This document shows, in pieces, positions 1 through 64,000 of a DNA stretch of 64,000 bases; the first letter of the stretch is position 1; every line of letters begins with the position of its first letter. Source of the stretch: a virus; IMG/VR virus record IMGVR_UViG_3300037520_000900, positions 16,277 through 80,276 of that record; one strand, 5' to 3'. The notes under the pieces were generated by a model that was not told where the DNA came from, searched no databases, and saw only the letters and a list, made by a program, of their open reading frames with translations. The position numbers and the translations under genes are program-made.

Positions 1-3000
1 TGGTTGTACTCCAATTCCTTCAGGATTTAAATCCAATAAAGAATCATCGTAAGTTAAACTTAATGAATCAAATACAACTTTTGTGTGCCAAAAGTCACCC
101 ATTCTTAAAACACAAACAGGAGGTGCCCCAAATACACTATTAGTAACATCATTATAAACTAACGTAGTTCCTCCACCGTTTACTTCACTTACAGTTGGTA
201 TGGTATCGCCGGGTCTCATCATTTGTTGTAAGAACACTAATCTAGCGTTTAAACCTTCAGGTGTTATTGAATGAAAGGCGGGTTGAAAGTATTTAATTTT
301 TTCTTTTATCCCGTCATAAATCATTGGGTTTGATTGTCTAACTAAATCAAAATAATTACATTCCGTTAATAGTTTTCTAAGTAATTTTTTAGTTATATCT
401 TTTCTTGGTTCTGTTCTTTTTTTCTCGACTTTTCTTTTTTCAATAACTTTACTTACTGTTGGTATATTTTCTGTAGGTATGTTTAAAACAGGGTCTGGAT
501 CTGGATTTTCTTGTGGTAGAATTGTCTCTTCTTTTTCGACTTCTTTTTGTACTTCATTTTTTGGTGGTATAGTCTCATTTTTTTCTTGTGTTGGTTTTAT
601 GACTTCAATTCCTGAAATTTTTACTCTCCTACAAGCAGATGCGTTAATAGAAAAAACACCTTCCTCACCTATTGTTATATATTCTTTTGAACAATCAATG
701 CTTTTGTACTTAGGGTCTTCAATTGTTTCGTTTTCACCTTTTGGTTCTTCAGTTATAATTAATTTTTTATTTTTAATATATTTGTCAAGGGTTTCTCCTT
801 CATAACTAAAACTTTTTATATATTGTAAAACAGAATCAATTCTTCTTGTTGATAACTTGATATTATAATCATCGGTAGTGATAGCAGATGCCGATCCAAT
901 AATTTTAAACCTTATTTCAGCACCTGACTTTAAAGCTTTAAATATGTCTGTTAATAATTTTTTTAGTTGTTCAAACTGAAAGCCAGCATAATCAAAAAAT
1001 TCAAGCATAGAACTTTTTCTTGCATCTATATATTCAGTTAACCAAGTCTGCGTACTAGAATTTGGTAAACTAGTTATTTGATTTGTATAATCTTTATACG
1101 TTGCATCATCATATTTAATTATTTTATTTAATGCGGAATTAGAATATGGGTTTTTTCTACCCTTAAAATCATCCCAAAGTTTATCATAACTCAAGGTTGA
1201 TGTAATCCTTGTGGTTTTTTTATCCGGATAATCATTTCTAAAATAAAGAACGGGTTCGGTAATATTAAACTCAGTCACTGCTGTAGTTGCTGTTGAAGCA
1301 CTCGGTGTTGGCGTAGGAGTGGGTGTTGGTGTTGGCGTAGGAGTGGGTGTTGGTGTTGGGGTGGCACTCGGTGTTGGTGTAGGTGTTGGTGTAGGTGTTG
1401 TTAGTTCTCCTAATGTAGTTTCATTCTTATCTACATTTGTGTTTGGTAATGTTTCAGTTATTGTTTCAATTTCTTCATCATCTAAATAACTTATTGTTTC
1501 AAATATGTCTTTAATAGTAAATTGTCTATATCTTTTTGCTAAGTCATATATGTCGTATTTTAAGCATCCCGCAAAAAACGAATCCATTACTTTAGTTATT
1601 TCTGTATTATTTCCTAAATCTTGTAATTCCTTCTCAACTAAAAGATTAGTAATAGAAGGGTTATCAACAATAATCTTAAATGAAATATTTCCACTTCTAC
1701 TTGTATTTTGATAGGTATATACGGGTTCAGGTCTGCCTAAAAAATTATGATCCGTCCATCCCGCCTGAATACTTTCATCAAAGTCTAGTTCATATGGTGG
1801 AAACCACATGATTCTACCTCCAAAAGGTCCCTTTTCACAATCAGGTAAATCTTCATACGTATATCCTGGTTTATTTGATGTCCTCCATGCAAGATTTTCA
1901 ATAGATAACATGTATTTTTTTACCTTTCCATTTTGAATGTTTGTAGATTCATTACCCCTTATTGGTGCAATATTTAAATTATAAGTTTTATCAAGTACTG
2001 AGTTTGTATATTTTCTAATATTACCGTCGGTTTTTTGTAATTCATCGTATGTCATGTACGGTCTATCTTTTGTGAATAACCTACAATATTCATAACCAAC
2101 AACATCTTTACCCGCAGGTGATGTGGGATTTGAAGTTTTAGTGGTATATCTAATTACCCTTGAACCTTTAGTTAGTTCAACGTATCCGTCATTGAAAACT
2201 TTTGAGACTTGGTTTATCGCATTTCCAACATGTTCTAATTTCAAACTAGATTTGTTCCCAGCATCAACTAATTTTTGGGTAATATCTAAAATAGAACCTT
2301 TAGTAAATTTATTATTATATGATTGTGTAGAATCAAATTGAACTCCGAACACTCTACTTTCATAAAATGTTTTATCAACTCCAAGCCCTTGCCCTAACGT
2401 ATTTACAGTTTTACCTAAAGGTCCGACAAATTGGTATTTTTGAATATAATTTTTTTTAGACATCCAAGTTATTCCACCTTGAACCCCACTTAATCCATCA
2501 AAATATGGTCTTGTATTAAACCCACTATATAAATCTGTTATTTTTTTTCCTTCAAATTCTTTACCTATATTACTATAACTTAATACGGGTCCTCCACTTG
2601 GGTCTCCGTTTTTATCTTCCGCCTGTTCATTTACAGGAGAGACTAATTCTGTTATTTGATTTTTTCTTGTTCCAATATAAAAATTTGGATCCGGTGAAAA
2701 TAAATTTGGGTTTAATAATGAATTTAACCTATAATCGGGTCTATACTCGTTATAAAAAAGTTGCTCATATAAAATACTCTTTGTTGCTTCAGATGTGTTA
2801 TTAACAAATAAATCAGAAGATGATTTACTATTTGCACCTGTCAATTTCCTTATTATCCCCAAAGGACCCGCAATTAACGGTGCTATTGGATTTTCAATAA
2901 GTTGGTTTAGCATCCTTCTATTTGGGTAGTCGAAGTATTCTCCAGGTATTAAAGAAAATGGTGAATAAAGTCCCGCCAATTTTGCTGCAAAACCAATTGC

Positions 3001-4935
3001 GTCACCAACTATTCCTTGTGGTGCACTAATTTTATAATTTCTTTCTAATACCGGTACATTACCACTAAGAATACCTATCGCATTAAACGGGTCTAAGTTT
3101 GGTTTTACTGAGACTTCTCCACTATCAGGATTAATACTTGATGTTAATGCATTTACCCTACCTACGGTTTGTGACAATAACTCTAACGCAACTCTATGTT
3201 TAAATTCTTTTTGTAGTTGTTTAGCCCCTAAACTTGCTAAATCTGAATCTTGTGAAAGTTTTCCATTTGATCCTGTCGGATTTTTTGCTAATAAAATACT
3301 GTATGGTGTATATGTTGACGGAATAAATCCTAAAGTTTTAAGTCCATCAGCATATGCTGTTCCAAAAGTTTTAATTTGTAAATCATCTATTGTTAAAACT
3401 TCATACGTACCTGTACCTGTAACGTATTTATTTTTTACATACGCCTGTTCTTCTTTTGTGGAACCAACAATCTCTAATTCACTATTTATAGTATCATTTA
3501 AATCATAAATTCCTTTATTTGGTTTTTTTGGTAAATTAACGTTTGGATCTGCAACCGTTAAATCGTTTGTTTCAGGTCTATAACTATTAGAAATTAATTG
3601 TTCTAAATTTATTTCCCCAATTTGTTCTAATTGGCTATCGACTGTATCAGGAAACCCGTACTCACCTTCATTTGTGTTTGTTTGAAGATTTACATTAATT
3701 GTTTGTTCTTTTCTTGGGTTTGATGGTCCGTATTGATTTAACACTATTTGAAGTGGTCTATCTTTAACCCCTTCTAAAAATAATTCACTATTTAAAGTAT
3801 CACCATAATCGTAATTACCTTTTTGTTCTATTGGTTTTGGTATAATGGTAAAAGGTGCAACCTCTGTTTGGCTTTGTGGTCCTTCAGGTCCGTATTCGTT
3901 TTTAATTAATAAATTAATTTTTTCATTTCTACCGATGTTCTCTAAATTATTACCAATAGTATCTAAAAAATTATATTCACCTTCGTTTGAACCTAATATT
4001 AAATCATTATTAATTGTATACCTTGTTGGTCCAAAATCTCCAGGTTGTTCAGGAGTGTATTTATTTTTTATTCTTGATTGTACCTCTTGTATGTTACCAA
4101 CTTGCTCTAATACACTATTTTCAGTATCAACAATTGAGTATTGTCCTGAACCATTTGTGAATATAGTTTGGTCATTGTTAATATACCAAACAGCACCTCC
4201 AAAATTATTTGTGTTATTAGGTTTATAAACGTTTTTAACGATTAGTTCAGTTTCTTTTGTGTCTCCTATAGTTTCTAATTTAGATCCAACAGTTCTAGAG
4301 TACCCATAAATTCCAAGATTGGAGTTTGTAAAAATAGTATTATTTACATTTACTGTTTCGCCATATGATGTTCCGAATTCTGTTGGTCCGTATAAATTTT
4401 TAACAAATAAATAATTTTCTTGTACTTGTCCAACATTTTCTAATTTAGAACCTACAGTTCTTGGGTACCCATAAACACCTAAATTAGCGTTTGTAAAAAT
4501 AGTATTATTTACATTAACAATATTTCCATATGATGTTCCAAAACCTATAGGTCCGTATAAATTTTTTACATATAATAAATTTTCTTGTGTGTCTCCAATA
4601 TTTTCAAGTTTACTACCAATAGTGTCAGAAAAATCATACTCACCAAAGTTAGTACTTGTATTTAAATTTTTGTTTATATTTATTGTATCTCCGTAAGTTG
4701 AATTTGTTTGTTGGGGCCCATATTTGTTTTGTTTATAAAGAAATTTTTCTTGCTGGTTACCAACAACATCAACTGTTGGTGAGTCAATGACCGAAAAATC
4801 AATTATTGTAAATTCGTTACTTCCCGGTTTTGAGTATTCGCCAAAACTACCGTCAACCTTGTAAGGTTTTAAATTTCTTATAAGGAGTTTTTTTCTAAAA
4901 TTTTCACTTGAGTTGAATGATAGCGGACTTTCCAT
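1..4935 (-). CDS. Giant baseplate/tail structural protein with OmpA-like domain (3' end outside window)
   Basis: The frame is open from ATG at 4935-4933 to the window edge, so at least 1,645 residues are encoded and the C-terminus is missing. Seen in order: an N-terminal region (about residues 25-450) of seven to eight degenerate tandem repeats of about 55 residues (consensus with GSKLENIG and VKNLYGP); a central region; a Pro-Thr linker (about residues 1178-1212); an OmpA-like segment (about 1305-1445) with YNIKLSTRRIDSVLQYI and a later RRVKI; and a C-terminal part with GDFWHTKV and LDLNPEGIGVQP. The last part resembles, from memory, large baseplate proteins of Bacteroidota T4-like phages. 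The place after the tape measure candidate suggests a baseplate or hub role; the OmpA-like domain suggests peptidoglycan contact. TATTTATA lies 13 bases before the start. The exact function is not established. Confidence 0.7.
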   Translation of the reverse strand, partial: MESPLSFNSSENFRKKLLIRNLKPYKVDGSFGEYSKPGSNEFTIIDFSVIDSPTVDVVGNQQEKFLYKQNKYGPQQTNSTYGDTININKNLNTSTNFGEYDFSDTIGSKLENIGDTQENLLYVKNLYGPIGFGTSYGNIVNVNNTIFTNANLGVYGYPRTVGSKLENVGQVQENYLFVKNLYGPTEFGTSYGETVNVNNTIFTNSNLGIYGYSRTVGSKLETIGDTKETELIVKNVYKPNNTNNFGGAVWYINNDQTIFTNGSGQYSIVDTENSVLEQVGNIQEVQSRIKNKYTPEQPGDFGPTRYTINNDLILGSNEGEYNFLDTIGNNLENIGRNEKINLLIKNEYGPEGPQSQTEVAPFTIIPKPIEQKGNYDYGDTLNSELFLEGVKDRPLQIVLNQYGPSNPRKEQTINVNLQTNTNEGEYGFPDTVDSQLEQIGEINLEQLISNSYRPETNDLTVADPNVNLPKKPNKGIYDLNDTINSELEIVGSTKEEQAYVKNKYVTGTGTYEVLTIDDLQIKTFGTAYADGLKTLGFIPSTYTPYSILLAKNPTGSNGKLSQDSDLASLGAKQLQKEFKHRVALELLSQTVGRVNALTSSINPDSGEVSVKPNLDPFNAIGILSGNVPVLERNYKISAPQGIVGDAIGFAAKLAGLYSPFSLIPGEYFDYPNRRMLNQLIENPIAPLIAGPLGIIRKLTGANSKSSSDLFVNNTSEATKSILYEQLFYNEYRPDYRLNSLLNPNLFSPDPNFYIGTRKNQITELVSPVNEQAEDKNGDPSGGPVLSYSNIGKEFEGKKITDLYSGFNTRPYFDGLSGVQGGITWMSKKNYIQKYQFVGPLGKTVNTLGQGLGVDKTFYESRVFGVQFDSTQSYNNKFTKGSILDITQKLVDAGNKSSLKLEHVGNAINQVSKVFNDGYVELTKGSRVIRYTTKTSNPTSPAGKDVVGYEYCRLFTKDRPYMTYDELQKTDGNIRKYTNSVLDKTYNLNIAPIRGNESTNIQNGKVKKYMLSIENLAWRTSNKPGYTYEDLPDCEKGPFGGRIMWFPPYELDFDESIQAGWTDHNFLGRPEPVYTYQNTSRSGNISFKIIVDNPSITNLLVEKELQDLGNNTEITKVMDSFFAGCLKYDIYDLAKRYRQFTIKDIFETISYLDDEEIETITETLPNTNVDKNETTLGELTTPTPTPTPTPSATPTPTPTPTPTPTPTPTPTPSASTATTAVTEFNITEPVLYFRNDYPDKKTTRITSTLSYDKLWDDFKGRKNPYSNSALNKIIKYDDATYKDYTNQITSLPNSSTQTWLTEYIDARKSSMLEFFDYAGFQFEQLKKLLTDIFKALKSGAEIRFKIIGSASAITTDDYNIKLSTRRIDSVLQYIKSFSYEGETLDKYIKNKKLIITEEPKGENETIEDPKYKSIDCSKEYITIGEEGVFSINASACRRVKISGIEVIKPTQEKNETIPPKNEVQKEVEKEETILPQENPDPDPVLNIPTENIPTVSKVIEKRKVEKKRTEPRKDITKKLLRKLLTECNYFDLVRQSNPMIYDGIKEKIKYFQPAFHSITPEGLNARLVFLQQMMRPGDTIPTVSEVNGGGTTLVYNDVTNSVFGAPPVCVLRMGDFWHTKVVFDSLSLTYDDSLLDLNPEGIGVQP
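1301..1400. repeat. Pro-Thr microsatellite-like linker repeat
   Basis: About 100 bases of alternating ggtgtt/ggtgta/ggagtg units inside the giant protein gene. On the minus strand they encode a (Pro-Thr)n run interrupted by Ser-Ala. The region is coding, in frame, and probably forms an extended linker before the OmpA-like domain. Confidence 0.85.
3600..4860 (-). repeat. Tandem ~165-base protein-coding repeats
   Basis: Inside the giant protein gene, units of about 55 codons recur seven to eight times. The two at about 4300-4620 are most alike at DNA level and share the run gtaaaaatagtattattta. Each unit carries a GEYxFxDTxGSxLExIG-like stretch and then VKNxYGP. The other copies have diverged. 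This looks like a chain of small repeated domains in a tail or baseplate protein. Confidence 0.75.
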
Positions 4936-4948
4936 TTATTGTTTTATT

Positions 4949-4956
4949 TATAAATA
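4949..4956 (-). promoter_or_regulatory. Putative late promoter TATTTATA
   Basis: Octamer in gene orientation, 13 bases before the ATG of the giant baseplate protein. It is one of about twenty such sites described in the findings. Confidence 0.45.
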
Positions 4957-4972
4957 GATTAAGATGTATTTT

Positions 4973-7147
4973 TTAACCTTCAATAGTTGCTTGATCTGCG
5001 TAGAAAGATTTTTGATTTGAAACCATATTCATTATGTGTGTGACAAATTGTTTACCATTTAACATTTGTTCTAACACGGTTTTGTCTACACCCGCAGGTG
5101 CATCTATTTTTACTGTTAAATTACCAAAATCAATTTTTCCTGATACTTCGTTTTTTTGATTGTTTGTTTGAGAAACCATTTGAGAAAGATAATTAGTTTT
5201 TTCATTACCCTTTTCAAATATTTTACTAAATCCTGTACCAATCATCATTTCGTCTTGAGCGAGTCCTTTGTAAATTTGTCCCTCACTCATAATAATTGGT
5301 TCACCTCCTGAAGGAAAAAAGGCATCATTTACTTTTTTAATCTCAGAATTCACATTAATATTCGCGTTATCTCCAACATTTATATTTGCGCTGTTGCCTA
5401 TTTTAATTGGTGATAATTTTTCACCTTCATCTTCCTTATTAATTGTGGTGCTGTCTACTTTTTTAATTGGTGATAATTTTTCACCTTCATCTTCCTTATT
5501 AATTGGTGATAATTTTTCACCTTCATCTGTAATTCCAGTTCCTTCATCTGCATTTTCATCTGTACTTGATTTGTTTTCTTTAAGAAAATCTTTTAAGGCT
5601 TTACTACCGCTTCTTGAAAATTCAACAATATTTTCGCCAGCGAGTTTTAACTGTTCTTCAAATGTTTTACCAGCGGCTTTTAATGTTTCGTCGTTTAACG
5701 CAGCTTTAACTAGATCTTTACTGGCCTCAATCCCTAGTTTAGAAACTTCATTAAAAGTTTTTAACATTTCCTCCACTTTTGGTAAAGCCGTTTTAGATGA
5801 CTCCTTTAAACTCGTATTAATATCTTCGGTCATATCTCTTTGTTCTTGTAGAAATTTTTCTCTATTTCCCTGTGACATACTTAAAAGTAACATCTGTTTA
5901 ATATCCAAGGCAACTGCCAATTGTTTTTCTTGTGTTGACATTTGAGCTAACGCCAAATCTTTATCGCTTAATTGTGCCTTTTTTTGATATTCTTCCAACG
6001 CCTTTATAAATTCGGGATCTTTTAAATTTTGATCTAAGGTGTCAAAAGTTTCTTCAAAACCAGGTATATCTACTGTTACTTCCCCATTTTTACTAATTTG
6101 TGATAAACCAGAAACTAAATTTTGAGTATCTTCATCCGCAATTTTGTCTACTAAACTTGTTTTACTTTTAATAAAATCAATTTTAGCCAATTCTTTACCT
6201 GCGTTTGCAGTTGCCTCATAATCAATACCTAAAGCCTCAGCTTGTGCCCTCAAAGCGTACATATCTTCTGTAGTTTGAGTAAATGCTCCTGTTTCTTTAT
6301 CAAATGTAAATGTGGCCTTTGCCATGTTCAAAACTTCGTCTGTAAGTTTTTTCATATCTTTTTGACCCATATATAATAACTGAAATGGATCACCTAAGGC
6401 CCCAATATTACCACCAATCATTTGTATATTTGCGGCAGCTTCCATTGCCTTTTCAGGGTCTAATAATGATTTTGCAGCATTACCTATTCCTAATTTCTCT
6501 AAACTTGTTCCAAGAAGTTTAGTTTTTTTGACCATCTCTTCTATATCTTTTACTCCACCTTTAAACCCAAATAAACTCGCTTGTTTTAAATTTTTTGCAA
6601 CTTCCTGAGTAAAACTTTTAGCATCTAAACCACTTTTTCTCGCTTCTTTACCAAGCCTAGACATGTCAGTTATAGCCTCTTTTTGGTTTCCTCCATATTG
6701 TTGGAACTGTACTAACATTTTACCTGTTTCTTCGGAAGAAAGTCCCACTGATTTTGAAAATTGTAACGATAACCCTAAAACTTCTGTGGTGGTATTAACC
6801 ATTCTACCCATTTCAGAAGCCATTCCCTTCACTATATTAATACCGTCCGAAAATTGAAGGTTCATTCCTTCAACCTCTTTTAAAGATTCTATTATTTTAT
6901 TTTTTAATTCTCCTGATTTGTCAGCAAACCCACCCATTGATCTACCAAGGGCCAATGAACTATCCTCCATTGATAGCATGTTTTTAACGAGGTTATCGTA
7001 AACTTTATCCATTGATGGTCCGATATTCTCATCAATAACTTTGAATACTTCTTTAACCTGCTCCAATGCGGACCTACCTTTTACTTCTAACTGCTTTTCC
7101 GTTGATTCCCCTTCTGTTGTTGGGGTAGTATCTCCATAAAATAACAT
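4973..7147 (-). CDS. Probable tail tape measure protein
   Basis: 724 residues, largely predicted helical with long Lys/Glu-rich stretches and repeated short motifs, no recognisable enzyme motif. A run of hydrophobic and Gly-rich segments (about residues 90-290) resembles the membrane-active middle of tape measures. Position between the gp26-like protein and a giant baseplate protein, and length close to T4 gp29 (590 residues), support the call; at about 0.15 nm per residue it would fit a tail near 100 nm. Residues about 540-585 hold three copies of a DEGEKLSPI motif. The start ATG at 7147 is preceded at 14 bases by TATTTATT. A different baseplate role cannot be excluded. Confidence 0.5.
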   Translation of the reverse strand: MLFYGDTTPTTEGESTEKQLEVKGRSALEQVKEVFKVIDENIGPSMDKVYDNLVKNMLSMEDSSLALGRSMGGFADKSGELKNKIIESLKEVEGMNLQFSDGINIVKGMASEMGRMVNTTTEVLGLSLQFSKSVGLSSEETGKMLVQFQQYGGNQKEAITDMSRLGKEARKSGLDAKSFTQEVAKNLKQASLFGFKGGVKDIEEMVKKTKLLGTSLEKLGIGNAAKSLLDPEKAMEAAANIQMIGGNIGALGDPFQLLYMGQKDMKKLTDEVLNMAKATFTFDKETGAFTQTTEDMYALRAQAEALGIDYEATANAGKELAKIDFIKSKTSLVDKIADEDTQNLVSGLSQISKNGEVTVDIPGFEETFDTLDQNLKDPEFIKALEEYQKKAQLSDKDLALAQMSTQEKQLAVALDIKQMLLLSMSQGNREKFLQEQRDMTEDINTSLKESSKTALPKVEEMLKTFNEVSKLGIEASKDLVKAALNDETLKAAGKTFEEQLKLAGENIVEFSRSGSKALKDFLKENKSSTDENADEGTGITDEGEKLSPINKEDEGEKLSPIKKVDSTTINKEDEGEKLSPIKIGNSANINVGDNANINVNSEIKKVNDAFFPSGGEPIIMSEGQIYKGLAQDEMMIGTGFSKIFEKGNEKTNYLSQMVSQTNNQKNEVSGKIDFGNLTVKIDAPAGVDKTVLEQMLNGKQFVTHIMNMVSNQKSFYADQATIEG
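5401..5527 (-). repeat. In-frame tandem repeats (EDEGEKLSPI)
   Basis: A 40-base segment (ttttaattggtgataatttt followed by tcaccttcat cttccttatt) occurs at 5401-5440 and 5461-5500, and a third, shorter copy follows to 5527. All lie in the tape measure candidate gene and keep the reading frame. Recent slippage or unequal recombination is the likely origin. Confidence 0.85.
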
Positions 7148-7161
7148 AATTTACATTTTTA

Positions 7162-7169
7162 AATAAATA
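7162..7169 (-). promoter_or_regulatory. Putative late promoter TATTTATT
   Basis: Octamer in gene orientation, 14 bases before the ATG of the tape measure candidate. Confidence 0.4.
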
Positions 7170-7179
7170 GAACGGAGTA

Positions 7180-7356
7180 TCATTTCTGATATTCACCAGT
7201 TAGTTTATCGATAAAAAATTTGCGTTCAAATGTTGGCATATTCATAAGGTCTGAGTAGGAAAAGTTTGCCAACTTAGTTAGATAATAAATTTCGTCCAAT
7301 AAAGTTTTTTTATACTGCGAAGAAAGGACGAAAAAATTCAACCCCAAAGGATACAT
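7180..7356 (-). CDS. Small tail-assembly protein overlapping the gp26-like gene (58 aa)
   Basis: Short frame, ATG at 7356-7354, stop at 7182-7180, in the +1 frame relative to the upstream gene, which it overlaps by 47 bases. The product has DEIYYLTKLANFSYSDLMNM followed by PTFERKFFIDKL. The pattern of a short helix, then NMPxxERRxFIDKL, recurs from memory in small proteins next to gp26-like genes in T4-like phages. It could start at its own ATG by translational coupling (an aggagaaaagg stretch lies about 10-20 bases upstream) or be made by a +1 frameshift near the end of the upstream gene. The motif conservation makes it a real gene despite its size; which mechanism operates is open. Confidence 0.65.
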   Translation of the reverse strand: MYPLGLNFFVLSSQYKKTLLDEIYYLTKLANFSYSDLMNMPTFERKFFIDKLTGEYQK

Positions 7357-8068
7357 TAAATGTTACCTTTTCTCCTGACGGGGCTGTTACTTCTTGTTTT
7401 AAGTCAATTGACGGTTCGCACTCTTGTACAAATTTTTTAATATGTTTAGAATCCATAATTGGCATATTTACAATAAAATTTGCAATCTGCCCTTTATCTC
7501 TATTACCCTCAATTTCAACTATTTGGTGTTCTAATTTTTTTGTGACGATGGGAGCGATCATACCTTTTGGGTATTTTTCAACAATCTTGTCAATTTCTTT
7601 TAGTTCACCCCAAGTAAGAAGTTTAACTTTAACTTTTTTTCCTGTTTTAGGTAGTGTGGTTTCAAAATACCCTTCACTATCCGGTGTGTGTGTTGGGTCT
7701 AAGTATTTTAACTCATCAATTACTACTGAAACTTCAAACTGTTTTTTTGTTGCTGGATCAGTTAATGTATATTCATATTCAGGACCAAAAGCTGTGTTTC
7801 TAAGAAAAATTAATATTGCCGATATATCAACGTCCAATAATTGATCGACGCTAAAATTTGGTTCATAAATTTTATGTCTTAATAGTGTATGTATAACACC
7901 ATCTTTAGAATTATTTTGTGACATTAAAATATTTTCATCATTTGCAGTCAAATACCCAACCTTTACCGATTCTTTAACCGGTGTATAAAATAAACCTTTA
8001 GAAGGTAATTTTACTACATCGTGTGGTAGGTTAAAATTTTGTTGTCCATATAACATTGATTGATCCAT
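7310..8068 (-). CDS. gp26-like baseplate protein (T4_baseplate family)
   Basis: 252 residues. The N-terminal part has LPSKGLFY, then YLTANDENIL, then a LLRHKIYEPNF/LLDVDISAILIFLR segment and a TAFGPEYEYTL stretch. This order (a short beta element, a helical pair on a leucine-rich face, then a beta-rich domain) matches the T4 gp26 type baseplate hub/assembly family. In that family the proteins help build the central baseplate hub or act as tail assembly chaperones. It lies between the tail tube and the tape measure candidate, and its 3' end overlaps a 58-residue gene in another frame, like chaperone pairs in other tailed phages. No clear TATTTATW precedes its start, so it may be transcribed from the tube-gene side through the weak terminator at 8119-8141. 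Confidence 0.6.
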   Translation of the reverse strand: MDQSMLYGQQNFNLPHDVVKLPSKGLFYTPVKESVKVGYLTANDENILMSQNNSKDGVIHTLLRHKIYEPNFSVDQLLDVDISAILIFLRNTAFGPEYEYTLTDPATKKQFEVSVVIDELKYLDPTHTPDSEGYFETTLPKTGKKVKVKLLTWGELKEIDKIVEKYPKGMIAPIVTKKLEHQIVEIEGNRDKGQIANFIVNMPIMDSKHIKKFVQECEPSIDLKQEVTAPSGEKVTFNVSFGVEFFRPFFAV

Positions 8069-8118
8069 AACTTGTTTTTATTTTAAAAATAATCTAACAT
8101 TAATCTATGTAAATAAAA

Positions 8119-8141
8119 AACCCCACTTTATCGGTGAGGTT
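8119..8141 (-). terminator. Rho-independent terminator after the tail tube gene
   Basis: On the minus strand an 8-base-pair stem (AACCTCAC / GTGGGGTT, one G-U pair) with a 7-base loop is followed by TTTTTTATTTA. It lies 25 bases after the tube stop codon, which fits a highly expressed tube mRNA. Confidence 0.8.
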
Positions 8142-8165
8142 CTTAAAAATATATTTAATTTTATA

Positions 8166-8654
8166 TTAGTAAACTAAAATACATCTGTCAGGTTGCATTG
8201 TCGCTTTAACTGTAATTAATCCGTCTTCACTATAACCTAATGAATCAAAATCAACGTTAGTTAAAAAACATCCTTGTAGAATCCATTTTTCAACAGCAAC
8301 TCCTGTTGGGTCTAACATTTCTAAATCAACGTCTTTTTTATAACCAGCAGCATAACCCATACGTCCTGTAACTGATTCTGCATGTAGACGAACCCACTCC
8401 ATTAATGCTTGTGATGCTGACGGTCCAATTGGATCTCTAAATGTCACATCAATTGAACCCCACTTAAATCTACCGGCAACATATGTTTCAGTATTTAAGA
8501 AAGGAATTGGTGTTGAACCTATCTCAACTTTAGGTCTTGTAGTACTTTCAACATACCAAGAGTTAATACCCAAAGACGAAGGGAAAGTTATGATAAACCT
8601 ATTTTTTCTTTTAGGTTCATATTGAAAGGGCATTTTCATTAATAAATCAGCCAT
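8166..8654 (-). CDS. gp19: Tail tube protein (gp19-like)
   Basis: 162 residues, the usual size for T4 gp19 family tubes (163 in T4). The start MADLLMKMPFQYEPKRKNRF is typical of the family: a short lead and then a basic RxxRF(I/V) strand. Further on are STTRPKVEI and a WGSIDVTFRDP strand, then an MEW helix, and the C-terminal VDFDSLGYSEDGLITVKATM with the repeated V/I-rich strand of the tube fold. It forms the inner tube that the sheath drives through the envelope. It has a TATTTATA 31 bases upstream and a strong terminator downstream, so it looks like a single-gene late unit. No odd features. Confidence 0.93.
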   Translation of the reverse strand: MADLLMKMPFQYEPKRKNRFIITFPSSLGINSWYVESTTRPKVEIGSTPIPFLNTETYVAGRFKWGSIDVTFRDPIGPSASQALMEWVRLHAESVTGRMGYAAGYKKDVDLEMLDPTGVAVEKWILQGCFLTNVDFDSLGYSEDGLITVKATMQPDRCILVY

Positions 8655-8685
8655 GTTTTCTAGTTTTTAATTGTTTTATTTTTTA

Positions 8686-8693
8686 TATAAATA
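8686..8693 (-). promoter_or_regulatory. Putative late promoter TATTTATA
   Basis: 31 bases upstream of the tail tube ATG, in gene orientation, with an A-rich leader lacking any Shine-Dalgarno sequence. Confidence 0.55.
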
Positions 8694-8755
8694 TTGTCTT
8701 ATTTATTTTTTTGTATTTACTTTTTTTTAATTTCTAATATTTCTTATCTAGAAAG

Positions 8756-9715
8756 TTAATCAAATCTAGTTTTTTTACCTCCTTTAGTTAAATATAAATT
8801 AACTGGACTTTTTTCATATTCTTTCTTTAAAAATTCAGATGAGGCTTCAATATTTCTTGGGTCGTCATCAGAAAACCCTAAAGAAGTGTATTCCCCAACA
8901 AATTCCTCCACATCTTCCACCGGCTCAGACATCGCAACATCGTTTTTAAATTTTGGTGTCAAGTCTGATAATTTTATATTAGGGTTATTATCTAAAATAA
9001 ACTGAACAAGATTTTTTGCCTGTTCTCTACAATAAGATATAAATTGTTTTAATGCCTTATTTTTACCTTCTTCAGGAGATGTTGCACTACCACTACCATA
9101 AGAAACAGGATGAAACTTACACATGTTTAAATATTGTTCTATAGTAGTACTCATTCTTGGTCTCATATCTTCGGTTAAACTTTCGTTTGCCAATAAATCA
9201 TATTTTCTAAGACTTTCTTCTAATTTTTTTCTATTCAAACCATTCTTATCTGACATAATAAGATTATAAACAGCCTCTTTTAATGTCTTTGGGTTATGTC
9301 CCCTTGCCGTAATAATCGCAAAAATAGAACCACCATTTATACACTCCACAAAATCATTCCATGCTGGACCAACAGGGGCCATCATACAATCCATTAAAAA
9401 TCTTTTGTCCCCTTCTTCTCTAAAAAACCTAAAAGGATTTTCTGCGAAATTTATAATAGTTGCACTCTTATATTTAAATGGTTCTTGACCTATTTGTAAT
9501 CTGTGTTCGGCAAAGTCTTCTGTAGACATCCCTATCTCATCATCGTTTTCAGATAATACCATAATTTTTGTTGGCATAAACATGATATTATCATCCCAAT
9601 CAAAAGCATAATATTTTAAATCAGGTCTAAGTGTGTTGTTATCTTCATCACCAATTAACCCTTCATTAAGTCTTTTCTTAATAACTTGATTATATATATG
9701 TTTTCTTACATTCAT
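8756..9715 (-). CDS. HAD-like phosphatase-fold protein with N-terminal capsid-targeting-like tag
   Basis: 319 residues. YYAFDWDDNIMFMPTKI (residues 35-51) fits HAD motif I, with D39 as the candidate nucleophile and D41 as the second acid. IFAIITARGHNP (131-142) fits motif II, with T136. A later acidic loop for motif IV was not identified with confidence. Known HAD enzymes are mostly phosphatases; the substrate here is unknown. The first 18 residues (MNVRKHIYNQVIKKRLNE then G) form a basic amphipathic segment ending in LNE, similar to the N-termini of three other proteins here, which suggests delivery into the prohead and trimming. The start overlaps the stop of the 46-residue gene by ATGA, so the two are translationally coupled. 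Its place among head and tail genes supports a virion role. Confidence 0.65.
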   Translation of the reverse strand: MNVRKHIYNQVIKKRLNEGLIGDEDNNTLRPDLKYYAFDWDDNIMFMPTKIMVLSENDDEIGMSTEDFAEHRLQIGQEPFKYKSATIINFAENPFRFFREEGDKRFLMDCMMAPVGPAWNDFVECINGGSIFAIITARGHNPKTLKEAVYNLIMSDKNGLNRKKLEESLRKYDLLANESLTEDMRPRMSTTIEQYLNMCKFHPVSYGSGSATSPEEGKNKALKQFISYCREQAKNLVQFILDNNPNIKLSDLTPKFKNDVAMSEPVEDVEEFVGEYTSLGFSDDDPRNIEASSEFLKKEYEKSPVNLYLTKGGKKTRFD

Positions 9716-9852
9716 ATTTTTTTAAGTTTTGTCAAAATGTAGTCAAGTTGTTTTTCTGTAATTATTATGTTTTGTTTTTTGTGTGAAAACGTTTTTTTTG
9801 AATCGCTTTCTAAATTCAAACTTTCTTTGATGTATTTTTTTTCTATTTTCAT
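9712..9852 (-). CDS. Small basic protein (46 aa), coupled to HAD-like gene
   Basis: Frame from ATG 9852-9850 to TGA 9714-9712, overlapping the next start as ATGA. The product is Lys-rich and ends in IITEKQLDYILTKLKKI, an amphipathic helix. Evidence that it is a real gene: a TATTTATA 11 bases upstream, and the ATGA coupling to the tagged HAD-like protein. ITExQLxxIL helices of this type are common at the ends of small proteins in Bacteroidota phages, from memory. Function unknown. Confidence 0.6.
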   Translation of the reverse strand: MKIEKKYIKESLNLESDSKKTFSHKKQNIIITEKQLDYILTKLKKI

Positions 9853-9863
9853 AATTTTTTATT

Positions 9864-9871
9864 TATAAATA
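9864..9871 (-). promoter_or_regulatory. Putative late promoter TATTTATA
   Basis: 11 bases before the start of the 46-residue gene; would drive that gene and the HAD-like gene. Confidence 0.45.
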
Positions 9872-9873
9872 TA

Positions 9874-9901
9874 TAATGGGGAATATTTCTACTCCCCATT
9901 A
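9874..9901. terminator. Hairpin after the sheath gene (probable terminator)
   Basis: A perfect 9-base-pair stem (TAATGGGGA / TCCCCATTA) with a 10-base loop, 14 bases after the sheath stop. On the minus strand it is followed only by TATATTTATAAAT, and on the plus strand by ATTTTATTTTTTTATT. It is well placed for sheath mRNA, though the minus-strand U tract is poor. Confidence 0.6.
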
Positions 9902-9915
9902 ATTTTATTTTTTTA

Positions 9916-12900
9916 TTAAACGTCATCAAAAGATGCACCTGTTGGTGTTATAACAAACTCGATATCAATATATTCTAACGCTCTTGTTGGTTTCAAATAA
10001 ATTTTACCTGTTAAAGTGTTTGAATCTAAATCTTCAGGAGTGTTTGAAACTGTAACTCTAAAGTCAATTAAACCTCTATCTCTTCTAATTGAATCCAAAA
10101 TTGGGTTCACTGAATCTAAGAAGTCTTGTCTAACTTTATCGTCGTTTTGTTCAAATAGTAATCTTACTGCAACTGCTGAAATTAATTTTCTTGCTTGTAA
10201 TAATAATCTTCTTACATTGATTCTGTCAAGTGCAGACTCTCTAACTTGTAATGTTTTATTACCCCAAATTACAGTTCCAACATCAGAGAAAGTGGCGATT
10301 GGGTTCAATCTTCCTTTATATAAAGTATCTCTATCATCTTGGGTCAGTTTTCTTCTTGCTTTAATCGCGTTTACAATACCACGAGTGTAACCTGCCGAAG
10401 CAAACCAAGGAAATGCAATATTGTCAGTTAATGCCAAGTTTTTAGTTACCTCTGCAGTTGGTGGTAAATAAAGTTGTGTATTATTAACTGAGTCTCTTGT
10501 TAATACCCACGGGTAATAAGTTGCGGTATAATTAGAATCAATTCCAGTATCTTCTAAGTTATCCACTGCCTGTTGTGGGTATATTAAACCTTCTTCTAAA
10601 TCATTGTATGTTGGTAAGAATAAATCAAAATCAGGAGTTGTACAAATATAAACTGAATCCGCTCTGTCTGTTTCAACCATATCTATCGCCAACTCAACAA
10701 GATTTGAATTATTAACATAATCAATACCAGGTGTTGTAAATACGTTAATGTTAACCGCTTCAGGGTTTGCGAAAGTTTGTTGACCCCATAAATAAGCGTA
10801 GTAGTCAGTATTTGCCCAAGTCTCTTGGTTAGGTCCTGAAATTTGTTTGAAAGCTCCCCATCCTGTAGCAGTTGGGTATGTTATTGATGCTTCCGCACCT
10901 GCTTTGTAACCTGCTTGACCTAATGCGAAAGTATCCTCATTTGTTCTATATTCTCTATATATGTCCCATCCATCAAAACCACCATAAGCAAAAACAGTAA
11001 ATTTACGTGTATTCAAACGGAAGTATGGGTTATTACTATCATTTGGTTCACTATTAAATGACCCAACACCAACTTCAAATGCTGCTGTTTGACCTGAAGT
11101 TAAAGTGTTATATTGTGTAATAACTGTTGCTCCACTATCCATGTGAAAACCTTTAGTGGTATAACCCCAATCAATACCTTCAGTATCGGTACCTAAATTT
11201 ATAGGAACTCGTTTTCCTTTATATTCAAAGAAATCATAATCAATTCCTGTAATATTAGAAATTCCTAAGTATGCTCTTCTTGGGTTTTCACCGTTTGAAA
11301 TAACTGGGTTATCTCCACCGTTAGATGATCCAAAAGGAGGGTTATAAATCAATTCACCTGGTTGTAAATATTTAGTTTTATAAACCATAAATGGTGGTGT
11401 TGCGTTTGAGTATTCTCTCATGTTGTAACCCTCAAAACCACAAGGAAGCGCATCTACAGGAGCCTCATCGCTCATGTCTAACATGATATATTTTGATTTA
11501 ACTTGATACTCGCCGTTAGATGTACCAATTTTATTTGCCACATAATTATTCTGATTTGGATCTAACGAACAATTAGTGAAACTTTCTATAACTCTAACAT
11601 TTTGATCAGTATCAAAGAAATCTCTAACAAATAAATCAAATGTTGAGTTATTGAATGACATGTTTGCTACCGATATTTTAACTAACCTGTTTGCCGCATT
11701 ACCATCAGAAATTAATTTAGCCTTAAATAATTTATAAACTTTATTACCTCTTAGTTCAGAAACAAAATACGGAGTTTCTGGTGTTTGGAATTGCTCAAGA
11801 TAAAATGCGATTGATCCTGTATCATTTTGTCTTACACCACCTAAATCAATCCAATCACTATAAAGTCCTCTAATTTTACCTTGTCTATAACCTGTTGTTA
11901 AAAGTGCAGGGTAAGCCTCCTCAACAAATAAAGGAACTTCCGTTCTATCTTTTCCAAAATTACTTCTACCAAATACCTTAGAAATATATTTTGAATCTGT
12001 TGTTAACATAGATGTTTCAAAACTAAAGTTATCTCCGTCTTGAGTCACACCAGAAACTAAGAACGTATCAAAAGGATCTCTGGTTACTCCAACATAATCT
12101 CCTGAAGTAATTAATATTGTATCTGTTTTAGCTGATACTTCATATCTAGGTCCGTCCTGTGTTGATGAGTAAGTTGAAATACCTCTTGATCTTAATGTTG
12201 CAACAACTAAATCATCAAATTCTAAATAAGGCGTTCCTGAATATTGTGTAAACATAATATTACAAGAACCAGAATAAGAACCTGCGGTTGCTCCCGTACT
12301 TATAGCATCTAAACTAATACCAAAACCAAATCCAAAATATGATGATGCATCTGTTGATGGGTTTTGTGAATATGCGAATTGAGAATAAAACCAAGGATCG
12401 TTAGTTGATGATGATAATGTGTTATTTGCAACATCTATACTACTAACCCCATAAGTCTCAGTTACTGAAGTAATGGTATTAACAGGTGTTGACGTTCCCG
12501 TAATGTAAGTAATAACTCCACCACTTACACTACCCCAAAATTGAGCTGATGTGCCTGATGATGGATTTGCAGTTGAAAACAAAGTTATTTCGTTTGATAA
12601 ATACGCTTGAATATCACTATTAATTGTTGATGTTGAGTTATCATAGTTAGTGTATGTTGCATTTATAACTGTTGATAAAATAGCTGGAATATTAATTAAT
12701 GATATTGATGACGGATTACCAGTTAACCCTGTAAATTGAAAGGTTGATGTAGTATTACCCGTAGCACCAATTGTTGACGGATCAACATTACCCATCGTTG
12801 TAATTGACCAAGAAGGTCCTGCGTCGTAACCTGACAAACCAAGTACTCTTGTTACGAACAATTGATTTGATTGTTGTAAATACGCCTTAGCAATATAAGA

Positions 12901-13131
12901 TGTTTCGTATTTTGGTATTTGGGTGTTTACATATTTTTCAGGACTAGTTGAACCAAAATATACTTGGTACTCATCAAAATTTGTGATGAATATTGGTTCA
13001 AATGCCGGACCCTGTAAAGTCTCCCCAACAATACCTAAAGTTGTAACGCCGACACTTTGTGCGACGAATGTTAAATCTCTTTCTGAAGTATAAACCCCCG
13101 GAGATACAAATACTTTGTTAGATGAAGCCAT
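9916..13131 (-). CDS. gp18: Contractile tail sheath protein (gp18-like)
   Basis: 1,071 residues. The N-terminus has VSPGVYTSERDLTF and GIVGETLQGPAFEP, the start pattern of phage sheath proteins. The C-terminal domain has WGNKTL, INVRRLLLQARKLI, RGLIDFRVTVSNTPED and TGKIYLKPTRALEYIDIEFV, the conserved part that packs around the tube and carries the linking strands. At 1,071 residues it is much longer than T4 gp18 (659), because of a Ser/Thr/Gly-rich insertion at about residues 120-420, likely exposed on the sheath surface. TATTTATA lies 36 bases upstream and a hairpin follows. It contracts to drive the tube. The call is secure. Confidence 0.95.
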   Translation of the reverse strand: MASSNKVFVSPGVYTSERDLTFVAQSVGVTTLGIVGETLQGPAFEPIFITNFDEYQVYFGSTSPEKYVNTQIPKYETSYIAKAYLQQSNQLFVTRVLGLSGYDAGPSWSITTMGNVDPSTIGATGNTTSTFQFTGLTGNPSSISLINIPAILSTVINATYTNYDNSTSTINSDIQAYLSNEITLFSTANPSSGTSAQFWGSVSGGVITYITGTSTPVNTITSVTETYGVSSIDVANNTLSSSTNDPWFYSQFAYSQNPSTDASSYFGFGFGISLDAISTGATAGSYSGSCNIMFTQYSGTPYLEFDDLVVATLRSRGISTYSSTQDGPRYEVSAKTDTILITSGDYVGVTRDPFDTFLVSGVTQDGDNFSFETSMLTTDSKYISKVFGRSNFGKDRTEVPLFVEEAYPALLTTGYRQGKIRGLYSDWIDLGGVRQNDTGSIAFYLEQFQTPETPYFVSELRGNKVYKLFKAKLISDGNAANRLVKISVANMSFNNSTFDLFVRDFFDTDQNVRVIESFTNCSLDPNQNNYVANKIGTSNGEYQVKSKYIMLDMSDEAPVDALPCGFEGYNMREYSNATPPFMVYKTKYLQPGELIYNPPFGSSNGGDNPVISNGENPRRAYLGISNITGIDYDFFEYKGKRVPINLGTDTEGIDWGYTTKGFHMDSGATVITQYNTLTSGQTAAFEVGVGSFNSEPNDSNNPYFRLNTRKFTVFAYGGFDGWDIYREYRTNEDTFALGQAGYKAGAEASITYPTATGWGAFKQISGPNQETWANTDYYAYLWGQQTFANPEAVNINVFTTPGIDYVNNSNLVELAIDMVETDRADSVYICTTPDFDLFLPTYNDLEEGLIYPQQAVDNLEDTGIDSNYTATYYPWVLTRDSVNNTQLYLPPTAEVTKNLALTDNIAFPWFASAGYTRGIVNAIKARRKLTQDDRDTLYKGRLNPIATFSDVGTVIWGNKTLQVRESALDRINVRRLLLQARKLISAVAVRLLFEQNDDKVRQDFLDSVNPILDSIRRDRGLIDFRVTVSNTPEDLDSNTLTGKIYLKPTRALEYIDIEFVITPTGASFDDV

Positions 13132-13167
13132 TTTTAAATCTTTTGTTTTTTATAATTTATTTTTCTA

Positions 13168-13175
13168 TATAAATA
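13168..13175 (-). promoter_or_regulatory. Putative late promoter TATTTATA
   Basis: 36 bases upstream of the sheath ATG, in gene orientation, preceded by GTGCGG. Confidence 0.5.
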
Positions 13176-13224
13176 CCGCACTCAATAGCAAAAAGCTTTG
13201 ATTTTTTTTATAAAAAAATATATG

Positions 13225-13253
13225 GTATGAAAAATTTCTGCCTTTTTTCATAC
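13225..13253. promoter_or_regulatory. Inverted repeat, possible operator of the RHH gene
   Basis: A perfect 10-base-pair inverted repeat (GTATGAAAAA / TTTTTCATAC) with a 9-base spacer. A third GTATGAA lies at 13273-13279 over the start codon of the ribbon-helix-helix gene. Two or three half-sites upstream of a small DNA-binding protein suggest autoregulation. It could instead be a terminator for minus-strand transcripts coming from 13425, as a T-rich run follows it on that strand. Confidence 0.4.
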
Positions 13254-13261
13254 TAATAAAC

Positions 13262-13269
13262 TATTTATT
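13262..13269 (+). promoter_or_regulatory. Putative late promoter TATTTATT
   Basis: Five bases before the ATG at 13275, in gene orientation. If it is a -10 element the RHH mRNA would be nearly leaderless. Confidence 0.35.
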
Positions 13270-13274
13270 CCGGT

Positions 13275-13424
13275 ATGAAGAAAATCAAAAACATTAAAAT
13301 TTCTGAAGAAGTTCACGACGTTTTAAAAAAATATTGTGAAGAAAAAGGATATAAAATTCACAAGTTTTTAGAAAAGTTGATTTTAAAAACATGCCAAAAA
13401 GAAAAAGATATTTACGGAGAATAA
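13275..13424 (+). CDS. Small ribbon-helix-helix (Arc/CopG-like) DNA-binding protein (49 aa)
   Basis: ATG 13275 to TAA 13424. The product begins MKKIKNIKISEEVHDVLKKY and continues CEEKGYKIHKFLEKLI. This is the pattern of a basic beta strand (IKNIKIS), then EEVHDVLKKYCEEKG as helix A, and KIHKFLEKLIL as helix B: the ribbon-helix-helix fold used by phage repressors. It is the only plus-strand gene in a minus-strand structural block and is convergent with the gene ending at 13425. The inverted repeat at 13225-13253 is a candidate binding site. A transcription switch role is an inference. Confidence 0.7.
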   Translation: MKKIKNIKISEEVHDVLKKYCEEKGYKIHKFLEKLILKTCQKEKDIYGE

Positions 13425-14465
13425 CTATATTATATATGTAACCGTCTTTAGTGTCGAAGATTCAGATACGTTATTTTTAGTTACAATTATTTTTAAAGTA
13501 TCACCATTAGTTATTTGAATAGTTCCTATATTATCCCCAACATAATTGTTATTTATATAGACAGAATATGCGTCTACATTGATTGTATTTTCTACCACAA
13601 TGTCTGCAGTATAATTAAATAATTCACTAACTTGGGTATTAGCACTAACAAATAAAATATCTAAATCAAAATTATCGGGTCTTGGTGGTTCTATTTTAAT
13701 TTTTCTTTTTCTTGTTTTAGTGTCCACTTCTAACATAGTAACCGCCCTTGTTATTGCTGGAGAAACTTGAAATTCCTCTTCATCGATTAGTAAACCCTTT
13801 AAAGTGATTTTATAATTTGCAATATAGTATTTTCTTTTTTCAAGTTCTTTTGACGATTCATCAGAAACATCGTCCATTATTATGGGTAAATAGTGTCCTT
13901 TTACATTTACGTACGCTTGTTTTGATGTGAATGTTTGCATGAATATTTTATTAAATTCATTCAACTCCCTCATTCTATTACAGAATAGTTTTATATTATA
14001 GGTAATGTCAACAGGTATTGGTTGAGGTATTTTATAAACGTCAGCACCTTTTCTTTGCCCGTCCCAAGTTGGCACAGTATAATAATGAAAATGTTTTCTT
14101 TCAGGGATATTCGCTAACCCTCCTTGTAATGTTCCGTATTTAACTTCGGGCATTCTAACTGTAGTGACAAAAGGTAATTTAATATTTTTATCTAAATCAT
14201 TAAAGTTCCAAGTTGTTGTAAATTGTGCCCAATTTTGATTTGTAATTATTTTATCAATTGTTGGTACTTTTTTTCCGTCAACAACAAGTTTCAATCTTTC
14301 TTTTACAAAATCTAAAATACCTTTATCTAAATCCGCATGTAAAACACCTTTTGGTAAAAAAGTTCCGTCATCAGTTATTTGATCTAATAACTCTTGTCTT
14401 CTTTCTTTACCGACCTTTTCTGGCACTAATGGTAAATGTTTTTTTATTTTTTTTGGTAATGCCAT
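13425..14465 (-). CDS. Neck/tail connector protein, possibly gp15-like
   Basis: 346 residues. It has a segment PVDITYNIKLFCNRMRELNE then FNKIFMQTFTS, followed by YVNVKGHYLPIIMDDVSDES and a YKITLKGLLI strand. In T4-like phages, from memory, gp15 (tail terminator/proximal sheath stabiliser) has a comparable 'Y-x-I-x-l-x-x-x ... y-x-x-x-G-h' order. The C-terminal 70 residues (SELFNYTADIVVENTINVDAY onward, with NNNYVGDNIGTIQITNGDTL) look like an added Ig-like beta domain. It overlaps the next upstream gene's stop by one base at 14465, so the two are co-transcribed. Position between sheath and another connector gene supports a head-tail joining role. Confidence 0.5.
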   Translation of the reverse strand: MALPKKIKKHLPLVPEKVGKERRQELLDQITDDGTFLPKGVLHADLDKGILDFVKERLKLVVDGKKVPTIDKIITNQNWAQFTTTWNFNDLDKNIKLPFVTTVRMPEVKYGTLQGGLANIPERKHFHYYTVPTWDGQRKGADVYKIPQPIPVDITYNIKLFCNRMRELNEFNKIFMQTFTSKQAYVNVKGHYLPIIMDDVSDESSKELEKRKYYIANYKITLKGLLIDEEEFQVSPAITRAVTMLEVDTKTRKRKIKIEPPRPDNFDLDILFVSANTQVSELFNYTADIVVENTINVDAYSVYINNNYVGDNIGTIQITNGDTLKIIVTKNNVSESSTLKTVTYII

Positions 14466-14980
14466 TATATCCCTTTGAATTCATTTTCATTAACAGGTGA
14501 AGCAATAATTGATCTGTAGAATCTTTTATACCCACCGTAAGTATGTTTGTTGTCAGTAAATACCCTTCCGTCATTGACGACAGAATAATACCTAACTCTA
14601 TCTTCAGTCTCATAGTACCCAATGTAGTCACCATATTCAATTTCAATTCCCATCTCGTCTAAGTGTTTTTGATATACACCGACCTTTAAATTTCCTGGTT
14701 CCATTTGTGTTAGTTTAGAAGAACCATAATCTGTATTTGCCGGAGCCTCAACTTGAACATATCCTTTAAATTCTACTGGGGGTAAAAATTGGATTCCGTC
14801 CTCTAATGTTTCACCATAAACATCATCATTATTGGTTCTTTGTTTATCAACTCTATATAAAACAAGTGTAAAGTTCATGTCTCCATGTAACCACTCTTCA
14901 CCCATATTAATATCTAAATTAAAATCTTCTTCTGAGAAGAATTTATTTAATCTTGTAATTGGAACTTTATTCTGTGACAT
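14465..14980 (-). CDS. Neck protein, possibly gp14-like
   Basis: 171 residues. VYGETLEDGIQFLPPVEFKGY, then a beta stretch ending in YGDYIGYYETEDRVRYYSVV and DNKHTYGGYKRFYRSII. The order (a loop with a GE(D/T)L turn, a strand, then GD-IGYY and a closing strand) resembles, by eye, T4 gp14 (FGEDLKNKF and later GDLIYFPMD). In that family the protein closes the head neck. TATTTATA lies only four bases before the ATG, so the mRNA may be leaderless. It is followed directly by the gp15-like gene. Confidence in the exact homologue is modest, in the connector role higher. Confidence 0.45.
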   Translation of the reverse strand: MSQNKVPITRLNKFFSEEDFNLDINMGEEWLHGDMNFTLVLYRVDKQRTNNDDVYGETLEDGIQFLPPVEFKGYVQVEAPANTDYGSSKLTQMEPGNLKVGVYQKHLDEMGIEIEYGDYIGYYETEDRVRYYSVVNDGRVFTDNKHTYGGYKRFYRSIIASPVNENEFKGI

Positions 14981-14984
14981 ATAA

Positions 14985-14992
14985 TATAAATA
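14985..14992 (-). promoter_or_regulatory. Putative late promoter TATTTATA, leaderless arrangement
   Basis: Four bases before the ATG at 14980. With normal -10 spacing, transcription would begin at or next to the start codon. Confidence 0.4.
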
Positions 14993-15006
14993 CTATTAAA
15001 ACAAAA

Positions 15007-15029
15007 AACCCACCTTTATGGGGTGGGTT
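15007..15029 (-). terminator. Rho-independent terminator
   Basis: On the minus strand a perfect 8-base-pair stem (AACCCACC / GGTGGGTT) with a 7-base loop is followed by TTTTGTTTT. It ends the transcript of the tagged repeat protein (15050-15559) just before the next late promoter. Confidence 0.85.
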
Positions 15030-15049
15030 ATTTATTAGATTATTTTTTT

Positions 15050-15559
15050 TTAATATCCTCCATATCTTTTTCTATCTCTATCTAAATGTCTACGTAATTC
15101 TTGTCTTCTTTTACTAGTGTCATTAATACCCGTCTCATCTTGATATTTTTTAAATGAACTTTCCCATTTTGAAATATCGTCATCAAAATCTTTTAAATAT
15201 GGTGCGTTTTTCTTAAAATCATCCACTTTTGTTCCAAGTTCGTCATATTCACTTTGATAAGCGTCCACATCAAAATCCGAAGGTCTATTTTTAACAACAT
15301 CAGAATATCTATCTTCTTCTTGTTTTGCTCTATAATCACGTTTTTTATTTTTTAACTCCATATGTCTTGGTTCGTCCCTCCATTTTTCAAATTCAGGTTC
15401 AAATAAATCAATATCACCATCAAAATCGTTTAGGTACGGTGCTTTAGATCTAATATCTTGAAGTTCCATTTCATCTTCATCTGACCATTCATTCTCTCTA
15501 ATTACTCGTCTTACAATTCTTGTAAGATCTGATTCAGTTAATCTAACTATTCTTTTCAT
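15050..15559 (-). CDS. Charged repeat protein with N-terminal capsid-targeting-like tag
   Basis: 169 residues, rich in Asp, Glu, Lys and Arg. The N-terminus MKRIVRLTESDLTRIVRRVI then RENEW is a basic amphipathic segment holding two [LIV]-x-E sites (LTE, IRE). The remainder holds an internal duplication of about 25 residues: KAPYLNDFDGDIDLFEPEFE (about 39-58) and NAPYLKDFDDDISKWESSFK (about 113-132). No enzyme motif. The tag and charge suggest an internal head protein, like the T4 internal proteins, but the sequence does not match one I recognise. It is a single-gene unit between a TATTTATA (29 bases upstream) and a strong terminator. Confidence 0.55.
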   Translation of the reverse strand: MKRIVRLTESDLTRIVRRVIRENEWSDEDEMELQDIRSKAPYLNDFDGDIDLFEPEFEKWRDEPRHMELKNKKRDYRAKQEEDRYSDVVKNRPSDFDVDAYQSEYDELGTKVDDFKKNAPYLKDFDDDISKWESSFKKYQDETGINDTSKRRQELRRHLDRDRKRYGGY

Positions 15560-15588
15560 CGTTTTTTTTTTGATTTATTATTTTTTCA

Positions 15589-15596
15589 TATAAATA
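15589..15596 (-). promoter_or_regulatory. Putative late promoter TATTTATA
   Basis: 29 bases upstream of the ATG at 15559; forms half of a divergent promoter region with the site at 15644. Confidence 0.45.
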
Positions 15597-15643
15597 TATA
15601 GTTAAAAAAAAAAGATTGATTTTTTTATATTATTTACTATTTT

Positions 15644-15651
15644 TATTTATA
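15644..15651 (+). promoter_or_regulatory. Putative late promoter TATTTATA, leaderless arrangement
   Basis: Five bases before the ATG of the helicase gene at 15657. It is unusual for a helicase to carry the late motif; an early promoter elsewhere may also serve it. Confidence 0.35.
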
Positions 15652-15656
15652 ATATA

Positions 15657-17420
15657 ATGGAAGAACTAATTTCAAAAACTCCCGAAACAAGAGCCGTTCA
15701 ATTGTTAGAAGAATATGAAGGGTCAAATAACTATATCTTGGCGTTAAAATACAAAAAGAATAATAGTAAATCATTTACACCCACAAGATCACAGGCCGAA
15801 TACATTATAAATTTTCACGGACGAACACCAAAAGTTGCAAAAAAATGGGTCAAACTTGATTCGTATTTTGGTAAAAAAATGATGGAAGAAAAAATGTACA
15901 CCAAAGAACCAACAGAGATATATGTTGAGAAACTTTTGGTTGAGAAAGACAAATCATATCATATTTGGGGTAAGATATTTAGTGGTGATACCGTACATGA
16001 CTTTTGGTTACCAAAATCGGCACTTATAAAAGATAACGAAGTGAAAAACGTTATTGTTGATTACAACAAATACAACCATAGACTTCCGATGGATCACCAA
16101 AAAGAGGCGATCACTAAATTGGTTGGTAACAAAAAATTCATATTGGCTGATGATATGGGACTTGGTAAAACTACATCAACGATAATATCCGCACTTGAAA
16201 CGGGAGCAAAAAAAATATTAATAGTTTGTCCAGCATCTTTAAAAATAAATTGGCAACGTGAAATTGAAAATTATTCAGATAGGTCTGTTTATATTTCGGA
16301 AGGTAAAAAATTTTCTACTGAATCTGATTTTGTTATAATTAATTATGACATATTAAAAAACTTTCACGACCCAAAAAAGAAAGACGACTCTATTATTTTA
16401 AATTCTAATTTTGATTTGGTAATTATGGACGAAGCTCACATGATTTCAAATCCACAAGCACAAAGAACAAAAATTGTAAATGATTTATGTGGAAAGGTTG
16501 AAAGAGTTTGGTTATTAACAGGAACCCCAATGACATCAAGACCAATGAACTATTATAATCTTTTAAGTTTGGTTGAAAGCCCTGTTGCTGCAAATTGGAT
16601 GGCTTATGCTAAAAGATACTGTAATGGGTTTCAATTTAGTGTTGGAAAAAGAAAAGTATGGAATGTAGCTGGAGCCTCTAACTTGGATGAACTAAGAGAA
16701 AGAACTCAATCACATATTTTAAGAAGATTAAAAGAAGACGTATTAGATTTACCCGATAAAATTATTACACCTGTTTATTTAAGATTAAAGTCAAAAGATT
16801 ATGAAGAACTTATGGGGGAATACTTCAATTGGTATGACAACAACTCAGAAGAGTCATCATCTTTAACAATTCAGTTTGGAAAACTAATGAAAGTTAGAAA
16901 GGTGATTGCTGAAGAAAAAGTTAAAAACACAATTGAATTGGCTGAAAATATTATTGAACAAGGGAAAAAAGTAATCATATTTACAAATTTTACAGACACA
17001 TTACGAACAATTTATGAACACTTTGAAAAACAGGCGGTTTATTTAGACGGGTCTTGTTCAAAACCTCACCGACAAAAAGCTGTGGACGATTTTCAAGAAA
17101 ATGATAAAATTAAAGTTTTTGTTGGTAATTTAAAAGCTGCTGGTGTTGGTATTACATTAACCTCAGCAGAAGCCGTAATCATGAATGATTTATCCTTTGT
17201 TCCTGCAGAACACGCACAAGCAGAAGACAGGTCTCATAGAATAGGTCAAAAAAATTCAACTTCAGTTTATTACCCTTTATTTGAAAACACAATAGAGGGT
17301 GTGATCTATGACATTTTAAATAGAAAGAAAAAAATCATATCAACAGTCATGGGTGATGACATGATGGAAGACGCATCTTCAATTGAAGAAATGTTAAATT
17401 TAATTTCTTCTAAGAGGTGA
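15657..17420 (+). CDS. SNF2-type helicase/ATPase
   Basis: 587 residues. Superfamily 2 motifs in order: LADDMGLGKTTS (Walker A, about 164-175), LIVCPASLKINWQREI (motif Ia), IMDEAHMISNP (DEAH, about 257-267), LLTGTPMTSRP (motif III), IIFTNFTDTL (motif IV), VFVGNLKAAGVGITLTSA (motif V) and QAEDRSHRIGQ (motif VI). The GLGKT and RxHRIGQ forms are diagnostic of SNF2 proteins rather than T4 UvsW. The N-terminal 130 residues resemble the small lead domain of SMARCAL1-like annealing helicases. Likely role: DNA remodelling, fork restart or recombination. A T4-like phage would use UvsW for this. It is followed after 12 bases by the SOD fusion gene. Confidence 0.92.
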   Translation: MEELISKTPETRAVQLLEEYEGSNNYILALKYKKNNSKSFTPTRSQAEYIINFHGRTPKVAKKWVKLDSYFGKKMMEEKMYTKEPTEIYVEKLLVEKDKSYHIWGKIFSGDTVHDFWLPKSALIKDNEVKNVIVDYNKYNHRLPMDHQKEAITKLVGNKKFILADDMGLGKTTSTIISALETGAKKILIVCPASLKINWQREIENYSDRSVYISEGKKFSTESDFVIINYDILKNFHDPKKKDDSIILNSNFDLVIMDEAHMISNPQAQRTKIVNDLCGKVERVWLLTGTPMTSRPMNYYNLLSLVESPVAANWMAYAKRYCNGFQFSVGKRKVWNVAGASNLDELRERTQSHILRRLKEDVLDLPDKIITPVYLRLKSKDYEELMGEYFNWYDNNSEESSSLTIQFGKLMKVRKVIAEEKVKNTIELAENIIEQGKKVIIFTNFTDTLRTIYEHFEKQAVYLDGSCSKPHRQKAVDDFQENDKIKVFVGNLKAAGVGITLTSAEAVIMNDLSFVPAEHAQAEDRSHRIGQKNSTSVYYPLFENTIEGVIYDILNRKKKIISTVMGDDMMEDASSIEEMLNLISSKR

Positions 17421-17428
17421 TATTTATA
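17421..17428 (+). promoter_or_regulatory. Putative late promoter TATTTATA, leaderless arrangement
   Basis: Four bases before the ATG of the metallopeptidase-SOD gene; directly after the helicase stop codon. Confidence 0.4.
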
Positions 17429-17432
17429 ATAC

Positions 17433-18524
17433 ATGAAAGTTAATATCACCTATAAAGGTTATGTTCCGACAAAAGAACAAAAAAGTCTTTTTGAAAAATT
17501 TATAGATTTTTTAAAAAAATCACACCCATTAAAAAAAGATATTGATATTGTCTTTACCAAAGAAAGATACGGTAAGATGACAACAGGTGTAAGAACAAAA
17601 GATGACCTTATAAAAATTTTAGTAAAAGATAGATTAAATAGGGATATTCTAAAAACATTGTCTCATGAGTGGATGCACGAATATCAAAGAACGATATTAG
17701 GTAGAAAAAAAGGACCTAACATTGGTGGTAAAAATGAAGATGAAGCAAACGCTGTTTCAGGGGCCGATGTAAAAAAATTTGAAAAGGGTAACGAAAAACT
17801 AGAAAAAATAATTTACAAAAAATTTCAAAACAAAATTGATAAAATTGAAGAGGGGTTAAATGTCGAGTCATTCAATAATAAACTTTTAATAAATGAAATT
17901 AAAAAAGTTAGTATTGAAAGTTTACCTTATGGTTATGGGGACTTAACAAATTTTATTGACTCTGAAACTATGAAAACTCATTACACAAAACACTACAAAG
18001 GTTATGTTGATAAATTAAACGTTGAATTAGAAAAAGTTAAAGGTAAAGATATTGATTTAGAAGAAATTATTACAAAAATATCAAAATTTAATAATAAAGT
18101 TAAAAATAATGGTGGGGGGGCTTTCAACCACGCATTATTTTGGAAAATGTTGTCACCAAAAAAACAAACAATTCAGGACCCAATAAAAAATGAAATTGAA
18201 AAAAACTTTGGTTCTTTTGAAAAATTTAAAGAAAAATTTGAAGAAGAATCAAAAAATAGATTTGGTTCAGGTTGGGTTTGGTTAATACTAACCGACACCA
18301 ACAGATTAAAGATTGTCTCAACGTCAAATCAAGATAACCCACTTATGAATACAGAAAAAGAACGGGGTTATCCGTTATTAGGTCTTGATGTTTGGGAACA
18401 TGCATACTATTTAAAATATAAAAACAAAAGAGACGATTACGTAAAAAACTTTTGGAAAGTTGTTAATTGGAGTTTTGTAAATGATCAATATACAACAAGA
18501 GTAGATATAAACAAATCAAAATAA
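17433..18524 (+). CDS. Zn-metallopeptidase-like domain fused to Mn-type superoxide dismutase
   Basis: 363 residues in two parts. Residues 1-150 hold HEWMH (78-82), an HExxH zinc motif, followed by acidic NEDEANAVSG (101-110) that could give the third ligand, as in zincins. Residues about 161-363 are a complete Fe/Mn superoxide dismutase. Ligands by alignment to the family: H183 (KTHYTKHYKGYV), H233 (FNHALFW), D319 and H323 (LDVWEHAYY). NNGGG before the second ligand and STSNQDNPLM (296-305) are features of Mn enzymes rather than Fe enzymes. Between the parts lies LLINE (151-155), identical in its LINE to the capsid protein's probable cleavage site, so prohead protease could separate the domains. 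A SOD would remove superoxide; a phage-encoded one could protect host or virion during infection. It has a late-type promoter and sits just before a neck gene. The fusion is directly visible; its purpose is inference. Confidence 0.9.
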   Translation: MKVNITYKGYVPTKEQKSLFEKFIDFLKKSHPLKKDIDIVFTKERYGKMTTGVRTKDDLIKILVKDRLNRDILKTLSHEWMHEYQRTILGRKKGPNIGGKNEDEANAVSGADVKKFEKGNEKLEKIIYKKFQNKIDKIEEGLNVESFNNKLLINEIKKVSIESLPYGYGDLTNFIDSETMKTHYTKHYKGYVDKLNVELEKVKGKDIDLEEIITKISKFNNKVKNNGGGAFNHALFWKMLSPKKQTIQDPIKNEIEKNFGSFEKFKEKFEEESKNRFGSGWVWLILTDTNRLKIVSTSNQDNPLMNTEKERGYPLLGLDVWEHAYYLKYKNKRDDYVKNFWKVVNWSFVNDQYTTRVDINKSK

Positions 18525-18529
18525 CCAGA

Positions 18530-18537
18530 TATTTATA
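18530..18537 (+). promoter_or_regulatory. Putative late promoter TATTTATA
   Basis: 15 bases before the ATG of the gp13-like neck gene, in gene orientation. Confidence 0.45.
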
Positions 18538-18552
18538 TAGAAATATATATCT

Positions 18553-19674
18553 ATGGCCTCTACTGTAATTATTACCGGTCCTGAAAGAGAAGCACTTTAT
18601 AAAAGAATAAGAAATTTACTTGGTGCCCCTCTTCGTTCAGTTGAATTAGAAGACGAAATGTTAGATTCTCTTTTAGAACTTTCTATTGAAGATTATGAAC
18701 AACATATCCAAGATTGGCTAATTGAAGCTCAATGGACTTCTGTTTATGGTTTAAATTTAGATGAACAATCAATAACAAGAGCACTTACAACTCGTGATAT
18801 GAATTGGGAAACTCAATACACTTACGCATATTCAAAAATTGTAGGACTACAGGCTGGTGGGGATTGGGTATTAGAAAAAGATTATATTGATTTAGTCCCT
18901 AACCAACAAATGTATGAAATACCGGCAGGTAGAGAAGTCAATGAATTATTATGGTTTGCTCGTTCTGAATTAGATGCTGCTTACTTCGATCCATTTATGG
19001 GTGGATTTGGTGGATTTGGTGGTATTGGTCTTGGTGGTGGTGCGGGGTTTTCTCAAATGGGGACTACCGGTAATTATTTTATTACACCAGCTTCTGATAT
19101 TCTTTTAAGAATGGCAGATATACAAATGAAAAGAAGAATTATTACCGGAGATTTAACATATAGAATAACGGCACTTCCTGAAGGTAAAAAGGCCATACAT
19201 TTATATAATGTTCCTGGTGGTAAATTTGATTTTGGTAACATGCAAAGAAATAAATATAGAGTATGGTATTGGTATTACGATACTTTTGATAGGGAGGATT
19301 GTTTAGATAAAAATCCAGACGTTGTTAGATTACCTTCAGATGTTCCTTTAGAAAAATTAAGATGGGATAAATTAAATAACCCTTCTAAAACTTGGGTTAG
19401 AAGGTGGTTTACCGCATATTGTAAAGAAAGTCTTGCAAGGGTAAGAGGAAAATATAGTGGTAGTTTAAAAACACCTGATAGTGAATTAACTTTAGAATAT
19501 ACAACATTACAGTCAGAAGCAAAAGACGAAAAAACTATGTTGTGGGAAGAACTTAAAACTCGTTTAGAAAGATTAAGACCTGAGAAAATGATGGAGGCGA
19601 AAGCACTACAAGCAGAAAATTTAAACAAACTTTTAAAGTTCAGAGCATTTACAAGTCCGTATAATGTAATATAA
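18553..19674 (+). CDS. Neck (head completion) protein, gp13-like
   Basis: 373 residues. The N-terminus RIRNLLGAPLRSVELEDEML followed by a short helix and SIEDYEQHIQ matches the 'LG.P...VEl.deql...l..al..y' pattern of T4 gp13 head completion proteins. In the middle is a Gly/Phe-rich insertion (FMGGFGGFGGIGLGGGAGF, about 150-170), a loop unlike T4. Then come YRITALPEGKKAIHLYNVPGG and WTAYCKESLARVRGKYSG, where a late helix fits the connector part. In T4 gp13 closes the filled head and receives the tail. The gene is separated from the head genes at 60-64 kb, which is unlike T4 order. TATTTATA lies 15 bases upstream. Confidence 0.65.
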   Translation: MASTVIITGPEREALYKRIRNLLGAPLRSVELEDEMLDSLLELSIEDYEQHIQDWLIEAQWTSVYGLNLDEQSITRALTTRDMNWETQYTYAYSKIVGLQAGGDWVLEKDYIDLVPNQQMYEIPAGREVNELLWFARSELDAAYFDPFMGGFGGFGGIGLGGGAGFSQMGTTGNYFITPASDILLRMADIQMKRRIITGDLTYRITALPEGKKAIHLYNVPGGKFDFGNMQRNKYRVWYWYYDTFDREDCLDKNPDVVRLPSDVPLEKLRWDKLNNPSKTWVRRWFTAYCKESLARVRGKYSGSLKTPDSELTLEYTTLQSEAKDEKTMLWEELKTRLERLRPEKMMEAKALQAENLNKLLKFRAFTSPYNVI

Positions 19675-19681
19675 ATATTTT

Positions 19682-20014
19682 ATGGGAATTTTCAGAAGTA
19701 TCTCTTCAAAAAAAATAATTAATGGTGTTGAAATTCAAACGTCCGATTTGGCTGTTATTACAAATGAAAATTACAAAACTAACGGAGAATCCGCAATAGT
19801 AATTAAAGGTGTTGAAAATTGTAATTTATTTTTAAATTCAACTACCACCGATCATATTGTAGTAAAGGCACTTACAAATGTTTTAGTGACATCAGATACT
19901 CTAATTGACGAAGAATTCAACGAGGTTGAGCTGACTAAAGGGTCTTGTGTTGAATTTAGAAAAATAGGTGACTTTTGGTATATACTTTCTTCGGACGGAT
20001 TAAAAAATTCTTAA
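19682..20014 (+). CDS. Small beta-rich protein, probably virion-associated
   Basis: 110 residues, seven bases after the neck gene and likely co-transcribed. The pattern SAIVIKGVENCNLFLNS then IVVKALTNVLVTSDTLIDEE and VEFRKIGDFWYILSSDGLKNS is a run of short beta strands with an aromatic-rich end, common from memory in phage decoration or fibre-attachment proteins. No known catalytic motif. Its stop codon and that of the convergent DNA polymerase share the same TTAA, with no terminator between. Confidence 0.5.
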   Translation: MGIFRSISSKKIINGVEIQTSDLAVITNENYKTNGESAIVIKGVENCNLFLNSTTTDHIVVKALTNVLVTSDTLIDEEFNEVELTKGSCVEFRKIGDFWYILSSDGLKNS

Positions 20015-22911
20015 TCAAAAACTAAAGACATTAAATCTCCATCTTCATCAAATTCATATAGTTCTTCATCACCAACCTTATTTTTAGAAACTCTAGTTTT
20101 CATTAGTTCCATATTACTATTAACATAATCGGTATTAACTAAATTAATAGTGTCGTCAATATACATGTAGTATGGATCAATACCTACAGATTGCCAAAAT
20201 GATATTTCCATATCGGATAACGTTAAAACCTCATCTAAATTATCTTGATCTTTTTCTTTCATTGGGTAACCTCTACCTAACTCTGTTTGTGATTTAGTGA
20301 ATATTGGTTGGTCTTTTGGATCCTCAATTAAAATGTCTTTTCTAATATCAGGACTATAAACAACAAGTAATGGTTCAATTCTTTTATTAAATGCCGCCAA
20401 ATATCTCGGAACATTGTACTCACCTAATAAGTCGGGGTTATTTTCAATTTCTTTTTCATCAATCAAATAACAATTTAGAATCACTTCACTTTTTGATAAC
20501 ATTTCAGGTGGTATTGCTCCGTGAATTTTTGTATAATCCTCGATTTGTTTTTTAGTCATTTTTGTAGTTTTTTTCTGAACATCACCATGTGATTTCTTTT
20601 CACCATTATTAACATAATAAATGGTGTCACCTAAACCTGGTTTTTTTCCTGCGTTCATTAAAAGTTCCATATGTGCCTGTCTTGACATTAAACTTCCCGC
20701 CTTTGTTGTTTTTGTTATGTGAACTTTATAATCATCTATTGATTGTTTAACACGAGACTTGTTTGCAATTTTTGCCAATGGTATTTCTCTATTATAAATT
20801 TTACTTACGTACTCATAATAGAAATCTAAAAATTCACCACCCTTACCGTCGAGTAACATTCTAAGACCCTTATCCAAAAATTCAGCAACGTATGTTTGAA
20901 GTTTTTTAGATTTAATTGAGTTACCCGTAAGTTTAACTTTACCTTTATCTGTGAGAAGTGCGTAGTTTTTACGAGCCACGTTAATTGTTGCTGGCCATAC
21001 ACCATCAATATCAAGACCCATTTCGTTTCTCATAAATAAGTCATTGTATTCTGCAACATCAGCTTCTGCACCTGTATAAACCTCACCCTCATTTACTAAC
21101 CCATTAAGACCTTTACCCACATACGTATAGTTTTCTCTATCAACAGGAGTTTCAAAGTTTACACCATCGGTATCCATTACCAAAGGAACATAACCTCGTT
21201 TCATAAAATACATAATCATCTGTCTAAGGTACTGTCTACCGGTACACGTAATCTGTTCTCCCATGTCGATGTCACCCCACGGGAATACGTGTGGAGCAGA
21301 TAATGATCCAAAGAATGCGTTGATAAAGATTTTGATTGGTAACTGTTTTCTGTCGTATGAGACAGAAAGTTTCGGATCCGTTTTTTTAAATTCACTTGCT
21401 AAGTTTTTATATTTTATACGAGTATCTCTAAAGTACTTTAACATACTCTTCATCGCTCCTGTCACATCACAAGCAGGGAATACGTCATGAACTAATTGAA
21501 TAGAGGGGTATAGTGACGAGTAATCGAGTTTTAATACCTTTCTTGAGTATCCAACCTGAACTAATCTAGAAAGTCCACCCGTAAACTTTCTCTTTTCTTT
21601 TTTCTTAGGTAGTGCTAAATTGTTTTTATATGACCACGCACACATAATCATTTTCCATAATGTTGCGGTACCCATGGTTGAAAGTCTTTCATATGTTGTT
21701 GGTACAAGTTTAGAAAGTAAAAAGTTTGCTTGATTGAACTGTTCGTCAACAACCATTGTTTCATAAAGGTCATCATCAAGGTAGTCTTCAATTATTTTTG
21801 AACCCGATGTTAGTTTATAGACATCAGTTCTTCTTGAACAAACCTCATCTATTTTTTCATTAATACCTACTTTTTTATAGTTACCATTTTCTATATTCAT
21901 CCAATAGTCCTCATTGTCAAAATATATTTTACCAATCTTATCACCTTCAACATAAACACGATTTTCTTTTTCTGCCTCAATAAACTTTGTAATGTATTTC
22001 AATGACCAACTCTTAATGTCTGAGTTGATTGCTTGTGCTCTACGAACCGCATGTGCAATGTCCACAATGTTATAACCCCACATTTGAGTTTGAACATAAG
22101 GTTCCATCTCATTTGCTAACTTTAAAATTCCATCTTTTTGTTTTAATGAATAATCGGGATTTAAAGTTTTAGATATTTTTTTAATGTTTAGATTTAAAAT
22201 TTCAGCCCGTTTTAAAATAAACGGGAAGTCAAAGAAGGCTGAATTGTAACCACCAATAAGAGAAGGTTTTAATTCGTCAATGGTTTTGAAAAACTCAATA
22301 ATCATTTGTCTTTCTTCATCTTCATTTTGTGCTGATAGTAATTTTAGAAAACCACGATTATCTTTCATCCCTATCAAGAACATTTTACTTGTCTTTGGAT
22401 CTAAACCTGTGGTCTCGATATCGAATACAAATCTGTGGATTTCGTCATACTCATCAAACCCTTTAAATAGTCTTTTACTTTTTTGGATGAGGTATTGTTC
22501 TACGGGTGATAGTATTGTGATACAATCTGAATTATCTCTTCCCCATGGATCAAGACCACCACCTTTAAAAAAGTTTACAAGGTTTGAATATGATTTTGTT
22601 GTTTTTACTAAGAACGTCAACCCATTCTTTAATCTTTCATCTCCGTGATCTTCTAATTTTTCTATAATGATGCCGTTTTCAGACATCGCTTTCTTTTGAA
22701 AGTCTTTGTTACCCTTATAAAAGTTTTTACTTCTAAGATCTCCAACCCAAGCAAATGGAATAAATGTATCCATTCTCAAAAGTTTACCTTTGATTGGGTC
22801 TTGTATTACTTTAAATATTTTATCTGATTTGTAATCGTATTCAATTGCGACAATGTATTTCTCGTCGTCTTCGCCATGTAAAAAGCGTTCGATTTCTTCT
22901 TGTGGAACCAT
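20011..22911 (-). CDS. gp43: Family B DNA polymerase (T4 gp43-like)
   Basis: 966 residues, near the T4 size of 898. The 3'-5' exonuclease domain has FVFDIETTGLDP (Exo I, D164 and E166) and SLIGGYNSAFFDFPFI (Exo II), with YNIVDIAHAV as a possible Exo III. The polymerase domain has LDYSSLYPSIQ (motif A, about 461), KIFINAFFGSLSAPHVFPWG (motif B) and VMDTDGVNF (motif C, about 578), all catalytic residues present. It replicates the phage genome with proofreading. Unlike the structural genes it has no TATTTATW; instead a Bacteroidota-type promoter (22973-23004) precedes it, so early or middle expression is likely. The leader holds an inverted repeat (22942-22959) that could serve gp43-like translational self-control. 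Confidence 0.97.
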   Translation of the reverse strand: MVPQEEIERFLHGEDDEKYIVAIEYDYKSDKIFKVIQDPIKGKLLRMDTFIPFAWVGDLRSKNFYKGNKDFQKKAMSENGIIIEKLEDHGDERLKNGLTFLVKTTKSYSNLVNFFKGGGLDPWGRDNSDCITILSPVEQYLIQKSKRLFKGFDEYDEIHRFVFDIETTGLDPKTSKMFLIGMKDNRGFLKLLSAQNEDEERQMIIEFFKTIDELKPSLIGGYNSAFFDFPFILKRAEILNLNIKKISKTLNPDYSLKQKDGILKLANEMEPYVQTQMWGYNIVDIAHAVRRAQAINSDIKSWSLKYITKFIEAEKENRVYVEGDKIGKIYFDNEDYWMNIENGNYKKVGINEKIDEVCSRRTDVYKLTSGSKIIEDYLDDDLYETMVVDEQFNQANFLLSKLVPTTYERLSTMGTATLWKMIMCAWSYKNNLALPKKKEKRKFTGGLSRLVQVGYSRKVLKLDYSSLYPSIQLVHDVFPACDVTGAMKSMLKYFRDTRIKYKNLASEFKKTDPKLSVSYDRKQLPIKIFINAFFGSLSAPHVFPWGDIDMGEQITCTGRQYLRQMIMYFMKRGYVPLVMDTDGVNFETPVDRENYTYVGKGLNGLVNEGEVYTGAEADVAEYNDLFMRNEMGLDIDGVWPATINVARKNYALLTDKGKVKLTGNSIKSKKLQTYVAEFLDKGLRMLLDGKGGEFLDFYYEYVSKIYNREIPLAKIANKSRVKQSIDDYKVHITKTTKAGSLMSRQAHMELLMNAGKKPGLGDTIYYVNNGEKKSHGDVQKKTTKMTKKQIEDYTKIHGAIPPEMLSKSEVILNCYLIDEKEIENNPDLLGEYNVPRYLAAFNKRIEPLLVVYSPDIRKDILIEDPKDQPIFTKSQTELGRGYPMKEKDQDNLDEVLTLSDMEISFWQSVGIDPYYMYIDDTINLVNTDYVNSNMELMKTRVSKNKVGDEELYEFDEDGDLMSLVFD

Positions 22912-22941
22912 ATTTGTATTTTTTAAGTTTGGTGTATTAGC

Positions 22942-22959
22942 TGTTACTCATAGGTAACA
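22942..22959. promoter_or_regulatory. Leader inverted repeat before DNA polymerase
   Basis: TGTTAC / GTAACA with a 6-base loop, about 31 bases before the polymerase ATG, overlapping an alternative GGTAA/TTACC pairing. T4 gp43 represses its own translation by binding a leader hairpin. A similar role here is only an inference from position. Confidence 0.3.
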
Positions 22960-22972
22960 TTTACCTTCGTCT

Positions 22973-23004
22973 TAAATATAAGAGTAAACCTTACTCTTGT
23001 CAAA
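22973..23004 (-). promoter_or_regulatory. Bacteroidota-type promoter for DNA polymerase
   Basis: On the minus strand TTTG (23004-23001), a 20-base spacer and TATATTTA (22980-22973). The Bacteroidota primary sigma consensus is TTTG-N19-21-TAnnTTTG; this site matches except the last base. The spacer holds a perfect 8-base-pair inverted repeat, AAGAGTAA/TTACTCTT (22980-22998), which could be an operator or the terminator of the upstream gene. The promoter overlaps the 3' end of the upstream gene. Confidence 0.5.
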
Positions 23005-23353
23005 TAATATTGATATAAAGATTTTCTCTAATTGGGCCTATTAGTTCTCCGTTTGATAACTCAATTAAAAATTCTCCGATGAATCTACCTTTTTTTGAGG
23101 TGTCTTTTCCTCTCCACTTGTAGTAAATATAATATTCTCTTGGTGAGTCGGGATTTCTTCTTTCTTTTTCTGTGATGTATGCCGGTCTCATAAATATTTT
23201 TTGGATCCCGTCATTTTCACTTTTCATAGAAAATCTAATGGTTGCATTGTCCAATATGGAATAAAAATCTTTCCAAGAGTCAGTTCTTCCGTCTCTTACG
23301 ACATCCATTTTTAAAATGGGTAAATTACTATTTTGTTTTATAAAGAATTCCAT
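23000..23353 (-). CDS. Baseplate/fibre-attachment-like protein (BppU N-terminal-like)
   Basis: 117 residues. LPILKMDVVRDGRTDSWKDF, then a DNATIRFSMKSENDG strand, EYYIYYKWRGKDTSKKGRFI then GEFLIELSNGELIGPIRENL. This beta-sandwich layout ('v.f.m...G...Y.w...DT...G.y.geF.....G....P.r..l.i') resembles the N-terminal domain of BppU-type baseplate proteins. It follows fibre-like genes, so it may link fibres to the baseplate. It ends at the promoter of DNA polymerase. The homology is by memory of the motif pattern and is not confirmed. Confidence 0.45.
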   Translation of the reverse strand: MEFFIKQNSNLPILKMDVVRDGRTDSWKDFYSILDNATIRFSMKSENDGIQKIFMRPAYITEKERRNPDSPREYYIYYKWRGKDTSKKGRFIGEFLIELSNGELIGPIRENLYINII

Positions 23354-23376
23354 TTAATATGAATAATTATTTTTTA

Positions 23377-24066
23377 TTATCCTACCCACCTTGCTTGGAA
23401 CCAAGACCTTGAGTCGTATTGTGCTCTTGATAATGATGCTCCACCAACATTTATAATGCTTATATAATCAGTTGAACCGTTTAGATATACAATTTTTGTT
23501 ATCTGTTGAGCCACCGCATCAAAAGAACCTGCAGCCGCAACGATGTCGGTATTTTTCTTAATTGCCATACTTGCTTCACTATTTCTATAAACATCATAAG
23601 TTGCGGTAATTTCCCAATAACCGGACTTTTGTGGTGTAAATCTATAAGTTGAAGTATTGAACCAACCGCTTGGTACGTTGACTGTATTATTTACAATACT
23701 ATATCTACAAGTATCATCAGTAAAACCACCTGGTAAGGTGTAAGTCACATCTGCATACGCTTCAAGTAAATAAAGAGTAGGCACGGAACCGGTTCCACCT
23801 GTATATGCTGTTGTTTGTATCGTATCATCAGGAAAAGTCATACCTGTTGGAGAAAAACTCCATGCGGTCCCAATTCCATCAGAAAAGTTAATGTTCACGT
23901 TTGTCGGATTAGACACTACCGCACTACCTGGGGCGGATGGTCCGCTACTTATTGAGTCAGGAGTTGGTATGTTTGAATAACTTGTTGCTGATAAAATACC
24001 GTTAACCGTAAGATCTCCTGTAATTGTTTGTCCTGAAACATTATCTACAATATACTTTGTACTCAT
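23377..24066 (-). CDS. Tail-fibre tip-like protein with C1q/TNF-like domain
   Basis: 229 residues. The first 20 residues (MSTKYIVDNVSGQTITGDLT) are the same as in the next gene. A TITGDLTVNG motif is a common fibre repeat start. The C-terminal part, from about residue 100 (YLLEAYADVTYTLPGG, then YRFTPQKSGYWEITATYDVY, then a SFDAVAQQ segment and YISIINVGGASLSR), has the strand pattern of a C1q-like jelly roll, a fold often used for receptor binding. It appears to be a product of duplication from its neighbour. Host-recognition role is inferred. Confidence 0.6.
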   Translation of the reverse strand: MSTKYIVDNVSGQTITGDLTVNGILSATSYSNIPTPDSISSGPSAPGSAVVSNPTNVNINFSDGIGTAWSFSPTGMTFPDDTIQTTAYTGGTGSVPTLYLLEAYADVTYTLPGGFTDDTCRYSIVNNTVNVPSGWFNTSTYRFTPQKSGYWEITATYDVYRNSEASMAIKKNTDIVAAAGSFDAVAQQITKIVYLNGSTDYISIINVGGASLSRAQYDSRSWFQARWVG

Positions 24067-24075
24067 TTTGCTTGT
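24008..24075. repeat. 68-bp perfect direct repeat, copy 1
   Basis: Identical to 24525-24592. Covers the first codons of the fibre-tip gene and ten bases before it. Downstream at 24076-24115 the similarity to the end of the adjacent copy continues imperfectly (a tttattctattttgt run is shared), a duplication scar of the upstream gene's 3' end. Confidence 0.95.
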
Positions 24076-24121
24076 ACTTCTCTTTTAGAATTTATTCTAT
24101 TTTGTTTTATAAAAAATTACA

Positions 24122-24583
24122 TTAGTTGTATACTCTTATTTCTATTGATGTTATAATGTCATTCCCACCAATACCATCAGCTGATGATCCGGGCTCTACT
24201 GAGTTATTTGAGTATAATAATAATCTATCATCACTCATCCATCTTGCAATACTTAATCTTCCTTTAGGTTGACCGTTGCCCCAAATTTGTGTATGTACTA
24301 ATGTCTTGTTTTGGGTAAATTCATTATTTGAACTAGTTATACGATATGTGCCTTGAGTTTCTCTTAAAAATGTTATTGACCCCGTAAAAGTACTTTCAAG
24401 AACAGTTGGATTAGGATCTCCACTTCCTGTTAATTGTGTTAACAAAGCAGTATATACTTTATATTTTGGTGTTATACTATTACCACTTACATAAAGAGTT
24501 GTTGCGGATATACTACCATTAATTGTAAGATCTCCTGTAATTGTTTGTCCTGAAACATTATCTACAATATACTTTGTACTCAT
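24122..24583 (-). CDS. Tail-fibre tip-like protein (paralogue)
   Basis: 153 residues. It shares the first 20 residues exactly with the protein at 23377 and then a TINGSISATTLYVSGN stretch. The remainder is a different, beta-rich C-terminal domain (from about residue 40: YKVYTALLTQLTGSGDPNPT onward, ending IITSIEIRVYN). The N-terminus likely attaches the fibre and the rest contacts a receptor. Its ATG overlaps the stop of the next gene by ATGA, so the two are translated together. No known enzyme motif. Confidence 0.6.
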   Translation of the reverse strand: MSTKYIVDNVSGQTITGDLTINGSISATTLYVSGNSITPKYKVYTALLTQLTGSGDPNPTVLESTFTGSITFLRETQGTYRITSSNNEFTQNKTLVHTQIWGNGQPKGRLSIARWMSDDRLLLYSNNSVEPGSSADGIGGNDIITSIEIRVYN

Positions 24584-24592
24584 TTTGCTTGT
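24525..24592. repeat. 68-bp perfect direct repeat, copy 2
   Basis: Identical to 24008-24075. Here the upstream half covers the last codons (QAK-stop) of the gene at 24580, which shows that this copy is the probable source. Confidence 0.95.
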
Positions 24593-25407
24593 TCTTGACT
24601 TTGTGGATTTATTCTATTTTGTATAATACTATTATAGTTATCTTTTATATTTTTTTGTTTAAAATCTTGATAACTAACGTTATTTATTATTTCATCTCTA
24701 TTAGTGGTAAAAGATGCCCTTTTTAATACTTCTGTTGTTGTTGTTGCACTAAAATTATTTGAATCTACAACCATGATACCTAAAGCCCCAGTACTATCAC
24801 CGACATATAGAGTTGACCCCTCGATCCTTACGTTTTCAACCTGGTTATCGTCTGAAATAAAATATGTAAAAGGTTCGGTGTAATCACCAGATATACTTAA
24901 AACATCTCCTTTATCTAGTCCGTAACTATTATTAATTAATATTTCTCTGTCAAAAGACACTGAGAATCCTCCTTGACATCCAAGACAATTATTATACTCA
25001 GATACAAGTCGTGAGGATGAGATTTCTAAATCCTCAGAAGTTAACCCAATAAACTCATAACAACCCTCAATTTCGGATATGCTTCCAGAAAAAACCTTAC
25101 CTACTATTGGTAGAGTTTCAAACCCTATGGGTGACACGTAATAGTTAATTTCAGTCAAACAATTTCTAAAAATTAATTTAAAATTATTTTTATCCAAACA
25201 GTCCACACAATCTAAAGAATCTCCAAAAATTTGATAGTTTTGAAACTGATCGGTTTCTTCAACTGCACTATAACATCCTGTAATTTCACCACCAGGACCA
25301 GGTGTTCCCGCAGGTAAAACACTGCCGGTTTGTAACTGATTTTTTTTATCATTTACTATTTTAGTATCAGTAGGGTCTAAACAATTTTGTATTTTCCAAT
25401 TTGCCAT
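24580..25407 (-). CDS. Cys-containing tail-associated protein
   Basis: 275 residues with 11 Cys, in CYSAVEE, DCVDCLDKNN, RNCLTEINYY, GCYEFIGL and NNCLGCQGG. The Cys spacing (CxxC and paired C residues) is unusual for a cytoplasmic virion protein and may serve disulfides outside the cell. It begins MANWKIQNCLDPTDTKIVND. No domain I can name. It lies between the beta-solenoid protein and the fibre-tip genes, and shares a stop/start overlap with the latter, so it is probably part of the same tail-fibre assembly. The C-terminal last codons are copied in the duplication scar further down. Confidence 0.5.
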   Translation of the reverse strand: MANWKIQNCLDPTDTKIVNDKKNQLQTGSVLPAGTPGPGGEITGCYSAVEETDQFQNYQIFGDSLDCVDCLDKNNFKLIFRNCLTEINYYVSPIGFETLPIVGKVFSGSISEIEGCYEFIGLTSEDLEISSSRLVSEYNNCLGCQGGFSVSFDREILINNSYGLDKGDVLSISGDYTEPFTYFISDDNQVENVRIEGSTLYVGDSTGALGIMVVDSNNFSATTTTEVLKRASFTTNRDEIINNVSYQDFKQKNIKDNYNSIIQNRINPQSQEQAK

Positions 25408-25420
25408 AATATTTTATTTT

Positions 25421-28400
25421 TTAATCTGTTATATCTACAATATTTAATACGTCAGCTGAATCGTAATAAGATAATCTAGGTGCACCATCTTGTCTACCGA
25501 ATATCGTACAATTATATCCACCATAAACGTGTGTTGCTGGACCACTAGTAAAATCAAAAGCCTCAACACCAAATTCCACTGTATTATAACGGAAATCATC
25601 ACCAACTGTATTTTGATGAAAATTATCGGTTGTAATTCTATTATTGAAAAATCCCGTCCCAACAGTATTGTCATAAAAGTAGTAACCAATAAAGTTAGAA
25701 CCGAAATTATTACCAACACTGTTATTGTTAAATGCAAAGCCTATTTCATTACTGTAAAAGTTAATACCAATGTTATTGTTATTAAAACCACCACCAATGT
25801 TATTACCATAGAAAGGACCATCAGTAGTATTATTGTTAAACCTGTTACCTATTTGGTTATTTTGAAATTCGGCAAATCCAGAGACATCGTTTATTACATT
25901 ATTAAAAAATTCATTTCCTATGTCATTTCTTCTAAAAATTGCGTCAGTGGTATTGTTGTAAAACTCATCACCAATTAAGTTATCGATGAAGTTATTATTA
26001 ATTACATTACCTCCAGCATTATTTGATGTATCGTTCCCAAAATAATTTCCAATTTTGTTATTTGTGAAAACCCCATCAATTACATTTTCAGTACCTGAAC
26101 CACCATTACCAAAATAGTGACCAATATCGTTATTTTCAAAAGTATTATTTATAGTATTAAACGCCATATAATTACCAATCTTATTAGAAACAAAATCAGA
26201 AGATATTGTATTTCCTACACATACATTTGATATATTGTTATCGACAAAATTTGGATTTAAGATGTTGAATATAAAATCATTTCCGATTTTATTATTTGTT
26301 GTGTTTGTGTCTGTTATATTAAAAGTAAAATTATCACCTATAACATTTCCAGAAAAACCATTATTAATTAAATTACCTCCGTCGACACCTAAATAATTTC
26401 CAAAGTTATTTCCGATTACGTTTGATTTAAAGTCGTCAAAAATTTGATTGGTTAAACCTGGTGACCCAAAACCATTATTTCCAAAATTATCTGCAATTGT
26501 ATTTTTTTGAAAGTTTAGTCCTATTGTGTTATTAAAGAAATAATTACCAATTCTATTACTTTCAAAAGCATCGTCTATAGAATTACTTTGGAAATTGTTT
26601 TGAATTAAATTGTTTTCAAAATTGATCCCTATAGTGTTATCTTGAAAATAATTCCCAATTACATTACTGTACATGTATTGACCAATAGTGTTATTTTGAA
26701 ATCTGTCTCCTATTCTATTTCCGTATTCTAATGATCCTCCATAACCAAAATCACTATCTATTATGTTATTATTAAAATAAGAACCAATTATATTATACGC
26801 AAATCTTTCACCATTATTTGATTGTGTGTAGATTGAGTTCCATTCGGTGTCACCAGGACCTGGCCAACCACCACCGAATGGAGGTGTATCAGTTATTGTA
26901 TTATATAACCCACCTTGACCGTCTCTTGTTATTTCTACAACACCAGAAACAATAACATCTACTTCTGAACCATAATTAGTTTTAGTAAAAATAACGAATG
27001 AACCTATGTTATTACCATTTGAATCTATTTCTTGTCTTTCGTATTGGAATCCGCCACCATTTCCTCCTTGTGTCCATTGTGTAAATTTAATTTTAAAATA
27101 TTGTTGTGTTGATATAACTCTCATCACAAGTTCTTTACCTAAAATATAATTACCAACATTATTATCAAGTGAAACTCTTAATGTATCATATGTTCTTGTT
27201 GATACTGTTGATAAGTCATTCCACCCAAATAAATCTGAGTTAGAAGGCCTATTGTTTTCAAAATAAGTACCGACTGTATTAGTCCTAAAACCACTACTAA
27301 TTATATTATCGTTAAAATAATAATCAGTCGTGTTATTAGAAAAATCATCATATATAATATTTTCATTAAACCCATTACCAATATTATTTAAACCAAAATA
27401 GTTACCGGTTGTGTTATTGTTAAATCCATTTAAAATGGTATTACCAATAAATTCACCATTAATTTCATTTGATTGGAAGTTTGTACCAACTTGATTATTT
27501 TGGAAATCTCGTCTAATTGTGTTATTATTAAAATTATTACGAATATAATTTCTATAAAAATCAAAATTACCATAGTTAGCAAAGTCACCAATTGTGTTGC
27601 TATTAAAGTTATCTAATACTTCATTTTTGTAAAAATCAGGATAAATCGTGTTACCATTAAATTCATTAGCAATTAGGTTATCATAAAATTGTGAAAATAT
27701 TTCGTTATCATAAAATCCATGACCAATTGAATTATAATTAAAATTTCCATCAATAACATTATTATAAAAACCGTTTCTAATTTTGTTATCCCCAAAGTCG
27801 CTGTATATGGTGTTATCATTAAATCCGACACATATTTGGTTATCAACGAAATTGCTGTTATTAAAGATTTTATTATTATTAAAATTATCTCCAATTACAT
27901 TATCATTAAAATCGTCACAGATTATTAAATTATTTCTGAAATTAGCGGCTATTTGATTATCAGTGAAATCCCAACCATTATAAATTGTATTATTCTCAAA
28001 CTCGTCTCCTATAACATTATGTTCAACATCACTACTAAATGTGTTATTTATAAACTCGTTACCTATTCTGTTTCCAATTACGTCCTCACCAAAGACATTA
28101 TTTGGTAATAAAAAATCATGCTCACTCCAGTTTCTAAATATTGCAACATCTCCAATGTAATTTGAAATTATATCTTCATCTCCAAATAAGAATGTAGGAT
28201 GTTCTGTGTATTGAATTGATATATTATTTTGTTTATAGGTAAGTCCTGATCTTTGTGCAGGATAAAAACTAGCACCTGCCGAAACAGTGGGTATAGTTAA
28301 TCCACTTACCACCATACTCGTGTCACCAGATATTGATACAATTTCAAAGAAAGTCACATTTGTATCAGGAATCGCTATGTGGTCACCAACATTATAATTT

Positions 28401-29179
28401 GAAAATTTAGTTTCTCTACCTATTACTTCACCTGTATTTTCAATTAGTTCAATCGTTCCTTCAGCAATATTGTTTTCTTTATAATAGTAGTTATCGTACC
28501 TTCTAAACAAAACTGATCTATGATCATAATCAGTTCTATTACTAAACTCATCTATTCTTTCAGTGATTCTACCTTTTGCTTGACCCAAAGTAACTTCTGT
28601 TTGATTCCATGACCAATCATATTTTATTTTATCTTTTGGATATGTTGGTTGGTAAGCAATATTACTTATTGTGTTCGCACTTGTTGATAGAACAACGATT
28701 GGTTCTATAGGTCCTTGTTTGTAATTGCCCGTAGTAATTGCACTACCCGCAAAGTTATAATCAGGTTGGTCATAACAAGTTTGAAAATCATTGATTAGAT
28801 AATACGAACCTGGGTTTAATGTTCCACCTGTAATTAAATTATATAATTCACTATATGTTACAGAACTATAATTAGTTGTTGCAACACCAGTAAGATTAGA
28901 GCCATCCCCAAATAAGGTGGTGGCACTAAAAGTACTTGCACTTAAACCATTATTAAAAATAGTATCTCCCGATACAGTACCACCTGTAAATGTACCACCG
29001 GTATTTATCACCACAGATTTTGTTCCACCTGTTGGGTTTGTTATTGTTAAAGTATTTGCAGAATAAGTAAGACCTGAAACACCTACCCCTTGCAAATAAT
29101 AAAGGTTATTGTCCATGTCAGAAAAAGTAAGTTTACTACCCTTAGCATCTGGACCTATTTGTCTTGTAATTAATCCCAT
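25421..29179 (-). CDS. Giant tail-fibre protein with nonapeptide beta-solenoid repeats
   Basis: 1,252 residues. The first 350 residues include GLSASTFSATTLFGDGSNLTG, a fibre N-terminal repeat pattern. Residues about 360-640 and 790-1190 are built of a 9-residue repeat, consensus I-G-x-x-F-x-x-N-x (e.g. IGNYFQDNT, IGINFENNL, IQNNFQSNS), roughly 70 copies. Regular I and F positions fit a solenoid with inward hydrophobic side chains and Asn ladders. Between the two arrays (about 645-790) lies a globular insertion with Gly/Trp (GGNGGGFQYERQEI, PPFGGGWPGPGDTE). The C-terminus (from about 1190) is a short non-repeated end, perhaps a tip. It is the likely long tail fibre or spike. TATTTATT lies about nine bases before the start. 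Confidence 0.7.
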   Translation of the reverse strand: MGLITRQIGPDAKGSKLTFSDMDNNLYYLQGVGVSGLTYSANTLTITNPTGGTKSVVINTGGTFTGGTVSGDTIFNNGLSASTFSATTLFGDGSNLTGVATTNYSSVTYSELYNLITGGTLNPGSYYLINDFQTCYDQPDYNFAGSAITTGNYKQGPIEPIVVLSTSANTISNIAYQPTYPKDKIKYDWSWNQTEVTLGQAKGRITERIDEFSNRTDYDHRSVLFRRYDNYYYKENNIAEGTIELIENTGEVIGRETKFSNYNVGDHIAIPDTNVTFFEIVSISGDTSMVVSGLTIPTVSAGASFYPAQRSGLTYKQNNISIQYTEHPTFLFGDEDIISNYIGDVAIFRNWSEHDFLLPNNVFGEDVIGNRIGNEFINNTFSSDVEHNVIGDEFENNTIYNGWDFTDNQIAANFRNNLIICDDFNDNVIGDNFNNNKIFNNSNFVDNQICVGFNDNTIYSDFGDNKIRNGFYNNVIDGNFNYNSIGHGFYDNEIFSQFYDNLIANEFNGNTIYPDFYKNEVLDNFNSNTIGDFANYGNFDFYRNYIRNNFNNNTIRRDFQNNQVGTNFQSNEINGEFIGNTILNGFNNNTTGNYFGLNNIGNGFNENIIYDDFSNNTTDYYFNDNIISSGFRTNTVGTYFENNRPSNSDLFGWNDLSTVSTRTYDTLRVSLDNNVGNYILGKELVMRVISTQQYFKIKFTQWTQGGNGGGFQYERQEIDSNGNNIGSFVIFTKTNYGSEVDVIVSGVVEITRDGQGGLYNTITDTPPFGGGWPGPGDTEWNSIYTQSNNGERFAYNIIGSYFNNNIIDSDFGYGGSLEYGNRIGDRFQNNTIGQYMYSNVIGNYFQDNTIGINFENNLIQNNFQSNSIDDAFESNRIGNYFFNNTIGLNFQKNTIADNFGNNGFGSPGLTNQIFDDFKSNVIGNNFGNYLGVDGGNLINNGFSGNVIGDNFTFNITDTNTTNNKIGNDFIFNILNPNFVDNNISNVCVGNTISSDFVSNKIGNYMAFNTINNTFENNDIGHYFGNGGSGTENVIDGVFTNNKIGNYFGNDTSNNAGGNVINNNFIDNLIGDEFYNNTTDAIFRRNDIGNEFFNNVINDVSGFAEFQNNQIGNRFNNNTTDGPFYGNNIGGGFNNNNIGINFYSNEIGFAFNNNSVGNNFGSNFIGYYFYDNTVGTGFFNNRITTDNFHQNTVGDDFRYNTVEFGVEAFDFTSGPATHVYGGYNCTIFGRQDGAPRLSYYDSADVLNIVDITD
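25600..28100 (-). repeat. 27-bp degenerate coding repeats (9-aa solenoid)
   Basis: Two arrays of 27-base units (about 27250-28100 and about 25600-26810) of the solenoid protein. Units have the plus-strand pattern attattNNNaaaNNN with conserved Asn and Ile/Phe codons, but the DNA varies enough that this is a protein repeat, not a simple tandem repeat. Confidence 0.8.
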
Positions 29180-29188
29180 TTTTTATTT

Positions 29189-29196
29189 AATAAATA
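29189..29196 (-). promoter_or_regulatory. Putative late promoter TATTTATT
   Basis: About nine bases before the ATG of the solenoid fibre gene, in gene orientation. Confidence 0.4.
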
Positions 29197-29202
29197 TAAA
29201 GT

Positions 29203-31131
29203 TTATTCAAAATAAAACTCATCAACGTAACCTTCAGGTAAATATCCATTTGTCACAAGACAATCAGGACACCAAAAATCAAATAGATTAAATTTGTTTT
29301 TTAAAACCCTAAAGTTATGTTGTACTTGAGGAGAACCTAATGGTTCAACATACATTCTAAATTGTGATATTGCACCCATAAAAGTTCCACCAAAATTTTG
29401 TTCTAATAAAATATTTGTTGACAGTCCTGAAAGTGTTGTTGCAGATAAAATATTATTTGGAAACAATTCAGGGTCTTGCATATAAGGTCCGTTAGGTAAA
29501 GAACACCCTGAAAATATTAAATGATCGTGTAATCCTTGGGTTCCCCCACCAAACGATAAGTTAAAAGGTACTCCTACTTGTTTTTCTTTTTCTGTATTTA
29601 ATTCTCTCGGTATGATCTCTTCAAAGTCTTCTATAACTAAAAACAAATAACCATTAACATATAATTTTAATGTTCCTAACCTATAATCTAATTCATCAAA
29701 CCATTTTCTATCAAAACTAATTTTATGTATTTTTCTTTCTGGCGTAGACCCTGGATGTGTTTCAGGAGGAGATATTAAATTTATTGATCTACCATCTATT
29801 GATGATTGTGTTGTAATAACTCTTAAATCATTTAACCCACCAAGATTTAATAAATCACAGTCCTCAATTGTTTTATACCTTTCAAATACTGCACTTATCA
29901 TTACCCACCTTTCCTCTTCTGTATCACCACACTCTAAATTACAAATATCATAAATTGGTGGTGTACAGTATTCATTAATTGTATAACCTGTTTGAAATGT
30001 CACTCCCGTTGTTTCACAATATCCGGTAGTAACACAATCACCCGTTATTTTAATGTATCTGACACATAAACTTGGATTTAAAGGACAACCACTAAATTTT
30101 AAAGACATTGCATTTGATAAAACATCAAATTTTGGATCTGTTTCAGGTAACGGAACATTTACTGTACTAACACATCCACAATCACAAGAAGTATCATGTA
30201 TTGTTGTAAAACCACCACTTGGGTAAACTTTTATACAATCTGAATTTGTAACTGCGGTATTTGAACACCCACACGTTTCTATACAAGTAAGTTCGTTTGT
30301 GTTTCTTGTGTAACCAGTATCACTTAAAGGTGAACCACTTGCGTTATGGTAGAATTTATTTTCAGCTCTTGTACCAAAATAAAAGAATGTACCAGCATTA
30401 GATGGGTATTTGTCATTTAGATATTCTTGTGTTGAAGTATTAATAAAAAATTCATCAGTTATCCTTGGTTTTAAAACCATTTCGGCAGTCCACCCTTTAT
30501 TTACCCTTTCAGGAAAAACTTCGTAATCATATCCTTTTAATTTATAAAACCCTTGATAAAACCCACCATAAAGTTCTTGATAATAACCAATAGTTGATGC
30601 ACTTTTAGAAACAATATTATAAACCGTTTCTTTTGGTCTTCCTGAAAATCTTACGTTTGGCGGATTAACCAAACTTCTAACTGGATGCATTTTAAATCTA
30701 CCATCCCTATAGTGTGGATCAAACTTGTAATCATTGTGAACACCCTTTATGTAATATAAAGTTTGTCCGCTAAGTTCAGTAAATAATCCATTATCTGTAC
30801 CAACTAAACCTACGTCACAAATTCCTGTGTATGCTGTATAACAACTAAAATCTAAATTTTTTGGGTTATAATAGTTAGAAGAAACTAAAGTATTAGATGG
30901 TATGTAATTTCCAAATGTGATATTTGATTGTAATGTATTTCCTGAATTATCTAACTGTATTGATATTGGAAGTCTGTTTCCGTCATTTAACGCAATAACA
31001 TCGTTAGAAAAAACAACTTCTTCATCATAACTTCTTTCGTCAGATGCAAGTGTTAGATCAAAATACCGACCATAACTTAATTTAGTAGAATATTTTGGAA
31101 AATAATAAGAATTAATATTTTGACTTGGCAT
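29203..31131 (-). CDS. Large baseplate/tail structural protein, Cys-rich centre
   Basis: 642 residues. Begins MPSQNINSYYFPKYSTKLSY. It has FFYFGTRAENKFYH (about 250-262) and a LYVNGYLFLVIEDFEE strand pair (about 505-520), both typical, from memory, of Bacteroidota phage tail proteins with lectin-like (concanavalin A-like) fold. Residues about 285-410 hold close to 20 Cys (LTCIETCGCSNT, SCDCGCVST, CVTTGYCETTG, YDICNLECG), which is rare for an intracellular protein. It precedes the solenoid fibre gene in the same direction, probably as the platform for fibres. A late-type TATTTATC lies ten bases before the start, in a divergent region. Confidence 0.55.
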   Translation of the reverse strand: MPSQNINSYYFPKYSTKLSYGRYFDLTLASDERSYDEEVVFSNDVIALNDGNRLPISIQLDNSGNTLQSNITFGNYIPSNTLVSSNYYNPKNLDFSCYTAYTGICDVGLVGTDNGLFTELSGQTLYYIKGVHNDYKFDPHYRDGRFKMHPVRSLVNPPNVRFSGRPKETVYNIVSKSASTIGYYQELYGGFYQGFYKLKGYDYEVFPERVNKGWTAEMVLKPRITDEFFINTSTQEYLNDKYPSNAGTFFYFGTRAENKFYHNASGSPLSDTGYTRNTNELTCIETCGCSNTAVTNSDCIKVYPSGGFTTIHDTSCDCGCVSTVNVPLPETDPKFDVLSNAMSLKFSGCPLNPSLCVRYIKITGDCVTTGYCETTGVTFQTGYTINEYCTPPIYDICNLECGDTEEERWVMISAVFERYKTIEDCDLLNLGGLNDLRVITTQSSIDGRSINLISPPETHPGSTPERKIHKISFDRKWFDELDYRLGTLKLYVNGYLFLVIEDFEEIIPRELNTEKEKQVGVPFNLSFGGGTQGLHDHLIFSGCSLPNGPYMQDPELFPNNILSATTLSGLSTNILLEQNFGGTFMGAISQFRMYVEPLGSPQVQHNFRVLKNKFNLFDFWCPDCLVTNGYLPEGYVDEFYFE

Positions 31132-31141
31132 TCTTTTTTAT

Positions 31142-31149
31142 GATAAATA
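31142..31149 (-). promoter_or_regulatory. Putative late promoter TATTTATC
   Basis: Ten bases before the ATG at 31131; one mismatch to the commoner TATTTATA. Confidence 0.3.
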
Positions 31150-31161
31150 GTTTAATCGCGG

Positions 31162-31169
31162 TATTTATA
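31162..31169 (+). promoter_or_regulatory. Putative late promoter TATTTATA
   Basis: 13 bases before the ATG at 31183, divergent from the site at 31142, so both directions leave a 51-base spacer. Confidence 0.45.
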
Positions 31170-31182
31170 GGTAAAACCCTAT

Positions 31183-31950
31183 ATGAAAACATATAAATAT
31201 TCAACTAAAGAAAGGGCGGAAAGAGTTGCAAAATCTTTAGGGTGTAGTGGATCACATTACCATAACGAAGATGGTGATAGAAAATACATGCCATGTAAAG
31301 ATATGAAAACCTTTAAAGGAAAAACAAAAAAAGAAACAAAAGGAAAAGAAGAAGAGGTGACAGAATTAATTGATTTTGACGGTACTTGGTTATCTGACGC
31401 AACACCAATAATGGATCCCGCTAGTTCGGGAATGAAAAATAATCCATCAATTTCTGATAAAATAGTACACCAAGCAAGAATGCCAAGAGACCCACTTTTA
31501 AGAGGTTGGTATGGGTATTACGGTGAAAGTGAAATCAAAGAAGAAAACATGGAAGATGCCTTTGGTTTTGAAGACACTATGTTTATGGACTATAAGGACA
31601 CTGTTAAACACTATGAAAAAGAATTAGGTTTAGATAAAGAAGACGCAATTGAAAGGGCGGTTCAACAAGGTAAAAAACCTAACTTACATAAAAAAACACC
31701 TAAAAAAATTAGTAATAAAAAAAATTATATAGATAGATTAATATTGAAAGAAAAAGATATTGACGAAAGTGAAAACTTGGGTGAAGATATATTATTAGAT
31801 AAAGGGGATGAAGTTTCTGGAGAATTAAATGATGGATCACAAAATATTAACCCAATATTGTTGAGAAACATAAACTCATTGAAAAAAATGGCTAAAAGTC
31901 AGGGTATTTCAACCAAAGAATTAATTAACCTTTTTAGAAATGAATTCTAA
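31183..31950 (+). CDS. Lys-rich protein with small Cys/His motif, probably virion-associated
   Basis: 255 residues. The N-terminus STKERAERVAKSLGCSGSHY then HNEDGDRKYMPCKDMKTF has a C-x-G-x-H-x-H ... PC layout seen from memory in small proteins of aquatic phages. A middle part is rich in Lys and Asp, and residues about 180-195 (KKNYIDRLILKE) resemble the tag segments at other N-termini, ending in ILKE. The C-terminus (NINSLKKMAKSQGISTKELI) is a short helix-turn-helix-like end. It opens a plus-strand late unit of small proteins. No enzyme motif. The function is unknown; a packaged DNA-associated protein is one possibility. Confidence 0.45.
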   Translation: MKTYKYSTKERAERVAKSLGCSGSHYHNEDGDRKYMPCKDMKTFKGKTKKETKGKEEEVTELIDFDGTWLSDATPIMDPASSGMKNNPSISDKIVHQARMPRDPLLRGWYGYYGESEIKEENMEDAFGFEDTMFMDYKDTVKHYEKELGLDKEDAIERAVQQGKKPNLHKKTPKKISNKKNYIDRLILKEKDIDESENLGEDILLDKGDEVSGELNDGSQNINPILLRNINSLKKMAKSQGISTKELINLFRNEF

Positions 31951-32389
31951 ACTTTATGGTAATATTATTATGATTCCTTCATCTCTTTTAAAACATTTAG
32001 AGGAGTGTTTTGGTTCAATACAAGGTGACACAAATACTGAAGGTTGGAAAAGAAATCAAGAGTTAAGACAATCAAAACAAGTGACCTACCAACAAGTTAA
32101 AAGAATAAAAAATTGGTTTGATGGGTATAACGGTAATAAAGAAGATGCACCATTTATATTGAATGGTGGGGATAGAATGAATACTTGGTGTGATGAAGTT
32201 TTAAGGGTAATGCGAGATGGTGTTAAATCATCTAAAGAAGTTAAATCTAACACCGGTATGCAAAACCAGTATTTATCTTCACATGAAAAAAATTCATTTA
32301 ACTTAAACGATAAACACACAACAACAACAGACTCTTTGAAAGAAGAGATAAATAGAATAAAAATTTTAATTAATGGCAACACAATCTGA
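31940..32389 (+). CDS. Conserved phage protein, unknown function
   Basis: 149 residues from the first ATG; a second ATG at 31970 (MIPSSLLKHLEECFGSIQGD) is an equally likely start as the sequence there resembles known starts. It has WKRNQELRQSKQVTYQQVKR and FILNGGDRMNTW, a motif that recurs in T4-like phages of Bacteroidota near structural genes. It overlaps the previous gene by 11 bases and the next by 17, so it belongs to the same operon. I can assign no function. The C-terminal SLKEEINRIKILINGNTI is a short amphipathic helix. Confidence 0.5.
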   Translation: MNSKLYGNIIMIPSSLLKHLEECFGSIQGDTNTEGWKRNQELRQSKQVTYQQVKRIKNWFDGYNGNKEDAPFILNGGDRMNTWCDEVLRVMRDGVKSSKEVKSNTGMQNQYLSSHEKNSFNLNDKHTTTTDSLKEEINRIKILINGNTI

Positions 32390-32666
32390 CAAATTAGATT
32401 TTTCGCAACCAAATAACACGTTATCTCAAATCGCAGATGAACAAAGAAGAAAGTTATTTGCTCGTAATGATTTTAAAGAAACGGATCAATATTCTACCGT
32501 TCATCCTGACGCAATTGCTAATGGGGATAAAATTGGTAGAGGTACCGGTGGCGATTTAGACGTTTATAATAATAATGCAGGAACATCTACAGATATTTTT
32601 GAAAGGAAGGACGACCTTAAAATAAATAAGTTTTCACCTAATAATCCTTACTATAACGTAAAATGA
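32373..32666 (+). CDS. Small hypothetical protein in virion operon
   Basis: 97 residues, MATQSDKLDFSQPNNTLSQI then ADEQRRKLFARNDFK and a Gly/Asp-rich low-complexity end (GRGTGGDLDVYNNNAGTSTD). It overlaps the gene before by 17 bases and the gene after by four (ATGA). The pattern suggests a small structural or scaffold-related protein. No recognised family. Confidence 0.5.
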   Translation: MATQSDKLDFSQPNNTLSQIADEQRRKLFARNDFKETDQYSTVHPDAIANGDKIGRGTGGDLDVYNNNAGTSTDIFERKDDLKINKFSPNNPYYNVK

Positions 32667-33064
32667 GATTATTAAATTCTCTTAGTGGATTGATAACTGA
32701 AATTGCTGCTCTTGATCAAGTGCAAGATAGTATACGTGATAAAAAAGTTATCGTAATTTATTATGATGGTAATGATAATGGAGGAAAGGGATATAGAACT
32801 ATTGAGCCCGTATGTTTAGGTTATAGTAAAAAAGGTAATTTAGTTTTAAGAGCATGGGAACAAGAGGGTAAATCTCACTCAAGAGACACTAAAGGAAACC
32901 CAATACCGGGTTGGAGGTTATTTAGATTAGATAAAATATTTACATATAAACCAACAATGGATAATTTTGTAGATATAAGACCAAATTATAACCCTAATGG
33001 TGATAGGTCTATGACAAGAGTCTTATTAAACGCCATATTTGGCAATGAAGAAAATTTAGCATAA
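32663..33064 (+). CDS. WYL-like domain protein with N-terminal tag
   Basis: 133 residues. The start MRLLNSLSGLITE followed by IAALDQ resembles the tag segments (amphipathic, ending I-T-E). After it the order KKVIVIYYDGNDN, YRTIEPVCLGYSKKGNLVLR then WRLFRLDKIFTYKP matches WYL domains: a strand, a central R-x-I-EP-x-x-L, a hydrophobic strand, and FRLdRI at the end. WYL domains bind nucleic acids or nucleotides and act as ligand-sensing regulators, for instance in CRISPR and phage defence control. A short WYL protein placed in a virion operon with a cleavable lead may be injected with the DNA. That role is inference. Confidence 0.6.
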   Translation: MRLLNSLSGLITEIAALDQVQDSIRDKKVIVIYYDGNDNGGKGYRTIEPVCLGYSKKGNLVLRAWEQEGKSHSRDTKGNPIPGWRLFRLDKIFTYKPTMDNFVDIRPNYNPNGDRSMTRVLLNAIFGNEENLA

Positions 33065-33066
33065 TT

Positions 33067-33687
33067 ATGAATAATGAAATGGATTTAATGCAAAGACTAG
33101 CGGTCTCTAAAAAAATTATGGAAAAACATAGTGAAATTAAAAGAGGAGACGCAAGACAAACAACACCTATGGTTGAGGAATACTCACCAGTAAACGCAAA
33201 TTACAATTTACCTTCTGAACTTTTAACAGAATCAGAAGAAACAACACAAAGACATGACCCATCAGTTCCTTTAGATCAAAATAGAATATTAAATTCTAAA
33301 TTACCTGATGAAATCAAAAGGTTAATGATTGAACAACCAATAGTTCAACCAAGTTCTATGGGTGGAGGTGCGGTCTTATCTAATGATGTTATTGAGGGAG
33401 CGGCAAGATTGATGAAAAAAGATAAAATATCTGAAACACCCCAAACACAAATACCAAAACAAAAAATAACAGAAACACAATCATCATCTAACATTAATGT
33501 TAATGAAATTAAAAACATGATTAGAGATGTTGTAAGAGATACCGTAAGAGATGTTGTAAGAGAAGAATTAAAACAGGCTGGTATGGTTGTTGAATCAACA
33601 ACAAAGACTAACGAATCTTTACAATTTAAAGTTGGTAATACTTTATTTATTGGTAACGTAACAAAAGTCAAAAAGTTAGAAAAATAA
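33067..33687 (+). CDS. Coiled-coil structural protein, possibly scaffold or core
   Basis: 206 residues. The middle is Pro/Gln/Thr-rich and disordered. Residues about 145-175 (INVNEIKNMIRDVVRDTVRD then VVREELKQAG) form a clear amphipathic, heptad-like helix with repeated RDVV. The C-terminus (SLQFKVGNTLFIGNVTKVKK) is a short beta element. It is the last gene of the 31-33 kb unit, followed by a strong terminator. It may be a head core or linker protein. No recognised family. Confidence 0.5.
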   Translation: MNNEMDLMQRLAVSKKIMEKHSEIKRGDARQTTPMVEEYSPVNANYNLPSELLTESEETTQRHDPSVPLDQNRILNSKLPDEIKRLMIEQPIVQPSSMGGGAVLSNDVIEGAARLMKKDKISETPQTQIPKQKITETQSSSNINVNEIKNMIRDVVRDTVRDVVREELKQAGMVVESTTKTNESLQFKVGNTLFIGNVTKVKKLEK

Positions 33688-33707
33688 AAGTTTATTATTA
33701 GTTATTG

Positions 33708-33730
33708 AATCCACCTTATTAGGGTGGATT
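33708..33730 (+). terminator. Rho-independent terminator
   Basis: Plus strand 8-base-pair stem (AATCCACC / GGTGGATT), 7-base loop, then TTTTTGTTTT. It ends the small-virion-protein unit before the glycan island. Confidence 0.88.
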
Positions 33731-33773
33731 TTTTGTTTTATAATTATTATATTTTACTTAAATAGATTTTTAT

Positions 33774-34985
33774 ATGAGTAAAATTAAAGTATTAGTACTA
33801 CCATCAGATAGAACGGGAGTTGGGAAATTTCGTTCTGTAGACCCACACGTTATGTTACAAAATAATCACGGAGACGATTTTCATGTTGATATTGATTATG
33901 ATCCTAAAATTAATGATGTAAATTATTGGAAGCAATATGATATTGTTCATTTTCATAGAAGTATAGGTCAGGATTATAACATAGCCCCAACAATAATTCA
34001 AAACTTAAATAATTTAGGTATTGTAACCATTATGGATTTAGATGATTATTGGTTACCAACGAAAGAACACCCTGTACACCAGTTGGTATTGCAAAATAAA
34101 TTACATGAGAAAATCTTGGCAAATATGAAGGTTGCAGGGCATGTTATTACCACAACCTCCATTTTTGCAACAGAAATATCAAAATACAATAAAAATGTAT
34201 ATGTGTTACCAAACGCGATTAACCCAAATGAACCTCAGTTTCAAGCAGAAACAAAAAGTTCAGAAAAACTTAGGTTTGGTTGGTTAGGGGGGTCTTCTCA
34301 TTTACACGACCTTAAACTTTTAGACGGAACACTAAGTACGTTAACACAATTCAAAGATAATTTTAGTATGTATCTTTGTGGATTTGATACAAGGGGAACT
34401 GTAACAGAAATCAATCAACAAACGGGAGAACAAAAACAACGACCAATTAACCCTGAAGAAACTGTATGGGCTCGCTATGAAGAAATATTTACTGACAAAT
34501 ATAAATTAGTTGATGATAAACACAAAGAGTTTTTAATGAAATTTAAAGAAGAAGATTACGTTTCAGATACAGAAACTTTCTATAATAGAATTTGGACAAA
34601 ACCTGTTACAAGTTATGCGGCTAATTACAGATGGTTTGATGTATCATTGGCACCAATTAAAAATCATATCTTTAATAGAGTTAAATCACAACTTAAAGTT
34701 ATTGAGGCCGGATTCTATAAGAAGGCAATAATAGCATCAAACGTTGGTCCATATACTATAGACTTGAAACACTCATTACAAAATGGTAACTTTGTTGATG
34801 GAAACGCACTTTTAGTGGATGAGGTTAGAAATGGTGATTGGTCTAAGTACATGAAGAAATTAATTCAAAACCCTAATTGGGCGTACGATTTAGGTCAAAG
34901 ATTATATGAAACAGTGAAAGACACATATGATTTAAATAAAGTAACAAAAGATAGAGCAGAATTATATAAAACACTTAAAAAATAA
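33774..34985 (+). CDS. GT-B glycosyltransferase (GT4-like)
   Basis: 403 residues with a two-Rossmann layout. The N-terminal half has VLVLPSDRTGVGKFRSVDPH and YDIVHFHRSIG then TIMDLDDYW (acceptor side). The C-terminal half has LRFGWLGGSSHLHDLKLLDG (donor side, close to 'GWlG.s..h.' of GT4-like enzymes) and KVIEAGFYKKAIIASNVGPY, the region where GT4 enzymes bind the nucleotide sugar. First gene of the glycan island. Substrate unknown. A GT-B fold is well supported; family assignment less so. Confidence 0.8.
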   Translation: MSKIKVLVLPSDRTGVGKFRSVDPHVMLQNNHGDDFHVDIDYDPKINDVNYWKQYDIVHFHRSIGQDYNIAPTIIQNLNNLGIVTIMDLDDYWLPTKEHPVHQLVLQNKLHEKILANMKVAGHVITTTSIFATEISKYNKNVYVLPNAINPNEPQFQAETKSSEKLRFGWLGGSSHLHDLKLLDGTLSTLTQFKDNFSMYLCGFDTRGTVTEINQQTGEQKQRPINPEETVWARYEEIFTDKYKLVDDKHKEFLMKFKEEDYVSDTETFYNRIWTKPVTSYAANYRWFDVSLAPIKNHIFNRVKSQLKVIEAGFYKKAIIASNVGPYTIDLKHSLQNGNFVDGNALLVDEVRNGDWSKYMKKLIQNPNWAYDLGQRLYETVKDTYDLNKVTKDRAELYKTLKK

Positions 34986-34990
34986 AAATC

Positions 34991-35560
34991 ATGATAAACG
35001 AAACAGGTTATTGGAACAAAGAAGTGGCACCAAGTTGGCACGCACATAGTAAAGAATTAAATGACTGGTTAATTGATTATTTAAAAGATAACAAAGATGA
35101 AACGATTATAGATTTTGGTTGTGGTATGGCAACTTACTTAGAAAACTTTTACAAAAATGGTTTTAAAAAATTAATCGGTTTAGAAGGAGATCCCGTTAAA
35201 ACTGATTTTGAATTTGAAGTCTTAACTCAAAATTTAGCTCAAGAATTTAATTTAAATAAAAAAGGTATTGTTATTAGTTTAGAGGTTGGGGAGCACATTC
35301 CACAACAATATCAAGACACTTTTTTAAATAATTTAGATAGACATTGTAAAGACTTACTAATCGTATCATGGGCAATTAGAGGCCAAGGGGGTGTTGGTCA
35401 TTTTAATGAATTAAATAATGATGAAATAATACCTGAAATAGAAAAAAGAGGATTTAAATTAATGGATGAAGATACTAAATCAATAAGAGAGTGTATTAAA
35501 ACAGACTGTTTTTATTTCCAAAATACTTTAATGGTTTTTAAAAGACAAAAAAATGATTAA
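34991..35560 (+). CDS. SAM-dependent methyltransferase
   Basis: 189 residues. IIDFGCGMATYLENFYKNGF (about 40-59) is motif I with the Gly-rich SAM loop; LIGLEGDPVKTD follows as motif II acid, and VISLEVGEHIPQQYQD as motif IV/post. Class I fold. It follows the GT4-like enzyme by five bases and overlaps the exonuclease by eight. Likely methylates a sugar or lipid-linked intermediate. Substrate cannot be told from sequence. Confidence 0.8.
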   Translation: MINETGYWNKEVAPSWHAHSKELNDWLIDYLKDNKDETIIDFGCGMATYLENFYKNGFKKLIGLEGDPVKTDFEFEVLTQNLAQEFNLNKKGIVISLEVGEHIPQQYQDTFLNNLDRHCKDLLIVSWAIRGQGGVGHFNELNNDEIIPEIEKRGFKLMDEDTKSIRECIKTDCFYFQNTLMVFKRQKND

Positions 35561-36281
35561 TATACCCATAACAAAAATATTATTCTTGGACATTGAAACC
35601 GTTGGTCTTTGTAAGGATTGGTCAACATGTCAAGAAAGCAACCCAAAAGTTGCGGAACAATTTGTAAAATATTTTGATTGGTTTTTAAAAAGATTTCCTG
35701 AAGATAATTACGAAACAGACGGTCTTGAACAAGAACTTCAAAAGATGAATGATGTCTATTCTAAACGTTCTGCACTTGTTCCTGAGTTTGCAAAAATAGT
35801 TTGTGTGTCTATGGCCTTTGTTATGGAAAATGGTGATGTTAAAAGACAAACATTTTCAGGTGACGATGAAAAAGAACTATTACTTCAAGTAAGGAATTTA
35901 TTAGATAGGTGTCAAAAGTTAGATTTTTATCTCTGTGGTCATAACCTTAAAAACTTCGATATACCTATGATGGCAAAACGTATGATAATTAATGGTATAA
36001 TGCCATCAAAATTATTACCTTCATACGATACAAAACCTTGGGAAGTAAAAGCAATTGACACAAAAGAAATTTGGCAATATGGTGCATATTCATCAATAGG
36101 TTCATTAGATTTAGTTTGTGCAACATTAGATATACCAACACCAAAAGATGGTGAAATAAATGGTGGTATGGTACACGAAGCATATTGGAGTGGTGATCGA
36201 TTATCTGAAATTGCGGATTACTGCGAAAAAGACGTGGAAGTATTAATACACTTTATAAAAAAATTAAAAGAATTAAAATGA
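35553..36281 (+). CDS. 3'-5' exonuclease (DnaQ/PolB-exo-like)
   Basis: 242 residues. ILFLDIETVGL (motif I, DxE), then FYLCGHNLKNFDIPMMAKRM (motif II, H-N-x-x-x-FD), and IADYCEKDVEVLIHFI (motif III, YxxxD). Its shape is like the predicted PolB-like exonuclease family. A DNA proofreading-like or end-trimming function is probable. It lies oddly in the glycan island, overlapping the methyltransferase at its start and dUTPase at its end, so it belongs to a mixed operon. Confidence 0.85.
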   Translation: MINIPITKILFLDIETVGLCKDWSTCQESNPKVAEQFVKYFDWFLKRFPEDNYETDGLEQELQKMNDVYSKRSALVPEFAKIVCVSMAFVMENGDVKRQTFSGDDEKELLLQVRNLLDRCQKLDFYLCGHNLKNFDIPMMAKRMIINGIMPSKLLPSYDTKPWEVKAIDTKEIWQYGAYSSIGSLDLVCATLDIPTPKDGEINGGMVHEAYWSGDRLSEIADYCEKDVEVLIHFIKKLKELK

Positions 36282-36877
36282 TGGAAGATTTAGAAGGATT
36301 AAGAAAACAATTGAGCACATTAAAAAACATTCAATCAGACGGGTATAATTTAAATACTGAAAGTACTTCATCGTTGTTTGAAAGTTTGGGAATTAATTTT
36401 GATGAGCTTAGTGATCAATTTGATAGTCAGTTTGAACAAAAATTACAATTACAGTATACAAATGATTCGGAAAATAATGAACCCGAATACGCTTACGGGT
36501 CAGATTCCGGATTTGATTTAAGATCAACCGAAGAATTGTGGGTTCAAGCAAATGGTAGACTGTTAGTACCAACAGGATTAAGGTTTGATATACCCGATGG
36601 TTATGAAATTCAAGTAAGAAGTAAAAGTGGTTTAGCTCTTAAACAAGGACTTATGGTTTTAAACTCACCAGGAACTGTTGATAGTGGGTATCAAGGAGAA
36701 GTTAAAGTTATAATTTTTAATACTACTAATGAAAGAATTAAAATAGAAAAAGGCCAAAAAATTGCACAAGCGGTTCTTTGTCCTGTAGTAAATGGAAAAT
36801 GGGTTAATTTGGTTAAGGTAGAAGAAATCGGTGAAAAAGACCGAAACGATAAAGGATTTGGTTCAACTGGATTGTAA
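36278..36877 (+). CDS. dut: dUTPase with N-terminal extension
   Basis: 199 residues. The trimeric dUTPase motifs are all present: I GSDSGFDLRS, II VRSKSGLAL, III GTVDSGYQGEVKVIIFN (the catalytic Asp and the Tyr base-stacking residue), IV GQKIAQAVLCPV, V NDKGFGSTGL, the Gly-rich tail that closes the site. A 65-residue lead (coiled, EDLEGLRKQLSTLKNIQ) is not found in typical dUTPases of about 150 residues and may link the trimer to another protein. It converts dUTP to dUMP, keeping uracil out of phage DNA and supplying dTMP. Confidence 0.97.
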   Translation: MMEDLEGLRKQLSTLKNIQSDGYNLNTESTSSLFESLGINFDELSDQFDSQFEQKLQLQYTNDSENNEPEYAYGSDSGFDLRSTEELWVQANGRLLVPTGLRFDIPDGYEIQVRSKSGLALKQGLMVLNSPGTVDSGYQGEVKVIIFNTTNERIKIEKGQKIAQAVLCPVVNGKWVNLVKVEEIGEKDRNDKGFGSTGL

Positions 36878-36878
36878 T

Positions 36879-37754
36879 ATGGAAAAAATAGATGTTTGTA
36901 TCACGGTATTTGGTAAACCATACCAAACGATTGTAACATTAAAAAGTTTGTTAAAATATTCTGCATCTAAAATAGATAAAATTTATTTAATAGAAGAAAA
37001 AAATCAACCGATAGATTATGATTTTAATTTAATAAAAAATGAATTAGGTTATGAAAATTTTGAAAGATTTATCCCAAACTTTTATTTAGGTTTTGGGTTT
37101 TCAAATTTTGATGAAGCCAAAAAAAATGAAGAGTACAGAAAATCATTGAGGTACGAATACGGAATACAATCAACAGATAAAAAATACATTTTAATTATAC
37201 ATAATGACGTATTATTTAAAGGCGACATTGTTACTGAAATGTTAAAAGAAAGTAATGGGTATTTTGGTATTGGGGATATTGGTCAATGTTGGAACTGCCC
37301 GTTTAATACCGAATCTTTATGTAACGGATCCAGATTACAAGAAAATATTGACATGAATCATGATTATAATGAGGTTATTAAAATTGTCGAAAAACATAAT
37401 ACTACGAGAATTGCTAATCACGGTAAAAAATATATCGATAAAAATAACCCATTTCCTATGCCTGAGTGTAGAATAAATGAATGGTGCGCACTTGTGAATG
37501 TTGACATGTATAAAAAAGAAGTAATCCCAAACGGGGAAGCTTCACCTATTGGTGGTATTTTTAATATTGATATTGGTGATAAATGGTTTTATGATATGGT
37601 AAAAAAGGGACATAAGTTTAAACACTTTAACATATATGATTACTGCACCCATGGTTTTTTTTCAGAAGTAGGTAATGGACATACGTCTATGTTTAATAAA
37701 AAAATGTATGAAGATGATGAAATAAGGGCAAAAAATTTTTTAAAAACATTATAG
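36879..37754 (+). CDS. Glycosyltransferase, GT-A-like
   Basis: I place the start at ATG 36879, one base after the dUTPase stop, giving 291 residues; an upstream start at 36831 would overlap the dUTPase. It begins MEKIDVCITVFGKPYQTIVT and has a strand with YILIIHNDVLF near the middle, the position of the metal-binding acid of GT-A enzymes. Cys-rich DIGQCWNCPFNTESLCNG may be a small metal site. CALVNVDMYKKEVIP and a C-terminal GHKFKHFNIYDYCTHGFFSE resemble GT2-like enzymes of phage glycan clusters. Acceptor and donor unknown. Confidence 0.7.
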   Translation: MEKIDVCITVFGKPYQTIVTLKSLLKYSASKIDKIYLIEEKNQPIDYDFNLIKNELGYENFERFIPNFYLGFGFSNFDEAKKNEEYRKSLRYEYGIQSTDKKYILIIHNDVLFKGDIVTEMLKESNGYFGIGDIGQCWNCPFNTESLCNGSRLQENIDMNHDYNEVIKIVEKHNTTRIANHGKKYIDKNNPFPMPECRINEWCALVNVDMYKKEVIPNGEASPIGGIFNIDIGDKWFYDMVKKGHKFKHFNIYDYCTHGFFSEVGNGHTSMFNKKMYEDDEIRAKNFLKTL

Positions 37755-37755
37755 A

Positions 37756-39261
37756 ATGATAACAATAATATATTCAACACATAAAGATAAAGAATACAAT
37801 GATAAATTTAACGACCATCTTGTATTAACTTCTGGTCTCCAAGGGGTTCAAATTTTACCTTATGAAAACCACAACCAATACTCATTGGCTGAAGTTTACA
37901 ATCGTGGAATATCAGAATCAAAATATAATATTGTTGTTTGTTGTCATAACGATATTAAATTAGAAAAAAATTGGGGTAAAAAACTTTTAGAAGATTTTAA
38001 TAAAAACCATGAGTTTGGTATAATTGGCAAGGCCGGATCTTGTTATTTTCCTGAGTCTGGTGTTTATTGGGAAAGGTTACAACAAACAATGGTTGGCCAG
38101 GTTTATCATCACCCGAACAATCAAAAAAAGTTTCTAAGTAAATACTCACCTAAATTACCATTCTTAATTCCTGTTGTTACAGTGGATGGTCTTTTTATTT
38201 CATTTGATAAGACAAAAATTAAACATAGATTTGATGAATCTTACGGTAAGTTTCACTTTTACGATCATGGGTTTGCGGTGCCAAATTACTTAGATGGAGT
38301 TAAATTAGGTGTGACTTCATCTTTTGAAATAACACATCAATCAATCGGGCAACCTAATCAAGAATTTTGGGAAAGCAAAGAAAAGTTTGTTGAAAAGTGG
38401 GGTAGTAAACTACCTTTAGACTTAAAACCTAATTTTGTTTATGCCCCTGAGATAAAGACAAAAAAATTTAAAAAATTAGGTAGGGTTGCAATAATAATAC
38501 CAACAAAAGGAAATGTTAAAATATTAATGGATTGTATTGACTCATTTTACGAACACTGTGATAATGAGGTGTTTGATATTTTTATAGCAGATACGGGATC
38601 AACAAATGAAGAAAAAGACGAAATAAAACTAAAAATAAAAGAAAGAAAAAACATTAATTTTATTGAGTATGATTATTATAATTTTGCTAAAATAAATAAC
38701 GATGTTGTAAAAAATTATTTAGACGATAAGTATGAATTTATACTTTTTTGTAATAATGACATTAAAATATTGAATGATGTTATTACAGGGTTCTTAGATG
38801 TTTTTGAAAAAAATAAAAAAACAGGGACAGTAGGGGGTAGATTACATTATGCAGACAACACCATACAACATGATGGTATTTTTATGGCAATAATAAAAAA
38901 ATCATTAGAAGTTGGTCACATTAATTTAAAAAATTATTATAACCATAACATTGGTGTTGTAAATGTTTTTGGAAACACGGGCGGTTTATTAATGATAAGA
39001 AAAAAATTATTTGAAAATGTTGGATTTTTTAATGAAAATTATATATCTTGTTTTGAGGATGTGGAACTAAATTTAGAATGTAATTATTTAGGGTTTGAAA
39101 ATTATGAAAATTCTAATTGTGTTGCATACCATTATGAATCATTGTCTAGAGATTTGGACACTGATAAATTAAAAAAATTACAATTTGATTATATAAACTC
39201 ATTAGTACCTACAGTACAAAAAAGATGGGAAAAAATAAAAAATAAAATATTAATAATGTAA
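37756..39261 (+). CDS. Two-domain GT2-type glycosyltransferase
   Basis: 501 residues. Domain 1 (about 1-220): MITIIYSTHKDKEYNDKF, a NRGISESKYNIVVCCHNDIK (donor site, HND) and PVVTVDGLFISF. Domain 2 (about 240-480): VAIIIPTKGNVKILMDCIDS, IADTGSTNEEKDE, FILFCNNDIKILND (NND metal site), GGRLHYADNTIQHDG, GNTGGLLMIRKKLFENVGFF and CFEDVELNLECNYLG (EDVEL acid). Both halves have GT-A features, so it may add two sugars as in polymerising bifunctional transferases. Overlap-free but close to its neighbours in the island. Confidence 0.85.
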   Translation: MITIIYSTHKDKEYNDKFNDHLVLTSGLQGVQILPYENHNQYSLAEVYNRGISESKYNIVVCCHNDIKLEKNWGKKLLEDFNKNHEFGIIGKAGSCYFPESGVYWERLQQTMVGQVYHHPNNQKKFLSKYSPKLPFLIPVVTVDGLFISFDKTKIKHRFDESYGKFHFYDHGFAVPNYLDGVKLGVTSSFEITHQSIGQPNQEFWESKEKFVEKWGSKLPLDLKPNFVYAPEIKTKKFKKLGRVAIIIPTKGNVKILMDCIDSFYEHCDNEVFDIFIADTGSTNEEKDEIKLKIKERKNINFIEYDYYNFAKINNDVVKNYLDDKYEFILFCNNDIKILNDVITGFLDVFEKNKKTGTVGGRLHYADNTIQHDGIFMAIIKKSLEVGHINLKNYYNHNIGVVNVFGNTGGLLMIRKKLFENVGFFNENYISCFEDVELNLECNYLGFENYENSNCVAYHYESLSRDLDTDKLKKLQFDYINSLVPTVQKRWEKIKNKILIM

Positions 39262-39263
39262 AT

Positions 39264-39896
39264 ATGTTTAATGTTATTACTCCACTAGCAAGATTTAATA
39301 ATCTAAATGATTTAACCAAACATTTATCAAACAAAGGTATAAGATGGCATGTTATTACCGATAGCGACTCAAATCAAAATTTAGAAATAGAAAATGAATG
39401 GACTAAACATTATATTTGTCCTAATGAAGGACAAACTTTTTGGGAAAGATGTAATTTTTCAATTAATTGGTTTATTGAAAATCAAGAAATAAATGATGAT
39501 GAATATTATTGTATTTTAAATGACGACGATGGGTATGAAAATGACTTTTTTAATAAAATTAAAAAATATATCTATGAAAGTGAATCCCAAAAAAGACCCA
39601 ACGATCTTATTATATGTTCAATGTTAAGGGGACATAATACACCAATGGACGCAATACCTGTAAGGAGGCACCCCACAAATACTTTATTTGCTAGACCAGA
39701 TCTAATGACAGTTGGTAATGTTGGTGTTGAACAGTTTATTGTTAAAGGAAAAATACTAAAAAATCACAGGTTACCATTAACAACTTGTGGTGATGGTGAG
39801 CTTATAACATTATTAGTAAAACTATATGACACACTTTATTTACCTGAAGTTTATGTTTGGTTTAACTACTTTGAACCGGGTAGATGGAATAAATAA
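39264..39896 (+). CDS. Glycosyltransferase-like protein (GT-A)
   Basis: 210 residues. Begins MFNVITPLARFNNLNDLTKH. The DDEYYCILNDDDGYENDFFN segment (about 77-96) carries a DDD metal site, then DLIICSMLRGHNTPMDAIPV and CGDGELITLLV. Shorter than typical GT2 enzymes, so it may be an inactive or minimal transferase. It sits between the two-domain GT and a small island protein. Confidence 0.65.
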   Translation: MFNVITPLARFNNLNDLTKHLSNKGIRWHVITDSDSNQNLEIENEWTKHYICPNEGQTFWERCNFSINWFIENQEINDDEYYCILNDDDGYENDFFNKIKKYIYESESQKRPNDLIICSMLRGHNTPMDAIPVRRHPTNTLFARPDLMTVGNVGVEQFIVKGKILKNHRLPLTTCGDGELITLLVKLYDTLYLPEVYVWFNYFEPGRWNK

Positions 39897-39912
39897 AATT
39901 AATTAAATTTAT

Positions 39913-40167
39913 ATGGAAACAATCGGTAACTTAATTGATAAATTAACTGTAACTAATATTCGTATATGGATGGCCGAGGATATTAAAAGAAAAAACGATG
40001 CAACGGATTTTGAGATTGCAAATGCAACAAAGATTACGAATGTTGCAAATCAACAAAGAAATGACCTTATACAAGAAATTGATGAGTTGATTAATTATTT
40101 GGTTGAAAATAAAAAATCTCAAAAACTTTACAAACAAGGATCAAATAAAATGTACGGAAAGCAATAA
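39913..40167 (+). CDS. Small island protein (84 aa), possibly DUF4254-like
   Basis: METIGNLIDKLTVTNIRIWM then AEDIKRKNDATDFEIANATK and NQQRNDLIQEIDELINYLVE. A helical pattern with 'id.L...n.r.w..ed ... qRN.LI.EID', seen from memory in small genes of sugar-nucleotide clusters. It comes just before the dehydratase-like gene. Its role is unknown. Confidence 0.5.
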   Translation: METIGNLIDKLTVTNIRIWMAEDIKRKNDATDFEIANATKITNVANQQRNDLIQEIDELINYLVENKKSQKLYKQGSNKMYGKQ

Positions 40168-40168
40168 A

Positions 40169-41119
40169 ATGAAAATTTTAATTACGGGACCACTAGGACA
40201 AGATGGTAAAATTTTAACTAAAATATTAGAAAATAAACACGAATTAATTGGTGTATGTAGATTAAACGTACCCCACCAAAAAGTAATTGACCATAACAAG
40301 CATTTTAAAATTGAGTTGTGTATGTCGGACTTAACTGATATTGGGTATGTTGAGCAATTAATAAAATCAGTTAAACCTGAAATAATAATTAATTTTGCTG
40401 GTGAAACGAACGTAATAGACCCTTGGTCTAATGTGTATGAAACCTTTAATCAAAATTTTAAAATTGTTTTTAATTTTTTAGAATCAATAAAAAAAGTAAA
40501 TAGGGACATATTTTTTTTTCAATCGTCATCATCTTTAATGTTTGGTAAATCTAAAGAACGTATAATAAATGAAAAAAGTTACTTTTCACCTCTTTACCCT
40601 TATGGGGTTTCTAAGTTAACATCTCATAATTTATTAGATGAATATAGATTTAAATATAATATTAAATGTTGCTCTGGTATTTTTTTTAATCACGATTCTT
40701 TTTACAGAAATGAAAAATTTATAACAAAAAAAATATCAACACATATTTGTGACATATTAATGGGATCAAAAAAAAAATTAAACTTGTATAATCTTAATTT
40801 TTATAGAGATTTAAGTCATGCAGAAGACTTTATGAAGGCAGTTGAAATAATAATAGAAAAAAAACTAAATGAAAATTTTGTTTTTAGTAGTGGTAATGAG
40901 GTTAATTTTTTAGACTTATCTAAAAAATTTTTTTATAAACACAATCTTGATTTTATGGAATTTGTAGAATACACTGAGGATAAAAAAGATACTGAGTTTC
41001 AATATAATATTATTGGGGACAGTACCAAATTAAAATCTTTTGGGTGGTCCCCAAAATATAATACAGATGATTTAATAAATGATATGGTAATTAAAGAAAT
41101 AAAATATAGAAACAGATGA
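40169..41119 (+). CDS. GMD-like short-chain dehydrogenase/reductase (second copy)
   Basis: Start at ATG 40169, directly after the preceding stop, giving 316 residues; an upstream start would run through the previous gene. MKILITGPLGQDGKILTKIL is the NAD(P) loop; IINFAGETNVIDPWSNVY, FFFQSSSSLMFG and SPLYPYGVSKLTSHNLLDEY give the Ser and YxxxK catalytic sites; GIFFNHDSFYRNEKFITKKI copies the 'giLFNHESprRg..FVTrKi' segment of GDP-mannose dehydratase. It looks like a diverged GMD; RHDS-type reductase or epimerase activity is possible. Extremely AT-rich coding sequence. Confidence 0.8.
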   Translation: MKILITGPLGQDGKILTKILENKHELIGVCRLNVPHQKVIDHNKHFKIELCMSDLTDIGYVEQLIKSVKPEIIINFAGETNVIDPWSNVYETFNQNFKIVFNFLESIKKVNRDIFFFQSSSSLMFGKSKERIINEKSYFSPLYPYGVSKLTSHNLLDEYRFKYNIKCCSGIFFNHDSFYRNEKFITKKISTHICDILMGSKKKLNLYNLNFYRDLSHAEDFMKAVEIIIEKKLNENFVFSSGNEVNFLDLSKKFFYKHNLDFMEFVEYTEDKKDTEFQYNIIGDSTKLKSFGWSPKYNTDDLINDMVIKEIKYRNR

Positions 41120-42051
41120 GTGTAATTTTTATAAATCATGTAAAATCACAGTGTGGTGTTTATGAAATTGGTAAAAGAATTTTCGATTTAATAGATAAAA
41201 AAACTTTACCTGTTAAATATTTTGAAACCTCAGTAAATGGTCTTAATGAATACCTTAAAATAATAGAGACAGAAAAACCTGATTTTATTTTATATAACTA
41301 TTTTTCGGTTACACTACCGTATTTAAATAAATCACTATTTAAAATGTTTCCTAATATAAAACACATTGGGATAATTCACGATCCCCTAACCCCTCAAATG
41401 ATTGATTTTTATAACAATACTTTTGACTGTTGGGTAATTCATGATCAAACAAATAAATCAATTAGTAATAATAAATTTACAACTGTTAGACCTATAAGAA
41501 GATTTGAAAAATTAGAAAAAAAACCTAATGGTACATTACAAATAGGTTCACACGGTTTTAGCGTATCACCGTGGAAGATGTTTGATAAAATTATAGATTT
41601 AATTAATCATGAATTTGATGAAGTTGTAATAAATATGAATATAACTCAAGCAACTTTTGGTGGTTACGAAGACCCTAAAAGATTTGACAATTGGAGAAAA
41701 TTAATAACCAAAAAAAATGTTCATTTAAATATTACAAATACGTATTATGAAACGGAGAATGAACTAATAAATTACTTATCAAAAAATGATTTAAATGTTT
41801 ATTTTTACAACCCCCCACACGAATTTGTTGGTGTTGGTGGTAGCGCAGATTTAGCAGTTAGTTCCCAATCCAGTCTGGTTGTTAACAACACATATATGTA
41901 TAGACATTTTCATGATTATTTAGGATTTTTTGAACAAAAAAATAATTTAACGTCATTTTTAGATAACAAAAAAGAAGTAAAAAAATTGTACGATTTATGG
42001 TCACCTGAAAAAATGACACAAGATTATAAAAATATGATAGAATCATTATGA
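41116..42051 (+). CDS. Putative glycosyltransferase, tandem paralogue 1
   Basis: 311 residues. MSVIFINHVKSQCGVYEIGK, DFILYNYFSVTLPYLNKSLF, IGIIHDPLTP, LQIGSHGFSVSPWKMFDKII and DLNVYFYNPPHEFVGVGGSA. The 'C-G-V-Y/H' N-terminal loop and a strand/helix C-terminal half fit a GT-B fold with the donor site around IGSHGFS and GVGGSADLAV. It overlaps the previous gene by four and the next by four bases. Substrate unknown. Similar in layout to the following gene. Confidence 0.6.
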   Translation: MSVIFINHVKSQCGVYEIGKRIFDLIDKKTLPVKYFETSVNGLNEYLKIIETEKPDFILYNYFSVTLPYLNKSLFKMFPNIKHIGIIHDPLTPQMIDFYNNTFDCWVIHDQTNKSISNNKFTTVRPIRRFEKLEKKPNGTLQIGSHGFSVSPWKMFDKIIDLINHEFDEVVINMNITQATFGGYEDPKRFDNWRKLITKKNVHLNITNTYYETENELINYLSKNDLNVYFYNPPHEFVGVGGSADLAVSSQSSLVVNNTYMYRHFHDYLGFFEQKNNLTSFLDNKKEVKKLYDLWSPEKMTQDYKNMIESL

Positions 42052-42956
42052 AAAATGTTTTATTAGTTAATAGAAAGACAACTAATTGTGGTGTACACCA
42101 ATACGGTTTAAACATATTTGAATCTTTAGAAAAAAGTAATAAAAATAAATATTTTTATTTAGAAACTAATGATTCAGAAACACTAATTAATTTTTTAAAT
42201 AACAACAAAATAGATGTAATAATCTTTAATTACATAATTTGGGTTATGGGGTGGATTACAAATGACTTAATTAGTTCTTTATTTTTAAACTATAAAATTT
42301 ACTTTATTTATCACGATGGGGACATACCCAATTTCCCATACAATGGAATACTTTATAATGACCCAACTAAAAATGTTAATAATATAAATGAATTTCTAAT
42401 AGATAGATGTCTTTTTGAATTTGAGTCAAATGAAAAAATAAATTTAGATAAAACCATAATATCCTCTTTTGGTTTTGGGTTTCCAGACAAAGGATTTCAA
42501 AAAATAATAAACAGAATAAATGAGGAATTTTCAGGGGCAATAATAAGACTACATATGCCAAATGCAAACGTAGATCCATTTAATAATTTAAAAAACCAAA
42601 CTTTAGATTTATGTAATAAAGAAGTTAAATCAAAAAATGAAATTATAATTACTAACAACTATATGAGTAATTTAGAACTTCTTAATTGGTTAAGCGAAAG
42701 TACAATAAATTGTTTTTTCTATGACAATAAAAGTTCAAAAGGAATTTCTTCTGTTATTGATTATGCTCTTTCTGTTAATGTACCAATTGCTGTTACTGAC
42801 TGCGATATGATGAGGCATATAATTTCAGACAAAATTTCTATTGAAAAAAATAAAATTTCAGATATAATTAATTATGGTTGTACACATCTTGAAGAATATA
42901 AAAAAAATTGGTCTAATAAAAATTTTAGAGATAAATTAGACTATATAATAAATTAA
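42048..42956 (+). CDS. Putative glycosyltransferase, tandem paralogue 2
   Basis: 302 residues, related to the gene before: NCGVHQYGLNIFESLE (CGVH vs CGVY), DVIIFNYIIWVMGWITNDLI, IYFIYHDGDIPN, IISSFGFGFPDKGFQKIINR, and SSKGISSVIDYALSVNVPIA. The same order of short motifs in the same spacing indicates a tandem duplication followed by divergence. Very A/T-rich. Likely a GT-B glycosyltransferase of unknown specificity. Confidence 0.6.
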   Translation: MKNVLLVNRKTTNCGVHQYGLNIFESLEKSNKNKYFYLETNDSETLINFLNNNKIDVIIFNYIIWVMGWITNDLISSLFLNYKIYFIYHDGDIPNFPYNGILYNDPTKNVNNINEFLIDRCLFEFESNEKINLDKTIISSFGFGFPDKGFQKIINRINEEFSGAIIRLHMPNANVDPFNNLKNQTLDLCNKEVKSKNEIIITNNYMSNLELLNWLSESTINCFFYDNKSSKGISSVIDYALSVNVPIAVTDCDMMRHIISDKISIEKNKISDIINYGCTHLEEYKKNWSNKNFRDKLDYIIN

Positions 42957-42969
42957 ATAAAAAAAAAAT

Positions 42970-44190
42970 ATGCAAGAACTTTTTACACTTGGTGATCTTT
43001 ATGTTTCCGACTTTTTAAATGAAAATGATAAACCTAGAGGTGGTAAGGTCGATTTAAAACTTATGTTAGAACACGAGACAGGATCGGTAAGACTCGATCA
43101 ATGTGCCCCTTTAGACACTATGTACGGAAAGTACTGGTATAGATCAGGAATTAACAACACAATGAAAAAAGAACTTAATGGTATTGTTACTTCTATATTG
43201 GAAAATTATAAATTACAAGATTCTGATTTATGGATTGATATCGCATGTAATGACGGTACTTTATTAAGTAATTTACCAAAAACATTAACTAGAGTTGGGA
43301 TAGATCCTGTTGACGACTCATTTAAATCGGAATCGGAAAAACACGCAAATTTAATAATTCAAGACTATTTTAGTTCAGACGTTTTTAAGAAATCTAAATA
43401 TGGTGAGTTAAAGGCTAAAGTTATTACGACAATCGCTATGTTTTATGATTTAGATAAACCAAAAGATTTTATTAACGATGTTTATGACGTGTTGGATGAT
43501 AACGGTGTTTGGGTGTTACAAATGTCATACACACCGTTAATGATTGAGCAAATGGCATTTGATAATATCTGTCACGAACACGTATATTATTATTCATTAT
43601 TTAATATTAAAAAAATCTTTAACGAATGTGGTTTTGACATTATTGATACACAATTAAATGATGTTAATGGGGGTTCTTTTAGGATTTATTGTATGAAAAA
43701 AACCTCCGATAAAACTAAATTTGGAACGCAACCATATAGAGATGTTTGTAAGTTTAGAGTTGAGTCTCTTCTTGAATATGAAAAGAGTTTAAGGTTGGAT
43801 TCGCCGATTACATGGTTTAATTTTTTTAAAAACATTAATGAACTAAAAGAAAAAACGGTTTCTTTTATTAAAGAAGAAAAAAATAAAGGTAAGAAAATAT
43901 GGGCTTATGGTGCGTCAACAAAAGGGAATACGTTGTTACAGTATTTTGGTTTAGACAACACTTTAATTGATGGTATCGCAGAAAGAAGTCCTTATAAATT
44001 TGGTTTAAAAACAGTTGGTACAAATATCCCTATTTTTTCTGAAGAAGAAATGAGAAAAGAAAACCCTGATTACTTGTTGGTGTTACCTTGGCATTTTATA
44101 AATGAGTTTGTTGAACGTGAATCCGAATTTTTAAAGTCTGGTGGTAAATTTATTGTTCCGTGTCCTAAATTTGAAATCATTGGTAAATGA
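42970..44190 (+). CDS. Sugar C-methyltransferase-like enzyme (TylC3/NovU type)
   Basis: 406 residues. The N-terminal region (LGDLYVSDFLNE) matches the start of the family but lacks the usual Cys cluster. DLWIDIACNDGTLLSNLPKT is SAM motif I (about 84-103); DNICHEHVYYYSLFNIKKIF (about 197-216) and WAYGASTKGNTLLQYFGLDN (about 312-331) and LPWHF (about 378-382) are typical of the C-methyltransferase family acting on nucleotide-linked deoxysugars. With GMD it could make a C-methylated (branched) 6-deoxysugar. Confidence 0.85.
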   Translation: MQELFTLGDLYVSDFLNENDKPRGGKVDLKLMLEHETGSVRLDQCAPLDTMYGKYWYRSGINNTMKKELNGIVTSILENYKLQDSDLWIDIACNDGTLLSNLPKTLTRVGIDPVDDSFKSESEKHANLIIQDYFSSDVFKKSKYGELKAKVITTIAMFYDLDKPKDFINDVYDVLDDNGVWVLQMSYTPLMIEQMAFDNICHEHVYYYSLFNIKKIFNECGFDIIDTQLNDVNGGSFRIYCMKKTSDKTKFGTQPYRDVCKFRVESLLEYEKSLRLDSPITWFNFFKNINELKEKTVSFIKEEKNKGKKIWAYGASTKGNTLLQYFGLDNTLIDGIAERSPYKFGLKTVGTNIPIFSEEEMRKENPDYLLVLPWHFINEFVERESEFLKSGGKFIVPCPKFEIIGK

Positions 44191-44819
44191 AGTATTACGC
44201 AGAATTTGATACAGATAAAATATTAAGAGAAACTTTTTTTCCTGATTTTAACTATAAAGGTATTATTGTTGAAGTTGGTGGTGGTACTCCGGATTTTCTT
44301 TCTATGTCCAAACACTTTAAAGATACCGGTTGGAGGGCTATAATTATAGAACCTAACCCTAAATTTGTTGAGGATCATAAAAAACATAATAATGAGGTAT
44401 ATCAGTATGCATGCTCTTATGAAAATAGAATCGGGGAATTTACAATTGTCCAACAAAACGTAGAAGCCTATGGCGGTAAAGTCACTGACCATTCTTTTTC
44501 ATCTATTTCATTAAAAGAAGAATATTTGAAAGAAACAAACGTTAACCCAAATAGTTTAAATATAAAAAAAATATCTGTTGAAATTAAAAGGCTTGATGAT
44601 ATTTTGAGTGATATTGGTGTTAAGGATATTGACATATTATCTATAGACGTTGAAGGTTGGGAATTAGAGGTTATGATGGGTATAGATTTAAATAAAATAA
44701 ACTGTAATATAATAGTTGTAGAAAATTTTTTAAATGATAAAAAGTACAACGAATATTTTGAAAGTTTGGGGTATAAATTAACCCGTCAAATAAAATACAA
44801 CCAAATTTATACAAAATAA
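44187..44819 (+). CDS. FkbM-type methyltransferase 1
   Basis: 210 residues. VEVGGGTPDFLSMSKHF (motif I), AIIIEPNPKFVEDHKKH, and ILSIDVEGWELEVMMGI (about 150-166), the SIDVEG(W/h)E signature of FkbM methyltransferases. These O-methylate sugars in glycans and surface polysaccharides. It overlaps the sugar C-methyltransferase by four bases. Confidence 0.88.
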   Translation: MKYYAEFDTDKILRETFFPDFNYKGIIVEVGGGTPDFLSMSKHFKDTGWRAIIIEPNPKFVEDHKKHNNEVYQYACSYENRIGEFTIVQQNVEAYGGKVTDHSFSSISLKEEYLKETNVNPNSLNIKKISVEIKRLDDILSDIGVKDIDILSIDVEGWELEVMMGIDLNKINCNIIVVENFLNDKKYNEYFESLGYKLTRQIKYNQIYTK

Positions 44820-44821
44820 AA

Positions 44822-45421
44822 ATGTACTACTCTCAATCAAATCAAGACAAATGGGTCAATGAGTTTTATAATAATAAAAAAGATGGGTTTTTTGTTGAAG
44901 TTGGCGCCTTTGATGGTATACAAACAAGTAATACCTACTTTTTTGAAAAAACTTTAGGGTGGGGTGGCGTATGTATAGAGGCCAATCCTGAAATTTTTAA
45001 AAGATTATCTCAAAACCGTAGGTCAATAAATTTAAATTATGCAATTTCAGATCACGAAGGTGAGTGTTTTTTTTCCACAGATAGAATTTCAGAAAATGGG
45101 TATAGAGTGAATTGTTCAAGACTAGACGTGCTATTGAAAAGTGTTAATTGCCCAAGAATAATAGATTATATGTCTATAGATATTGAAGGTCATGAATATA
45201 TAGCACTTAATAATTTTAATTTTAGTGATTTTCAAGTTAACCTTATGACGGTAGAACATAATCTTTATTCGGAAGGATCTAAAATGAAAGATGAAATTTA
45301 TCATCTTTTAACTGATAATGGATTTACAAGAGTTTTAGAAGATGTTGTTTGTTTAGACACTAATCCATTATACTTTAATAAACCATACGAAGATTGGTAC
45401 ATAAATAACATATTACTTTAA
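44822..45421 (+). CDS. FkbM-type methyltransferase 2
   Basis: 199 residues. YYSQSNQDKWVNEFYNNKKD and FFVEVGAFDGIQTSNTYFFE at the N-terminus, then MSIDIEGHEYIALNNFNF (about 118-135), the FkbM SIDIEG(H)E signature. Related to the preceding gene but not a simple copy. Likely adds methyl groups to a different sugar or position. Confidence 0.88.
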   Translation: MYYSQSNQDKWVNEFYNNKKDGFFVEVGAFDGIQTSNTYFFEKTLGWGGVCIEANPEIFKRLSQNRRSINLNYAISDHEGECFFSTDRISENGYRVNCSRLDVLLKSVNCPRIIDYMSIDIEGHEYIALNNFNFSDFQVNLMTVEHNLYSEGSKMKDEIYHLLTDNGFTRVLEDVVCLDTNPLYFNKPYEDWYINNILL

Positions 45422-45424
45422 AAA

Positions 45425-46396
45425 ATGAAAAAAGCAATAATAACGGGAATAAATGGTCAAGACGGCTCATATTTGGCGGAGTTTCTTTTAGAAAAAGGTT
45501 ATGATGTTCATGGTGTGATGAAACGTAATTCTGTTTCTGAAACACAAGCAATAAGAGTAGAACACATAACCGATAAAATAACATTACATTATGGTGATAT
45601 TACAGATTTATCCTCATTAATACGTATTATAGGTGAAGTACAACCAAATGAAATTTACAATTTAGCAGCACAATCTCACGTTAGAATTTCTTTTGACGAA
45701 CCAATTTATACATCACAAGCCACAGGTGTTGGGGCATTGAATGTTATTGAATCCGTTAGACTTTTAAAACTCGATTGTAAAATTTATCAAGCATCGTCTT
45801 CAGAAATGTTTGGTAATAATATAGATAATGATGGATTTCAGAGAGAATCAACTAGAATGGTGCCTGTATCCCCATACGGAATTTCAAAGTTATTTGCACA
45901 TAATATGGGTATAAACTATAGAAATTCGTATAATATGTTTATTAGTAATGGTATTTTATTTAATCACGAATCACCTAGAAGGGGTACAAATTTTGTAACA
46001 AACAAAGTTTGTAAGGAGGCAGTAAAAATAAAATTAGGTTTAACTGATAAAATAAAATTAGGCAATTTAAAGGCGACTAGAGATTGGGGACACGCTAAAG
46101 ATTACGTTGAGGCCATGTGGTTAATACTACAACAAGAAACCCCCAACGATTACGTATGTTCAACAGGAATATCTCATTCAGTTGAAGATCTTGTGATTTA
46201 TGTTTTTAACAAATTAGGGTTAGATTGGAAAAAATACGTTAATACAGATTCAAAATACCTAAGACCTGAAGAATTAAATGATTTAAAAGGAGATTCCACT
46301 AAATTAAGAGAATTGACAGGATGGAAACCAAAATACACTTTTGAGTCTATGTTAGATGAAATGATTGAATATTGGTTAAATTATTATAAAAAATAG
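45425..46396 (+). CDS. gmd: GDP-mannose 4,6-dehydratase
   Basis: 323 residues, close to the family's 320-370. AIITGINGQDGSYLAEFLLE (NADP loop), LHYGDITDLSSL, YNLAAQSHVRISF, QASSSEMFG, PVSPYGISKLFAH (YxxxK), NGILFNHESPRRGTNFVTNK, and LGNLKATRDWGHAKDYVEAM, with the TRDWGHA and RP-E-(V/L)-N-DLKGD features of GMD. Converts GDP-mannose to GDP-4-keto-6-deoxymannose, the branch point to GDP-fucose, rhamnose and related sugars. No reductase/epimerase for GDP-fucose (WcaG) is seen in the window; the later enzymes must come from the host or from the island SDR. Confidence 0.97.
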   Translation: MKKAIITGINGQDGSYLAEFLLEKGYDVHGVMKRNSVSETQAIRVEHITDKITLHYGDITDLSSLIRIIGEVQPNEIYNLAAQSHVRISFDEPIYTSQATGVGALNVIESVRLLKLDCKIYQASSSEMFGNNIDNDGFQRESTRMVPVSPYGISKLFAHNMGINYRNSYNMFISNGILFNHESPRRGTNFVTNKVCKEAVKIKLGLTDKIKLGNLKATRDWGHAKDYVEAMWLILQQETPNDYVCSTGISHSVEDLVIYVFNKLGLDWKKYVNTDSKYLRPEELNDLKGDSTKLRELTGWKPKYTFESMLDEMIEYWLNYYKK

Positions 46397-46399
46397 AAT

Positions 46400-47134
46400 A
46401 TGACAAGAAAAAAACAACAACCACAAACCGAAGAACAGGATTCAAAACCCTTTTCAAAAAAAGACTTTATAAATTCAGTAGTCAAGAAAAAAGTAAAAAA
46501 TAAATTTCTAACAGAAAATCAAGAACATTATTATAATCTTTTAAGAAACAATCAAATAACAATTTGTTCGGGACCTGCGGGTGTTGGTAAATCATATATC
46601 GCAATGAAAGCGGCGGTTGATTTATTAATGGACCCAACTAACCATTATGAAAAACTGGTTATTGTTAGACCGGCAGTAGAGGCTGAAGAAAAATTAGGAT
46701 CACTCCCTGGTAACTTAGAAGAAAAATTAGACCCTTACATTTTCCCGTCTTATTACTTATTAAATAAAATTATTGGAAAAGAGGCAAGAGAGAAATTAAA
46801 AGATGCTGAAATTATTGAAGTATTCGCATTAGCATACATGAGAGGAATGAATATAGATAACACGATTTTAATATTTGAAGAAGCACAAAACTCAAGTCCA
46901 AATCAAATGAAATTACTATTGACAAGGATAGGGTTTAATAGTAAATTCTTTATATCAGGAGACATTGAACAAACTGACCGTTATAGAGACAAAAAACAAT
47001 CAGGTCTGTATGACGCAATTAAAAAGTTTAATGATGTTCACGATATTGGCGTGTTTGAGTTTGGTGATGGGGATGTGGTAAGAAACCCACTTATAAGTAA
47101 GTTATTAAAAAAGTATGAAGAGAATAGGGATTGA
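46400..47134 (+). CDS. phoH: PhoH-like ATPase
   Basis: 244 residues. CSGPAGVGKSYIAMKAAVDL is Walker A (about 56-75), VIVRPAVEAEEKLGSLPGNL the family-specific R-P-A/V-E loop, ILIFEEAQNSSPNQMKLLLT Walker B, and SGDIEQTDR the sensor. This is the phage PhoH ATPase, commonly carried by phages, with suggested RNA or phosphate-related roles. It overlaps the next gene by 20 bases. First gene after the GMD. Confidence 0.93.
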   Translation: MTRKKQQPQTEEQDSKPFSKKDFINSVVKKKVKNKFLTENQEHYYNLLRNNQITICSGPAGVGKSYIAMKAAVDLLMDPTNHYEKLVIVRPAVEAEEKLGSLPGNLEEKLDPYIFPSYYLLNKIIGKEAREKLKDAEIIEVFALAYMRGMNIDNTILIFEEAQNSSPNQMKLLLTRIGFNSKFFISGDIEQTDRYRDKKQSGLYDAIKKFNDVHDIGVFEFGDGDVVRNPLISKLLKKYEENRD

Positions 47135-47765
47135 AATTAATGGTGTGTTAAGGGATACTATCGGTAAGTTTACACAGTTATATGAAAAACATATGATTGA
47201 AGAAAAAGAAGATGGGTCAAAAACTTATGAACTTGATATGTCCGGTAATACCGAAGAACTAAACCCAAAAGAAGATTTTGAATATAAAATTTTAAATGAT
47301 GTTACATCATTAAACTTGATGGATCATTTCAGTTTTAATGATGAGAATGAACTTTACTCTTTTATGTATGAAGATTTTGCAATGCAGATTTTTGGACACG
47401 CTGGTTCGACAGAAACCTTTACGTTTAATGACTTAAATGAAATTTATCATAATTATCGAAATACAAATGAACTTTTAATAGTCTCTGATGAAATGGGTAA
47501 ATCAAAACCAGCATCATTATTTTTCCTTTCTAAGTTTGGGTGTTTATTAGAAAAGATAAAATTTTATTCAAATTTTACAATAAATTCAATGTGGGATGAA
47601 ATTGACGTTTTACTTACAGCAAATCCTCAACTAATATTAGAAAAACCAAAAGATAAAATCGTAGTTAAATATAATACGACATATAATAAAAACGTCGAAG
47701 CGGACTATGAGATTGAAAAATTGAAGGAGTTTGATGACATATTAAAAAAATTAAATTTATGTTAA
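47115..47765 (+). CDS. Degenerate HAD-like protein
   Basis: 216 residues. The start MKRIGIEINGVLRDTIGKFT has the frame of HAD motif I (DxDGVLRD) but the two catalytic Asp are replaced by E and N (E-I-N-G-V). LIVSDEMGKSKPASLFFLSK (S then K, motifs II and III) and MWDEIDVLLTANP (motif IV place) remain. If this reading is right it is a HAD pseudoenzyme, and the fold may be used for binding. It overlaps PhoH and precedes a 96-residue gene by six bases of overlap. Confidence 0.6.
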   Translation: MKRIGIEINGVLRDTIGKFTQLYEKHMIEEKEDGSKTYELDMSGNTEELNPKEDFEYKILNDVTSLNLMDHFSFNDENELYSFMYEDFAMQIFGHAGSTETFTFNDLNEIYHNYRNTNELLIVSDEMGKSKPASLFFLSKFGCLLEKIKFYSNFTINSMWDEIDVLLTANPQLILEKPKDKIVVKYNTTYNKNVEADYEIEKLKEFDDILKKLNLC

Positions 47766-48049
47766 CATTTTTAGGTGAAAACTATTACTTGGACATTGAT
47801 GAGTTAGAAAAACAGGTAAGTTATGAAAAGTCTGTTTTACCATTAACAGTTTCAGGAGAAACAGAAACACCGGAACAACAAATAAGCGTTACAAGATACG
47901 ACACTTTCAAAAGTCTTATTGAAGTATTATTAACTGAAAGAGAAGAATTAGATGAAAGTTTGGGTATGCATGGAGCAAAGGATTTAACTATCCCTTTTAA
48001 ATTGGCATTTAATACACTATTAATAAACCACGTTCTAAAAAAATTATAA
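47759..48049 (+). CDS. Small hypothetical protein (96 aa)
   Basis: MLTFLGENYYLDIDELEKQV then SYEKSVLPLTVSGET and FKSLIEVLLTEREELDESLG. A beta-type start and helical C-terminal half, with no motif I can name. Overlaps the degenerate HAD gene by seven bases and is one base from the GT4-like gene; co-transcribed. Confidence 0.5.
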   Translation: MLTFLGENYYLDIDELEKQVSYEKSVLPLTVSGETETPEQQISVTRYDTFKSLIEVLLTEREELDESLGMHGAKDLTIPFKLAFNTLLINHVLKKL

Positions 48050-48050
48050 A

Positions 48051-49118
48051 ATGGAATTAGAAAAAATAGAAAAAATAGAAGGTTCTATTAAAAACCTAAA
48101 AGACAAAACGGCTAAGATTTATTTCTTGGTTCAAGACACTAAAGGCAACGCAAAAGGGTCTATTGCCTACACCTATCAGATGGCTAAAGCGTTATTTGAT
48201 AATAAATACAATGTTATAATTATTCATGAAGCTCAAGAATACACGGGTGTTGGTGAGTGGTTAGGTGAAGAATATATGGCAATTCCTCACGAATCTATTG
48301 AAGGTAAAAACCTATCAATATCACCTGAAGATTTTATTATTGTTCCTGAATTATATGGTCATGTTATGGATCAATTAAAGAACTTCCCATGTGGAAAAAT
48401 TGTTTTATGTCAGGCGTATGATAATATTTTAGAAACTTTAGCTCCTGGTGTTACTTGGCAACAATATGGATTCGCTAAAGTCATCACTACTACTCAAACA
48501 CAAAAAGAGTATGTTAAACAAATTATGAGAAATGCTAGCGTGGATGTCATTGAACCAACAATCTCTAAACATTTTTCTAAAAAAGAAAAACCATCAAAAC
48601 CTATTATTACTATTCATACAAGAGAACCAAGAGACACCGCAAAAATAATTAAAAGTTTTTATTTAAAATACCCACAATTTAGATGGATTACATTTAGAGA
48701 TATGAGAGGGATTAAACAAGAGGACTTTGCTAAATTTTTAAAGGACTCATATGTTTCTGTTTGGGTTGACGATGTTTCAGGATTTGGTACATTCCCATTA
48801 GAATCTATGACATCAGGTACTCCTGTGATTGGTAAAATACCAAACTTAAAACCGGAATGGATGGATGAGAGTAATGGTATTTGGACATATCAGTACAACG
48901 AAATCATCGATGTTGTTGCAAACTTTACCCAAAATTGGTTAGAAGATAATATCTCACCTGAATTATATGAAAAAATGTTAGAATCATCTAAAAAATATCA
49001 AGACGACTCAAAATTTGAAAATGACGTTATTGAAACTTTTAATAAATACTTTGAAACTAGAAGTAAATTATTTTCAGACCAATTGGATAAACTAAAAATA
49101 TCAGAAGAACAAAATTAA
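48051..49118 (+). CDS. GT-B glycosyltransferase-like (GT4)
   Basis: 355 residues. KIYFLVQDTKGNAKGSIAYT (acceptor loop), YNVIIIHEAQEYTGVGEWLG, then IVLCQAYDNILETLAPG in the first half; IITIHTREPRDTAKIIKSFY (donor entry), FGTFPLESMTSGTPVIGKIP (the E-x-M-x-x-G-T-P nucleotide-sugar binding helix of GT4 enzymes). The C-terminal helix (SPELYEKMLESSKKYQDDSK) is a GT-B closing helix. Target unknown. Confidence 0.8.
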   Translation: MELEKIEKIEGSIKNLKDKTAKIYFLVQDTKGNAKGSIAYTYQMAKALFDNKYNVIIIHEAQEYTGVGEWLGEEYMAIPHESIEGKNLSISPEDFIIVPELYGHVMDQLKNFPCGKIVLCQAYDNILETLAPGVTWQQYGFAKVITTTQTQKEYVKQIMRNASVDVIEPTISKHFSKKEKPSKPIITIHTREPRDTAKIIKSFYLKYPQFRWITFRDMRGIKQEDFAKFLKDSYVSVWVDDVSGFGTFPLESMTSGTPVIGKIPNLKPEWMDESNGIWTYQYNEIIDVVANFTQNWLEDNISPELYEKMLESSKKYQDDSKFENDVIETFNKYFETRSKLFSDQLDKLKISEEQN

Positions 49119-49120
49119 TT

Positions 49121-49933
49121 ATGGAAACAAAAGAAATATTTGACGTATCGGTAATATTACCAATCAGCTCATCAATGCACCCTCTATTTGATGATCTACT
49201 AGAGAGAAGTATTAAATCATTACAAATGCAATTAACGGGTATAAACGAACTTGTTATTGTACATACTGATGAAGAAATTTTAAAAAATAAATTAACAAAT
49301 TATAATTTTGGAGAACTAAATGTTAATTTAGTTGAAAACAAAGGTGAATTTGATTTTGCTACACAAGTTAATTTAGGTGTTAAAAACGCAAAAAGTAAGT
49401 GGGTTTCAGTTTTAGAATTTGATGATGAGTACGCAACCATTTGGTTTAAAAACGTAAAAAGATATGTTGAATCTTACGATGACGTATCTGCATTTTTACC
49501 ATTAGTTGTTGACACTGACGATAAGGGTGTTTTTGTTGGGTTCACTAATGAGGCCACTTTTGCTGTTAGTATGAATTCAGAAATGGGTTATTTAACTAAT
49601 GACTTATTGTTAAGTTATCAAAATTTCCAATCATCTGGAATGGTCGTACAAAAAAACGTCTATGAAAGTTTAGGTGGATTTAAAAAATCAATGAAACTAA
49701 CATTTGTTTATGAATTTTTATTGAGACTAACTTACAACTCAACAAAAATAATGACAATACCAAGAATTGGATACAAACATATGAACATGAGGGAAGGTTC
49801 TATTTTTTGGAACTATAAAAATAGTGATGATAGACTTACAGATGATGAGGTTTCATTTTGGATTGATTCAGCAAAAAAAGAACATTTTTTCACTGGAGAT
49901 AGAAACATAAAATATGAACCACAAAATGTTTAA
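49121..49933 (+). CDS. GT2-type glycosyltransferase
   Basis: 270 residues. FDVSVILPISSSMHPLFDDL, NELVIVHTDEE, KSKWVSVLEFDDEYATIWFK (with the DDE metal site), and a SSGMVVQKNVYESLGGFKKS segment as in GT2 acceptor loops, then VYEFLLRLTYNS. Last gene of the island; its stop overlaps the late sigma start by one base. The short length (270) is normal for GT2. Confidence 0.85.
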   Translation: METKEIFDVSVILPISSSMHPLFDDLLERSIKSLQMQLTGINELVIVHTDEEILKNKLTNYNFGELNVNLVENKGEFDFATQVNLGVKNAKSKWVSVLEFDDEYATIWFKNVKRYVESYDDVSAFLPLVVDTDDKGVFVGFTNEATFAVSMNSEMGYLTNDLLLSYQNFQSSGMVVQKNVYESLGGFKKSMKLTFVYEFLLRLTYNSTKIMTIPRIGYKHMNMREGSIFWNYKNSDDRLTDDEVSFWIDSAKKEHFFTGDRNIKYEPQNV

Positions 49934-50682
49934 TGTCATTAGTAGAAAATGAAGAAACAAATGAACTAAAAGATAAGACGGGTATCAAAAAAATTAAAAA
50001 AGATAATTATTTTGATACTCGTGAGGAGGAGGCGGTAAAAAGATACCTTGTAGCTGAAACCAAAGAAGAAAAAGAAGAAATTTATAATAATTTCTTGAGA
50101 GACCCACTGAATAAAATGATAGAATCGATTATTCGTAGGTATAAGTTATATAGAAAAGACATGGAGTATTCCGATAATCATTCGGATACTCATTCTTTTT
50201 TAATAACTAAAATAGATAAGTTTAAACCCGCAAAGAATAAAAAGGCGTATTCTTATTTTGGTACAATATGTAAAAACTATCTTATGGGTCAAATACAAAA
50301 AGACCAAAAAGACACAAACAGGAAAATATCATATGAGGACATATCATCTACATTAGAGAATAGACCGGATATGGTATACTACATGGAATTTGAAAGTATA
50401 GATGCAGAAAAAATAATAGACATATTTAAAATAGAATTAAAAACATACGTACAAGAAAAGGGGTTAAATGAAAACGAATATAAATTAGGTATAGCACTTA
50501 TAGATCTTTTTGATAACTATGGAAATATTTTTATTGGTAATGATAATAACAAGTTTAATAAAAATATTGTTCTATTATCTTTAAGGGAAATGACCAATAT
50601 GAATACAAAAGAAATTAGAATTTATTTAAAAAAATACAAAGTATTGTATTTACAGACATTAAAAAAAATACATAGCAAATAA
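49933..50682 (+). CDS. RNA polymerase sigma-like factor (late, gp55-like candidate)
   Basis: 249 residues. Region 2-like helices: NNFLRDPLNKMIESIIRRYK, then DTHSFLITKIDKFKPAKNKK and AYSYFGTICKNYLMGQIQKD (region 2.3/2.4 pattern with 'yf..i..n.l...i'). C-terminal LLSLREMTNMNTKEIRIYLK looks like a short helix-turn-helix-like end. T4 gp55 (185 aa) recognises only the -10 TATAAATA. Here the corresponding site appears to be TATTTATW, 3-45 bases from about twenty starts. It is the obvious candidate for late transcription; divergence from bacterial sigma is high. Confidence 0.7.
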   Translation: MSLVENEETNELKDKTGIKKIKKDNYFDTREEEAVKRYLVAETKEEKEEIYNNFLRDPLNKMIESIIRRYKLYRKDMEYSDNHSDTHSFLITKIDKFKPAKNKKAYSYFGTICKNYLMGQIQKDQKDTNRKISYEDISSTLENRPDMVYYMEFESIDAEKIIDIFKIELKTYVQEKGLNENEYKLGIALIDLFDNYGNIFIGNDNNKFNKNIVLLSLREMTNMNTKEIRIYLKKYKVLYLQTLKKIHSK

Positions 50683-50690
50683 TATTTATT
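50683..50690 (+). promoter_or_regulatory. Putative late promoter TATTTATT, leaderless arrangement
   Basis: Three bases before the ATG at 50694; would drive the baseplate operon. Confidence 0.4.
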
Positions 50691-50693
50691 GTT

Positions 50694-51062
50694 ATGAATA
50701 GAACCAGAAAAAAAGAAATATCACTTAATAAAGATTCTGTATTGGGTCTTATGCAAGAGATTTACAACGAACTTGTTGAACAAAAAGCAACCGCAACAAG
50801 AATACAAAACAAAATGCTTGCAATGTTAAAAGATCCTGAAGACATGACTTTAATAGGACCTATTATAAAAGAGCAACAAAAAATCATTAACGATACTATT
50901 GAAAAAAAACTTTCTTTATCTAAACTACAATCCACTTTGTGGGAAAAATCAAACAGTAGTAAAGACGACGACTTTACCCTTAACGATATGGATGATGATC
51001 TTTTACAAAGTTTAATAAAAAAAGATGTAGATAATTCCCAAAATCAAAATTTTAGTTTATAA
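50694..51062 (+). CDS. Small helical protein in baseplate operon
   Basis: 122 residues, mostly helical with heptad-like hydrophobics (VLGLMQEIYNELVEQKATAT, IGPIIKEQQKIINDTIEKKL, LSLSKLQSTLWEKSN) and an acidic end DDDFTLNDMDDDLLQSLI. Its stop overlaps the next ATG (TAATG). Probably an assembly or regulatory partner of the large protein that follows. No named family. Confidence 0.5.
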   Translation: MNRTRKKEISLNKDSVLGLMQEIYNELVEQKATATRIQNKMLAMLKDPEDMTLIGPIIKEQQKIINDTIEKKLSLSKLQSTLWEKSNSSKDDDFTLNDMDDDLLQSLIKKDVDNSQNQNFSL

Positions 51063-53041
51063 TGGCAGCTTTAGATGTTAATAAAGGATATGGTGACGCC
51101 AAAAGTAAAATTTCGGCAATTAAAACCGTTAACCAATCATTAAAAGACGGAAAAAAACAAACAAAAGAACAAGTAAATTCTTTTACAGAAAAAACAAAGG
51201 CTGAAACTGTAAAACAATTTAATGAATTAAAAAACGAAGGAACAAAACAAGTCAACCAATTAAAAAGTGAGGCAAAAAACCAAATTGAAGAGATGTTTGA
51301 ACTTTTTATGCAAACTCTTCCCGCTGGTAATTCTGTAAATGTACTTAAAGATATATTTTTAAAATCAATATCCACATTTAAACCTAAAGTTTCTGAAATA
51401 GTAATTAATGAAATGATATCTACTTTAGGGTGTTCAGAAGAACAATCATACGAATCAGTATTAAATCAACCAATTTACATAAAAGTCAAACAAATAGATA
51501 TATTTAATACGTTAAAGTATGACCCTGACGATAAAAAGGCTAAATTTTTTTATGAAAAGAATGATACTGGTATCGGATCTATCCCATACTCAATGGACAG
51601 AGAACTTTATAAAAGATTACAAAATATTAACATATCATATAATAATGATTTAGGTGGAGATTATAAGGGGGCGTCAGGTCAAAATTTATTTGATTTTGAA
51701 TACGTTCAATATTACCCCGCAACTTTACCAACTAACTTTGGGGATTACTATAAGGTGACTTTAAAACCTCAATTAAATAGTAGAACTTCAGTGACTGACT
51801 TTCTAAGGGACTACTACCAAAGTATAGACATTTTTGATTTTGATGTTTTAAATGCGAATATTTTTAATTCTCTGAGTGGTAATTTAGATTATGGTTTAAA
51901 AAAATCTAAAATAGAAATACAACAAAGTTCGTGGTTTTTAAAAGTGATGAAAAGACTTATGGGTATTTGTAATGACCCTACAAAAAAAATAGACGTTTCG
52001 GGTACCGCGAAATTAAGTGAAGAAGATTTTATTGATGATAGTTTTTTTGAAATAAAGCCATCAGATTTAAGGTTATTGGATCAAGAAACGGAAAATATCT
52101 CTAACGGAGTAATGGAATTTGAAGATTGTGGTAATGTTAAATTACCAATTAACGAAGAAGGTATGATTAATATTTTAGAAGATATTATAAGTCAAAACGG
52201 TTCGTCAGCCAAAATTGAAGCAATAGATAGGGGTATAGATTCTATGGTAAAAGATAAAGTATGGAAAGATAAACTAACAGGTAGTATTGGAATACCTTTC
52301 CCTTCTTTAAATTTAAAACTTAAATTAAATATGGATTTAACTTTGTCACTACCAAGAGTTATTTTTAAATCAATCCTTACACCAAAAACTATTTTTGGTT
52401 TCTTAATTATGGTAAAGGCAGTTCAAAACGAATTATCAACAAAGTTAGACGATTCGTATGAAGATGCTGAGGGGTTTATGAAAACATTTAAAAAATTCGT
52501 TACTAACACGATGGTTAAAATAACTTCTGAGTTTGTTCAAATTCTTTTTAAAACATTAAAGAAAAATATAAGGTTATTAGTAGAAACAATTTTATTAGAA
52601 ATAATAGATGAGGCTAAAGATAAGCAAATAAAAATGTACACATCTATAGCCTACGCCCTATTAATACTTGGGCAGGCAGTTGTTGACTATGCAAATTGTA
52701 AAAGTGTTATTGATGAAATTTTAAAATTATTAAATTTTGGGCTTAAACAATTGGGGGTCGGTATACCGAATTTTATTTTAGCGGGAGCGGCTTTATTGGG
52801 TGGTGTATCTTCTATAAGATCATATGCAAATGCTATAGAGAATTTACAAAAATCAGGATTACCTACCGGATCGGCACCAGATGGCGGACCTAATTTAATG
52901 AATCAAGCGATGTTGGGTATAATACAAGGTATGAATCAAGACCTTGCGGAAAATAGTAAAGTTCCTGTTTTTATACCCCCACTTACTATAACACCAGCAG
53001 GGTTTACAGTTGCATCACAAGGATCGGGTAAATTATTTTAA
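51062..53041 (+). CDS. Large baseplate-associated structural protein
   Basis: 659 residues. The N-terminal 80 residues form a Lys/Gln/Glu-rich coiled coil (KEQVNSFTEKTKAETVKQFN), the next 350 are beta-rich with FDFEYVQYYPATLPTNFGDY, and the C-terminal third is helical and hydrophobic with ILGQAVVDYANCKSVIDEIL and GIPNFILAGAALLGGVSSIR, then a Gly/Pro/Ala-rich end. It is in a run with gp5-like and other baseplate genes. I cannot match it to a T4 protein with confidence; a wedge or hub component is likely. Confidence 0.55.
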   Translation: MAALDVNKGYGDAKSKISAIKTVNQSLKDGKKQTKEQVNSFTEKTKAETVKQFNELKNEGTKQVNQLKSEAKNQIEEMFELFMQTLPAGNSVNVLKDIFLKSISTFKPKVSEIVINEMISTLGCSEEQSYESVLNQPIYIKVKQIDIFNTLKYDPDDKKAKFFYEKNDTGIGSIPYSMDRELYKRLQNINISYNNDLGGDYKGASGQNLFDFEYVQYYPATLPTNFGDYYKVTLKPQLNSRTSVTDFLRDYYQSIDIFDFDVLNANIFNSLSGNLDYGLKKSKIEIQQSSWFLKVMKRLMGICNDPTKKIDVSGTAKLSEEDFIDDSFFEIKPSDLRLLDQETENISNGVMEFEDCGNVKLPINEEGMINILEDIISQNGSSAKIEAIDRGIDSMVKDKVWKDKLTGSIGIPFPSLNLKLKLNMDLTLSLPRVIFKSILTPKTIFGFLIMVKAVQNELSTKLDDSYEDAEGFMKTFKKFVTNTMVKITSEFVQILFKTLKKNIRLLVETILLEIIDEAKDKQIKMYTSIAYALLILGQAVVDYANCKSVIDEILKLLNFGLKQLGVGIPNFILAGAALLGGVSSIRSYANAIENLQKSGLPTGSAPDGGPNLMNQAMLGIIQGMNQDLAENSKVPVFIPPLTITPAGFTVASQGSGKLF

Positions 53042-53042
53042 T

Positions 53043-53246
53043 ATGGATAATAATAAAGCGTTAGAAATTTTAAAAACCTATAAAAGTTCTTCAAATAAAG
53101 AACTAACAGAAGTTATGGATTTTTTAAATGGTGACTTTGAAAAAACTAAAGACTTAATCGTAAAACTCACTTATCATTTGGATAGTACTGAGGAAGCGTA
53201 CAATAAAGTTTTTGAAGAATATAAAAAAAGGGTAAATAATGGATGA
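53043..53246 (+). CDS. Small helical protein (67 aa)
   Basis: ATG at 53043, two bases after the stop of the large protein; an earlier possible start would overlap it. MDNNKALEILKTYKSSSNKE then LTEVMDFLNGDFEKTKDLIV and a long helix. Overlaps the OB-fold protein gene by eight bases. Likely an assembly factor; function unknown. Confidence 0.5.
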   Translation: MDNNKALEILKTYKSSSNKELTEVMDFLNGDFEKTKDLIVKLTYHLDSTEEAYNKVFEEYKKRVNNG

Positions 53247-54795
53247 TAAAAATCAATTAGTTTTTTTTGGTACTTGTTTACAAGACGATGACCCCCAAAT
53301 GTTAGGTAGAATTAGGGTTTTACCGTTCAATGATGTTGAGCAGGCAGTTATCGACGCTAACCCAAAATTTAAACCCAACTCAAAGTCTTTATCTGACGGT
53401 CCTTGGTCAAACATTGACCCGTTTTTATATAATCCTCTTTTACCTTATTTTATAAATCAGGTACCAAAAAAAGGTGAAAAGGTAAAATTATTTTATTACA
53501 ATACGGAAAGCAAGTACGGAAGAAATAAATATTACATGATGGATCAATATTCATCACCAACTACCACAAATTTTGAAGACGTTAATTCAGCACAACTAAG
53601 GAGTGATGCTGGATATTCAAATTCTACTGAAAGTTTACCACCAATAAAAAATAATGATGGTCAGTACGTAGAAGAAGGTAGTAAGGGTGTTTTTGTGGAA
53701 CCCGTTGACATTTCTTTAAATGGTAGAGACACTGCAGATTTAATAATAAAAAAAGATGAGATACTATTAAGGGCGGGTAAACACAACCCATTTAAATCAA
53801 ATGAAATACCAACAGCAAATACAAATAGAGGTTTTTTACAAATATCTAAATTTGATACGAAATTTAATTTTGGGTTACCTCAAGCGAAATTAAGATTAGT
53901 TAATCAAAGTATACCTATAAAATATTTGTTTGAATATGATATTTTTAACCCTGAAAATGAATTTTCGGCATTTACAGGAACATTAGACATATATACCCTA
54001 CCTAATTTTCAGGACGCATATTTAACTTTATCGTCAATATTTGATGTTGATACTGAAATTGATATGACTTGTTCAGGTAAAACGTCAGCATGTAAAATAA
54101 AGTCAATTCAATTCCAAGGACTAAATTTTACTGAATTGTCAACATTTATAAATAATACTTTAAAAACTTTTTTAACCTCACCTGATTCGTTAATAACAGT
54201 ACCAATTATAAATAACGAACAATTTCCATTTTATTTTAGACCATCAAAAAAAATAAGAAACCTAACAACACAATTTACAAGTACATCTGATTTGTTGGCA
54301 ACAACAAATATGGCTCAATTATCTTCTTTAATAAAAATTTCACCGACAGACCCGACACCAGGATATGGAATGGTATTAGACGCAAAACTCTCAACCGATT
54401 TACCTTTAGATTTTAAAAAAGAAGTTTTCATACCAAAAACTACTGAAAATGTAGAAAATACCGCAGCACTTTTAGGCGCAAATCAACTATTTTTATTGTC
54501 TCACGAATCACAAATACCAGGTAAAGATAAAATTGATTTAGGTGGTACGATTTATGGGATTGAACAAAATAAAGTTATTGAAGAAATTTACCCAAATACG
54601 TCTTCAATGGTTAGGGGTGAAGAATTATTAGAATTATTAAGTTTAATTGTTAGTTTTTGTACTTCACACGTTCACCCATACCCTTTGTTACCACCATCAT
54701 CAGTCTCTTTAGATGGGACAAGTATCGATAATTTACTTGTAAAAATGCAAGAAGCATATACAAAAGTAATTAATGAAAATATTCGCATCAACTAA
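53239..54795 (+). CDS. gp5-like baseplate protein with N-terminal OB fold
   Basis: 518 residues. The start VFFGTCLQDDDPQMLGRIRV with LPF after it is the OB-fold entry of gp5/VgrG-type proteins (F-x-G-x-V ... d-P-x-x-x-G-R-V-R-V). GEKVKLFYYNTESKYGRNKYYM continues the barrel. The middle is a different beta domain. The C-terminal LLELLSLIVSFCTSHVHPYP with a His-rich HVHPYP and TSIDNLLVKMQEAYTKVINE end is typical of hub spikes. It may be the cell-puncturing hub, though I see no lysozyme motif, unlike T4 gp5. Confidence 0.65.
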   Translation: MDDKNQLVFFGTCLQDDDPQMLGRIRVLPFNDVEQAVIDANPKFKPNSKSLSDGPWSNIDPFLYNPLLPYFINQVPKKGEKVKLFYYNTESKYGRNKYYMMDQYSSPTTTNFEDVNSAQLRSDAGYSNSTESLPPIKNNDGQYVEEGSKGVFVEPVDISLNGRDTADLIIKKDEILLRAGKHNPFKSNEIPTANTNRGFLQISKFDTKFNFGLPQAKLRLVNQSIPIKYLFEYDIFNPENEFSAFTGTLDIYTLPNFQDAYLTLSSIFDVDTEIDMTCSGKTSACKIKSIQFQGLNFTELSTFINNTLKTFLTSPDSLITVPIINNEQFPFYFRPSKKIRNLTTQFTSTSDLLATTNMAQLSSLIKISPTDPTPGYGMVLDAKLSTDLPLDFKKEVFIPKTTENVENTAALLGANQLFLLSHESQIPGKDKIDLGGTIYGIEQNKVIEEIYPNTSSMVRGEELLELLSLIVSFCTSHVHPYPLLPPSSVSLDGTSIDNLLVKMQEAYTKVINENIRIN

Positions 54796-54796
54796 G

Positions 54797-54804
54797 TATT
54801 TATA
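54797..54804 (+). promoter_or_regulatory. Putative late promoter TATTTATA
   Basis: 12 bases before the ATG at 54817. Confidence 0.45.
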
Positions 54805-54816
54805 TATAAAATACTG

Positions 54817-56271
54817 ATGTCAATACAAAAATCTTATTTTGATAAGTCTAACACAATTATATACGACACGTACACAAATACGTCAAGAAACCCTATTGTT
54901 GAATTATTTTTCGGAAAGGTAGATAGTTTATCCTCACCTGTTGGTTATAGTAGATATATTTTCAATATTGATATTACCGAACTACAAAATAAAGTAAACT
55001 CAGGAGTAATATCAACGGATTGTAGTGGTTATTCTAATATTATTCATAAACTTAGAATGACAAATACTTCTTTTTTTGATAAAGAACTATTAAATGACAA
55101 GACCTCACAAGGTAGAAGAAGGGCAACATCATTTGATTTAATTCTTTTTAGAATACCACAAAACCAACAATGGGATAGTGGTGTTGGTTATGATTATTAC
55201 GACTTTAATACGAATTATTTAAACGATAAAAACTATTCAGATAGACCGTCCAATTGGTTTCAAACCACAACTATTAGTGATTGGACAACACCGGGGTTAT
55301 ATGACAACACTAATTCAGCAACGGGTAGTGGTATAAATTACTCGGCAATTACAATTGTTGATACACAACATTTTGAATTTGGAAATGAGGATATTGAATT
55401 TGATATGACAAATGAAATAAATTCAAGATTAAGTGGTGGTACTGTAGGGGTTACGGGCTACGGAATAGCATTTTTACCACAAGTAGAAAATATATCAGGA
55501 TTAACCGAAAACTATTCAGTTGGTTTTTTCTCACCATATACACAAACATTTTATGAGCCATATTTAGAAACAAATTATGACGATCTAATATTAGATAATA
55601 GAAATAATTTTACTTGTGGGGTTCAAAATAATTTATATTTATATGCTTATGATAATGGTGTACCTTTAACATTTGATACTAACCCAATTGTTGATATTTT
55701 AGACTCTAATGGGGGTGTAGTTTATTCTTCATTAACAACATGTTTAGTTACCGAAGGAGTGTATAAAGTTACGGTACCTGCAATTGATTGTAGTAATGCT
55801 CCGTGTATTTATTATGATTTATGGAAAAACATAACAATTAATTCAGAGTCTTTTGATAATATAGAAAATGAATTCGCATTGGTTGAAAAATCAAAAAGAT
55901 TTAATATTGGTACGACTACCGAAAACCCTAAAATATTTGGTTTTTCATTTGACGGTATTAAACAGAATGAAAAGATTTTAAATACTGATGTTCGTAAAGT
56001 AAATGTTGTTGTAAAACAAGCATACTCTTCAAAATCAACACTGAATTATGTTAAGGCTTATTATCGAATTTATGTTAGAGAAGGGGCAAATACAGAAGTA
56101 CAGGTACAAGATTGGACAAGAATAAATCAAACAACAGATGGGTTTTATTTTGTTTTTGACACAAGAGATAAAATACCAAATGAATATTTTATAGATATAA
56201 AAGTCGTTTCTGATAAAAATACAGATACTTATAAAAGAGAACTACAATTCGAAATAGTTAATAAAAAATAA
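54817..56271 (+). CDS. Baseplate/tail structural protein
   Basis: 484 residues, beta-rich: NPIVELFFGKVDSLSSPVGY, RYIFNIDITELQNKVNSGVI, FDMTNEINSRLSGG. C-terminal FGFSFDGIKQNEKILNTDVR then KVNVVVKQAYSSKS and YYRIYVREG look like an Ig-like or fibre-binding domain. Position after the gp5-like gene, with its own late-type promoter, supports a baseplate-proximal role. Family not known to me. Confidence 0.55.
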   Translation: MSIQKSYFDKSNTIIYDTYTNTSRNPIVELFFGKVDSLSSPVGYSRYIFNIDITELQNKVNSGVISTDCSGYSNIIHKLRMTNTSFFDKELLNDKTSQGRRRATSFDLILFRIPQNQQWDSGVGYDYYDFNTNYLNDKNYSDRPSNWFQTTTISDWTTPGLYDNTNSATGSGINYSAITIVDTQHFEFGNEDIEFDMTNEINSRLSGGTVGVTGYGIAFLPQVENISGLTENYSVGFFSPYTQTFYEPYLETNYDDLILDNRNNFTCGVQNNLYLYAYDNGVPLTFDTNPIVDILDSNGGVVYSSLTTCLVTEGVYKVTVPAIDCSNAPCIYYDLWKNITINSESFDNIENEFALVEKSKRFNIGTTTENPKIFGFSFDGIKQNEKILNTDVRKVNVVVKQAYSSKSTLNYVKAYYRIYVREGANTEVQVQDWTRINQTTDGFYFVFDTRDKIPNEYFIDIKVVSDKNTDTYKRELQFEIVNKK

Positions 56272-56283
56272 AAAAATAAAAAC

Positions 56284-56454
56284 ATGCCACAAACAAGCGC
56301 AAATACTGAATATACTCTTTGTGTTCAAAATTGTTCAGGAACAAGTCTGACAGAAATTTATACACCACATCCTACCTATTCTGACTTAACAGGAGGAACT
56401 GTTGTACAATTAAACATGGTTGTTTTAGGTGGGCCTAATGGTTTAAACTCTTAA
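56284..56454 (+). CDS. Small protein (56 aa) after baseplate gene
   Basis: ATG 56284, TAA at 56452-56454. MPQTSANTEYTLCVQNCSGT then SLTEIYTPHPTYSDLTGGTV and a Gly/Asn-rich end. Two Cys (CVQNC). Spaced 12 bases after the upstream stop and three before the next start, so it fits the operon without overlap. No homology recognised; likely a small virion component. Confidence 0.55.
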   Translation: MPQTSANTEYTLCVQNCSGTSLTEIYTPHPTYSDLTGGTVVQLNMVVLGGPNGLNS

Positions 56455-56457
56455 ATT

Positions 56458-56895
56458 ATGAATATCAATTATATTATACGTAAAGTATTAAAAGAAGAAG
56501 AAGGTAGATCAAATAGGTATATGTTCTTTTCAAATTTAGAACAAATGAAAAGACAATGTGAAATGTTATTAGAAATGGATCAAGAAGAAATTGAGTCTAT
56601 TTTAGAGAACGGTCACGATTGGGCTCAAGACCACATCGCAGAAGCCAAAAATAATATGGACCAAGTTTTTGATTTTTTAAAAAATGAAATGGAAGGTGGT
56701 AGTGATTATGAAGAAGATGAAGATATGATTGAAGAGGGTCGTAAAAAAAAAAAGAATGTCGCAACTAATAAAAAATTGTGGCGACAATCTTTAGCTTGGG
56801 CTAGACAACGTTACGAAGTTTGTCCTAGTGCTTATTGTAATGGTGCCGCGGTTAAAAGATACAACTCTAAAGGTGGTAAATGGAAAAAAGGTTAG
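56458..56895 (+). CDS. Tagged basic protein with DUF5872-like C-terminus
   Basis: 145 residues. N-terminus MNINYIIRKVLKEEEGRSNR is the tag pattern (amphipathic, ending VLKE). The middle has EMDQEEIESILENGHDWAQD and an acidic stretch. The C-terminus NKKLWRQSLAWARQRYEVCP then SAYCNGAAVKRYNSKGGKWK matches the 'npklW..a...A..kf.vyPSAYaNg.a.k.Y..kGG.W' motif of small proteins in aquatic phages and giant viruses. Basic end and tag suggest a packaged DNA-associated protein. A terminator (57019) follows, inside the convergent gene. Confidence 0.6.
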   Translation: MNINYIIRKVLKEEEGRSNRYMFFSNLEQMKRQCEMLLEMDQEEIESILENGHDWAQDHIAEAKNNMDQVFDFLKNEMEGGSDYEEDEDMIEEGRKKKKNVATNKKLWRQSLAWARQRYEVCPSAYCNGAAVKRYNSKGGKWKKG

Positions 56896-56993
56896 TAATA
56901 ATCTTTTTTTTGTGTTGTTATTCGGCAAATATAGGTAGAAACGAAAATAATTTAGAAACTTGGTTAGAATTTTTAAAATTGTTAAAGACCTGA
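56880..56993 (+). CDS. Possible small secreted/membrane peptide (37 aa)
   Basis: Frame from ATG 56880 to TGA 56993, starting in another frame in the last 16 bases of the gene before. MEKRLVIIFFLCCYSANIGR resembles a short signal peptide, then an acidic/hydrophobic tail. Overlaps the end of the convergent gene by 12 bases. Could be random; no promoter or clear ribosome site. Confidence 0.25.
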   Translation: MEKRLVIIFFLCCYSANIGRNENNLETWLEFLKLLKT

Positions 56994-57692
56994 TAAAATG
57001 TTTCTAACGATAATATTTAAAGACTCTTTTTGAGTCTTTTTTGTTTTATATGAAGTCATTACAGGTTTTTGACCTTTACCTGACTGAGTATCTTTTTTCT
57101 CCGCTCTTCTTTTTTGTTGACATGCAGATCTTTTTTGTGAATCTGACATTTTACCCGCAACACCAGCAGCTCTACATTTAGGGTACGCACCTTTATCCGT
57201 ATCACTTCTACCACACGGAGGATGTTTACCGTCAACTTTTCTACATATATCAACCCACGGACCTTTTGGTTGTGAAGATCCCTTTGGTTTTTTCTTTTTT
57301 CCAAACCAAACCGCCAAATCTTCATTTAATGGTATTTTATCTAATTCAACCCACTCATTAACAGGAACTATTCTTTTACCTTTACCTGGTGTTTGATTTA
57401 TGATTCCACCGTCTTCATCATTTGATTGAGGGTGTTTTTTATTGTATAATGAAATTCTTTTTGATTTTGATTCTAATTTTTTTCTATCTTTTTTATGTGA
57501 GTCCAAAGAACCATCATAACTATCATACTCTATCTCAGCATTAAAAAATTTTGAAACTTTATTTGTAAAAGGACCTAAAGCGTAGTCTTCCCAATCAATT
57601 TCTCCCATAGTCAAAGGGCCGTTGTATGATCCCGCATATCTATTAGAATTTGCTTCATTGATTATTTTTTTTACTATTTTATTAATATTCAT
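56982..57692 (-). CDS. Tagged basic Cys-rich protein (DUF6321-like)
   Basis: 236 residues. MNINKIVKKIINE then ANSNRYAGSYN is the tag pattern with IINE-A, close to the capsid site LINE-A. The middle is Lys/Arg/Ser-rich. GPWVDICRKVDGKHPPCGRS (about 143-162) then KGAYPKCRAAGVAGKMSDSQ and KRSACQQKRRAEKKD form a Cys-rich basic domain seen from memory in phages and large DNA viruses. The C-terminus (ESLNIIVRNILSGL) resembles the tag helix again. Likely DNA-binding packaged protein. Its 3' end contains the plus-strand terminator hairpin. Confidence 0.6.
   Translation of the reverse strand: MNINKIVKKIINEANSNRYAGSYNGPLTMGEIDWEDYALGPFTNKVSKFFNAEIEYDSYDGSLDSHKKDRKKLESKSKRISLYNKKHPQSNDEDGGIINQTPGKGKRIVPVNEWVELDKIPLNEDLAVWFGKKKKPKGSSQPKGPWVDICRKVDGKHPPCGRSDTDKGAYPKCRAAGVAGKMSDSQKRSACQQKRRAEKKDTQSGKGQKPVMTSYKTKKTQKESLNIIVRNILSGL
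57019..57039 (+). terminator. Rho-independent terminator inside convergent gene
   Basis: Plus strand stem AAAGACTC / GAGTCTTT, 5-base T loop, then TTTGTTTT. It is coding sequence (KTQKESL) of the minus-strand gene at the same time. It would end the baseplate operon. Confidence 0.8.
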
Positions 57693-57700
57693 AACTTAAT

Positions 57701-57708
57701 ATAAATAT
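57701..57708 (-). promoter_or_regulatory. Putative late promoter TATTTATA
   Basis: About seven bases before the ATG of the tagged basic protein; lies in the nine bases between that gene and the T9SS protein's stop codon. Confidence 0.45.
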
Positions 57709-57709
57709 C

Positions 57710-59698
57710 TTAATATTTGGTTATTTTTCTCATAGTTCCGTCGTCATAAATTTCAATTACAATTCCTTTTATATTTTCAGGATTAACTTCTTGACCCATC
57801 AAATTTATGTATTTGACAATTTTTTTATCTGTAATATCCCTCGTGATAACTATCGGACCATAAGTCTCACACTTACCGTCAATATCAAATTGTTGTAATC
57901 TATAATAAACAATACTATTTAAATTATTATCAATATATGAATATCTTATAGTTTCATTACTATTACCAGCAGCTTGTTTTGTTGCAATAACTTTCCAAAC
58001 ATAACCATCTTCACTTGATTCTAAATCAAAATGACTTGAGTTGTTTTCAGATTCTGTCGACCATTTAATCACATTAAATAATGGATATAAATCACCTTCA
58101 AATTGGCTCAATTCAACAGGCAAGGCAACTGATATTCTAACCGTATATTCTTCTATTTCTCCATAACCATAACCTAACGAATAATACGCATCAATATCAG
58201 GTGTACTATTCCATACAGATAATACTCTCATTAAAACGTCACCTGTTACTGCATCTGAAGGTATTGTTACAAGTTGTGATGTAGAATTTGCCGTTGCTTT
58301 TAATAAAACATTTTCTGTTGTTTGTAAGATACCATCACCATTCCAATCAATCCAAGCAGCATAACCTTGACCTGGATTTAAAGTGTTTGCTGCAGTTACG
58401 GATAAATTATAAGGTTCACCTTTTGTAACATTTGCAATTATTGAGGTATAATCTGAATACGCATCTCCATCATTAGTTGTTGTATTATTTATATCATTAA
58501 AAGTAACATTTGTTATGTGGTCCCCATCAACAATTCCTGATGAATATGGTGGTGCACTTTTAAGTGTTATATTTACAATATTAGAAACACCAGATGGACA
58601 AGTACCGTCTTTTGATGTTGTTCTAAAATACACGTTTGCTTCTTGTACGTTTAATTGAATGTTGTACGGATTTGCGGGGTTTGTAACACTACCGTCTACT
58701 GTTGTAAAATTATCAAATGACCACTCGATTTTTGTTATTGACCCACCATTTCCGGTAGTCGTTAAAGAAACCCCATCATTAACTGTTGTTAAACTTTTAT
58801 TAGTGCTTAATGTTCCTCCATTTGTTGGTGTTGTACATACCGTAACTGATGTTACTGTTGCTTGAAAACCAGTCCTAATACCGCTAATATCTGAAGTAAA
58901 CCTTAATGTAAGTTGTCCTGAAGCATTTTCAGCAGTAATTGTTGCGGGTAATGATGTACCATTTAATGTTGCAAGTAAGGGAGAACTTGTATTTGGTCCA
59001 TCATAAACATATAAGAAATCATAAACGGCCTCTATGTTGAATGATGAAAAATTTAATTGTAATTTTTTTGTATTATCTGATGGTGTTAAAGTTACTGTTT
59101 GATCTAAATTATTATTATATGTGTCAGTAGGTCCTCCGGCATCAGTTATTGTATAAGTAAGTGTAGATGTTAATGTTTGACTACAATTTCCTAAAAATGG
59201 TATTAGTGTATTTTGATTTGTCACAGTTGATGTAATACCTAAATCATCGACATATCTTTCGTGTGCACCTGATGCTCTACCATCTAAAAGCCTTATAAAA
59301 ACATTTGTAAGACCTAAAGCTCCAATATTTAAAGTGTATTGTTGATAGGTTGTTGTTGGTGCAGTTACAGTACCCCTTGTTGTCCAAGTTGTTCCGTCAG
59401 GGGATGTTTGAACATTTAAAGTCCAAGCGGTTGAGTTACTACTTCTTCTATACCAAAAAGAAAGAACGCCCGGATTTGCAATTTGTGGCGTTCTAATCCA
59501 ATCGCCGGTACCATTAAATCCTGCGGCATAATTACCGGTTCTATTTGGTGAAGTTGATGCAAGTATGGAATTTACGCCCCATGTACCTCCTTGTGTTGTT
59601 AATGTACTTGTAAAACTTTCGTAAATTAAATATTGATTACATTGGGTAATCCCAATAAACGACATTAAGGTAAATAGTAAGATTAAAAAACTTTTCAT
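57710..59698 (-). CDS. Secreted multidomain protein with CUB, GEVED and type IX secretion C-terminal signal
   Basis: I choose ATG 59698 (662 residues): MKSFLILLFTLMSFIGITQC is a Sec signal peptide; an upstream start would bury it. Domains in order: a jelly-roll/adhesion-like domain (about 25-160, FWYRRSSNSTAWTLNVQTSP, ending RYVDDLGIT); a CUB-like domain (about 168-286, LQLNFSSFNIEAVYDFLYVY with YDGPN and TGFQATVTSVTVC); an Ig-like part; a GEVED domain (about 393-517, YAAWIDWNGDGIL and GEIEEYTVRI); then LPVELSQFEGDLYPLFNVIK and the rest of the flavobacterial pre-sorting domain (NSIVYYRLQQFDIDGK), and a T9SS type A C-terminal signal (KIVKYINLMGQEVNPENIKG, ending IEIYDDGTMRKITKY). Such proteins are exported to the surface of Bacteroidota. 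Its phage promoter (TATTTATT) and place after the capsid gene make this a striking moron-like gene. Confidence 0.88.
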   Translation of the reverse strand: MKSFLILLFTLMSFIGITQCNQYLIYESFTSTLTTQGGTWGVNSILASTSPNRTGNYAAGFNGTGDWIRTPQIANPGVLSFWYRRSSNSTAWTLNVQTSPDGTTWTTRGTVTAPTTTYQQYTLNIGALGLTNVFIRLLDGRASGAHERYVDDLGITSTVTNQNTLIPFLGNCSQTLTSTLTYTITDAGGPTDTYNNNLDQTVTLTPSDNTKKLQLNFSSFNIEAVYDFLYVYDGPNTSSPLLATLNGTSLPATITAENASGQLTLRFTSDISGIRTGFQATVTSVTVCTTPTNGGTLSTNKSLTTVNDGVSLTTTGNGGSITKIEWSFDNFTTVDGSVTNPANPYNIQLNVQEANVYFRTTSKDGTCPSGVSNIVNITLKSAPPYSSGIVDGDHITNVTFNDINNTTTNDGDAYSDYTSIIANVTKGEPYNLSVTAANTLNPGQGYAAWIDWNGDGILQTTENVLLKATANSTSQLVTIPSDAVTGDVLMRVLSVWNSTPDIDAYYSLGYGYGEIEEYTVRISVALPVELSQFEGDLYPLFNVIKWSTESENNSSHFDLESSEDGYVWKVIATKQAAGNSNETIRYSYIDNNLNSIVYYRLQQFDIDGKCETYGPIVITRDITDKKIVKYINLMGQEVNPENIKGIVIEIYDDGTMRKITKY

Positions 59699-59716
59699 AA
59701 TTAAGTATTTTTTCTT

Positions 59717-59724
59717 AATAAATA
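59717..59724 (-). promoter_or_regulatory. Putative late promoter TATTTATT
   Basis: 18 bases before the chosen ATG (59698) of the T9SS protein; it lies inside the longer possible frame, so supports the shorter start. Confidence 0.45.
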
Positions 59725-59799
59725 GTTTCAAAAGCCATAATAACAAGGTTAATTTTGTGTTAAATGAGCATACCCCTTAATTAATTTACCAAAAACAAA

Positions 59800-59825
59800 A
59801 AAGGAGACAATTTCTTGTCTCCTTT
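59800..59825 (-). terminator. Strong rho-independent terminator after major capsid gene
   Basis: Minus strand perfect 11-base-pair stem (AAAGGAGACAA / TTGTCTCCTTT) with 4-base loop, followed by TTTGTTTTT. The strongest terminator in the window, as expected for the capsid mRNA. Confidence 0.92.
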
Positions 59826-59848
59826 CTCTTATTCAGTTAAGATATTGA

Positions 59849-61672
59849 TTATCTCAATTCTTGTAAGTCGAATGTTCTAACTCCATCAACTGTGATTCTA
59901 CCATAGAAACGGTTGTTAACCATTTTCTTAGCGTATCTCGTCATGATACCTTTGATAGGTGTAAAGTTGAATGGGTTATACATTGTAGGTGTTAATTGTA
60001 GAGGTACATACGGAGCGTAAACGTATCCTGTGTCTAACAAAGACGAACCTTTGTGTCCGATAAGGATTTGGTTAGCTGGGAAGTATGGATCTCTATACAC
60101 TTGGTAACGACCTGCCAATGTACCAACTCTTTCGATACCCATGTTGTACTGATCTTGCTCCGGAGAAGCGTTAGATACGTGGAAGTACTCAAGGTCATCA
60201 AAGATTGCAGAAACTTCAGAAGAAACAACGATCCAGTTAGCTCCACCTCTCAATGTAGATTTGTGGATTTGTGCTGACAATTGGTTAATTGCTGTAATCA
60301 AAGTTTGATTCCAATCTTTTTGAGTGTATGATGTTGTTTGAGAAATTCTTCTCCATCCGTTGTAATCCCATCTTAGGTTCCAAGCCGCTCCTTTTCTAAG
60401 GTCTCTCAAGATTTCTCTATCGATTTCAGCCGCCACTTGCTCAGACAATAAAGCTGTTAATTCAGCCTCAGCGTCGATGTTATGGAATGCTGAAACGTCT
60501 TGTGCTAATTCAGGTGACCATTGTGCTCTTAGTTTTCTTTCTGTAACTGATACAGTAACTGACTCAAGGTCAAAAGAAACTTCACCAATTTTATCTTCAA
60601 ATTCTAATTCAGCGTATCTTTTAAATACCGCAGTAAATGATGTTCCAGAAGGAATTGCAGTTACAGTTGCTCCTGTATAACCATCTAAAGATGTAGCGTT
60701 ACAGTCAGCACATACCGGACAAGATAAATCAACTTCTAAGTAAATACATCCATCAACTGAACATACACTTTCGTAAGAACCACCATTTCCACCAGGGAAT
60801 TCAGTTCTAACTACATTATAATTAGGATTAACAATCGCTTTACCGTATTGTTGAGTAACTACTCTAAACAATAATGGTGTAGCAGAAGGAACAGTACATG
60901 GTGAACTTCCACCAATAGTTAAACCATCAGATTTAATGATTTTTAAATCAGAAAGGAAAGATTCTGTATCCATTTCAGATCCATCAGGACCAATTAATTT
61001 ACCAGTACCCACTTGGTTAAATCCACACATTTTTAATAATACTTTTCTAACACCTGTTGTAGATGCTGTATAAGTAGCACTGTTATTAGATGGAATTAGA
61101 GTACCGTTAGACCACTCTAAAACAGTTGTAGGTGAAGTAACCGCAGTAAATGTACCTTTTGAATAATCGAATAATCCTGGAGGGTTTAATCCTGCTTCAG
61201 CACCTTCATAAAATAAATCATAAAGATTTTTAGCGTATTCGTTACCATCATCATAACCTGATGCCGTAGTACTATCTGAACCTGGAGCTCCGATTGGTGC
61301 AAAATGCGTGTTAGGGTTAGCTGCGTCGCCATTATATCCTTGGATTTTAGGTACAAAGTAGAACAATTTACCGATTGGTAAGTTCATAGCTTGTACAGAT
61401 ACTAAATCATTAGCCAACAATTTAGAGAAAACTCTTCTAACGATAGGAAATACTACAGTTTCAAATGAACCTGAACTATCAGTAGATGCCGCTTCGTTAA
61501 TTAGGTGAGACGCTTGGTTTTCATATAACTGTGCCATGTTCTCTTTGATGTGTCCTTTAAGACCGTCTAGGAATCCTAATCTATCCCATTTGTTAATTGT
61601 ATCTTCTTTGATAACTTTCAAGTGCTTAAGACCGATGTTACCTACAAGACCTGATTCTAATAATGCTCCCAT
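59849..61672 (-). CDS. gp23: Major capsid protein (gp23-like)
   Basis: 607 residues (T4 gp23: 521). The first 60 residues end HLINE then AAST, which fits a propeptide cut by a gp21-type protease after [LI]-x-E; T4 gp23 is cut after residue 65. The conserved start of the mature domain has FETVVFPIVRRVFSKLLAND then LVSVQAMNLPIGKLFYFVPK, as in T4 gp23 (VRRAIPNL..YDVCGVQPM). The C-terminal part has FHVSNASPEQDQYNMGIERV, YRDPYFPANQILIGHKGSSL and YAPYVPLQLTPTMYNPFNFT then PIKGIMTRYAKKMVNNRFYG, typical. An insertion with Cys (CPVCADCNA) is present. It forms the head shell. Confidence 0.96.
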   Translation of the reverse strand: MGALLESGLVGNIGLKHLKVIKEDTINKWDRLGFLDGLKGHIKENMAQLYENQASHLINEAASTDSSGSFETVVFPIVRRVFSKLLANDLVSVQAMNLPIGKLFYFVPKIQGYNGDAANPNTHFAPIGAPGSDSTTASGYDDGNEYAKNLYDLFYEGAEAGLNPPGLFDYSKGTFTAVTSPTTVLEWSNGTLIPSNNSATYTASTTGVRKVLLKMCGFNQVGTGKLIGPDGSEMDTESFLSDLKIIKSDGLTIGGSSPCTVPSATPLLFRVVTQQYGKAIVNPNYNVVRTEFPGGNGGSYESVCSVDGCIYLEVDLSCPVCADCNATSLDGYTGATVTAIPSGTSFTAVFKRYAELEFEDKIGEVSFDLESVTVSVTERKLRAQWSPELAQDVSAFHNIDAEAELTALLSEQVAAEIDREILRDLRKGAAWNLRWDYNGWRRISQTTSYTQKDWNQTLITAINQLSAQIHKSTLRGGANWIVVSSEVSAIFDDLEYFHVSNASPEQDQYNMGIERVGTLAGRYQVYRDPYFPANQILIGHKGSSLLDTGYVYAPYVPLQLTPTMYNPFNFTPIKGIMTRYAKKMVNNRFYGRITVDGVRTFDLQELR

Positions 61673-61715
61673 TTTTAATTTTTTTAATTAGAGTTTATTT
61701 TTTTTATTTTATGTA

Positions 61716-61723
61716 TATAAATA
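61716..61723 (-). promoter_or_regulatory. Putative late promoter TATTTATA
   Basis: About 43 bases before the capsid ATG, with an A/T-only leader lacking a Shine-Dalgarno sequence. Confidence 0.5.
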
Positions 61724-61748
61724 TACAGATTTTTAAAAAAGTTTATTT

Positions 61749-63278
61749 TTATTTAATTTTTGCCATCAAATCCTTCATTCTCATGAACTGAGGATTCTCA
61801 TACGTTTTACTTTCGATTAGATTTGTTGCTGATCCTGTTTGTGGAGTTTTAACCACTCTTTCAGTGATTGATTCTTTAACAACAGTCGCAGATCCATTAC
61901 CATCTAATTCGTTTTTAATTGTTTTGTAGAGATTTTTAGACTCTTTCAAAGATTCTACATTATCAAATCTTCTAAGAATATTTATTTTCTCTTGTTTTGT
62001 TGTTGAGTGTTCGGTAAACAATCTTGTTGAGTATGCTAAATTTGAATTAAATACAGCAACTTCATTTAATTTATTTCTAAAGAAGTCTAATGCTTTTTTA
62101 TACTCTTCATTTTTTTCTCTCAATAAGTTTAACTCACCATTTACAGATTCAACTTTTAAATGTCTAGGTGCGGTTCTTGGTTTAGGAAGGCCTTTTCTAC
62201 CCCAATATTTACCGTTACCCAAAGTTCTAGCCGCTTCAGATTGTTCTGCAGAATCTTTACGTGATATAGGTAATAATTCTTCACCGTCTTCTTCCTCGTT
62301 CCACTCTTCTTCCATTTCTTTTTCAAATGAAGTTTCAGCAACACCTCTTTTTAATTTAGATGGATATTTGAATTTCATTTTTCCTACTCTTCCTTTAGCT
62401 TTAAAAGATTCCATTTTCAACTCTTCGTCATCCTGTTCGTACATTTCAGCACCTAAATCATCTTCGTCATCCTGTTCGTACATTTCAGCACCTAAATCAT
62501 CTTCGTCATCCTGTTCGTACATTTCAGCACCTAAATCATCTTCACCACCTATTTCGTACATAGGTTTTGGTTTTTGATCTTGTTCTGAATATTCAGTAGT
62601 ATTACCCGTTTCATACATTTCGTACTCATCTTCATATTCATCTTCGTGATCATCATAACCTGACTCGTCAGAATACTTATCATATCCAACTTCTTTATCT
62701 TCAAAACTTAATTCATAAAGAATTTCCTCATCTAATCTTGATTTCATTTTTCTTTTTCTTTTGCTCTCCTCTAATTGAACCATGTAATCTTTGTTCGTTT
62801 CATTGTCAGATATGTGTAAAAATTTACCATCTCTTTTAACAATAATACCATCTTCATCTCCCATAGCCCTAAATACTTTAAGTACGTCAGTCATAGGTGA
62901 TTGAGTCATGTCCAATGGAGGCATTTCTTGATTATCATCAACAGAAACTTCGGCATCCATTTCCATGTCACCTTCGTCGTCGGTGTCCATTTCATAATCA
63001 GCCATTTCTGTTTCATCTTCCATTCCGTCTTCCATTCCGTCTTCCATTCCGTCTTCTAAATTCTCGTCTTCAACCTCTGGGGTTTCCATACCTTCTTCTT
63101 GTTCATATAAAGACCTTTTAGATTTTTTTGAACCACTTAATGATTCCCTTACTAATTCACTGATTTCTTCCTTCATCGTAGAAGCAAGTATTCCTTTTGC
63201 GTTTTCGCTGATAGCGTCTTCAACTGCCTTTATTTGTAATAAGGTGTTTTCTACTATCGATTTTTCATTTCCTGTCAT
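61749..63278 (-). CDS. gp22: Prohead scaffold/core protein (gp22-like)
   Basis: Start at ATG 63278 (509 residues); the longer frame would begin at a TTG inside the promoter. Position between protease and capsid genes is the T4 21-22-23 order. The C-terminal helical part (ESVNGELNLLREKNEEYKKA, LDFFRNKLNEVAVFNSNLAY, STRLFTEHSTTKQEKINILR, FDNVESLKESKNLYKTIKNE) resembles the T4 gp22 core pattern. The middle has an acidic low-complexity insertion, including three 39-base repeats (DDLGAEMYEQDDE) and MEDG repeats. Such acidic cores are expected to be cut into peptides during maturation. Confidence 0.82.
   Translation of the reverse strand: MTGNEKSIVENTLLQIKAVEDAISENAKGILASTMKEEISELVRESLSGSKKSKRSLYEQEEGMETPEVEDENLEDGMEDGMEDGMEDETEMADYEMDTDDEGDMEMDAEVSVDDNQEMPPLDMTQSPMTDVLKVFRAMGDEDGIIVKRDGKFLHISDNETNKDYMVQLEESKRKRKMKSRLDEEILYELSFEDKEVGYDKYSDESGYDDHEDEYEDEYEMYETGNTTEYSEQDQKPKPMYEIGGEDDLGAEMYEQDDEDDLGAEMYEQDDEDDLGAEMYEQDDEELKMESFKAKGRVGKMKFKYPSKLKRGVAETSFEKEMEEEWNEEEDGEELLPISRKDSAEQSEAARTLGNGKYWGRKGLPKPRTAPRHLKVESVNGELNLLREKNEEYKKALDFFRNKLNEVAVFNSNLAYSTRLFTEHSTTKQEKINILRRFDNVESLKESKNLYKTIKNELDGNGSATVVKESITERVVKTPQTGSATNLIESKTYENPQFMRMKDLMAKIK
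62424..62540 (-). repeat. Three perfect 39-bp coding repeats
   Basis: Copies at 62424-62462, 62463-62501 and 62502-62540. Each keeps the frame and encodes a 13-residue acidic unit. A fourth, altered copy follows. Confidence 0.95.
63016..63051 (-). repeat. Three perfect 12-bp coding repeats
   Basis: Unit tcttccattccg, encoding MEDG/GMED, near the scaffold N-terminal third. In-frame slippage product. Confidence 0.9.
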
Positions 63279-63313
63279 TTCTAAAAAGCAATGCGTTATT
63301 GGTTTATTTATCA

Positions 63314-63321
63314 AATAAATA
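63314..63321 (-). promoter_or_regulatory. Putative late promoter TATTTATT
   Basis: 35 bases before the scaffold ATG at 63278; overlaps the TTG of the longer frame, which supports the ATG start. Confidence 0.45.
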
Positions 63322-63370
63322 TACCCAAATTAAAAAAAAGTTAATTTTTTTATAAAATGACTAAAAATAA

Positions 63371-63402
63371 AAAAAGGGAACACTAACAAGTATTCCCTTT
63401 TT
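63371..63402 (-). terminator. Rho-independent terminator
   Basis: Minus strand 13-base-pair stem with one G-U pair (GGGAATAC / GTGTTCCC core), 6-base loop and TTTTATTTTT tail. Ends the protease/DUF4494 transcript before the scaffold promoter. Confidence 0.85.
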
Positions 63403-63423
63403 TAAATGAAAAATAATTATTTA

Positions 63424-63633
63424 TTATTCTATTACTTCGTCAATTTTACTTTCAACAATCGCAGTTATTCTCCAATCCATCGTGTAAGTTTCATAAGCTT
63501 TAGTTACTTTGGCCTCAACATCTGTAGGTGAATACGCCTTAACTAATTTTTCTTCTTTCATTTTTTTTACCTTTCCGCTGTTTTCATCAACCATGTCGGT
63601 TGTTACTCTTGCTACAAAATATTTTTCATCCAT
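63424..63633 (-). CDS. DUF4494-like small protein
   Basis: 69 residues. MDEKYFVARVTTDMVDENSG, then VKAYSPTDVEAKVTKAYETY, then WRITAIVESKIDEVIE. The pattern (a strand, 'K..K.e..lV.A.s.tdaEa', a helix, and a final 'i..I....i.Evi') resembles DUF4494 proteins found in Bacteroidota genomes and phages. It lies between protease and scaffold genes and before a terminator. Function unknown. Confidence 0.65.
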   Translation of the reverse strand: MDEKYFVARVTTDMVDENSGKVKKMKEEKLVKAYSPTDVEAKVTKAYETYTMDWRITAIVESKIDEVIE

Positions 63634-63645
63634 ATCTTAATAATT

Positions 63646-64000
63646 TTATTTATCCAAATAATCGGATAATCTTTTCATTAAGTCAATAGATTTGTTCAAA
63701 GAAGAAGAATTTGAATGTACGTTTTCATGTTCTGTAAGTTTTTCTTCATATTTTGGTCTATCATCTTTATTTAAGTAAAGATATGCACCTGGTGTTGACG
63801 GTGAAGAAACTAAATCAAAACATATAAGTTCAAAATCTTCTTGTACTTCATTTTGTTCGCCTTTTTTAACTAAGGAACCAACACCACGAGAAGAAACCCC
63901 CATTGTAACACCTTGTCTCATCATATTTGCAGCAATATCACCTTTAGAAGAAACAATACCTCTTTCGTGAAAACCTGGAGTTGTAAGTAATTTTATTTTA
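63646..64000 (-). CDS. gp21: Prohead core protease, C-terminal part (gp21-like; 5' end outside window)
   Basis: Open to the window edge; 117 residues plus stop are seen, so the N-terminal part with the catalytic His is missing. VSSKGDIAANMMRQGVTMGV, SSRGVG, then VQEDFELICFDLVSSPSTPG. The GVSSRG(l/v)G segment with the nucleophilic Ser and a following 'DFEL..fDiV..Ps.PGAY' match T4 gp21 (herpes-type serine protease fold, cuts after [LI]-x-E). The T4 enzyme matures the capsid, scaffold and internal proteins. Here the LINE-A site of the capsid protein and the [LIV]-x-E tags of several proteins fit the same specificity. Confidence 0.88.
   Translation of the reverse strand, partial: KIKLLTTPGFHERGIVSSKGDIAANMMRQGVTMGVSSRGVGSLVKKGEQNEVQEDFELICFDLVSSPSTPGAYLYLNKDDRPKYEEKLTEHENVHSNSSSLNKSIDLMKRLSDYLDK

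What the first reader, a model, noticed from the sequence alone, without database searches (positions are those of the whole stretch)
57710..59698. Phage gene for a type IX-secreted surface protein (signal peptide, CUB, GEVED, T9SS C-terminal signal) next to the capsid gene
The 662-residue product has a Sec signal peptide, an adhesion-like jelly roll, a CUB-like domain, a GEVED domain and the flavobacterial LPVEL...WSTESENNSSHF...YYRLQQFDIDG pre-sorting domain, then a C-terminal sorting signal. These are the marks of proteins exported through the Bacteroidota type IX system. It lies directly after the major capsid gene, between a strong terminator and a TATTTATT promoter, so it would be made late and sent to the host surface. 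Possible uses: masking receptors from other phages, adhesion or aggregation of infected cells, or a structure that aids lysis or release. I know of no described phage gene with this architecture, but I have not searched.
Basis: partly seen in the sequence, partly recalled or inferred. Interest (0 to 1): 0.87.

Follow-up and report, generated by a model that had tools for sequence, protein, structure and literature searches.

The report
Phage-borne exchangeable T9SS surface protein
Right after its capsid gene, this large virus of Bacteroidota carries a gene for a protein that looks built to ride the host's own type IX secretion machine to the cell surface; related viruses swap the outward part of this protein while keeping its promoter and signal peptide or its C-terminal sorting module, which suggests they redecorate infected cells, probably late in infection.

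Summary
Window 57710-59698 (-) encodes a 662-aa protein: Sec-type signal peptide, N-terminal jelly-roll-like region, CUB (2e-10), GEVED (3e-13), then an LPVEL...YYRLQQFDIDG module. It lies directly after the gp23-type capsid gene, behind a strong terminator. No Pfam or NCBIfam T9SS profile hits its C-terminus. Comparative evidence still supports a T9SS cargo. The ~42-aa tail is a short C-terminal signal native to SprA-bearing Crocinitomicaceae, modelled as three strands like the short CTDs shown in Prevotella intermedia to be cleaved and glycosylated. One phage homologue has swapped its C-terminal module for one with a type A-like tail. Of 72 distinct viral ORFs with this module, 71 have the short tail, and 68 of 69 with intact 5' ends have a signal peptide ending in small residue + Gln. 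The gene follows the capsid gene in 43 of 47 informative loci. Bodies fall into about ten families and are exchanged independently of the capsid gene. dN/dS is 0.05-0.25. Phage-borne T9SS cargo was already reported (Cryophage, 2020), so this is a new variant, not a first. What the displayed protein does (rival-phage exclusion, adhesion) remains inferred.

The parts
57710..59698 (-). 662-aa predicted T9SS cargo gene
   Evidence: homologues
59642..59698 (-). Signal peptide region, residues 1-19 (predicted cleavage between T18 and Q19, Q-rule)
   Evidence: 41/41 phage family members have SP-like N-terminus with small residue + Q; background 47/793
58856..59185 (-). CUB domain, residues 172-281
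   Evidence: Pfam PF00431 2.2e-10; cubilin/neuropilin CUBs by phmmer
58139..58363 (-). GEVED domain, residues 446-520
   Evidence: Pfam PF20009 2.7e-13
57839..58123 (-). LPVEL...YYRLQQFDIDG module (about residues 526-620), Ig/FN3-like sandwich in the model
   Evidence: pLDDT about 90
57713..57838 (-). Short C-terminal sorting signal, residues 621-662 (DITDKKIVKYINLMGQEVNPENIKGIVIEIYDDGTMRKITKY), three predicted strands
   Evidence: natural swap for a module with a long tail in L006
59717..59724 (-). TATTTATT, candidate late promoter element 26 nt upstream of the start codon
   Evidence: TATTTAT[AT] in 25/31 cargo upstream regions (shuffles mean 3.6, max 8) and 25/77 capsid-gene upstream regions (mean 1.3, max 5)
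59797..59828 (-). Rho-independent terminator after the capsid gene
   Evidence: 14-bp stem plus T-run
59849..61672 (-). Major capsid protein, gp23 family
   Evidence: Pfam PF07068 1.6e-74, PHROG 138

Best explanation
This is a phage-encoded cargo of the host's type IX secretion system. After transcription from its own late-type promoter (inferred), the protein is exported by the host Sec pathway and cut before Gln19 (inferred, Q-rule). A short three-stranded C-terminal signal then takes it through the host's SprA translocon (inferred from comparison; this group's hosts are probably Crocinitomicaceae-like Flavobacteriales). It is displayed on, or released from, the infected cell. The locus works as an exchangeable display slot: a similar promoter and signal peptide on one side and the C-terminal module on the other, with different adhesin-like or carbohydrate-binding bodies between them. 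The most likely use is remodelling the surface of the infected cell, above all blocking rival phages at host receptors (about 0.35 as to function). Adhesion or aggregation is next (about 0.25). The confidence given below is for the export claim, not for the function.
For: (1) Signal peptide with Q-rule cleavage site in 41/41 phage members, background 47/793 ORFs; 68/69 in the larger set. (2) The short tail occurs on 2-13 proteins in each of seven Crocinitomicaceae-type genomes, all of which have SprA and at least 116 type A cargo hits. (3) After the same LPVEL module, tails are either 51-55 aa or 94-104 aa, with none between. (4) L006 has the same body (87% identical) but a C-terminal module with a type A-like tail. 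(5) The module is modelled at pLDDT 89 and the tail forms three strands, as described for P. intermedia short CTDs, which support cleavage and glycosylation (PMC11969387). (6) Other cargo genes at the same phage locus carry bona fide type A signals: subtilase and SprB-repeat proteins in L037. (7) dN/dS 0.05-0.25. (8) Cargo DNA is 92% identical to L008 while capsid genes are 77% identical; Mantel capsid versus body r = 0.01, P = 0.42. (9) L010 and L017: 60 nt upstream and 57 nt of signal peptide 100% identical, next 60 nt 27%.
Against: No T9SS profile matches the window protein. Profile-profile comparison of short and long tails is weak (E 0.0018, probability 15%, only 19 columns). Motif D is GxxI rather than the usual GxY. 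No structure in PDB matches the C-terminal model at E <= 0.001. No host is identified directly, and no expression or localisation data exist. The C-terminal module itself is also exchanged (dS about 1 or more while the body has dS 0.06-0.3), so it is not a fixed resident part.
Confidence: 0.8

Rival explanations
1. The protein is exported by Sec but not by T9SS: the C-terminus is just a structural domain and the protein stays in the periplasm or outer membrane.
For: No curated T9SS profile hit; weak profile homology to long CTDs.
Against: The short tail is terminal in every member, follows the module that otherwise carries long CTDs, occurs in SprA-bearing bacteria, and is replaced together with that module by one with a long tail in L006.
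Confidence: 0.12
2. It is a virion decoration or receptor-binding protein (Hoc- or fibre-like), since it is next to the capsid gene.
For: Adjacency to the capsid gene in 43/47 informative loci; adhesin-like domains.
Against: A signal peptide in essentially every member would remove it from the cytoplasm where heads assemble; separate terminator and promoter; exchanged independently of the capsid gene.
Confidence: 0.05
3. It is an ordinary host-derived moron with no role for the phage, carried along by homing-endonuclease-driven exchange at the capsid locus.
For: Homing-endonuclease-like genes occupy the same slot in many relatives (by eye); only 12 of 42 capsid-anchored loci carry it; a 70-aa remnant exists (L035, L036).
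Against: Purifying selection over the whole body (dN/dS 0.05-0.25); conserved upstream element; no full-length bacterial homologue in 150 family-level or 345 class-level genomes.
Confidence: 0.08

Closest known systems
Cryophage T9SS-tagged cargo genes (Bellas et al. 2020, PMC7468147)
   Same: Phage genes with T9SS type A sorting domains, hypervariable between phage variants; superinfection or competition role proposed
   Different: Three cargo genes (endoglucanase, GH39, PA14) with type A signals; here a CUB/GEVED adhesin-like family behind gp23, with a short signal and a promoter-signal-peptide platform
crAss-like cluster 2 T9SS/BACON ORFs (de Jonge et al. 2019, PMC6949934)
   Same: T9SS-domain ORFs next to the head genes of Bacteroidota phages
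   Different: Different phage group and different bodies; role left open
Short CTDs of Prevotella intermedia (Ye et al. 2025, PMC11969387)
   Same: Signal of about 43-55 aa, three-stranded, Gly in motifs B and D, basic motif E; supports cleavage and glycosylation there
   Different: Different sequence family: motif D GxxI, preceded by an LPVEL module; found here in Crocinitomicaceae and phages
bS21-encoding Bacteroidetes phages (Chen et al. 2022, PMC9723584)
   Same: Nine of 16 related records tested have bS21 above cut-off; large freshwater phages with the capsid and other head genes clustered, and surface-polysaccharide genes
   Different: The passages read do not mention secretion cargo; the window's own record has no bS21 match and ends before the position expected from relatives

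Membership tests
T9SS cargo (CTD protein) | N-terminal Sec signal peptide | tested here: met
   heuristic plus Q-rule; no SignalP available
T9SS cargo (CTD protein) | C-terminal signal that directs secretion | tested here: inconclusive
   Comparative support; no secretion assay possible
T9SS cargo (CTD protein) | Present in organisms that have SprA | tested here: met
   SprA in 7/7 bacteria carrying the short tail; the phage itself has none, as expected
T9SS type A CTD (TIGR04183, PF18962) | Profile match | tested here: not met
   no match in the window protein
T9SS type A CTD (TIGR04183, PF18962) | Seven-strand beta-sandwich of about 70-100 aa | tested here: not met
   Tail of about 42 aa, three strands modelled
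P. intermedia-type short CTD | About 43-55 aa, three strands, Gly in motif B, basic motif E | tested here: met
P. intermedia-type short CTD | Motif D GxY (or GxN) | tested here: not met
   G[IVLF]x[IFL] in most rows of alignment A2; Gly conserved, Tyr absent
P. intermedia-type short CTD | Sortase cleavage and C-terminal glycosylation | not testable with these tools
   Needs proteomics

The most novel reading that the evidence does not exclude
Large T4-like phages of Bacteroidota keep a dedicated surface-display slot behind the capsid gene: a late promoter, an interchangeable signal peptide and a minimal T9SS signal into which ectodomains are swapped, giving antigen-like variation of the infected cell's surface to exclude rival phages.
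Probability: 0.35. Interest if true: 0.82.

Novelty: new variant of a known kind. Interest (0 to 1): 0.62.

Why it matters
If right, phages use the host's type IX system as their own late display system, with a compact signal that current profiles miss, so such cargo is under-counted in phages and in Crocinitomicaceae. The cassette layout makes superinfection exclusion or adhesion directly testable by swapping bodies. It also gives a natural test of how small a T9SS signal can be.

Tried and rejected
Pfam and NCBIfam searches for a T9SS sorting domain in the window protein: none. Full-length AlphaFold2 model poor (pLDDT 62), so its PDB matches are used only for the CUB region, which sequence search supports independently. 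C-terminal model against PDB: nothing at E <= 0.001. Idea that the C-terminal module is a fixed resident part onto which bodies are swapped: rejected as a general rule, because neither module nor body tracks capsid distance (Mantel P 0.56 and 0.42) and the module is often the more diverged part. Contamination: rejected. INPHARED phage records: no full homologue, only module-level matches in huge uncultured phages.

Full report
Observation. Window 57710-59698 (-) is one intact ORF of 662 aa. Pfam finds CUB at 172-281 and GEVED at 446-520, both above cut-off. The gene follows a gp23-family capsid gene, is separated from it by a 14-bp-stem terminator and has TATTTATT 26 nt before its ATG. The record is an 80,276-base IMG/VR virus contig.

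Family. A scan of IMG/VR gave 36 loci with relatives. A profile of the last ~136 residues then found the same C-terminal module on unrelated bodies at the same place, and a further scan found 246 encoding stretches in viral contigs, of which 80 loci were kept. Among 72 distinct viral ORFs with the module, 71 have the short tail and one the long; 68 of 69 with intact 5' ends have a signal peptide ending in small residue + Gln; bodies fall into 11 clusters, one of them made only of 5'-truncated ORFs; the capsid gene lies within 4.5 kb upstream on the same strand in 43, and is absent in only 4 that have enough upstream sequence to tell. In a set fetched by capsid gene rather than by cargo, 12 of 42 loci with enough downstream sequence carry the module. 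The rest carry homing-endonuclease-like genes, unknowns or other secreted proteins such as subtilases.

Is the tail a T9SS signal? Four lines say yes. First, proteins with the same module divide cleanly into those with a 51-55-aa and those with a 94-104-aa stretch after YYRLxQxDxDG; the long ones resemble type A CTDs. Second, the short tail is native to Crocinitomicaceae and Fluviicola genomes, 2-13 proteins per genome, all with SprA and over a hundred type A hits. Third, phage L006 has the same body at 87% identity but a C-terminal module ending in a type A-like tail (Por_Secre_tail 20 bits, E 0.0009, aligned 1-74 of 75, below the 27-bit cut-off): a natural domain swap. Fourth, the module is modelled with mean pLDDT 89 and the tail as three strands, the form Ye et al. 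2025 describe for P. intermedia short CTDs, which are cleaved and glycosylated (PMC11969387); the same paper recalls that Hbp35 needs only its last 22 residues. Against it: short and long tails align only weakly, and motif D lacks the Tyr.

Exchange. The window's cargo DNA is 92% identical to that of L008 although their capsid genes are only 77% identical, and the same holds for L015 and L019. Conversely L015, whose capsid gene is 86% identical to the window's, has a 90% identical C-terminal module but a different body. Over 24 loci neither body nor module tracks capsid distance. Between L010 and L017 the 60 nt upstream and the 57 nt of signal peptide are 100% identical and the next 60 nt drop to 27%. 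dN/dS is about 0.05-0.25, so the protein is under purifying selection. I read this as a display slot whose ectodomain is replaced by recombination.

Timing. TATTTAT[AT] occurs upstream of 25 of 31 cargo genes (shuffles 3.6, max 8), mostly 26 nt before the start, and upstream of 25 of 77 capsid genes (shuffles 1.3, max 5), about 48 nt before the start. Sequences are related, so counts are not independent events. Sharing with the capsid gene suggests late expression; it is not measured.

Host and phage group. Nine of 16 records tested carry bS21 above cut-off, which links the group with the bS21 phages predicted to infect freshwater Bacteroidetes (PMC9723584). The best bacterial relatives of the module are Crocinitomicaceae-type. 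No bacterial genome of 150 from that family or 345 from the class had a full-length relative; partial matches fall in the CUB, GEVED and module parts of other, often larger, proteins.

Function. Shown: the anatomy, the family, the exchange, the selection. Inferred: Sec and T9SS export, late timing. Guessed: the use. Variation of a surface-displayed ectodomain between close phages, in a phage that also carries surface-sugar-like genes, fits exclusion of rival phages best (0.35), adhesion or aggregation next (0.25). Phage-borne T9SS cargo is not new as such (PMC7468147; PMC6949934).

Noticed in passing
L006 7926-10142: Same body as the window protein, but C-terminal module replaced by one with a type A-like tail: a natural signal swap.
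   Followed up: yes
L035 and L036, about 8000-8180: 70-aa remnant: signal peptide and first residues fused in frame to the last 16 residues, the body deleted; identical in two contigs.
   Followed up: partly
L037 8015-12748: Several successive secreted-looking genes after the capsid gene: subtilase with type A signal, two SprB-repeat proteins (one with type A signal), and a short-signal cargo.
   Followed up: partly
L002 6336-7790; L107 9551-11875; L006 6167-7819 (-): Phage-encoded secreted-looking S8 subtilases in or near the post-capsid slot.
   Followed up: partly
L111 7872-8447: Signal-peptide-bearing DNA/RNA non-specific endonuclease behind the capsid gene.
   Followed up: no
window 33774-49933: Long run of glycosyltransferase-, methyltransferase- and sugar-dehydratase-like genes, suggesting surface-glycan remodelling (by eye, not profiled).
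   Followed up: no
window 25421-29179 (-): 1252-aa protein full of N-x-I/F repeats (NNxIGNNF), probably a beta-helix fibre (by eye).
   Followed up: no
window 62368-62577: Acidic tandem repeat (EQDDEDDLGAEMY) in the gene upstream of the capsid gene, perhaps the scaffold.
   Followed up: no
L231 1691-3369 (LR745206, 634,780-base phage): Related C-terminal module in a huge uncultured phage, on a separate ORF overlapping the end of a secreted-looking ORF: frameshift or assembly error.
   Followed up: partly
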